Assembly (NCBI GenBank): GCA_011682385.1
Contig: JAACET010000012.1
Coordinates: 1-32,123, forward strand
Length of the DNA stretch: 32,123 nt
Reading direction: 5' to 3'
DNA from: Actinomycetota bacterium
GTDB lineage: Bacteria > Planctomycetota > Phycisphaerae > JAACET01
Shown here: one piece after another, positions 1 to 32,123 of the stretch
How positions within the stretch are numbered: the stretch's first letter is position 1
Layout: every line of letters begins with the position of its first letter
The notes under the pieces: model-generated
Databases searched by the model: none
What the model was told of the DNA's origin: nothing
Seen by the model: the letters and a program-made list of their open reading frames with translations, nothing else
Position numbers and translations under genes: made by a program

Positions 1-3000
1 GGCGGCGTGCTGGTTGGCGCAATACCTCATCCCACCGAGAGTAGTCCGCGAGAGTATATTGCTGCCGCCGATTCGCTCACATCCTCCGAAGCAATAGGCG
101 TTTTCCCTGGCGGAGAGATAAGCCCTGGAATTACTGTCAATACGGATATGTTGACCATTATTCCCAGCGATTCGGACGAAGGATTGGGCAGCGACGTTCA
201 AGCCATCGCCATGGACTCGAACGGGGACATTTTTGTCGTTGACATGAATCTTTTTCGGGGCGTTGTTATCGCCGACGATCCGGATACTGGCCTGGGTCGA
301 GACGCAGTCTCCTTGGCGGTTGATTCAGCTGGTGATTTCTATGGCGTTGACAATCACACCTTTGCCGCCGGCCAAATCATCCCCAATCCATATGCCGATC
401 CAGACAACCCGAACGCTCTACCCAATTTGTTAAATGTTCAAGCCCTGGCGTCTCAGGCCGACGGTACCATGTACGCCGTCGACATGGGGGCCAGAACCCT
501 TCGGCAAGTGTATGCGGATGGCTCAACAAATCTCATCGGCCAACTCATAGATCATATAGCTTCCGCACGCCAATACACTGAGGTCCGATCCTTAGACCTT
601 GATTCATCTGAAACTCTATATGGTCTCGGAAAGACAACGGATGATTTAGGATCAGAAACCGGTTCGCACCAGTTCTTGATTACCATCAACACCACCACCG
701 CCAAGGTCACCCGTGGCCAGGAGTTGGACACCGAGATGGCAGCCTTAGCCATCGACACTGCCGACAATTTCTACGGTGCTACTGCCGGCAGCCTTTACAC
801 GATTGATACTTCAGACGGCACAACTACAGAGATAGCCGCATTCACCGTAGCTGGTGACGCCCTCACCGAAGACATGGAGGCCATCACCTTTATACAGGAT
901 CAACTCTACGGCGTAACTGCTGGACATCTGTACGCTATCGACACCGCCACCGCGGTTTGTACACAGTTGACCGAGCAGGAGTACCCCATTGGCGGTCTGC
1001 TTTCTTTGGCTTACGATCAGACTAATTCTGCCAGCCTCTGGGCCACTACCGTAGAAGATTCACAAAGCAACCTTGTCAAAATCCCCCTGGCCGCAACTCT
1101 GACGTCCGTTGACGATACTACCGGCAGCGATGCCCTTTTGGATCTGCTCCAGGATAGCACCGAGCAATATACCTACATAAACGTTCACGCTCTGACTTTC
1201 GACAGGAGCGACACTGGCGACCTTTATGCCATTGCCGATTCCTTTGATCTCTATTCTGCCACAACAACTGAACGTGTGCTTCTGACCATAGACGAGAGCA
1301 CCGGCGAGGTGACTGAAGTAGTACAGCTCTCCGGCGGCGTCGATCTTGACAGTCTGGCTTTTGATTCCAGCGGGCCACCGTCCGTGCTTTATGGAGTCAA
1401 CCACGCTACTGATAGCTTGGTTACTGTCAATACTGGCACCGGAGCTACTGCAGCAGTCGGTGTGCTGGGCTTAGGCGCAGACGTCGAGGGAATTGAGTTC
1501 GCCGACATCGGAAGTGACTATCTCTTCGCCGTAACCGGCAGCAACCTGTATGTGGTCGATAAAACCGACGCCAGCAGTAGCTTGTTGGGCGACACTCAAC
1601 AGACAGTCCTTAGTTGCCTCAGTTACGACGAGACCCAGGCGGGCCTGCTGTGGGCCACTACCGAAACAACCGAGGTAGACCAGTCTCTGTTGATACGCAT
1701 TAATCTGTCCTCCACTTTGGTTTCCACCACTGAAGCGGGCAATCCTACCGTCAGAGTAGCTCGGCTGATTGATTCCGCTGAATCAACCTTTGGCTACGAT
1801 AATGTGCATGCCTTGGAGTTCGACGGCACTACCCTGTACGGCATCGGGACCCTTGTCGACATCAATCCGCTCGATGCAACGAACCCTGCCAGTACGGATC
1901 CTATCCTGATTACCATCAATACCACCGATGGTACGGTCACGCAGATTGCTGACATCAGCGGAGATGCGAACGATCTTTCCACCTTAGCCTTTGATGGTAC
2001 TGACTGGTTCGGCGTAGACCCCGCCGACGATGATCTGTTAGACGTCAATATCACCACAGCCGCTACAGCAGCCCTAGGCACTCTGACACAGACCGGGATT
2101 GTAGGTCTGGACTTTGTAGACAGCACACTTTACGCAGTGACGACTGACACACTCTATACTGTCAATCCGGCGACAGGTGACTGCACGGAGGTTGGCCCGG
2201 TCGGCGGCATAGGCACAGCCATGACCAGCTTGACCAACGACCCCAACGACACGGAACGGCTCTTCTCCACATCACCCGACGCCGATGGCGTCTACCAGTT
2301 GGTCAAGCTCTTTCTGGACCCTGACGATGTGGGTTACGACTTCGGAAAAATGATCATCGGGGGTACACTCTCCGGTGAAATCTCCACGCCAAAGAGCATC
2401 GATGTAATTGAAATGGGCTGGCTGTGGGGCAATGTCACCGTTGATGATAACTTGGGCGACATTATCCTTACCCACGCCGGCGGAGCCATGCCAGCTGGCG
2501 ATGATACATATACACCGGACAACGGTTCCTTGGTCCACGTGGGTGGGACCCTCAACATGCTCGATTCCCGTTCCGGCACGCTTTACACCGCCGTCCAAGT
2601 CGAAAATGATTCGGATGTCGATGACCCCAGCAGCACGCTCTACGAGTTGGAAGTTTTTCCGGGAGGTATGAATGATGCCGCTATTGACGCGGCTTGGCTT
2701 GACGGAGATTTGATAGATTACTCCAATGACAGTGTACAAAACGCCCAGTTTCTCGCCCACCCCACCGGCTATTTCAACCTGGTGGGCGAGCTTCCGCTGG
2801 TCGATGACGTTCTGGATACCTCGGACTGGTATGCCTTTGGTTTGATGGCCGGCCAGACCATCGTGATAGATGGGTCTCTGTCGGGGTATGCTGTTCTGTA
2901 CGATTCGGACAGTTACTGGATGGACAGCTTTGGTTACGAGACCAACGAGGACTGGGGCGTTGGTTCGCGAGGCCTCACGGCCAAACCCATAACCTTTACC

Positions 3001-6000
3001 GCCCCGGCGGCTGGGGTTTACTACCTGGAAGTAGTAAATCCGTTCAGTTTCGGGATTGATTACCAGTTGTCATTCAGCAATGGTCCACACGCCTCCCTCG
3101 GCGGTGTCAACGTCGTCGGCGATTATGACGCCAGCTACCATGATGGCACCGACTGGGCTGACGGCGTCAACATCGCCACCGGCAACGGCGGGGACCTCGG
3201 GGCTGTGGTCATCTCCAATGAGAGTCTCTCCACCGTAGCCGCAGCCTTTGGCGGGGGCGATCTGGTCGCCTTCCAGGCCGGCCAACTTGGTCACCTCGAA
3301 GATGGCGAGTATTCTGCTTCGAACCAGGTTACCTCGGAGGGCAACATAGGCCGCGTGGCCGCGACCAATACATACATCGACGCCACCATCGAGGCCGGCG
3401 CTTCGGGTGGCTTCTACAACAACAACGCCTACATTCAGAACATCTCCGCCGTCACGGACTACATCACCTTGAACGATATCTCGGCTACAGGGAGTATCGG
3501 CGTAATCGAGATAGGCGGGGACTTGATGACTGGCATCACTATTACCCTCAACAGCGATGGCGTGGGCTCCGGAGGCCGATCTGACCTGATTCACGTTGGC
3601 GGAGATTTTGTTGCCCCGTTACTGCAGCACGGACCGGGCGGCGACTTTGGCTACATCTACGTCGGCGGGACCATCAACGTAGATTACGGCAGTTGGATCG
3701 GATCACTCGAAGAGACTACCTATAGCGACGGGCGGACAACGATTCTTAATGACGACGGTGGCGGACAATTGACCATCAGCCCTGCGGAAATCGAGCTGGG
3801 CGGTTTGGATGAATTTGGCCAGCCGCTTGTTGACCATACCACTTACTCTTTCTCGATTATCCCAGTGGATGATTCAGAAGGCGGTGTCGGTGGAGTCATT
3901 GCTAACCTGAGCTTCAATGGTTCAGCCTCGCTGAATGCTACTGGCATGGTCCAGATTTCTGATCTGGATCTCGATGCTGCCGGCTCGGATACCACCATAG
4001 GCATTGGCGGCTCTGGCACAGTGGATATCTACTACGTTCACGGCGGACAGATTGAAACCTTTAACAATAACACGCCGGGCCGACTTGTGTCCGGCTCGTT
4101 AGGCGGTATTGGTGATTCAAGTCTGCATTTGGCCGGCGACCTGGGGGTGTGGGATTACCCCGGCTCGACCGGGGCCTGGCTGTTTGGCAATGACGATGCC
4201 CCCACATCGGCCGGAATCACCATTGAGCCGCAATACGGCTGGTTCCACGGCAAGATCAATGGGCTTAATGTTACCGGCGATCTGGGAAGTGCCTGGATCG
4301 GCGGGTCCTTAGGCGATCTGCGGGTTCTCGGTGAAATCGGAACCGTGCGCGTCAATGCCGACGGCATAACTCAGGGCGGAGAATGGGACGACTGGGACGG
4401 CATTAACGGTCTCGTCTGGTCGCAAACCAGGATCGGCGCTATTTACGTAGGTGACGGCCTGTCTGATGACGGCGGATCGGACTTGGCTATGGCCGCTATT
4501 ATGAGCAGCGGTTCCATCGGTTCGGTCTATATCTCCGGCCCACGCTATGAACAAAACGCCCCCTCCGATGCGGGCCTGGATGAAACACTCAAGCAGCCCA
4601 TGGTTTTCGGGGAACTCAACGGCTCGGTCTTTGCCATGACCAACGATTCCATTGAGGTCATTTCGGACTGGCGTTGGCCCAACATTACCGAGTCGGTCGA
4701 AGTCGATGCCATCAACCAGGTCATCGGCAGCAACGGTGCGGTCAACACAGCCTTGATCGGAGCTGTGGGATTAGATTCCTTCCACTGTTTCAAGGGTACC
4801 TTTACCAACACGGCCAGTGTGGGCACGGTGAGTTTTTCCGGCGCGGGTGCCGAGATCACCGGTTCGGAAATCTTTGCTTTGGACGTAGGCAAGGTCAGTA
4901 CTAGTGCTGATTCTAACGGAATTAATTACTCGTATATTTCCGGCGTGTCGGCTGCTGACGATGGGCTAACCATTGGCCAAGTATTAGCCGGTGGGCCAGG
5001 AATGTCCAACTCCAGCCTGAGTTCCAACGGCGGCAACATTGGCTCGGTCAAAGGTGTGGGTCCGGTCGCAGACATCAGGGACAGTAAATTCACCTCCACG
5101 GACGGGATGAAATATATTAGCGCTCGCGACATTAACGACAACGAGTTCCACATGCCCGGAGAATTGGAACAAATGCACGCCAGCCGCGATATATTTGATA
5201 ATGAAATCAGCGTAGGTGCTTTGGGAACATTTACCGCCGCCGGGAACTTTACGGATAACGAAGTTACTGTAGCTGGCGTCGTAAAGAGCATTGACGTCAA
5301 AGGCTATTTCGATTCTGTCCTTATCTTGCAGGGCCCCAGTACCGCATACTTGCAATCGCTGACGGTCGTCGGCAACATTGCCGGGACCATAACTTCTGCC
5401 GGCAAGATCGGAAAAATAATCTCCAAAACTGGCGCTATAACGGCAGATACCAGCACTCTCTTGGGCGGCTGGGACACGGACATAGAGCTCATTGAGACTG
5501 CCTTGGGCTATACCGGCACATTGGATGTGGACGGATCACTTGGCAGATTCTATTCCTACGTCTCGTTGGGCGATGCCCCTACCGCGCCGGCTGTCGCTCC
5601 GCAGACTTTCAACATCAGAGGCGACCTGGATTACCTGAAGGTCGGCAAAGGGGTTACAGCGCACCTTTACGCTAATCTGAACGTCGGCGGAGACGTCGGC
5701 ACTATGGATATCGACGGAACCTTCTACTCTAACACCAATATCAACGGAAATCTCACCAAGCTCACCCTTGACGGCGCCTTGGGCGGTCCAATCGGCGGAA
5801 CTGATTACGGAAACCTGACGGTATTTGGTTATATCAAAAGTATGAAATTTAACGCCGCCAGCGACCTCGTTGCCGACCTGACGGTTGGTGGCTCGCTCAG
5901 CAAGCTTTACATGAGGGGTGGTAGCATATTAGGTGATATCACCAGCCTGTACGGTTCACTTAGTTATATTTATGTAATGAACGGAGACATTGGTGGAACT

Positions 6001-9000
6001 TTGACAGCCCCATCCATTGGAACCGTCAGAGTCGTGAATGGCTCAATCACTGCTGACGTCACTGCCAACGATGGCGGCATAAAATATCTCTACGTCAGGG
6101 GTGGCGATTTGGATGCTAATGTCACTGCCGCCGACGGCCGCATTGACAGCTTGTACATATATAACGGCGACGCTACAGCCGGGCACACCATCGAGGCCAG
6201 TGCCGGCTTTGGTAGAGTGTCCATTAGTAACGGCGATCTGGACGCCGACCTCGTTTCCGGCGGAATCATCAAGAGCCTGATTGTCAGGGGCAGTGACCTC
6301 ACCGGCGATGTCATCTCCGATGGTGAAATCTGGTACATGAACATTGCCGGGGCCATCGACAACGCCACCGTTCGCAGTGGCGGGCAGATCAAAAGGTTTT
6401 ATGCCGGCAGTTTGAATGCCGCCATCATCTCCTCTGCCTGGAACATCGGTACTGTGCTTATTAAGGGTAACATGGCCAATAGTTCTTATCTCCTGGCCGG
6501 CTACGATGTGGGCGAAGACGGAATCATCGGCACCGCAGATGATAATTTGCTCAATGGCGGGGTGGGTCACTCGGGGAACATTAAATCTTTGACTATTATG
6601 GGAATTCTGGACGGCACCGGCGGACCCACGGTCATAGCTGCTGGCATTGATCCAGTTGGCCTTGGCCCAGCCGATGGCCAAAGCGACATAACCAGAATGT
6701 TCGTTAGGGGTGGATTCTTAACTCCCGCCAATATTGCCGTCTTGGCTGACACCGGCATCTACGCACCGTTTGTCACCCTAGCTACCGCCGCGGGCGTTAC
6801 CGTTGTCAGCGGCATCACCACCGTGCTGAACGGAACGGGGACAGATTTTGGGCCTGACACAGCCAGCAATACTTTGACTGATGGGGACCTGACGTTGACG
6901 CTCACGGGAGCCGGCCGAGCCAACTATAACCCAGCCACTGGCGCTTTGGTTCTGGAGCGAACCACCTCCCGCAGCACCTTGACCTTGAGATACACTGGTG
7001 TCGGAGCTTATCCGACCACCATCGACATCACCGGCTCTGATGACAGCGGCTTGGCAGCCCTCAGGATAATGGGCAATGTTACCCTTGGTGACGTACAGAT
7101 AGACGGCCTCGTCAGGACCATGACAATCGTCAGTGTAGCCGACGACTCCACTTGGTCTCTGCCCGGCGGCGTAACTTCTGCCAAGCTCGCCTCCCTGACC
7201 GGTGTTGACGTCACTGCCGGCGAAGTCCGCACCTGGACCATGACCGGTGCATTCAATTCCACCGGTTTTGGTGGTAGCTTCTCCGCTGATGCCGTCAAGT
7301 CCTTCCGCACCACCGGCGACATGCAGGCCGACCTTACAACTACTCTCGGCGACGCCACTACGGTCTACATCCGCAACGGCAATCTTACCGGCGATCTGGA
7401 CATCCGCGGCACTCTCAAGACCCTGACGGTAACCAACGGCCTCAGCGGCCAAGTTGACGTTGGGCTCGGGGATATATACACGCTAAAGACGGGCAGTTTG
7501 AGCGGGGTGGTCGATGTGGCCCGCGGATTGAGCAAGAATGTCACGATAACCACCGGTGATTTCAGCGGAACATTTGACTCAGCCATGGGCATCAGCAAAT
7601 TCACCGTCAGCAGAGGGAATTTCAGTGGGGCCTTGAGCACTCGCGGCGACCTGCGGACTCTCTCCGCTGCCCGTGGCGAAATGAGCGGCCAAGCTTGGTC
7701 CGGAGGCTCAATCAGAACGGCAAAGTTCCTTAGTATGGATAGCGGATTCGTCGCCGCCTCAGCCGATCTTTACACCGTCACCATTAGGGGCGATATGCTC
7801 AGCAGTTGGCTCTTTGCCGGATTTGATCCTGGTGATGATCTGGCTATAGGAGGGGCCGGGGATGATGCCGATGCTCCACTGGGTGGCACCATTAAGAGAG
7901 TAACCATCTACGGTGATATGGGACTGTCGACGATCTCTGGGGCTGTGGGGCCCGGAGCTGATGGGTATGTGGGTACTGGTGATGACGTGGTGGCGGGCAC
8001 CGGCTATGTTTATCGGGTGACGGTCTACGGCCGAATCTACGGTAATTCAAACGAGGATCAAGCCTACGGCGTATATGCCGCCAGCAACATGCCGATCGTT
8101 TATCAGTATAGGAATCAGCCCTTTATCCAGAACCAAAATGCTCGTGTTGACACCATGGCCTCCATGGCCGGCAATTTAAACGTTACCGACCTGAGCATCA
8201 CTTACAACTCCCTCATCGTGGACTTTAACCACCCCTTGAATTTCGACACCATTGATGCTACCACCTTTACGCTTTTGGTCTCAGTGGATAGCGACTTCGC
8301 TACGCTCGCCGACAATACGGATATCACCACCGGTGGGCTCAGCACCACCACCTACGACAGTGACGATTACGCAGTCACCCTGACCTTGGTTGGCGACACC
8401 TGGAACACTTTGGGCCTGGGCGACTATTATCAATTGACCATTGACGGTGAAACGGCCGTTGACCCTGAGGTGGTTACCGACCTCAGGGCCAGTATGCTCG
8501 ATGGTGAATTCAGCGGTACGTATCCCAGCGGTAACGGCAGCCCCGGCGGAGACTTCGTTTGGGAGGGCTTCCTGGCCGATGTGGACGATGATTTTGAAGA
8601 CGCTCTTGACGTCGGTTCTCTTGTAGTGCTCGATGGCGGAACACTCCTCTTCGGCTCGGCCTTCGAGAGCACTTCCGACGTGGACATCTACGGCTTCTCG
8701 GGCATAGCCGCCGATTACTTTGCCGTTGAATACCTCACCGGACCGATGGCCAAGTTAGCCCTGTTTTTCCAGGACGACCAGGGCACGCTGGCGGATACAA
8801 CCGACGACTTCTTCGAAGCTGTAGCTCGCTATGAGAATATGGAGCTTTCGACTGATACTATCTTCCAGGCCTTTGAGCTTCCCGAAACAGGCGACTACTA
8901 TCTGGCTGTAGTTGCGAACTCTGATACCGGAACCTACCAGCTCGAAATGACCATGAGTTCCAGTGATACCAATCTTGTTGCTGATTTGGGCGGTTCCCTG

Positions 9001-9897
9001 CCCACCGGCGAAGAGATCGCCTACGTTAGTAATAACATCGGCGATAACAACAACAACCTCGGGGCCAACGATCCCAAGCAGTTGGTCTATCTGAACTTCG
9101 ACGGCGGAACCACCACAGATTTTACGGACTCTTCGTACGTAGGTTTTGAGGTAACGGTAGAAGCCTTTGATTCCTCCCTGCTCGATGCCGCCGTGGCTGG
9201 TTACGAGGACACCCTTATCAATGGCGGCACGGTCGATAGTACAACAATAACCGGAATTGTTGATAACATCATAAGTATCTTCCAGAATACAGCTGCTTCG
9301 CACCCAGCCGGTGCATTGACCGTCAACGAGATTGACGTCAGCAATCCCGTCGATTGGGCCACTTACACAGCCGCTACGGAGGGCCTATGGTTCACCACTG
9401 TTGACCCCGCTACGGCCCAGGGCTTGGACCCCACGGCGGACTTTACCACCATCTTTATCGGCCGAGAGACTGTGCTCTCAGGAACTACTGGCCTAGGCTT
9501 GGCCAGCAGCATCGATTTTGCCAATCTGGATAAGGCTGACAACGCCTTGGTTTTCGCCCAGAACTTTGCAGGTATGTCTTTAGCGGGAAATACGACTGAT
9601 AAGCTCAACGAATACAGCCGGGCCTTTGCCAATACTACTGCTCACGAACTGGGACACGTTCTCGGCCTAAATCACCAGCCAACAGACTTTGTTACCTATG
9701 CCTTGTTGGCTGACGATCCGGACAACAATGACCTTACAGCCGACGATTCCAACACCGGTGTAGGGCTGATGGCTTATAAACCGAATCCACAACGCACGGG
9801 AGAGTTAAATGAATTAGGTACCGCAACCCTGACCAGCACAGAGTTCCCCGTCGGGTGGATTGATACCCAGGACCTGCTCTTAAGGTGGTTAGCCTGA
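1..9897 (+). CDS. Giant secreted repeat protein with C-terminal metzincin protease (5' partial)
   Basis: The reading frame is open at the left window edge. The GTG at 7 is only the first possible start in view, so the true start and signal peptide are probably outside; 3296 residues are visible from it. Residues about 193-775 form three tandem ~200-residue propeller-like units (starting near 193, 393 and 600) rich in L-Y-G/A-V and I-D/N-T-x-T-G. A PPC-like domain follows (about 925-1026). Then comes a very long G/D/N-rich region (about 1030-2690) with short hydrophobic strands every ~20 residues, probably a beta-solenoid. An Ig-like stretch (2710-2855) and a second PPC-like domain (2859-2985) precede the protease. 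The C-terminal domain has HELGHVLGLNH at 3213-3223 (zinc His3213, His3217, His3223; Glu3214) and a Met-turn at Met3255, as in metzincins. I infer a surface or extracellular protein. No PEP-CTERM or other sorting tail is evident. Specific substrates cannot be told. Confidence 0.9.
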   Translation, partial: GGVLVGAIPHPTESSPREYIAAADSLTSSEAIGVFPGGEISPGITVNTDMLTIIPSDSDEGLGSDVQAIAMDSNGDIFVVDMNLFRGVVIADDPDTGLGRDAVSLAVDSAGDFYGVDNHTFAAGQIIPNPYADPDNPNALPNLLNVQALASQADGTMYAVDMGARTLRQVYADGSTNLIGQLIDHIASARQYTEVRSLDLDSSETLYGLGKTTDDLGSETGSHQFLITINTTTAKVTRGQELDTEMAALAIDTADNFYGATAGSLYTIDTSDGTTTEIAAFTVAGDALTEDMEAITFIQDQLYGVTAGHLYAIDTATAVCTQLTEQEYPIGGLLSLAYDQTNSASLWATTVEDSQSNLVKIPLAATLTSVDDTTGSDALLDLLQDSTEQYTYINVHALTFDRSDTGDLYAIADSFDLYSATTTERVLLTIDESTGEVTEVVQLSGGVDLDSLAFDSSGPPSVLYGVNHATDSLVTVNTGTGATAAVGVLGLGADVEGIEFADIGSDYLFAVTGSNLYVVDKTDASSSLLGDTQQTVLSCLSYDETQAGLLWATTETTEVDQSLLIRINLSSTLVSTTEAGNPTVRVARLIDSAESTFGYDNVHALEFDGTTLYGIGTLVDINPLDATNPASTDPILITINTTDGTVTQIADISGDANDLSTLAFDGTDWFGVDPADDDLLDVNITTAATAALGTLTQTGIVGLDFVDSTLYAVTTDTLYTVNPATGDCTEVGPVGGIGTAMTSLTNDPNDTERLFSTSPDADGVYQLVKLFLDPDDVGYDFGKMIIGGTLSGEISTPKSIDVIEMGWLWGNVTVDDNLGDIILTHAGGAMPAGDDTYTPDNGSLVHVGGTLNMLDSRSGTLYTAVQVENDSDVDDPSSTLYELEVFPGGMNDAAIDAAWLDGDLIDYSNDSVQNAQFLAHPTGYFNLVGELPLVDDVLDTSDWYAFGLMAGQTIVIDGSLSGYAVLYDSDSYWMDSFGYETNEDWGVGSRGLTAKPITFTAPAAGVYYLEVVNPFSFGIDYQLSFSNGPHASLGGVNVVGDYDASYHDGTDWADGVNIATGNGGDLGAVVISNESLSTVAAAFGGGDLVAFQAGQLGHLEDGEYSASNQVTSEGNIGRVAATNTYIDATIEAGASGGFYNNNAYIQNISAVTDYITLNDISATGSIGVIEIGGDLMTGITITLNSDGVGSGGRSDLIHVGGDFVAPLLQHGPGGDFGYIYVGGTINVDYGSWIGSLEETTYSDGRTTILNDDGGGQLTISPAEIELGGLDEFGQPLVDHTTYSFSIIPVDDSEGGVGGVIANLSFNGSASLNATGMVQISDLDLDAAGSDTTIGIGGSGTVDIYYVHGGQIETFNNNTPGRLVSGSLGGIGDSSLHLAGDLGVWDYPGSTGAWLFGNDDAPTSAGITIEPQYGWFHGKINGLNVTGDLGSAWIGGSLGDLRVLGEIGTVRVNADGITQGGEWDDWDGINGLVWSQTRIGAIYVGDGLSDDGGSDLAMAAIMSSGSIGSVYISGPRYEQNAPSDAGLDETLKQPMVFGELNGSVFAMTNDSIEVISDWRWPNITESVEVDAINQVIGSNGAVNTALIGAVGLDSFHCFKGTFTNTASVGTVSFSGAGAEITGSEIFALDVGKVSTSADSNGINYSYISGVSAADDGLTIGQVLAGGPGMSNSSLSSNGGNIGSVKGVGPVADIRDSKFTSTDGMKYISARDINDNEFHMPGELEQMHASRDIFDNEISVGALGTFTAAGNFTDNEVTVAGVVKSIDVKGYFDSVLILQGPSTAYLQSLTVVGNIAGTITSAGKIGKIISKTGAITADTSTLLGGWDTDIELIETALGYTGTLDVDGSLGRFYSYVSLGDAPTAPAVAPQTFNIRGDLDYLKVGKGVTAHLYANLNVGGDVGTMDIDGTFYSNTNINGNLTKLTLDGALGGPIGGTDYGNLTVFGYIKSMKFNAASDLVADLTVGGSLSKLYMRGGSILGDITSLYGSLSYIYVMNGDIGGTLTAPSIGTVRVVNGSITADVTANDGGIKYLYVRGGDLDANVTAADGRIDSLYIYNGDATAGHTIEASAGFGRVSISNGDLDADLVSGGIIKSLIVRGSDLTGDVISDGEIWYMNIAGAIDNATVRSGGQIKRFYAGSLNAAIISSAWNIGTVLIKGNMANSSYLLAGYDVGEDGIIGTADDNLLNGGVGHSGNIKSLTIMGILDGTGGPTVIAAGIDPVGLGPADGQSDITRMFVRGGFLTPANIAVLADTGIYAPFVTLATAAGVTVVSGITTVLNGTGTDFGPDTASNTLTDGDLTLTLTGAGRANYNPATGALVLERTTSRSTLTLRYTGVGAYPTTIDITGSDDSGLAALRIMGNVTLGDVQIDGLVRTMTIVSVADDSTWSLPGGVTSAKLASLTGVDVTAGEVRTWTMTGAFNSTGFGGSFSADAVKSFRTTGDMQADLTTTLGDATTVYIRNGNLTGDLDIRGTLKTLTVTNGLSGQVDVGLGDIYTLKTGSLSGVVDVARGLSKNVTITTGDFSGTFDSAMGISKFTVSRGNFSGALSTRGDLRTLSAARGEMSGQAWSGGSIRTAKFLSMDSGFVAASADLYTVTIRGDMLSSWLFAGFDPGDDLAIGGAGDDADAPLGGTIKRVTIYGDMGLSTISGAVGPGADGYVGTGDDVVAGTGYVYRVTVYGRIYGNSNEDQAYGVYAASNMPIVYQYRNQPFIQNQNARVDTMASMAGNLNVTDLSITYNSLIVDFNHPLNFDTIDATTFTLLVSVDSDFATLADNTDITTGGLSTTTYDSDDYAVTLTLVGDTWNTLGLGDYYQLTIDGETAVDPEVVTDLRASMLDGEFSGTYPSGNGSPGGDFVWEGFLADVDDDFEDALDVGSLVVLDGGTLLFGSAFESTSDVDIYGFSGIAADYFAVEYLTGPMAKLALFFQDDQGTLADTTDDFFEAVARYENMELSTDTIFQAFELPETGDYYLAVVANSDTGTYQLEMTMSSSDTNLVADLGGSLPTGEEIAYVSNNIGDNNNNLGANDPKQLVYLNFDGGTTTDFTDSSYVGFEVTVEAFDSSLLDAAVAGYEDTLINGGTVDSTTITGIVDNIISIFQNTAASHPAGALTVNEIDVSNPVDWATYTAATEGLWFTTVDPATAQGLDPTADFTTIFIGRETVLSGTTGLGLASSIDFANLDKADNALVFAQNFAGMSLAGNTTDKLNEYSRAFANTTAHELGHVLGLNHQPTDFVTYALLADDPDNNDLTADDSNTGVGLMAYKPNPQRTGELNELGTATLTSTEFPVGWIDTQDLLLRWLA

Positions 9898-9920
9898 TCG
9901 CCAAAGCCAATTACTAAAAC

Positions 9921-9962
9921 AAGCCCCCATCGCGACACATCTCGATTGGGGCTTTTGCTTTT
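9921..9962 (+). terminator. Rho-independent terminator after the giant gene
   Basis: AAGCCCCCATCG (9921-9932) pairs with CGATTGGGGCTT (9943-9954) with one imperfect position and a 10-nt loop, followed by a T-rich run to 9962. It lies 24 nt after the stop codon of the giant gene and separates it from the downstream operon. Confidence 0.85.
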
Positions 9963-10019
9963 AATAATCGCTACGTTCCGAAACCAGATCGCCACCCCAG
10001 CGGTCGCCAAACAAGTACC

Positions 10020-10048
10020 TTGTAACCGCCACGTAGTGGGTCTATAAT
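10020..10048 (+). promoter_or_regulatory. Sigma70-like promoter of the adaptor/SecA operon
   Basis: TTGTAA (10020-10025) and a perfect TATAAT (10043-10048) are separated by 17 nt. The predicted transcript start near 10055 is about 30 nt before the first gene of the five-gene cluster. With the terminator just upstream, this suggests the cluster is transcribed independently of the giant gene. Confidence 0.65.
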
Positions 10049-10084
10049 GGCCCTTGGGTAATAATACCACAAAGGGGCTTTGGT

Positions 10085-10999
10085 GTGCTTATAATGCGGG
10101 CAATCTTCATATCTTACGCGGTTTTTGCTGCGCTTGTGCTAGCTCCAGCTGATCTTCAGGCAGGTGGCGATATCGAAGCGATCACTCGGCCCAGTAAGGA
10201 TCCGACGCTTTCGTTCGTGCGGGCTGGGCGAATAGCTGAGGTACTGGTCAAAAAAGGAGACGTCGTTCAGGCTGGACAGGTACTCGTCCGCCAGGACGAC
10301 GAAGCCGAACAGGTACAACTGGAGCAACTCCAAGCCCAGGCTGAGGATACCACCAGAATAGCTGCGGCACAGGCAGACCTGGATCAGAAAAAAGTGGACC
10401 TGAAAAAATACGAAGAGGCGAAAACCAAAGGTGTGGCTACGGACCTGGAAGTCGAACACGCCAAGCTGGATGTAACTATCGCCCAGTTGTCCCTCAGATT
10501 AGCCCAGTTTCAGCACGAGCAGGACAAGAGAAAACATACTGAAGCGAAAATCCAGGTTGAGCGGATGAAATTGGCCAGCCCGATTGCCGGCAAGATTGAA
10601 GAAATGTTCGTGCAACCCGGCGAATCTGTTGAGGCTCTGGAGGATGTGGTCCAGATAGTCAAGATTGATCCGCTTTGGATCGATGTGCCTGTGCCGTTGG
10701 GCAAAGCTCAAGGCCTCAAAAAAGGACAAGTAGCAGCAATCGAGTTCATTGGCTCATCTAGCCCGTCCCCTAAGGGCAGGGTCGTTCATATAGCGACTGT
10801 GGCTGACGCGGCCAGCAATACCTTGACCGTACGAGTTGAGGCTGCAAATGCAAAAGGCCGACCGGCCGGCGAACACGTCAGGGTCCGCTTTGCGGATTCG
10901 GCGGAAACAGCCAGTTCACAGACAACCAACACAGAGCCTGCCAATATTTCTCATCTCCGCGAAGAACAAGGAGTAATTAATGGCCAAACAGCAAAATGA
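10085..10999 (+). CDS. HlyD/RND-type periplasmic adaptor protein
   Basis: This is a membrane-fusion (periplasmic adaptor) protein of about 304 residues. The GTG start is favoured because AAAGGGG ends 7 nt before it; an in-frame ATG at 10094 is the alternative. The N-terminus is a signal peptide (M-R-A-I-F-I-S-Y-A-V-F-A-A-L-V-L) with likely cleavage after L-Q-A. The mature protein has a split biotinyl-lipoyl-like domain (GRIAEVLVKKGDVVQAGQVL, then SPIAGKIEEMFVQPGESVE), a coiled-coil hairpin rich in K/E/Q between the halves, and a beta-barrel-like end (IDPLWIDVPVPL onward). Family members bridge inner-membrane pumps and outer-membrane channels in the periplasm. It is the first gene of a five-gene run and its 3' end overlaps the next gene by 20 nt, indicating co-translation. 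No pump or TolC-like gene is adjacent, so its partner is unknown; the neighbouring HlyD fusions are candidates. Confidence 0.85.
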   Translation: MLIMRAIFISYAVFAALVLAPADLQAGGDIEAITRPSKDPTLSFVRAGRIAEVLVKKGDVVQAGQVLVRQDDEAEQVQLEQLQAQAEDTTRIAAAQADLDQKKVDLKKYEEAKTKGVATDLEVEHAKLDVTIAQLSLRLAQFQHEQDKRKHTEAKIQVERMKLASPIAGKIEEMFVQPGESVEALEDVVQIVKIDPLWIDVPVPLGKAQGLKKGQVAAIEFIGSSSPSPKGRVVHIATVADAASNTLTVRVEAANAKGRPAGEHVRVRFADSAETASSQTTNTEPANISHLREEQGVINGQTAK

Positions 11000-11366
11000 A
11001 CCGAGCGAAAAACCCATCGAAGAACAGGCACGCGAACAGACCGGCCAAAAACAGATCCGCCTGCGCATCGACGAGCGAAACATGCGGACCAGTTATGCCA
11101 ATGCCTTCCGCACGAACGGAACGGCTGAGGAAGTTATGCTGGACTTCGGTCTGAATCTTGTTGCCCCCGCCGCACAGCAGCCAGCAGGGGGCCAGGGACA
11201 GCAGCAGCAACCGGAGATAATCTTCAATGTCAGCGACCGGGTAATTCTGAATTATTACTCGGCTAAGCGTCTGGCTATCACGTTGAGCCAACTGATCCGA
11301 CGGCACGAGGACCAATTTGGCGAATTGGAGATGGATGTGGCCAAACGCCGTAAGAATGGTCTCTAG
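10980..11366 (+). CDS. DUF3467 family protein
   Basis: A 128-residue soluble protein with no signal peptide or membrane segment. The start is clear: AAGGAG lies 6 nt before the ATG, inside the end of the adaptor gene. The charged N-terminus is followed by the DUF3467 pattern: an I-R-L-R-I-D strand, S-Y-A-N-A-F, E-V-M-L-D-F-G, then after a Q/G/A-rich linker the segment S-D-R-V-I-L-N-Y-Y-S-A-K-R-L and R-R-H-E-D-Q-F-G-E-L. The family is small, usually about 90-110 residues, and has no established biochemical role. The Q/P/G-rich insert near residues 61-79 makes this one slightly long. Its place between two adaptor genes and its overlap with the first suggest a cytoplasmic accessory, perhaps a chaperone or regulator of the export machinery; that is inference only. 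Confidence 0.75.
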   Translation: MAKQQNEPSEKPIEEQAREQTGQKQIRLRIDERNMRTSYANAFRTNGTAEEVMLDFGLNLVAPAAQQPAGGQGQQQQPEIIFNVSDRVILNYYSAKRLAITLSQLIRRHEDQFGELEMDVAKRRKNGL

Positions 11367-11395
11367 GGTTTATTGACCTATCGAGGTAGCCATCG

Positions 11396-13288
11396 ATGAC
11401 AGTGGACGGCACAGGAGCTTCTCAAGAAGCGCCAAGACCAAGCCCGGCTGAGATGGTAGATCGACTCAGTCGCTTCGACGGTCGTCCGGAAGAGTTTCTG
11501 GTAAATCTGCTGGAAACGCAGTGCCGACTAGCCGACGCCACCGGGGGGGCCATTCTACGGCCGGGGGCCAACAAGGCAGCGGAGGTCCTGGCTTTATATC
11601 CGCCGCCTAGCCAGGGGGCCACGCCGCCGGTCTGGCTGGCTCAGGCTGTAGAGTCGGCCGGCAAAGCTATGCCCACCAATGCTACGGTGGTCAAACCACT
11701 GCACAGCCCCGATGAACTGTATGGACAACCGGCCCAACAATATCTGCTAATGATACCTCTTCGCGGCGGACCCAGCGGCCAGGATACCAGAGGCTTGGCT
11801 GCCTTCTTCGTAAAGGCCTCTAATCCCGCGTCTTTGGCGGTCAGCCGGGAACGTCTCGAATTGACTATTAGTCTGCTCAGCCTTTACGAGATGCGACTTA
11901 CACTACAGCAGCGTCAGGTGAGCCTGCAACGCCTGCGGACGGCTATGGAAACCCTGTCAGTGATCAATGATCAGGACCGCTTCGCGGCCGCGGCTATGGC
12001 CTTCTGTAATGAAATCGCTTCCCGCTGGCAGTGCGAACGAGTCAGCCTTGGATTCCTCAAGGGTCGATACGTCCATTTACGGGCTATGAGCCATACTGAG
12101 AAATTCAGCCGAAAGATGAAGCTCATTCAGGACATTGAATCGGCTATGGAAGAGTGCCTGGATCAAGACGTCGAAATAGTACATCCGGCTGAAAACGGGT
12201 CCAGCTATGTTAGTCGCTCTGCCGGCGAATTATCCAAGAGACATGGTCCCACAGCTATCGTTAGTTTGCCGTTGCGGAAAGGCGGCGGGGTGATCGGCGT
12301 TGTTACGGCTGAACGGTCGGTTGATGAGCCATTCAGTCTGGATCAGATCGAATCCCTGCGCCTGGTCTGCGAGTTGTGCACGGTTCGGCTGGTAAATCTG
12401 CATGAACATGATAAATGGTTCGGAGCCAAAGCGGCGGACAGCCTGCGCGAAGGGATAGCTGCACTGGTAGGTCCCAAACATGCCTGGGCAAAACTGGCGG
12501 CAGTTCTGATTTTTCTGGCCATACTTTTCATGGTCGTTGCCAAAGGCACTTATAAGGCGGAGGCGCCCTTTGTGCTGGAAGCAATTCAACGGCAAGTGAT
12601 ACCGGCACCTTTCGAGGGATATCTGGCCAGCGTGGCAGTTGAGCCTGGCGATGCCGTAGAGGCAGACAAGACGATATTGGCTACACTGGAGACGGTTGAG
12701 CTGGAAGTAAAACTGGCTGAGGTCCGAGCTGAACAGAATCGTTACCTGACTGAGGCAGCTGCGGCTATGCGAGACGATCGGCGAGCTGAGGCACAGATCG
12801 CACAGGCTCGGGCGAAGCAAGCCAGGGCTCAGATGGAGCTTCTGAAATATCGAATAAATCAGGCCCGGATAACTTCACCCGTCAGCGGACAGGTACTTAG
12901 CGGGGATTTGAAAAAGCAGATTGGTGCGCCGGTCAAAACCGGCGACGTTCTCTTTGAGGTCGGGACTTTGGGTAAGGAGTCCCTGCGAGCTGAGCTATCT
13001 GTGCCGGAAGATGAGATTGCAGAAGTCAAGGTTGGCCAAGAGGGCGAGCTGGCTACGGCTTCTGATCCGGGTATAAAGGTCAAATTCGTGGTGGTGCGGA
13101 TCAATCCGGTGGCTGAAGTGGTGGATCAGAAAAACGTTTTCAAGGTCCGCGTGAGGCTGCTTGAAACTAACGAGCGCATGAAACCGGGGATGGAAGGGGT
13201 GGCTAAAATATCCATCGATAAACGTAGCTATGCCTGGCTCTGGACACACAAAATAACTAATTGGATAAAGATGAAATTGTGGCTGTGA
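11396..13288 (+). CDS. GAF-domain/transmembrane/HlyD fusion protein
   Basis: A 630-residue fusion. Residues about 15-335 are cytoplasmic and GAF-like, probably two modules. The first runs through about residue 170, and the second contains the segments ASRWQCERVSLGFLKGRYV and IVSLPLRKGGGVIGVVTAER. A single membrane segment follows (about 367-382). The remainder is a HlyD-type adaptor: lipoyl half near PAPFEGYLASVAVEPGDAVE, a coiled coil of A/E/R/Q, second half near ITSPVSGQVLSGDLKKQIG, a barrel domain, and a final W-rich amphipathic tail. Topology would place the GAF part inside and the adaptor part in the periplasm. GAF domains normally bind small ligands or mediate dimerisation, so this could gate secretion by a cytoplasmic signal (inference). 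GAGG lies 9 nt before the ATG. It is 29 nt after the DUF3467 gene and 15 nt before the M50 gene. The GAF-HlyD combination is uncommon among classical transport adaptors. Confidence 0.8.
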   Translation: MTVDGTGASQEAPRPSPAEMVDRLSRFDGRPEEFLVNLLETQCRLADATGGAILRPGANKAAEVLALYPPPSQGATPPVWLAQAVESAGKAMPTNATVVKPLHSPDELYGQPAQQYLLMIPLRGGPSGQDTRGLAAFFVKASNPASLAVSRERLELTISLLSLYEMRLTLQQRQVSLQRLRTAMETLSVINDQDRFAAAAMAFCNEIASRWQCERVSLGFLKGRYVHLRAMSHTEKFSRKMKLIQDIESAMEECLDQDVEIVHPAENGSSYVSRSAGELSKRHGPTAIVSLPLRKGGGVIGVVTAERSVDEPFSLDQIESLRLVCELCTVRLVNLHEHDKWFGAKAADSLREGIAALVGPKHAWAKLAAVLIFLAILFMVVAKGTYKAEAPFVLEAIQRQVIPAPFEGYLASVAVEPGDAVEADKTILATLETVELEVKLAEVRAEQNRYLTEAAAAMRDDRRAEAQIAQARAKQARAQMELLKYRINQARITSPVSGQVLSGDLKKQIGAPVKTGDVLFEVGTLGKESLRAELSVPEDEIAEVKVGQEGELATASDPGIKVKFVVVRINPVAEVVDQKNVFKVRVRLLETNERMKPGMEGVAKISIDKRSYAWLWTHKITNWIKMKLWL

Positions 13289-13303
13289 ACGCGAGGGTTC
13301 CGC

Positions 13304-15499
13304 ATGCCTGTGGATCGGCCTACATTCAGCGAGAGTTGGTACCGGGTCGCGGATCTGCGGCCGCGATTGCGTAGCACGGTTCAAATCCATCGCCAGTACT
13401 TCCGGGGGCAGATGTGGCACGTTGTCCAGGACCCGACCAATAATCAGTTCTTCAGATTGAACGACTCGGCCTACCACTTTGTAGCTCTGCTCGACGGCCA
13501 ACGGTGTGTATCCGAGGTTTGGTACATTTGCAATGAGGAACTGGCTGACAGTGCTCCTACTCAAGGGGAGGTAATCCAGCTTCTGGGCCAACTGTATGCA
13601 GCCAATCTTCTGCAGGCAGAGCTGCCTCCGGACGCTGAAGGATTATTCAATCGCTATCGTAAACGCATCAAACGCGAGGTGCAAGGGCATCTGACGAACC
13701 TGCTGTTTGTGCGTATCCCATTATTCGATCCGGACCACTTTCTGGATCGCTGGGTGGGCGTGTTCGGCAATATCTTCAGTTGGTACGGTCTGGCGGTCTG
13801 GCTGGTGTTGGTAGGCACGGGGCTGTATTTTGTGGCTGGGCGAGTTGGGGATATGGCCAGTCGTGCAGGAGGGATTCTGGATCCGGCTAATTTGCCTTAC
13901 CTGTACTTGAGTTTCATATTTGTGAAGATTTGCCATGAGTTCGGACACTCTTTCGCTTGCAAAAAATTCGGACGATCCGACGGCAGCGGCGGCGAGGTCC
14001 ACGTGATGGGGATTATGCTTCTGGTCTTTATGCCCATGCCATATATGGATGCCACCAGCGCCTGGGCCTTCCGCAAGGGCCGGACCCGGGCGGCGGTAGC
14101 GGCATCAGGGATGTATGTGGAACTGGCTATCGCGGCCGTGGCAGCTATGATTTGGGCTAAGACGGCCAGCCCCATCGCCTACAACGTGATGTTCATTGCC
14201 AGCGTCTCGACACTTCTATTCAACGCTAATCCGCTGCTGCGATATGACGGATACTACATACTTTCCGATTGGCTGGAAATAGCTAATCTAGCCCCGAGGT
14301 CCCGGCAATATATTTATTATCTGGTCAAGCGCTACGTCTGGGGCGTGGGTCGAGCTCAGAACCCGGCACATACGCCTGGAGAAAAATTCTGGCTGCCGGT
14401 TTACGGTATTTCCTCTACGCTTTTCCGCGTTTTCATCGTCACGAAGATATTACTGTTTGTCGCGGGCAAGCTTTTTATTGTGGGGGTCATTTTGGCTCTG
14501 GCGGCTGTGGTGGCCTGGGTATTTGTACCACTGGGCAAATTCCTGCATTATCTGGGTACCAGCGGGGAGTTGGCCCGGGTACGGCTGCGGGCGGTGGTCT
14601 CCACGGCGGCAATGGTAGCTGGAATTGCAATAATCATCGGATTGATCCCCGCGGCGGATCGCGGCAGGATCGAAGGAGTGGTCGAGCCGAGCCGACTGGC
14701 TATCGTGCACATGGCGGCTGACGGATTTGTTACAGACTTTATGAGCTCTGAACAAAAGGTTTCTCCGGATGGGCCGCCACTACTGAAAGCACAAAATCCT
14801 GACCTGGAAACTCAGTTGGAGCAATTAGAGGCGCGGAGGGAGCAACTAAGGGTTCAAAAACGTCTGGCCCAGACGCGGGAGGTGGCTGGGACGCAAATTC
14901 TGAGTAAGCAGATCGCGGCACTGGAAGAACAGATTCAACGGGTAGAAGATCAACTACGGTCATTGGAACTTCATTCGCCGTTAGAAAGTGAAGGAATATG
15001 GATAGCTCCCAACATCGAGCGGTTCAAAGGTGCGTTCATACGTCGGGGAGATAGAGTGGGGTTGGTGGCAAGCCTGGATGATCTATTCATCCGAGCTACC
15101 GCTGGGCAGGAGGTGGCGGCAAGACTAATAGCTGAGGCTAAGGGAAAATACGGGACGGTGGAAATTCGCGTTAAGGGCAGGCCTGATATGGAGCTACGGG
15201 GCAATATTGAAAAAATTCTGCCGGCTGGTCAGGAAAGATTGCCCTCGGCGGCTTTGGGCTATGCGATGGGCGGCTCGATGGCTACTGAACCGGGAGACGA
15301 AAAAGGTATAAAAACGGCTGCGCGGTTTTTCGAGATACACATTGAACCTATTGTCAGTGAAGGTGCGGAAAATAGAGAAAACGTGCGTCTGTTCAGCGGA
15401 CAACGGGTAATTGTTCGATTCGAAACGCCGCCCAAACCGCTGATGGTTCAGTGGTACAGATCCCTGTTACAGATGCTGCAACGAAGGTTCCATATCTAA
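13304..15499 (+). CDS. PqqD-like/M50 site-2 protease/HlyD fusion membrane protein
   Basis: A 731-residue polytopic protein. The N-terminal ~100 residues resemble a PqqD-type peptide-binding winged helix (WHVVQDPTNNQFFRLNDSAY). The membrane core carries the M50/site-2-protease zinc site HEFGH (His211, Glu212, His215) and the second motif NPLLRYDGYY with the third ligand Asp315. Several membrane segments run from about 150 to 447. The last ~280 residues are periplasmic and adaptor-like, with a lipoyl-type half (VEPSRLAIVHMAADGFV), a coiled coil (about 500-560), a second half near SEGIWIAPNIERFKGAFIRR and a barrel end. This matches the architecture often annotated as putative peptide zinc metalloprotease (YydH-like). 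Such proteins are linked to processing of exported peptides. Both metal motifs are intact, so it is probably active. It is followed after 2 nt by the SecA-like gene. The substrate may be a leader or fragment of the giant secreted protein, which is inference. Confidence 0.85.
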   Translation: MPVDRPTFSESWYRVADLRPRLRSTVQIHRQYFRGQMWHVVQDPTNNQFFRLNDSAYHFVALLDGQRCVSEVWYICNEELADSAPTQGEVIQLLGQLYAANLLQAELPPDAEGLFNRYRKRIKREVQGHLTNLLFVRIPLFDPDHFLDRWVGVFGNIFSWYGLAVWLVLVGTGLYFVAGRVGDMASRAGGILDPANLPYLYLSFIFVKICHEFGHSFACKKFGRSDGSGGEVHVMGIMLLVFMPMPYMDATSAWAFRKGRTRAAVAASGMYVELAIAAVAAMIWAKTASPIAYNVMFIASVSTLLFNANPLLRYDGYYILSDWLEIANLAPRSRQYIYYLVKRYVWGVGRAQNPAHTPGEKFWLPVYGISSTLFRVFIVTKILLFVAGKLFIVGVILALAAVVAWVFVPLGKFLHYLGTSGELARVRLRAVVSTAAMVAGIAIIIGLIPAADRGRIEGVVEPSRLAIVHMAADGFVTDFMSSEQKVSPDGPPLLKAQNPDLETQLEQLEARREQLRVQKRLAQTREVAGTQILSKQIAALEEQIQRVEDQLRSLELHSPLESEGIWIAPNIERFKGAFIRRGDRVGLVASLDDLFIRATAGQEVAARLIAEAKGKYGTVEIRVKGRPDMELRGNIEKILPAGQERLPSAALGYAMGGSMATEPGDEKGIKTAARFFEIHIEPIVSEGAENRENVRLFSGQRVIVRFETPPKPLMVQWYRSLLQMLQRRFHI

Positions 15500-15501
15500 T
15501 C

Positions 15502-17490
15502 GTGATCTCCATTCCAAGTACAACATGGCGGATGCTGGCCCAGCGAAGAGCCGGCGAGAACCTGGCCAAAGGGCTGGATGCTGTTTGCGACAAGGCTGTG
15601 GGGCTGGCCGGTAGGATGGTACCACGCCAGCGGCAGTTTCTCGAGCGAGCCAAGCGCATAGTCGCCTTGGAAGAACGCTTTACCCGGATGGCTGACGCGA
15701 ACCTGCGTGAACAGGCTGCCCAACTGCGTGACGTCTTTCGATGTGGGCGTGAAACTCCGGCACAACTTGAATTAGCTTTCGCTTTGGTTCGGGAAGTGGC
15801 GGCTCGGCAGTTGGGCGAAAGACCATACTTGGTGCAGATCACCGGAGCCTTGGCGCTTGAGGCCGGCTGTGTCGCAGAGATGGCTACCGGTGAAGGCAAG
15901 ACCTTGGCGGCGACGATGCCGGCGACTATTGCGGGCTGGCGGGGTCGTGGCTGCCATGTCATTACGGTAAATGATTATCTGGCTCAACGCGATGCCGCGT
16001 GGATGGGTAAGATATACCGCTTCTGCGGGTTGAAGGTGGCCCATATCGAACCGGGCATGTCCTCGGCAGACCGTCGGACGGCATACTGGGCGGATATCAC
16101 CTACTGCACAAACAAAGAAGTTACCGCAGACTTTCTGCGAGATCGCCTGGCTCTGGGCAAATGTCGGGATCTGTCATCGGCTTTGCTGGCCAAGATGGCC
16201 GGCGGAAACATTGGCCAAATTGATCGGCTGGTACAACGAGGTCTGCATTACGCCATCGTAGATGAGGCCGACTCGGTCCTTATTGACGAGGCGGTCACGC
16301 CGTTAATTATCTCCGGTGATGCGCCCAATCCGGAGCAAATTGAGACTTTCACTCAGGCGGCTAAGTTGGCTGCGGAATTAGATTCCGAACGGGATTATCG
16401 CTTCGACTATCGCTATCGTGAAGTAGAACTGACGGCAGTGGGTAAGCAGCATTTGGATGAGTTAGTTGAGCCGCTGGGCGGGCTATGGAAGGGTATTCGC
16501 CGTCGTGAGGAAATGGTTATTCAGGCACTGACGGCTAAAGAACTTTATCAACAGGATAAACATTACGTGATAGATGAAGGTAAGGTGGTTATAGTCGATG
16601 AGTTCACGGGACGACTTATGCCCGATAGAACGTGGCGAGACGGGCTGCACCAGGCTATCGAGGCCAAGGAAACTCTTGAGGTCAATCTGCCCAAGGATAC
16701 GTACGCACGAGTGAGTTTTCAGCGATTCTTTCGACTGTACCGGCGGCTAAGCGGGATGACCGGAACGGCCAGTGAAGCCTGGCAAGAGTTCTGGCAGATA
16801 TACCATATGCCGGTGGTGGTTATACCGACGAATCGGCCTTGCATACGTGAGTATCGGATGGACGCGGTGTATGCCACAGAAAAGTCTAAGTGGGCAGCAA
16901 TTGTAGAAGAAATCAAGCAAGGGCATGAGACTACCCGTCCAATCCTGGTGGGAACTCGCAGCGTCAGGGCCAGTGAACACCTGAGCCAATTACTGCGGGA
17001 AGAGAAACTGGAACATGAGGTGCTCAATGCGGTTCGGCACGCTGAAGAAGCACAAATAGTGGCTGGGGCAGGGGGTGCGGGGAAAATTACTGTGGCTACG
17101 AACATGGCGGGCCGAGGCACGGATATCAAACTCGGTCGGGGCGTGGCTGAACTGGGCGGCCTGCACGTTATAGCGAGCGAAAGACATGAGGCGGGTCGAG
17201 TTGATCGGCAACTGTTCGGGCGATCCGCACGCCAAGGAGACCCGGGAAGCGCCCAAGCGATAGTCAGCCTGGAAGATGAGTTGGTGCAGCGTTATGCCAA
17301 GCATCTGAGCGGCTCACTTTGCCGGCGCTACGGGGGAAGTAACAGTAACGTGTCCTCAAGGCTAAGCCGGCGAGTATTCCACCTGGCTCAACGGCGGGCA
17401 CAACGCATGGCCCTGCGGCAACGCAAGGGGGTGCTTCGCAGCGACGATTGGCTGGAAGAATACCTCGGTTTCGCCGGCAGTGAGCTGTAA
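15502..17490 (+). CDS. SecA-like preprotein translocase ATPase lacking the C-terminal third
   Basis: A SecA paralogue of 662 residues from the GTG at 15502, which lies just after the M50 stop; no strong RBS is visible and the M at 15532 is an alternative. The motor is complete: Walker A ATGEGKT (Lys133), VDEADSVLIDEA (Asp254-Asp257), the preprotein cross-linking region with KHYVIDEGKVVIVDEFTGR, GMTGTASEAW, and GRGTDIKLGRG (537 onward) with the arginine-finger block RVDRQLFGRSARQGDPGS. Canonical SecA is about 840-900 residues. This one stops after the first helical-scaffold helix (HLAQRRAQRM...LRSDDW) and lacks the wing domain, the rest of the scaffold and the C-terminal zinc-binding tail. It resembles accessory SecA2-type motors in being trimmed. 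It probably drives export of special substrates through SecYEG or a modified channel, alongside the four upstream genes. A housekeeping SecA should be elsewhere in the genome. Confidence 0.9.
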   Translation: MISIPSTTWRMLAQRRAGENLAKGLDAVCDKAVGLAGRMVPRQRQFLERAKRIVALEERFTRMADANLREQAAQLRDVFRCGRETPAQLELAFALVREVAARQLGERPYLVQITGALALEAGCVAEMATGEGKTLAATMPATIAGWRGRGCHVITVNDYLAQRDAAWMGKIYRFCGLKVAHIEPGMSSADRRTAYWADITYCTNKEVTADFLRDRLALGKCRDLSSALLAKMAGGNIGQIDRLVQRGLHYAIVDEADSVLIDEAVTPLIISGDAPNPEQIETFTQAAKLAAELDSERDYRFDYRYREVELTAVGKQHLDELVEPLGGLWKGIRRREEMVIQALTAKELYQQDKHYVIDEGKVVIVDEFTGRLMPDRTWRDGLHQAIEAKETLEVNLPKDTYARVSFQRFFRLYRRLSGMTGTASEAWQEFWQIYHMPVVVIPTNRPCIREYRMDAVYATEKSKWAAIVEEIKQGHETTRPILVGTRSVRASEHLSQLLREEKLEHEVLNAVRHAEEAQIVAGAGGAGKITVATNMAGRGTDIKLGRGVAELGGLHVIASERHEAGRVDRQLFGRSARQGDPGSAQAIVSLEDELVQRYAKHLSGSLCRRYGGSNSNVSSRLSRRVFHLAQRRAQRMALRQRKGVLRSDDWLEEYLGFAGSEL

Positions 17491-17537
17491 GCTGCCTGCG
17501 ACAAACATCATCACAAACAGCTAGAGCAGGAGACCAG

Positions 17538-17732
17538 TTGATAGTAGAGAGCAGGGAAAACGAAGCCTACAGTGTGGATTTCATGTCGGATAATGTGTAC
17601 CATGGGTACCGGACTCGGGTTTCAATCTTAGCGGGCAATCGCACCCGTGAGAGTTTGGCTCTTTATATGGGCCAAAGATGGGGAGTAGATCAGGTAATGG
17701 TAGGACGTTCCAATCAACAGGACCATCGTTAG
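17538..17732 (+). pseudogene. IS3-family transposase (OrfB) remnant
   Basis: A 64-codon open stretch whose translation carries the start of an IS3-type integrase core: S-V-D-F-M-S-D-N, then G-Y-R-T-R, N-R-T-R-E-S-L-A-L and V-D-Q-V-M. The family pattern is W-S-x-D-F-M-S-D...G-R-R-x-R...T-R-E-C-L-A. The Asp of V-D-F matches the first catalytic Asp; the two other DDE residues are absent because the homology stops near 17720. An AGGAG five bases before a TTG at 17538 could start translation, but a fragment this short cannot be an active transposase. It lies between the SecA-like gene and cysD. Confidence 0.6.
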
Positions 17733-17733
17733 T

Positions 17734-18546
17734 ATGGATTCGAATCTTAGTCATTTAGACAAGCTCGAAAACCAGAGCATTTTCATTATTAGAGAGGCCT
17801 ACAGCCAATTCAGAGATGTGGCCATGCTCTGGTCGATCGGGAAGGATTCAACTGCCCTTCTGTGGCTGGTCCGCAAAGCCTTTTTCGGCAAGATGCCGTT
17901 TCCGGTGGTGCATATCGACACAACCTACAAGTTTAAGGAAATCTACGACTTCAGGGACAAATATACCAAAGAATGGGACTTGAGTCTTATCGTGGCCAAA
18001 AACGAAGAGGCTCTAGGTGAGAATATGGGTCCGACCAAGGGAAAGTTCCAATGCTGCAACGAACTAAAGACCGTTGCCCTGAAACAGGCCATTGCCAAGC
18101 ACGGTTTCAAAGCTTTGTATCTGGGGATCAGACGTGATGAGCACGGCATCCGCGCCAAGGAGAGAGTCTTTAGCCCCAGAGATGAGGACTTCGAATGGGA
18201 CTATAAGAATCAGCCTCCCGAACTCTGGGATCAGTACAAAACCAAGGCAGCCGAGGAAGAGCACATCCGGGTGCATCCGTTGCTCGGCTGGCGAGAGATA
18301 GATGTCTGGGAATATGTCCAAAGAGAAAAGATACCGGCTGTCAATCTATACTTTGCCAGAAACTCCAAACGCTACCGCAGTATCGGATGCGCAACCTGCT
18401 GCTCGCCCGTAGATTCCGAGGCAGACACCATAGACAAGATAGTCGAGGAGTTGAAGACCTCCAGAATTTCCGAGCGGAGCGGACGCGCCCAGGACAAGGA
18501 AGACGACTACATGATGCAGAAATTAAGATCTTTGGGATATATGTAG
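17734..18546 (+). CDS. cysD: Sulfate adenylyltransferase subunit 2 (ATP sulfurylase small subunit)
   Basis: A 270-residue CysD. With CysN it makes adenosine 5'-phosphosulfate (APS) and pyrophosphate from ATP and sulfate in the cytoplasm. The PP-loop SIGKDS is at residues 34-39. Family blocks follow: FPVVHIDTTYKFKEIYDFRD, LYLGIRRDEHGIRAKERVFS, HPLLGWREIDVWEYVQREKI and the R-Y-R-S-I-G-C segment. Length is slightly below E. coli CysD (302). The ATG at 17734 has only a weak CAGGA 11 nt upstream. Its stop is immediately followed by the ATG of cysN, so the two subunits are translationally coupled, as expected for a heterodimer. The IS3 remnant sits just upstream and may have displaced an original promoter. 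Confidence 0.95.
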   Translation: MDSNLSHLDKLENQSIFIIREAYSQFRDVAMLWSIGKDSTALLWLVRKAFFGKMPFPVVHIDTTYKFKEIYDFRDKYTKEWDLSLIVAKNEEALGENMGPTKGKFQCCNELKTVALKQAIAKHGFKALYLGIRRDEHGIRAKERVFSPRDEDFEWDYKNQPPELWDQYKTKAAEEEHIRVHPLLGWREIDVWEYVQREKIPAVNLYFARNSKRYRSIGCATCCSPVDSEADTIDKIVEELKTSRISERSGRAQDKEDDYMMQKLRSLGYM

Positions 18547-19776
18547 ATGGATGTGCTTAGTTTCGTTATCGTAGGCCATGTCGACCATGGCAAGTCGACA
18601 CTGATTGGCAGACTACTTTTCGACACCGATTCGCTCCCCCCGGATAAGATCGAGGAAATCCGAAAGGCCTCCACCGGCCAGGGCAGACGAACCGAATTCG
18701 CCTATCTGCTGGACCACCTCGAGGAAGAACGCCAGCAGGGCATCACCATCGACACCACTCAGGTCTTTTTCAAAACCCCTAAGAGACGCTACGTAATAAT
18801 CGACGCTCCCGGGCACGTGGAATTCGTCAGGAACATGATTACCGGCGCTTCCCAGGCAGAAGCGGCCGTGCTGATCGTCGACGCAGCCGAGGGGGTAAAG
18901 GAGCAAACCAGACGCCATTCATATATGCTCTCGCTGCTGGGGCTGAATCAGGTTGTTGTCGTCCTGAACAAAATGGACCTGGTAGATTTTTCCAGCGAGC
19001 GTTTCGATTCCGTCAAAGAGGATGTCCGGCAATGGCTCGAAGCTATAGGCATCCAGCCCATTCTGTATATTCCCATTTCCGCAATCGAAGGTTACAACAT
19101 CGCCCAAAGGTCTGAGAATATCCCCTGGTACAACGGCCCGGCCTTTCTGGAGAGTCTCGACAGTCTGCACAACAAACAGTCCGCCCGGGACAAACCTATG
19201 CTGCTGCCCATCCAGGACGTCTACAAGATCGCAGATAAGCGGATAAATGTCGGCCGCATCGAGGCCGGTACTATCCAACAAGGCATGGAGATAAAGATCA
19301 TCCCCAGCGGCCAGACAACAACCGTCAATTCCATAGAGAAATTCCTCCAGGACACCGACAAAGCCCTGGCCAGTGAATGCATCGGCATTACAACTGCCGA
19401 TTCCGTCTTCCTCGAACGAGGCAACATAATCTGTTCTCCAGGCAAAGAGCCAACCCTCACCGACAGGATTCCTGCCAGTGTCTTCTGGATGTCAAAACGC
19501 GATTTTACCAAAGGCCAGAAGCTGACCCTGCGATGTGCGACCCAGGAGACCCCCTGCAAAATAGAGACGATCGGCAAAAGGATTAACTCAGCCACGCTCG
19601 AAGTTATTGAAGAAAATGCCGAGGTCCTCAAGAACCTCGAGGTTGCGGAAGTTATTATCAATACCAAAAAGCCCATTGCCATCAGGAACTTCAACGATGT
19701 TCAGGAATTAGGCCGCTTCGTCCTTGTTCAAGATGAAAACACCTGTGCCGGCGGAATCATCACCGGGGTGAATTGA
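18547..19776 (+). CDS. cysN: Sulfate adenylyltransferase subunit 1, GTPase
   Basis: A 409-residue EF-Tu-like GTPase subunit of ATP sulfurylase; GTP hydrolysis drives APS formation by CysD. GTPase motifs are intact: GHVDHGKST at 10-18, DAPGH at 86-90, NKMD at 141-144, with the switch I block [10 protein letters not shown] (61-70). The beta-barrel domains follow and the protein ends at F-V-L-V-Q-D...GGIITGVN. There is no C-terminal CysC (APS kinase) domain, unlike the common bifunctional CysNC, and no cysC nearby. It starts directly after the cysD stop and ends 2 nt before the next gene. The pathway cannot be completed to PAPS from this locus alone. Confidence 0.95.
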
Positions 19777-19778
19777 AA

Positions 19779-21056
19779 ATGTCTGCCAACCCAAGAACGA
19801 TAATCATCGGCCTCGACGGCGTACCTTTCGGTATGCTCAAGGCCTTTGCCGACGCTGGCGTTATGCCCTGCACCCGGGCAATCATTCGGGACGGATTCTT
19901 TACGCCGATGCAATCCTCGATCCCCGAGGTCTCCTCCGTCGCTTGGCCGTCGATCATCACCGGCCACAACCCGGGCCAGCACGGAATCTTCGGCTTTGTG
20001 GATATGATTCCTGACTCATACAAGTTCCGTTTCCCTAATTTCAAAGATCTAAAAGCCGAACCGTTCTGGAATCTCTGCTCGGGACAGGCTGTTATAGTCA
20101 ATGTTCCCTCTACGTACCCCGTTCGTCCGATGAACGGCGTGCACATCTCCGGCTTCGTCTCCATAGATTTCGAAAAAAGCGTCTATCCGCAGTCCCTGCT
20201 CCTCGAGCTGCGCAAGCTGGACTACCGTCTGGATGTCGACGCCCGGAAAGCGCACACTGCCATGGACGAGTTCCTACAGGACGTGGACAAATCTCTAACG
20301 GCACGAATCAAAGCCCACCAATTCCTTTGGGATAATTACGACTGGCAGGTCTTCATGCTCGTCTTTACCGGCACCGACAGGCTCATGCACTTCCTCTGGG
20401 ACGCCTATGAGGACCCAGCCCACAAGCACCACGACTTCTTCCTGGATCACTTCAAAAAAATCGACCAGGCAATCGCCGAAATCACCGCCAAGCTCACTGC
20501 CCCCGACTCACTGATAATTCTTTCCGACCACGGCTTTGAAAAACTCGAGAAAGAAGTCTACGTAAATCACCTCTTGGCCAGTGAGGGTTTTTTGGCCTTT
20601 GAACAGGGCGCAGAGCCAAAGCCCGTTAATATGGCTTCGGCCACCAAGGCCTTTGCGCTGGACCCAGCCCGGCTATACATAAATCAAAAGGGTAAGTTCC
20701 AAGCCGGCAGCGTTTCTGAAGCGGACAAAAGCGCTTGCCTGGCCGATCTGGAGCAGCTTTTCTCATCGCTGGAGATTGACGGCCGAAAGGTCATTAAACA
20801 TATCTACAGGAAGCAGGACATCTACGCAGGCCCGCACCTTAACTCCGCCCCGGACTTGGTCCTGCTCGCCGACACCGGCTTCAATCTCAAGGGCGCCATG
20901 ACCTCTAAGCAGCTCGCCGCCAAGGGGCCGTTCACTGGCAAGCACACCTACCCCGACGCCTTTTTGTTGGTCAATAACAAAGACCTCACCGCCGACCTGT
21001 CCGAGAATCCCTGCGTTACTGATGCCGGCAAACTCATCAAATCCTGTGTCAGTTGA
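19779..21056 (+). CDS. Alkaline phosphatase superfamily (type I phosphodiesterase-like) hydrolase
   Basis: A cytoplasmic-looking metal hydrolase of 425 residues from the ATG at 19779, chosen because GGGGTG lies 8 nt upstream; a TTG at 19773 overlapping cysN is the alternative. Metal ligands typical of the superfamily are visible: Asp13 (G-L-D-G), Asp200 and His204 (FTGTDRLMHF), Asp250-His251 (LSDHGF), and a late GKHTYPDAF His. The expected nucleophile position is Ser52 in the block VSSVAWPSIITGHNPGQHGI, by alignment to T-x-P-x-W..TG in relatives. No signal peptide is seen. Family members cleave phosphate diesters, phosphonates, nucleotides or sulfate esters, so the substrate is unknown. The tight operon with cysDN suggests a link to activated sulfate, for example nucleotide cleanup or a sulfated or phosphorylated surface polymer; this is inference. 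Confidence 0.85.
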   Translation: MSANPRTIIIGLDGVPFGMLKAFADAGVMPCTRAIIRDGFFTPMQSSIPEVSSVAWPSIITGHNPGQHGIFGFVDMIPDSYKFRFPNFKDLKAEPFWNLCSGQAVIVNVPSTYPVRPMNGVHISGFVSIDFEKSVYPQSLLLELRKLDYRLDVDARKAHTAMDEFLQDVDKSLTARIKAHQFLWDNYDWQVFMLVFTGTDRLMHFLWDAYEDPAHKHHDFFLDHFKKIDQAIAEITAKLTAPDSLIILSDHGFEKLEKEVYVNHLLASEGFLAFEQGAEPKPVNMASATKAFALDPARLYINQKGKFQAGSVSEADKSACLADLEQLFSSLEIDGRKVIKHIYRKQDIYAGPHLNSAPDLVLLADTGFNLKGAMTSKQLAAKGPFTGKHTYPDAFLLVNNKDLTADLSENPCVTDAGKLIKSCVS

Positions 21057-21095
21057 GATGACTTTGGGGACCCCAAGCGCACAGAGCTTGCACGC

Positions 21096-21400
21096 TTACA
21101 TATAATCGGAGCCAGTCACCAACCCGCCGTTAGGATATTCATATACTTCGATAGCCTCAATTTCACTACGTCGCGGATCCTTAGCCGATGTCAGTTTGAA
21201 CCAGTACTGCCACGGGCTGGACACAACGAAGACCTCGTCGCCCCACATCGGAAAGCCCATAGCGAATCGGCCAATCCGTCAGGCCAGCTCTGCAACGACC
21301 ACTGCCAGTCCTGGGGCATCGAACGTCAGTATCTCTTTATATCGGGGTTTTGCCAACGACTTCCGTTCTGGTCTAGGCCCTTCCGGGAGGCTAGAAAAGC
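21096..21400 (-). pseudogene. Decayed minus-strand reading frame with one in-frame stop
   Basis: On the minus strand a protein-like frame runs from about 21400 down to a TAA at 21096-21098, with a TGA at 21279-21281. The piece after the stop can start at ATG 21258-21260 and gives 54 residues (MGFPMWGDEVFVVSSPWQYW at its start) of natural-looking, aromatic and acidic composition. The part before the stop reads ...KEILTFDAPGLAVVVAEL. I do not recognise the family. It could be a dead gene or a short expressed ORF. The rest of the 21057-21437 gap shows nothing else I can support. Confidence 0.3.
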
Positions 21401-21437
21401 AGGAAGATTCTTGACAATTCGGCCTAAGGACAACAGA

Positions 21438-21626
21438 GTGTTGATGTTATTATGGATTCTCGGCAGTTATGTTTTGGATCTTGGTGGCCTGAGGAATCAA
21501 GGTGAAGCTCAGAAAATTCAGGCTACAGAACTCGGACGACTATTAGTTGAGCTTGTTTTGAAGGTCGAGGAATTGGAGCCAGTATGTCTTTCGAGAGTAA
21601 GCTGCATCATTATCCCAACATTCTGA
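21438..21626 (+). CDS. Small unrecognised ORF overlapping the sulfatase start
   Basis: A possible 62-residue protein starting at GTG 21438, with AAGGA ending 7 nt upstream; an ATG at 21444 is also in frame. The N-terminus is hydrophobic (MLLWILGSYVLDL), followed by an amphipathic, leucine-rich helix (ELGRLLVELVLKVEELEPV). It overlaps the sulfatase-fold gene by 43 nt, so it may act as a translationally coupled leader. I do not recognise it and it may be spurious. Confidence 0.3.
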   Translation: MLMLLWILGSYVLDLGGLRNQGEAQKIQATELGRLLVELVLKVEELEPVCLSRVSCIIIPTF

Positions 21627-22846
21627 TCGTCGTAGTGGACTGCCTTCGCGCGGATTATTGTCCTGTTCAGAGCGATTCAAGGCTGAGGGCGTGGCCAAAA
21701 TTGGTCTCCCGAGGCACCACTTTCACCCAAATGATAAGCTCAGCCTCGACTACACCAGTATGCTTCGGTAGCTTGCTGACCGGGCAGTATTCATTTGTCC
21801 ATGGGATTCAGACCATGCTCAGCGGTAAGCGGCTGAACGAAGACGTTCAGACACTACCTGCAACTCTGAAGCAGTTGGGATATTCAACCTACGCATACGT
21901 GACTGGGCCGTTGGATCCGTGCTTCGGTTTGGCTAAAGGCTTTGATGTCTACGAACACCGCGTACGGGCCAAGACAATTTACACGGAATGGGGGCAATCA
22001 TTTATCAATACTTTTCGTGAGAGGCATTCCCAGGAACCGACATTTGTACTACTCCACTGTTTTGAGTTGCATACCCCTCGGGTTCTCAACGGTCTTCGAG
22101 CCCCGAAGAACAGCGAACTGGAATACGACTTGGCTTGGCGGCAGCTTGACGCGAGGATTGAGGAGCTACTTGAGCAGATAGAGGAAAACACCATTGTCAT
22201 CTTAACTGCGGACCATGGCGAGAGGATTAGGCGCCGGTCGGATCGCTTCTGGTGGGGGCACCTTTACCGAAAACTGCGTGAAAGCCTTGGTCGTCCATGT
22301 CGCCCTGATGATTTTAGAAGGCACAGTTTCCACGTCTTTGAAGAGCTAATTCATATCCCTTGTGCCATCGCTGGCCCCGGCATACCCGAAGGCACGGTAA
22401 TCAGGGACCAAGTTCGGCAAATTGATCTCATGCCCACGATATTGGATTTACTCGATCGCCAACCACTTCCGCCTACACATGGGCAGACATTGGCACCTGT
22501 CTTACACGGCAAACAATTGCCGGTTGAGCCTGCCTACATCCAATCCGGCCGCTCTGACTCTCTAAGGGATTGGCACGGCTTGCGAACCGAGAAATGGAAG
22601 TACGCCGAACGTCCGCGAGATAAGCGAGACCTCGATTGTTGTCCTATGCTGTTTGACCTTATTGCTGATCCCCATGAGCGGCACAACGTCGTTCGCAAGT
22701 ATCCGGAAGTGGCCCTGCGGTTGCGGCACCAGCTGGATGAACTCTTGCACAACTCGCAACAGGCTTCCAAGCATCCGGGCCAAGAAATGTCGCCTGAGGA
22801 ACAAGAAAGACTAACGGAACAATTGCGGTCTTTGGGATACCTCTAG
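21584..22846 (+). CDS. Sulfatase-fold (alkaline phosphatase superfamily) hydrolase without the CxPxR motif
   Basis: A 420-residue sulfatase-like enzyme with no signal peptide, so probably cytoplasmic. GGAG lies 5 nt before the ATG. Metal-binding blocks are clear: PNILIVVVDCLRAD (Asp19, Asp24), ILTADHGE (Asp210, His211), and the sulfatase end pattern D-L-x-x-D-P-x-E-x-x-N seen here as FDLIADPHERHNVV, closing with LTEQLRSLGYL. At the nucleophile block, SSASTTPVCFGSLLTG replaces the formylglycine consensus C/S-x-P-x-R; Thr56 or Thr57 occupies the nucleophile region. That is known for superfamily members acting as phosphodiesterases or phosphotransferases rather than formylglycine sulfatases. So sulfatase activity should not be assumed. 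It lies about 530 nt after the cysDN operon and probably has a separate function or a loose link to it. Confidence 0.85.
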   Translation: MSFESKLHHYPNILIVVVDCLRADYCPVQSDSRLRAWPKLVSRGTTFTQMISSASTTPVCFGSLLTGQYSFVHGIQTMLSGKRLNEDVQTLPATLKQLGYSTYAYVTGPLDPCFGLAKGFDVYEHRVRAKTIYTEWGQSFINTFRERHSQEPTFVLLHCFELHTPRVLNGLRAPKNSELEYDLAWRQLDARIEELLEQIEENTIVILTADHGERIRRRSDRFWWGHLYRKLRESLGRPCRPDDFRRHSFHVFEELIHIPCAIAGPGIPEGTVIRDQVRQIDLMPTILDLLDRQPLPPTHGQTLAPVLHGKQLPVEPAYIQSGRSDSLRDWHGLRTEKWKYAERPRDKRDLDCCPMLFDLIADPHERHNVVRKYPEVALRLRHQLDELLHNSQQASKHPGQEMSPEEQERLTEQLRSLGYL

Positions 22847-22971
22847 AACTCATTTGATAGCCGTGGGCAGTGCGAACTGGCGGGCTGCGCTGATTGGTGC
22901 TGCGAGCCAAGGGCATTGCCTGTGAAGTTGCCATTTTGCCGGCGAGTCTCTGGGCCTGTGATGGTCCAGGT

Positions 22972-23240
22972 GTGCCGTGCAAAGGTTCGTTGTTCCAGCA
23001 GGTGAAAGTCCTGCCCCGGTAGCGGTCGTCCCGGCCGGGTAGCTATCCCAGCAGTCATGGCGGCAACAAAGTGGCTGAAGCCTGGGAGACAGAAGACGGC
23101 GTCAGGCCGTCTGCAAGTTGGCAGAGCCCGGCAGCGTTCGCGGCGACGTGTGTTTCTTCGAATTCAGCTACGCTTCCCACAAACTCTCGGATGGAACGAC
23201 ATTTTTACACGGTGATGTTACGCATTGGCCCACCCCTAGT
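22972..23240 (+). ncRNA. Group II intron-like RNA remnant (5' part, no reverse transcriptase)
   Basis: A highly structured stretch after the sulfatase-fold gene. It contains CAGGTGAAAGTCCTG (around 22998-23014), a block common near the 5' end of bacterial group II introns. TCCCAG (23046-23051) pairs with CTGGGA (23082-23087) around an inner CAGTCA/TGGCTG stem, and there is a perfect 6-bp hairpin GACGGC/GCCGTC (23095-23100 with 23106-23111). No maturase or domain V is visible before the convergent gene at 23323. I infer a truncated, dead intron. Right and left limits are approximate. The rest of 22847-23322 shows only a weak GAGCTG/CAGCTC inverted repeat (23271-23314). Confidence 0.45.
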
Positions 23241-23322
23241 CGTGTCCCGCGTCACATGGGTCTGATCCCCGAGCTGGTGATGCTGTCGCTTTTGGCAGTA
23301 GTCGCCTACAGCTCGATTTGGC

Positions 23323-24054
23323 TCATCTTTCAGCCGCTTGGCAGCCATCTAGAACATCCTCGGCGATCACTACCCAGTTTGAATCCATCTTGTTAACGTG
23401 CGGGTTGAAGAACGTCACCTCGTGATTCTCCGTCGACCGGAACACTGCCCCAAGCAGGTCGAGAAACTCCCCCGCCGGTTTCCAAGCCGACCACAGCGCG
23501 AAGACGCCGCCGGGCCGAAGGCAGCCGGCCAGGCCTCGCAGGCCCGTGGTGCTGTAGAAATCGCCATGTCGGGTCTGGAGCCAGGAATTCGGCGAGTGGT
23601 CGATGTCCAGCAGAATTGCATCATACTGCTGCTCAGGGGCGGCTTGACCAACGTGCTCGAAGAAGTCACCCGCGACCAGGAAACAACGCCGGTCGTCCAT
23701 CAACGTCTCAGCCATAGGAACCAGCCGGTCGCGATGCCAGGCGATCACCGGTGTAAGCAGTTCGATGACCACCAGCCGTTGAACATTTGGATGCTCCAAC
23801 GCCTCAGCCGCCGTGTAGCCCAGCCCCAACCCGCCGACAAGCACATTGAGCGGCCGATCGTCTCGGCCCTCCAGTGCCAGCCGCGCCAAGGCCCGCTCGC
23901 TGGCGTTGACTGTGCTGGACATCAGCATCTCGCCATCAATCGTGACTTCGTATACCAGCTCGCCAGGCAGCGCCGGACAGCTGCGCCGCCGAAGCACGAG
24001 TTCGCCGAGGGATGTCTTCTGATAGTCCAGTTCCTCAAAAAGCAGTGCCATCAT
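23323..24054 (-). CDS. Spermidine synthase-like SAM-fold methyltransferase
   Basis: A 243-residue Rossmann-fold protein of the spermidine/spermine synthase superfamily. The nucleotide-binding motif GGLGLG is at 74-79, with acidic Glu98 in VVIELL as the ribose ligand and DAILLDIDHSPN (145-156) as the catalytic-type block. The N-terminal beta part (GELVYEVTIDGEMLMSS) is in the place of the polyamine-synthase tetramer domain. It is shorter than classic SpeE (about 280) and the usual spermidine-synthase active-site pattern is only partly kept, so the reaction is uncertain: an aminopropyl transferase or a methyltransferase. Starts at 24054 and 24051 are adjacent; AAAGGA just upstream (minus strand) fits the second better. 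It is 51 nt downstream of uup on the same strand and likely co-transcribed. Confidence 0.75.
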   Translation of the reverse strand: MMALLFEELDYQKTSLGELVLRRRSCPALPGELVYEVTIDGEMLMSSTVNASERALARLALEGRDDRPLNVLVGGLGLGYTAAEALEHPNVQRLVVIELLTPVIAWHRDRLVPMAETLMDDRRCFLVAGDFFEHVGQAAPEQQYDAILLDIDHSPNSWLQTRHGDFYSTTGLRGLAGCLRPGGVFALWSAWKPAGEFLDLLGAVFRSTENHEVTFFNPHVNKMDSNWVVIAEDVLDGCQAAER

Positions 24055-24105
24055 GTCCTTTCCGTCTCGTCGACCTTGCCCTCTGCGGGACCGACCCCTC
24101 TATTG

Positions 24106-26040
24106 TCAATTATCCGGAGTTGTTTTATTTGATTGAGCATCATTGCGTGCTTCGAGTTCTTCCCACCGGGCAAACGCCTTGGCCAACTTTTGTTGCACCT
24201 GCTTCAGTTCGCTGTTGAGTCGACTGATTTCTGCCGCGGACTTCTTATAGAAGCTCGCGTCCGACATCACCCCATACAGTTCGCCCTGCTTGTCCTCGAG
24301 CCTCTCGATCTGGGCGGGCAACACTTCCAACTCGCGCTGCTCCTTGAACGATAGCTTCTTCCTAGCCGGGGCGGCAACCTCCTTGGCGGCGACATCTTTT
24401 TTTCTTACTACAGTCTTTTTGTTCTCCTGCGGTTTGGCCTTGCGGGACTGATCTTGTCGCACCCAATCGTCGTATCCGCCTACATACTCCCCGATCTTCC
24501 CGTGGCCTTCGAGAACCAGCACGCTAGTGACGACGTTGTTCAGAAACGTCCGGTCGTGGCTGACCATTAGCACCGTGCCGGGATACTCCACCAGCAGATC
24601 TTCCAGCAGCTCCAGGGTCTCGGCATCCAGATCGTTGGTCGGCTCGTCAAGCACCAGCAGGTTGGAGGGTTTGGTCATCAGCTTTGCCAACAGCAGACGG
24701 TTTCGTTCGCCGCCGGACAACTCGCAGATCGGGCCTCGAGCCCGTTGCGGTGAAAACAGGAAGTCTTGCAGGTAGCCCAGCACGTGGCGGCTGTGGCCGT
24801 TCACAGTGATCATCTGGTTATCGCCGGCAACGTTCTGCTGGACCGTGAGCGTCTCATCGAGCTGGGCATGAAGCTGGTCGAAGTAGGCGATCTCCAGACG
24901 TGTGCCCTGCCGGAGTTCGCCCTGCTGCGGCGTCAACTCGCCAAGCAATACCTTCAGCAACGTGCTCTTGCCCGAGCCGTTAGGGCCTATGATGCCAATC
25001 TTGTCGCCTCGCATGATTCGCGTGGTGAAGCGATCGATGATCACATTCTGGCCGTAGGCGAAGCAGGCATCCTTGATTTGGGCCACCAGCCTGCCCGAAG
25101 GCGTGGCGCCTTGCAGTTGCAGCTTGGCCGTGCCCACAACGTCTGTGCGGGCTCGCCGTTGCTCTCGCATCTTCTCCAACGCTCGTCGTCGACCCTCGTT
25201 CCGAGCCCGCCGTCCCTGGACCCCTTTCCTGGCCCACACCTCTTCCTGTTGCAGTTTCTTGTCAAACACGTGCGTTTCGTGGGCCTGGGCCTCCAGTGAG
25301 GCGTACTTGCGGTTTACGAAGGTGTTGTAGTCGCACAGCCAATTGTTCAGATGTCCGCGGTCGATCTCCAGAATGCGGGTGCTAAGCCGCTGAAGGAAGG
25401 CACGGTCGTGTGTCACAAACAACAATGTTCCCGGGTAGTCCAGCAAGAACTCTTCCAGCCAGAGGATGGCCTTCAGGTCGAGGTGGTTGGTTGGTTCGTC
25501 CAGAAGCAGCAGGTCCGGCCTGCTGACCATCGCCCGCGCCAGCAGAACGCGCCGCTTCATGCCGGCCGAGAGTTCCTCGAACAGGGCGTCTGCCGACAGA
25601 CTCATCCTGGACAGCACCGTTACGATCTCCTGGTGCATTGACCAGGCGGAGTTGGCCTCCAACACGTGCTGCAGGGCGTACAACTCATCGAGGTGCCTTG
25701 GGTCGGGATCCAACTCGTCCCGGCGACTGACCTGATGATACTGGGCCAGTGCTGTACCCATCTCCCCCAGGCCCGCCGCCACCAGGTCATAGATGCTGCT
25801 GTACAGTTCCTGTGGGACGTCCTGGGTCAGGCAGGTCTCGCGTAGGCCGACCATGCGGATCACCTCGCCGCGATCAGGAGCAATCAGCCCGGTGAGCAAT
25901 TTCAGTAGCGTGCTCTTGCCCGAACCGTTACGGCCCACCAGCGCAATTCGTTCGCCCGGCTCGATCTGCAAGTCGATGTCTTCCAGCACCGGCTCGCCGT
26001 CATAGCTGAAACTCACACTACGAAGACCTACTAAAGCCAT
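24106..26040 (-). CDS. uup: ABC-F ATPase, Uup-type
   Basis: A 644-residue soluble protein with two ABC ATPase cassettes and no membrane segment. Walker A sites are GRNGSGKST (36-44) and GPNGSGKST (352-360). Signatures are LSAGMKR (157-163, non-consensus) and LSGGERN (441-447). Walker B with DEPTNHLD is at 181-188 and DEPTNDLD at 465-472. The linker has the Uup hallmark G-V-Q-G-R-R-A-R-N-E-G-R (273-284). The C-terminal ~75 residues (KLSFKEQRELEVLPAQIERL onward) form the Uup coiled coil. ABC-F proteins act on ribosomes, and Uup is tied to ribosome rescue and transposon precise excision in E. coli. The start ATG has only a weak RBS and directly follows a transposase remnant, so its native promoter may be lost or replaced. 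Confidence 0.93.
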   Translation of the reverse strand: MALVGLRSVSFSYDGEPVLEDIDLQIEPGERIALVGRNGSGKSTLLKLLTGLIAPDRGEVIRMVGLRETCLTQDVPQELYSSIYDLVAAGLGEMGTALAQYHQVSRRDELDPDPRHLDELYALQHVLEANSAWSMHQEIVTVLSRMSLSADALFEELSAGMKRRVLLARAMVSRPDLLLLDEPTNHLDLKAILWLEEFLLDYPGTLLFVTHDRAFLQRLSTRILEIDRGHLNNWLCDYNTFVNRKYASLEAQAHETHVFDKKLQQEEVWARKGVQGRRARNEGRRRALEKMREQRRARTDVVGTAKLQLQGATPSGRLVAQIKDACFAYGQNVIIDRFTTRIMRGDKIGIIGPNGSGKSTLLKVLLGELTPQQGELRQGTRLEIAYFDQLHAQLDETLTVQQNVAGDNQMITVNGHSRHVLGYLQDFLFSPQRARGPICELSGGERNRLLLAKLMTKPSNLLVLDEPTNDLDAETLELLEDLLVEYPGTVLMVSHDRTFLNNVVTSVLVLEGHGKIGEYVGGYDDWVRQDQSRKAKPQENKKTVVRKKDVAAKEVAAPARKKLSFKEQRELEVLPAQIERLEDKQGELYGVMSDASFYKKSAAEISRLNSELKQVQQKLAKAFARWEELEARNDAQSNKTTPDN

Positions 26041-26043
26041 GTT

Positions 26044-26265
26044 TCACATGCACCGTTCGACAGTTACGTACCAGTATTCGCCGAGTGACCTGCCTTTAGT
26101 TGCCAGGCGGCGTTTTTGCTTGATACTCAGAAGGATGCGTTTTCGGCCAAGCTTCTCCCGCAGGATTTTGTTTTCCTCGCGGAGATAAGCTATAACTTTC
26201 TGTTGTTGCCGACTCATCCATCCGGCAACGGCCACGGTAAATAGTGTCCATGGTTTCCAAATCAT
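26044..26265 (-). pseudogene. N-terminal remnant of an integrase-type transposase
   Basis: A 73-codon frame. Its first ~50 residues (M-I-W-K-P-W-T-L-F-T-V-A-V-A-G-W then R-Q-Q-Q-K-V-I-A-Y-L-R-E-E-N, L-R-E-K-L-G) match the start of a common integrase-core transposase group seen in many environmental genomes, usually about 300-350 residues. After R-R-L-A-T-K-G-R-S-L-G the sequence turns to unrelated residues and stops, so the catalytic DDE core is missing. It ends 3 nt before the uup start codon. A fragment, not a working gene. Confidence 0.6.
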
Positions 26266-26361
26266 GGTGGCATTGTAGCGGGAAAGAACGGTATGTAAAT
26301 AGAATCTCTATGCCCTCCTTATTCTCGTTCGCCAAGGCAAATAACAGTTCAAAATTGAGAT

Positions 26362-26391
26362 TTGCTTAAGATCCGTAAATCCTTGTATAAT
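26362..26391 (+). promoter_or_regulatory. Sigma70-like promoter of the DEAD-box helicase gene
   Basis: TTGCTT (26362-26367) and TATAAT (26386-26391) with an 18-nt spacer. A transcript start near 26398 leaves a leader of about 60 nt before the helicase ATG at 26459. Confidence 0.5.
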
Positions 26392-26458
26392 AAGCTGGGC
26401 AGAATTTTCGGTAGGGACACCGGTGCTTAGGAAGTGATAAGAGAGTTAAAGTTGCCTC

Positions 26459-27736
26459 ATGCCATTTAAGAAGTTACGGCTTATCAAGCCACTGCTCAGT
26501 GCTGTTCATTCCGAAGGTTACACGATTCCCACTGCGATTCAACAAGAAGCCATTCCCCACGTGCTGGAGGGCAGGGACCTTCTGGGCTGCGCGCAGACGG
26601 GAACCGGCAAGACGGCCGCCTTCGCGCTACCGATCCTTCAGCGTTTGTATTTACGTGTAACGAAACCAAAGTCGTCCAGGCAGATGAGAGCTGCGAAGCG
26701 TTCCAAGCGGATCCGCTCGTTGATTCTGACGCCGACTCGCGAGCTGGCTGCTCAGATTGGTGAGAGCTTTCGGGTGTACGGCAAGCACACGGGGTTGCGG
26801 CACACGGTTATCTTTGGCGGTGTGAAGGAGATACAACAGACGCGAGCTTTGCATCGGGGGGTGGATATTGTGGTGGCTACTCCGGGGCGGCTGCTGGACT
26901 TGATGAACCGGCGAGTGTTATCGCTGAGTGATGTGGAGATATTTGTTTTGGACGAGGCGGATCGCATGCTGGACATGGGTTTTATTCCGGACATTCGCCG
27001 AGTGATTGAACAGTTGCCGAACCGTCGACAGACGCTGATGTTTTCGGCGACGATGCCCGGGAAGATTCGCGAGTTAGCCAAGACAATCCTTCATAGTCCG
27101 GTGCATATCACAATAGCGGCGGAGTCTCTGGCAGCTGACACGGTGGAGCAGAGTTTGTATTTCATCGACCCGCGGAGCAAGCAGGCGTTGTTGAAGCAGC
27201 TTCTTGATGATCCTAAGATTACGCGAGCTTTGGTGTTCACTCGTACGAAATACGGTGCTGACAAGGTGGTTCGTCGGCTGGTCCAGGGAGATATTATCGC
27301 CCAGGCGATTCACTCCAATAAGTCGCAGCACGCTCGGTTGAAGGCATTGGCTAGTTTTAGAAATGGCGAGACGCGAGTGTTGGTCGCTAGCGATATTGCT
27401 GCGAGAGGCTTGGATGTCGATGACATTTCGCACGTGATCAATTATGATCTGCCCAACGTGGCGGAGACGTATGTTCACCGTATCGGTCGCACGGGCCGAG
27501 CTGGCGCTGCGGGGCAGGCTATCTCATTTTGTTCTGATGATCAGCGCAACTACTTGCGTGATATTGAGCGTTTGTTGGGCAGAGCCATTCCCGTGTTGCA
27601 GCATTCGATTAAAAGCAAACCGCTGGAGTTTTGGAAATCGCAGGCTGGCCAGAAGCCAAAATCGAAGACTGGTAAGAGGCCGAAAGCAAAGGTTGGCAAG
27701 AAGCCGAAATCGGGGGCTGACAAGAAGGGGAAATAA
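26459..27736 (+). CDS. rhlE: DEAD-box ATP-dependent RNA helicase, RhlE type
   Basis: A 425-residue RNA helicase that unwinds RNA or remodels ribonucleoproteins in the cytoplasm. All core motifs are intact: Q-motif [10 protein letters not shown] (24-33), AQTGTGKT (45-52), PTREL (92-96), TPGR (141-144), DEAD (165-168), SAT (196-198), and [10 protein letters not shown]. Between motifs I and Ia there is a basic insert (about 69-85). The tail (about 393-425) is lysine-rich and made of 8-residue repeats ([24 protein letters not shown]), which likely bind RNA. RhlE-type proteins commonly carry such tails. The ATG at 26459 has only a weak AG-rich upstream patch. No terminator is evident after it. Confidence 0.92.
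27649..27720 (+). repeat. 24-nt tandem repeat encoding the helicase tail
   Basis: Three diverged 24-nt units at the helicase 3' end give the 8-residue peptides [16 protein letters not shown] and GKKPKSGA, followed by a partial DKKGK. Such coding repeats expand and shrink easily. Confidence 0.7.
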
Positions 27737-28155
27737 GCGGGGGTTAGTATGTGTCAGTATGGTGGCAGGAGGTGTTGACCTGTCCCCGATTTACGTACCA
27801 AGCTCGGCTCATATTTTCACTAAGTTTGCATCAGTTCTCGGGGGCAGACCAGAATTGTACCACAAGCCAAGTTAGGCTGCCGTGTACTTGCACTGCAAGC
27901 AAGCACTGGGCGGCAGCGCATTTACAGCGTGCAGGCCGCAAAACTACGCGCCAAGATGCGCTATGGCAGAGACCTCCGGGTTATGAGCTGTATTAGGCCC
28001 GAAATCCTAACTTCAGCTAACACCCGAACTTGCGCCTAATGCCTTCCTCCACAGAGAGTAACTAAAATCTGCATGTTGCGCATAGTGTACCATGTTGCGC
28101 ACGATTTGGGCACAATTTGGGCACAGTCGCCTTGGCGAGCCAAAAACGCTGGTCC
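27737..28155. other. Intergenic accessory sequence with no supported gene
   Basis: About 420 nt between the helicase and the zinc-ribbon gene. Short open frames here have unnatural composition and I do not call them. Visible structure is limited to the repeat cluster at 28072-28125 and a distant 7-nt inverted repeat ATTAGGC/GCCTAAT (27992-27998 with 28034-28040). Confidence 0.5.
28072..28125. repeat. Paired direct repeats upstream of the zinc-ribbon gene's 3' end
   Basis: CATGTTGCGCA occurs twice (28072-28082 and 28091-28101), and ATTTGGGCACA is exactly duplicated in tandem (28104-28114 and 28115-28125). The four units are loosely alike on the minus strand (YRTGCSCAAMAT-like). The minus-strand translation V-P-K-L-C-P-N-R-A-Q-H-G then a TAG resembles the tail of some tyrosine integrases. 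So this may be an integrase-end remnant or a protein-binding array. Confidence 0.5.
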
Positions 28156-28458
28156 CTATATCTTGCTTCCACAGTCACTGCAATACTCTCCTCTGGCCAA
28201 GATCGTGTGATCACACACAGGACATCGCCGGATCAAACCAGAGCGGCCTGCAGCCTCTCTAGCGGGTTTGACCAGTAGAATTAACAGGGCAACAATGATC
28301 GTGATAGCCGTCCCTGTCAGGAACTCTGTCCTGACGTATTTGGCCATGTCGATCACACCCTTGTCTTGAAGCCAGTTGATAACCAGCCACATGTTTGCTA
28401 AAAGAAAAATAGCCGCAACGAGAACCAAAACGATTGTCTTTCGAATACCGAGTGTCAT
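28156..28458 (-). CDS. Small two-TM protein with C-terminal zinc ribbon
   Basis: A 100-residue membrane protein of unknown function. TM1 is about 7-29, TM2 about 48-63. A basic cytoplasmic linker leads to a zinc ribbon with CPVC (Cys79, Cys82) and CSDC (Cys93, Cys96), placing the ribbon inside if the N-terminus is inside. AAAGGTGG lies 6 nt before the ATG on the minus strand, an excellent RBS, which argues that this is a real gene. It lies downstream of the RhuM gene on the same strand, with 164 nt between them and a possible own promoter. Small membrane proteins with such ribbons are common and mostly uncharacterised. Confidence 0.75.
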   Translation of the reverse strand: MTLGIRKTIVLVLVAAIFLLANMWLVINWLQDKGVIDMAKYVRTEFLTGTAITIIVALLILLVKPAREAAGRSGLIRRCPVCDHTILARGEYCSDCGSKI

Positions 28459-28494
28459 GAGATACCACCTTTCTGGGTTAGTGATCCAGACTAA

Positions 28495-28523
28495 AGGATA
28501 GCGCGATTTTGAGCAGCGCGCAA
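28495..28523 (-). promoter_or_regulatory. Possible promoter of the zinc-ribbon membrane protein
   Basis: On the minus strand TTGCGC (28523-28518) and TATCCT (28500-28495) are 17 nt apart, about 40 nt before the ATG. Match to consensus is moderate. Confidence 0.35.
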
Positions 28524-28622
28524 GTGATTTCTCAACATTATTTTTGGATTTGACCTAACTTAAGTGCCTACGCGCAGTTAGCGCAAGGGATTTTCTTTCT
28601 GCTATGCCAGATAAATTGAAAC

Positions 28623-29723
28623 TTATTTCCGCCCCTCGTTTTTCTTGCGGTGTTTTCTTCGCTTCTTTTGAGGAGACGGGAGAGACTTCCTGTCCTTCGC
28701 CTTGCTCTCGATTCGCTTGGCGATCTCGTCAAACTCCCTGTCTGCCTGGGCAGCTTCCTCAAGCAGGCGTCTCTGGTTGAATTTCTCATATTGCTCCAGG
28801 GCCAGGGACTGGGCTACCTCCATCGACACCTTGCCGGGCTCATCAAGGATTTTCCGCTCGTTGAACCGAAGGAAGGCATCGAGCTTCACCCGCCAGTCAT
28901 GCATGTAGAGTGGCTGACGGCGATGGGCCTGGTCCTCGGCATAGTCAAGGTACATGACGACGATCCGATTGAGCTCGGAAATCTCCTTGGTGTTCAAGTA
29001 GTTCTTGGCCACAGTCACGTCCGCCCGGCGCACCTTCGCTCCTTTCCAACTCGTCAGTCCCATGTTGGGTTTGGCAGCGTCGGCCCGCTGGGCGATAAGC
29101 TCGGCGGCGGTCCTGCCGCTAATGGCCCAGTGCAGCTTGTTCTGCACGATCTGGAAAAATTCGTGCGTGGGTTCGGCGTTGGGGTCGTAATCGATAGCCA
29201 GAGTGTAGATGTCACGGATCTTCTGGTAGAAGCGTTTCTCCGAGGCCCGGATGTCCCGGATGCGTTCCAGAAGCTCGTCAAAATAGTCAGCCCCGAGCGT
29301 ACGGCCCTCTTTGAGCCGTTCGTCATCCATCGTGAAGCCCTTGACGAGGTATTCGCCCAGCCGTTCGGTAGCCCACTGGCGGAACTGCGTCCCCCGGTGT
29401 GAGCGTATCCGATAGCCCACAGCCAGGATCATGTCGAGGTTATAGTGCTTGACAGCCCTCTGGACCCGCCTAGATCCCTCCGGTCGAACTATCAAGTAAT
29501 CCTTAATAGTTGGCTGTTCCACCAACTCTCCTTCTTTCAGGATATTTTTGATATGGATGTTAATATTGGCTACCGTGGTTTGGAACAGCTCCGCCATCCC
29601 TGCCTGAGTCAGCCAGACCGTCTGGCCCTTCAAACGAACCTGGATACGGCTCTGACCGTCCTCGGTCTGGTATAGAATGATCTCGGAGCGATTTTCCGGC
29701 ATATCTGGCGCGCCGTTACTCAT
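28623..29723 (-). CDS. rhuM: RhuM family protein (virulence RhuM)
   Basis: A 366-residue protein matching the RhuM family. It opens with I-I-L-Y-Q-T-E-D-G, then V-W-L-T-Q-A-G-M-A-E-L-F with T-V-A-N-I-N-I-H-I-K-N-I-L, a DNA-binding-like segment. Next are YNLDMILAVGYRIRSHRGTQ and FRQWATERLGEYLVKGFTMD, which are family hallmarks. The C-terminus is strongly basic (K/R-rich, about 340-366). Length is typical (about 330-370). The family was named from a Salmonella pathogenicity island, is common on mobile islands, and has no firmly known molecular function. GGAAAGGA lies 4 nt before the ATG (minus strand), and a promoter-like pair sits just upstream. A second in-frame Met (residue 8) is possible. 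The neighbouring tRNA-Ser fragment supports an island origin. Confidence 0.88.
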   Translation of the reverse strand: MSNGAPDMPENRSEIILYQTEDGQSRIQVRLKGQTVWLTQAGMAELFQTTVANINIHIKNILKEGELVEQPTIKDYLIVRPEGSRRVQRAVKHYNLDMILAVGYRIRSHRGTQFRQWATERLGEYLVKGFTMDDERLKEGRTLGADYFDELLERIRDIRASEKRFYQKIRDIYTLAIDYDPNAEPTHEFFQIVQNKLHWAISGRTAAELIAQRADAAKPNMGLTSWKGAKVRRADVTVAKNYLNTKEISELNRIVVMYLDYAEDQAHRRQPLYMHDWRVKLDAFLRFNERKILDEPGKVSMEVAQSLALEQYEKFNQRRLLEEAAQADREFDEIAKRIESKAKDRKSLPSPQKKRRKHRKKNEGRK

Positions 29724-29760
29724 CTTTTCCTTTCCAGCATTTTACCCACCGCCCTGAGTA

Positions 29761-29789
29761 AATTTACTGGCGATAGATAGTTTTGTCTA
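29761..29789 (-). promoter_or_regulatory. Promoter-like sequence upstream of the RhuM gene
   Basis: On the minus strand TAGACA (29789-29784) and TAAATT (29766-29761) are exactly 17 nt apart and would start transcription about 30 nt before the RhuM ATG. The -35 matches consensus at 5 of 6 positions and the -10 at 4 of 6. Confidence 0.45.
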
Positions 29790-29925
29790 TACGCAAGCAG
29801 CACGCCCCATAGCCTTTTTTTACCGCATATACAGCAATATGGCTGGGGTTCCATGTTTCGTCCGGGCCTACGCTGCGTCTCGATGGTAGCTCTTAAGCAG
29901 GCCGCGGCCGATTACATCACCGAAA

Positions 29926-29946
29926 CGGAGAGGGGGGGATTCGAAC
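29926..29946 (-). other. 3' fragment of a tRNA-Ser gene, likely attachment-site scar
   Basis: Read on the minus strand, the 21 nt fit exactly positions 53-73 of a tRNA. They comprise G53, T-loop TTCGAAT, five C of the T-stem, a CCTCTCC acceptor strand, and discriminator G73. An acceptor of GGAGAGG/CCTCTCC with G73 is typical of bacterial tRNA-Ser. The rest of the tRNA is absent; homology stops at the T-loop. This is what remains when a tyrosine-integrase element inserts at a tRNA 3' end. GGATTCGAAC/T is repeated in tandem at 29937-29956. The remaining sequence of 29724-30241 shows no gene I can support. Confidence 0.6.
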
Positions 29947-30070
29947 GGATTCGAATCGCTCAGCTCTTCACACAACTATACTTACAGCAAAAGGCTTGCA
30001 ATTTCAAGAACTTAGATGCTCTCGAAAGCCTACTATCTTCGCACGGTTTTTTACTATGATTTACTCCATT

Positions 30071-30090
30071 TTGAGGGCAACTTGAGGGCA
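30071..30090. repeat. Short direct repeat TTGAGGGCA
   Basis: TTGAGGGCA occurs at 30071-30079 and 30082-30090, with an 11-nt period. The same period is seen in the ATTTGGGCACA pair at 28104-28125. On the minus strand it reads L-P-S-S-C-P-Q-N-G, again like some integrase tails. Confidence 0.4.
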
Positions 30091-30241
30091 GGGTGCATGT
30101 GACGTTTGTAGGTAGATTTTTCATGCGGCCAGGGGATTTCCAGACCAGAGTCGGTCCCATTGCTGGTTTAGCCAAGTAATCCGTAGGGCTAAGGGATGTG
30201 GAGTTGGCTTACGTAAGGCAGAAGTACGGCAGTGTATCGGT

Positions 30242-30367
30242 TCAGCCGAATTGGACCAACCCCACTGACAAACACCTATCAATACCACACTGATCCATAG
30301 CAGAAACCAGTTTTTCCAAATAGTCCGGTCCGTCCAACAGGTGTGCGTGGGCATCGATGATTCTCAT
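30242..30367 (-). pseudogene. N-terminal fragment of an amidohydrolase
   Basis: A 41-codon frame starting at ATG (30367-30365, minus). It begins M-R-I-I-D-A-H-A-H-L and continues G-P-D-Y-L-E-K-L...C-G-I-D-R-C-L-S-V-G. This is the first beta-strand and metal-binding H-x-H of an amidohydrolase (TIM-barrel metal hydrolase). A TGA at 30242-30244 ends it and no further homology is visible, so at least 200 residues are missing. It lies 119 nt downstream of the broken URO-D gene on the same strand and was probably its operon partner before truncation. Confidence 0.65.
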
Positions 30368-30486
30368 ACTTGACTTATTCTTTTCTCACAGAGTGCCTCT
30401 CAAATTTCAAGAATCTTCTTTCCAACCTAATCTGCCAGGGACACATAGATGGCGGCTAGAACCAAAGAATTAGGCCGCGGAGCTTG

Positions 30487-31596
30487 TCAAAATCGATCGG
30501 TTTTGCAAACATGGCTTCTGTCAATAGCAATAATTTCTTTACACTCACTATGATCAACCGGCATTGGTGAGTCTCGATCGGCCCAATAGTTATGGTATTT
30601 CTGCATTGAGTGGGCCACCTGAGCGATATTGCCCAAGGGCGTGCCCGGATAGACCCCATATGTAAGCATCAGTCCGCCAACCTGTGAGCCTAAAGTAGCA
30701 ACACAATCGTGTATGTGTCGGTCGATCTCTTGGGGCGTACCAAAGACGGTGATCTTTTGCCGATCTATGTCCAGATCAATACAACCCTTTTATCCTACAA
30801 TTTGTTTTAGATTGTCCAAGCCATTGACCATATCCTGGGGATTGAGAATGGTCACACCGATCTCCAAAAGGTCCGGGATTATATCCAGTATCCAGCCATC
30901 GCTATGAAAATAGACTTCTACGCCAGCCTGGCGGCAGGGCTGACAGACTCTGGCAAAGGCTGGCTTGAGGAATTTCCGCCAGAGGTCTGGACTTATTGGC
31001 AGTGAATTCTGGTGCCCCAAATCATCACCGCTATTAAGAACATCTATGCCCATTTCAAGCCAACACTGAATTACGGCGAGCCAAAAATCCACGACCACAT
31101 CCCTCAGTTCATACAGCTCTTTCCGGTCTTCAGCCAAGTCCAGCATGAAATTCTCAAAACCCCGCAGGTAGGTCAATTGTAAGTAGAGGAATCCGTGAGC
31201 AGTAGTCCCGACAGCCAGTTCACCTCGACTCTTGGCTTGTCTAATCTTCTCGGCCTCAGCCTTCCAAACCGTGTATTCAGCAGGGTCCGGAGGCTGGTAT
31301 GACTTCCACGCCGACCAGTCGGCTAGCGGATGCTCAATCACCTGTCCAGCCAGATAACTCCCAGGGTAGCGCCATACACACCCCCAGGCGTCCCGCTCCG
31401 TTTTCTCCTTCTCCAGAGACACATCGCGCATCTGGGTTATGTTTACGTTCGGACACTGGGCTTGGATTTTCTGGAAAAACTCCGGGGCCTTGTCCCATAC
31501 AACCCCGTTAACCAAAACATTGCAGATCACCTGGCCGGTTCCCTGACGACGAACAACTCTCAAGTACTCTTGGCGATTTGGTACGTACCCAGCCAT
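30487..31596 (-). pseudogene. Uroporphyrinogen decarboxylase-family (methyltransferase-like) gene with in-frame TAA
   Basis: Translation from ATG 31596 (AAGGG upstream; a GTG at 31605 is also possible) gives 268 residues to a TAA at 30790-30792. In the same frame it continues for about 100 more to a TGA at 30487, about 369 codons in all, matching the full family length. Before the stop are TTAHGFLYLQLTYLRGFENF, MGIDVLNSGDDLGHQNSLPI and VYFHSDGWILDIIPDLLEIG. After it are KGCIDLDIDRQKI, LMLTYGVYPGTPLG and QKYHNYWADRD. These are URO-D-fold blocks, but the environment and the GDDLG/HSDG motifs suggest the methyltransferase-like (MtaA/cobalamin-related) branch rather than haem synthesis. The single nonsense codon is probably a recent mutation or sequence error. 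It is flanked on both sides by amidohydrolase remnants. Confidence 0.75.
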
Positions 31597-31678
31597 AGCC
31601 CTCACCCTTCAGCAATAACCGACATTTCCCATGATTTCGTAACCGTTCAGGCCCTTGAAAGCCTGATGTTTATACTAG

Positions 31679-31752
31679 AAGCCATTTCATAACCTCCCGG
31701 AAGGGCTTTATCAGTATCAAAAACGGCGACTTTCGAGGTTATGAAATGGGCT
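31679..31752. mobile_element. MITE-like element with 18-bp terminal inverted repeats
   Basis: AAGCCATTTCATAACCTC (31679-31696) is matched at 16 of 18 positions by the reverse complement of 31735-31752. The inside is only 38 nt and non-coding. Flanks are CTAG (31675-31678) and CTAA (31753-31756), consistent with a 4-bp YTAR-type target duplication as in some IS5-family elements. It lies between the URO-D gene and the upstream amidohydrolase remnant and may have separated them from a common promoter. Confidence 0.55.
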
Positions 31753-32047
31753 CTAATAAATTAAGGCGGAAAAACTTATTTGCATTACCGAACAGCTACT
31801 CATAACCAACCTGTTTGGCTTTATCAAGACTTAAATGCTCCATCTCCACCATATCTGAAAGGCCTATTGCTATATTATCGCGGGCTATTAACGCATGAGC
31901 CCAGGCTCGGTCGACAGACCCGACAAAATCTGAGCCATAGCCGTGTATCTTGCCGTGCGGCACAGATGAAAGAACCTGTTTGAACATGTTTTGGCAGTAA
32001 ATCGGGTCAATAATATTGGCCCAGCAAAAATCGCTGGACCACCACAC
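31739..32047 (-). pseudogene. C-terminal remnant of an amidohydrolase with in-frame TAG
   Basis: The minus-strand frame reads SSDFCWANIIDP, VPHGKIHGYGSDFVGSVDRA and LIARDNIAIGLSDM, which are typical C-terminal blocks of amidohydrolase-type metal hydrolases (the G-S-D carries the last metal Asp). A TAG at 31796-31798 stands where family members have Trp, and the frame resumes with L-F-G-N-A-N-K-F-F-R-L before a TAA inside the MITE-like repeat. Upstream (toward the right edge) the frame closes at a TGA near 32115. A shifted frame there reads ...LSFPKGV, so a frameshift near 32045-32060 is likely. Only the end of the gene survives. Confidence 0.6.
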
Positions 32048-32123
32048 CCTTCGGGAACGACAGGTTGTAACTGCCCACCAATGCCCCGCCCTAGACCACC
32101 TCGAAGCGCTTCTTCAGTCCTGC

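Follow-up and report, generated by a model that had tools for sequence, protein, structure and literature searches.

A GAF-HlyD protein as a candidate inner-membrane strut in a SecA-type locus associated with LEPR-XLL giant proteins

The closest described system is a locus type reported by Kamneva, Poudel and Ward in 2015 (PMC4452313), which encodes a secondary SecA without the scaffold/wing domain (SecA_SW), an M50-HlyD protein, HlyD/biotin-lipoyl proteins, and a GAF-HlyD-biotin_lipoyl protein. The passages of that paper that deal with the locus give its function as unknown and name no cargo. They propose that SecA together with the M50 protein might stand in for an ABC transporter and treat the GAF protein as one of unclear role, perhaps regulatory or sensory. 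A word search of the main text found no mention of PqqD, DUF3467, or LEPR. The protein that we describe here shares a lipoyl, hairpin, and beta-barrel arm with the adaptors of the MacA, EmrA, and AcrA type. Those adaptors partner with ABC, MFS, or RND pumps, and we know of none that carries cytoplasmic GAF modules. It also resembles the tandem-GAF proteins (PDE2/5/6 and CyaB2) in having two GAF-like modules and a long helical linker, but its output is a membrane span and an adaptor arm instead of a catalytic domain, and its first GAF module is without sequence support. Type I secretion systems have HlyD-type adaptors in common with the operon studied here, and OEP channels are encoded elsewhere in the same genome; unlike a type I system, the operon has no ABC transporter and has a SecA-like ATPase in its place.

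We analyzed a 32,123-nucleotide stretch of DNA (the window), a complete contig of a 2.35-Mb genome that is 89% complete. A same-strand run of genes (+ strand) encodes, in order, a giant exoprotein, an HlyD-type adaptor, a DUF3467 protein, the GAF-HlyD protein, a PqqD-M50-HlyD protein (PqqM50), and a SecA-like ATPase. A sequence-only reading of the GAF-HlyD gene had overlooked this company. The giant exoprotein gene (1 to 9897) is cut at its 5′ end by the contig edge, with 3298 codons present and the frame open to base 1. Its product, a possible cargo, has a C-terminal metallopeptidase-like HELGHVLGLNH motif (HExxH), with Peptidase_M10 and Reprolysin matches below their cutoffs. The adaptor gene (10085 to 10999) encodes a 304-aa RND_mfp-like protein (TIGR01730, 109 bits against a cutoff of 94.9; HlyD_D23, 62 bits). 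The DUF3467 gene (10980 to 11366; 128 aa) lies between it and the GAF-HlyD gene (PF11950, 66 bits; cutoff, 25).

Downstream of the GAF-HlyD gene, a 731-aa protein (13304 to 15499) combines a PqqD domain (13418 to 13612; 23.9 bits, cutoff of 23.4) with an M50 intramembrane metallopeptidase that has its HEFGH motif. It is similar to the daptide protease NF041824 over its PqqD and M50 parts (160 bits over residues 20 to 406, below the cutoff of 300) but differs from it by an added HlyD-like C terminus, and no daptide genes were seen in the window. The HlyD_D23 match of this C terminus is weak (22.7 bits, below the cutoff of 30), as is the HlyD similarity of the M50-like protein in the 2015 passages. 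The run ends with the secondary SecA-like ATPase (15451 to 17490), a 679-codon frame in which SecA similarity starts at codon 61. It matched SecA_DEAD (338.8 bits), P-loop_SecA, and SecA_PP_bind, and SecA_SW was absent in Pfam at an E value of ≤0.1. There is no ABC transporter in the run; the sole ABC protein among the scanned window frames is an ABC-F (Uup-like) protein on the other strand (24106 to 26040). CysD, CysN, phosphodiesterase-like, and sulfatase-like genes come right after the SecA-like gene (17734 to 22846) and may belong to unrelated sulfate-ester metabolism, and a RhuM-family protein is encoded on the minus strand at 28623 to 29723 (PF13310, 396 bits).

The window therefore compares closely with the 2015 locus type. 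It has a second SecA_DEAD protein without SecA_SW, an adjoining M50-like protein with HlyD similarity, and a GAF protein whose GAF, HlyD, and biotin_lipoyl matches all exceed the Pfam cutoffs. A genome-wide search gave two SecA_DEAD frames, one of 704 codons and a longer one of 1177 codons outside the window, and since this longer and shorter pair matches the 2015 description, our finding belongs to the described kind. No OEP (TolC-type) match was found by Pfam among 15 window frames, and OEP genes sit on other contigs of the genome; an OEP gene is optional in the 2015 loci, so membership stands without one. The GAF-HlyD architecture, which the sequence-only reading described correctly, is not the novelty that it was taken for, because the same protein and locus were published in 2015. 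What is added here is the PqqD domain, DUF3467, a tandem-GAF model, and an association with LEPR-XLL proteins.

The GAF-HlyD gene (11396 to 13288) starts with ATG and encodes 630 aa, which we studied with Pfam, AlphaFold2, and structure comparison. The profile search that had been proposed for it gave matches above the cutoff for GAF (PF01590, residues 205 to 331; 27.0 bits, cutoff of 22.4), HlyD_D23 (residues 400 to 599; 45.7 bits, cutoff of 30), and Biotin_lipoyl (residues 401 to 428; 23.7 bits, cutoff of 22.1), and HlyD_3 also matched (residues 492 to 598; 55.9 bits, cutoff of 22.2). Among wider relatives, PF01590 was matched in 24 of 31 and HlyD_3 in 31 of 31 (E ≤ 0.01). The AlphaFold2 model, built on 65 relatives, had a mean pLDDT of 91.0 and a pTM of 0.61. 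It predicted an alpha/beta module at residues 31 to 157 (11486 to 11866), a helix at 159 to 191, a second alpha/beta module at 196 to 338 (11981 to 12409), a helix at 342 to 358, a membrane-spanning helix at 363 to 381 (12482 to 12538), a beta/hairpin/beta arm at 383 to 611 (12542 to 13228) with its alpha-hairpin at 434 to 489, and an end helix at 612 to 629 (13229 to 13282). The lipoyl halves, alpha-hairpin, beta-barrel, and inner-membrane anchor of an HlyD/MFP adaptor were all found (Pfam, model, and span). In structure comparisons, the arm (model residues 363 to 621) aligned with MacA (9qgy_G; Z score, 16.8; root mean square deviation [rmsd], 5.7; 245 residues). The C-terminal helix is aromatic and basic, with W623 and W629 conserved, and probably returns to the membrane surface, where we infer its role to lie.

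The best 19-residue Kyte-Doolittle mean of the protein, 2.55, coincides with the predicted helix at residues 363 to 381, in agreement with the span that had been placed at 367 to 382, and the best such window sits at the same place with a value of ≥1.6 in 63 of 65 relatives. A 12-residue hydrophobic window above 2.0 within the first ∼50 residues was found in 0 of 65 relatives, so on this simple scale the protein has no signal-peptide-like start. The span and the start without a signal peptide fit a topology with the GAF modules in the cytoplasm and the arm in the periplasm. The Pfam matches, the model, and the hydrophobicity profile thus confirm the proposed GAF and HlyD fusion across one membrane span: the protein is a cytoplasmic GAF-type module joined via a single span to an exporter adaptor arm. 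Neither of the outcomes that would have spoken against this fusion materialized: the span lies where it was expected, and the N-terminal region does not have a non-GAF fold, its second module being plainly a GAF domain.

The proposal of two GAF-like modules fared less evenly. The second is backed by both Pfam and fold; its model (residues 173 to 340) aligned with the GAF domain 3ci6_A with a Z score of 17.4 and an rmsd of 2.9 over 150 residues. The first is GAF-like by predicted fold only, with no Pfam GAF match to this part of the 630-aa protein. Both modules together (model residues 12 to 349) aligned with the tandem GAFs of PDE5A (3mf0_A) with a Z score of 16.7 but an rmsd of 10.4 over 303 residues. 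An internal duplication as the origin of the pair was unsupported, with an hhalign probability of ≤4.6% between the GAF1 and GAF2 profiles. Mean conservation was 0.66 for GAF2, 0.59 to 0.65 for the arm, 0.70 for the C-terminal helix, and 0.44 for GAF1, the lowest of the protein apart from the first 14 residues. GAF2 is the best-conserved cytoplasmic part and is therefore unlikely to be mere decoration. Seven closed short frames of 485 to 523 codons (L098, L105, L107, L109, L110, L112, and L113) are without most or all of GAF1, which makes GAF2 and the arm the core. These seven forms are also without an M50 gene directly downstream and perhaps represent a second adaptor type.

What the GAF pair does can be read in two ways. 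We give an even chance to the view that it serves only for dimerization or docking, linking the adaptor to the SecA-like motor or to the cargo as a scaffold that binds no ligand. GAF domains often serve dimerization, and the genes for the motor and the PqqD-M50 protein adjoin the GAF-HlyD gene in most loci; the strongly conserved polar residues of GAF2, on the other hand, are compatible with a ligand as well. The sequence-only reading had suggested ligand-gated or oligomerization-controlled export. The other view, which takes up its ligand idea and is also the suggestion of the 2015 authors, is that the pair is a ligand sensor in which a cytoplasmic nucleotide or metabolite gates the adaptor and hence the exporter. 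The clear and unusually conserved fold of GAF2, its near-invariant polar residues (R239, E248, E252, E253, D256, Q257, R274, and R294), and a tandem layout like that of cyclic-nucleotide phosphodiesterases speak for a sensor. However, this conservation fits docking as well as ligand binding, few of these residues are invariant across 31 more divergent members (E253 and P292), and GAF1 shows little conservation and is absent from the seven short frames. A sensory function appears doubtful on this balance, and we likewise consider true ligand gating by the GAF modules to be unlikely.

The neighborhood is widely conserved. We scanned contigs for GAF-HlyD relatives and analyzed the loci of the best 80 of 117 relatives, and the counts in this paragraph refer to these 80. 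Of the 73 loci in which at least 400 bp of sequence lie beyond the GAF-HlyD gene, 61 have PqqM50 as the very next gene. The remaining 12 under this strict rule are L075, L091, L095, L098, L104, L105, L107 to L110, L112, and L113; among them, L075 (where PqqM50 follows with a larger overlap) and L108 have PqqM50 overlapping or further off, and L112 has it divergently oriented. The SecA-like gene comes next in 47 of 56 loci by a strict gap and in 55 of 56 by order as read from the loci, with only L050 lacking it. Among the 74 loci with enough upstream sequence, 22 have a DUF3467 gene immediately before the GAF-HlyD gene, and an HlyD gene occurs somewhere in 58 of 80. With the window counted and fragments and odd lengths excluded, 60 of 61 PqqM50 frames retain HExxH, and GEGKT and DEAD are each present in 51 of 52 SecA-like frames. 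Of the alignments used, A1 was built without L025 (851 aa) and without the matches L002 and L005, A3 without 16 of the 80 loci (fragments and odd lengths), and A4 without L069, L070, L071, and L092 (long extensions). For DUF3467, a model from 24 members (pLDDT, 76.8) has a strand-strand-strand-helix core; it gave no Foldseek match at an E value of ≤0.001, the best VIA Z score was 4.8 (COMM domain), and the sequence search returned chance-level matches (best E value, 0.031). SecB was not among the matches listed in either comparison, and the idea of a SecB-like chaperone role for DUF3467 was dropped.

We first spotted the LEPR-XLL motif at the N termini of large frames near these operons. It corresponds to NCBIfam NF012209 (cutoff, 17 bits), which scored above the cutoff in 5 of 10 frames tested and narrowly missed it in 2; the remaining frames carry the motif by eye only. 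In genomes of the window's phylum (Planctomycetota), NF012209 was present in 18 of 294, compared to 0 of 14 control genomes, and a PqqM50 relative (E ≤ 1e−20) in 67 of 294. Among genomes with a close PqqM50 (≥370 bits, a line drawn post hoc at a natural score gap from 371 to 308), 15 of 20 had LEPR-XLL, as did 2 of 47 with a distant one and 1 of 227 with none. The contrast of 15/20 with 3/274 gave a Fisher P value of 2e−18; without the bit score line, the counts were 17/67 versus 1/227. The association held outside the window's class (6/8 versus 3/264; P = 4e−9), by family (9/12 versus 2/81 among 93 families; P = 1e−8), and in the phylum of Desulfosarcina (L086/G297; 4/5 versus 3/242; P = 1e−6); the tests assume independent genomes or families, an assumption that holds only in part. 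Five of the 20 close-PqqM50 genomes are without LEPR-XLL, and its scarcity among the distant ones means that the signal is not general for the whole 2015 family. By the PqqM50 rule, genome G075 was scored as not close, even though its GAF-HlyD protein has 62% identity and LEQRLAL, a variant outside the strict pattern, occurs in a frame close by (L037).

In the window's own genome (89% complete), no LEPR-XLL protein was found by HMM at an E value of ≤0.01. A degenerate DNA pattern for the motif had 29 matches there against 56 for the backward control; the two of these 29 that were followed up outside the window (C35 and C83) are inside unrelated frames, and the match in the window (26564) is within an RhlE-like helicase frame. 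Among 4,101 collected frames of at least 80 residues, of which those of at least 150 were tested, LE.R.L[LM] occurred within the first 150 residues of 15 frames, including one window helicase frame, and the reversed and permuted motifs occurred in 1 each. The N terminus of the window giant lies beyond the contig edge, so that LEPR-XLL can be read only in its homologue (L048/L123), a giant in the same position with 46% identity over the C-terminal ∼380 residues. That homologue starts with LEPRLLL, and FQLETLEPRLLLTT occurs near its start.

LEPR-XLL genes are also physically associated with the operons in both phyla. LEPR frames lie within about 10 kb in 13 of the best 80 of 117 loci (14 frames). 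In close-type genomes of the window's phylum, the linkage is modest, with 3 of 50 HMM matches at most 20 kb from an operon (0.5 expected). The phylum of Desulfosarcina has 4 of its 5 matches near one (one of them by frame end; 0.06 expected). In G406, GAF-HlyD, PqqM50, and SecA-like genes come in this order and lead into the gene of a LEPR-XLL giant, whose start shares 4 bases with the end of the SecA-like frame (L121; contig C21, 6536 to 6539); this overlap suggests translational coupling of motor and cargo. In G471, a 15,080-codon LEPR frame is followed by two DUF3467-like frames, GAF-HlyD, PqqM50, SecA-like, and HlyD genes (L119 and L120). In a genome of the window's genus (G002), the contig with the operon also carries a frame that begins with MKKSKNTFESPPVCEALEPRILLS (L117). 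Contigs C155 and C252 of G298, the genome of L097, hold LEPR-XLL frames of 8807, 6303, and 21117 codons, among the largest met here. The tag is followed by S, D, N, or T plus a small residue in nearly all of 18 frames, usually SA (9 of 18), and this could be a processing site. The literature searched, which excludes preprints and most subscription journals, yielded no paper that links LEPR-XLL with the SecA_DEAD locus. LEPR-XLL is mentioned in passing for a giant Vibrio protein (PMC10868602) and as a transcript name (PMC9611531), with no link to the locus in either passage, and the parts seen of two papers on giant genes (PMC10066038 and PMC12057145) do not mention such a locus.

These associations bear on whether the LEPR-XLL proteins only share a lineage or lifestyle with the operon, leaving the cell by Sec or another system while the operon serves a different cargo. 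The operon and the LEPR-XLL proteins alike cluster in the window's class, and the 3/274 and 3/242 genomes with LEPR-XLL but no close operon would fit such a history. The association nevertheless recurs beyond that class and in another phylum and tracks presence within families, the genes are directly linked to operons, and in 17 of 18 frames the hydrophobic core ahead of the motif is below 2.0 on the 12-residue scale, unlike a signal peptide. We judge shared lineage to be an unlikely explanation. Far more remote is the prospect that the locus is an efflux pump for small molecules whose adaptor acts as a sensor: the HlyD arm is nearest to MacA/EmrA drug pump adaptors, but the gene run has a SecA-like ATPase and a PqqD-M50 protease where an RND, MFS, or ABC pump would be expected.

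That the GAF-HlyD protein is an exporter subunit is very likely, and the LEPR-XLL proteins are probably the cargo. With slightly less assurance, we favor the fuller reading that GAF-HlyD acts as the inner-membrane strut in an exporter, SecA-powered and type I-like, for very large LEPR-XLL exoproteins. Our observations extend to the domain layout with its single span, the conserved order of the genes, the ATPase and HExxH motifs kept in nearly all relatives, and the co-occurrence and linkage with LEPR-XLL proteins; the mechanism that follows is a proposal. In such an exporter, the LEPR-XLL region would act as the export signal. PqqD-type domains bind leader peptides, and the one in the M50 protein would bind LEPR-XLL, with the M50 site perhaps removing the tag. 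The SecA-like ATPase, lacking the scaffold/wing, would push the cargo into a conduit made up of the HlyD arms and the membrane portion of the M50 protein, bypassing SecYEG, and the cargo would exit through a TolC-type channel encoded elsewhere in the genome. The cytoplasmic GAF pair would dimerize, or would dock the complex of motor and cargo to the arm; a small-molecule ligand may or may not take part. Whether all this amounts to a distinct Gram-negative secretion system, with a LEPR-XLL signal read by a PqqD-intramembrane protease fusion, a SecA-like motor without the scaffold/wing, and a GAF-HlyD strut relaying the state of the motor or a ligand to the conduit, is a question to which we give a little under an even chance of a positive answer.

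The protein and the locus type were already known; what is new is a substrate hypothesis that links the 2015 locus with LEPR-XLL proteins. The cluster tracks with giant LEPR-XLL surface proteins, and the cargo of the 2015 locus thereby becomes testable. If LEPR-XLL exoproteins, with frames of up to 21,117 codons, are the cargo, then the locus would give Gram-negative bacteria a way to export proteins that rank among the largest in bacteria, with an assignable export signal (LEPR-XLL) and receptor (the PqqD domain), and the role of the GAF strut would be open to test by simple deletions.
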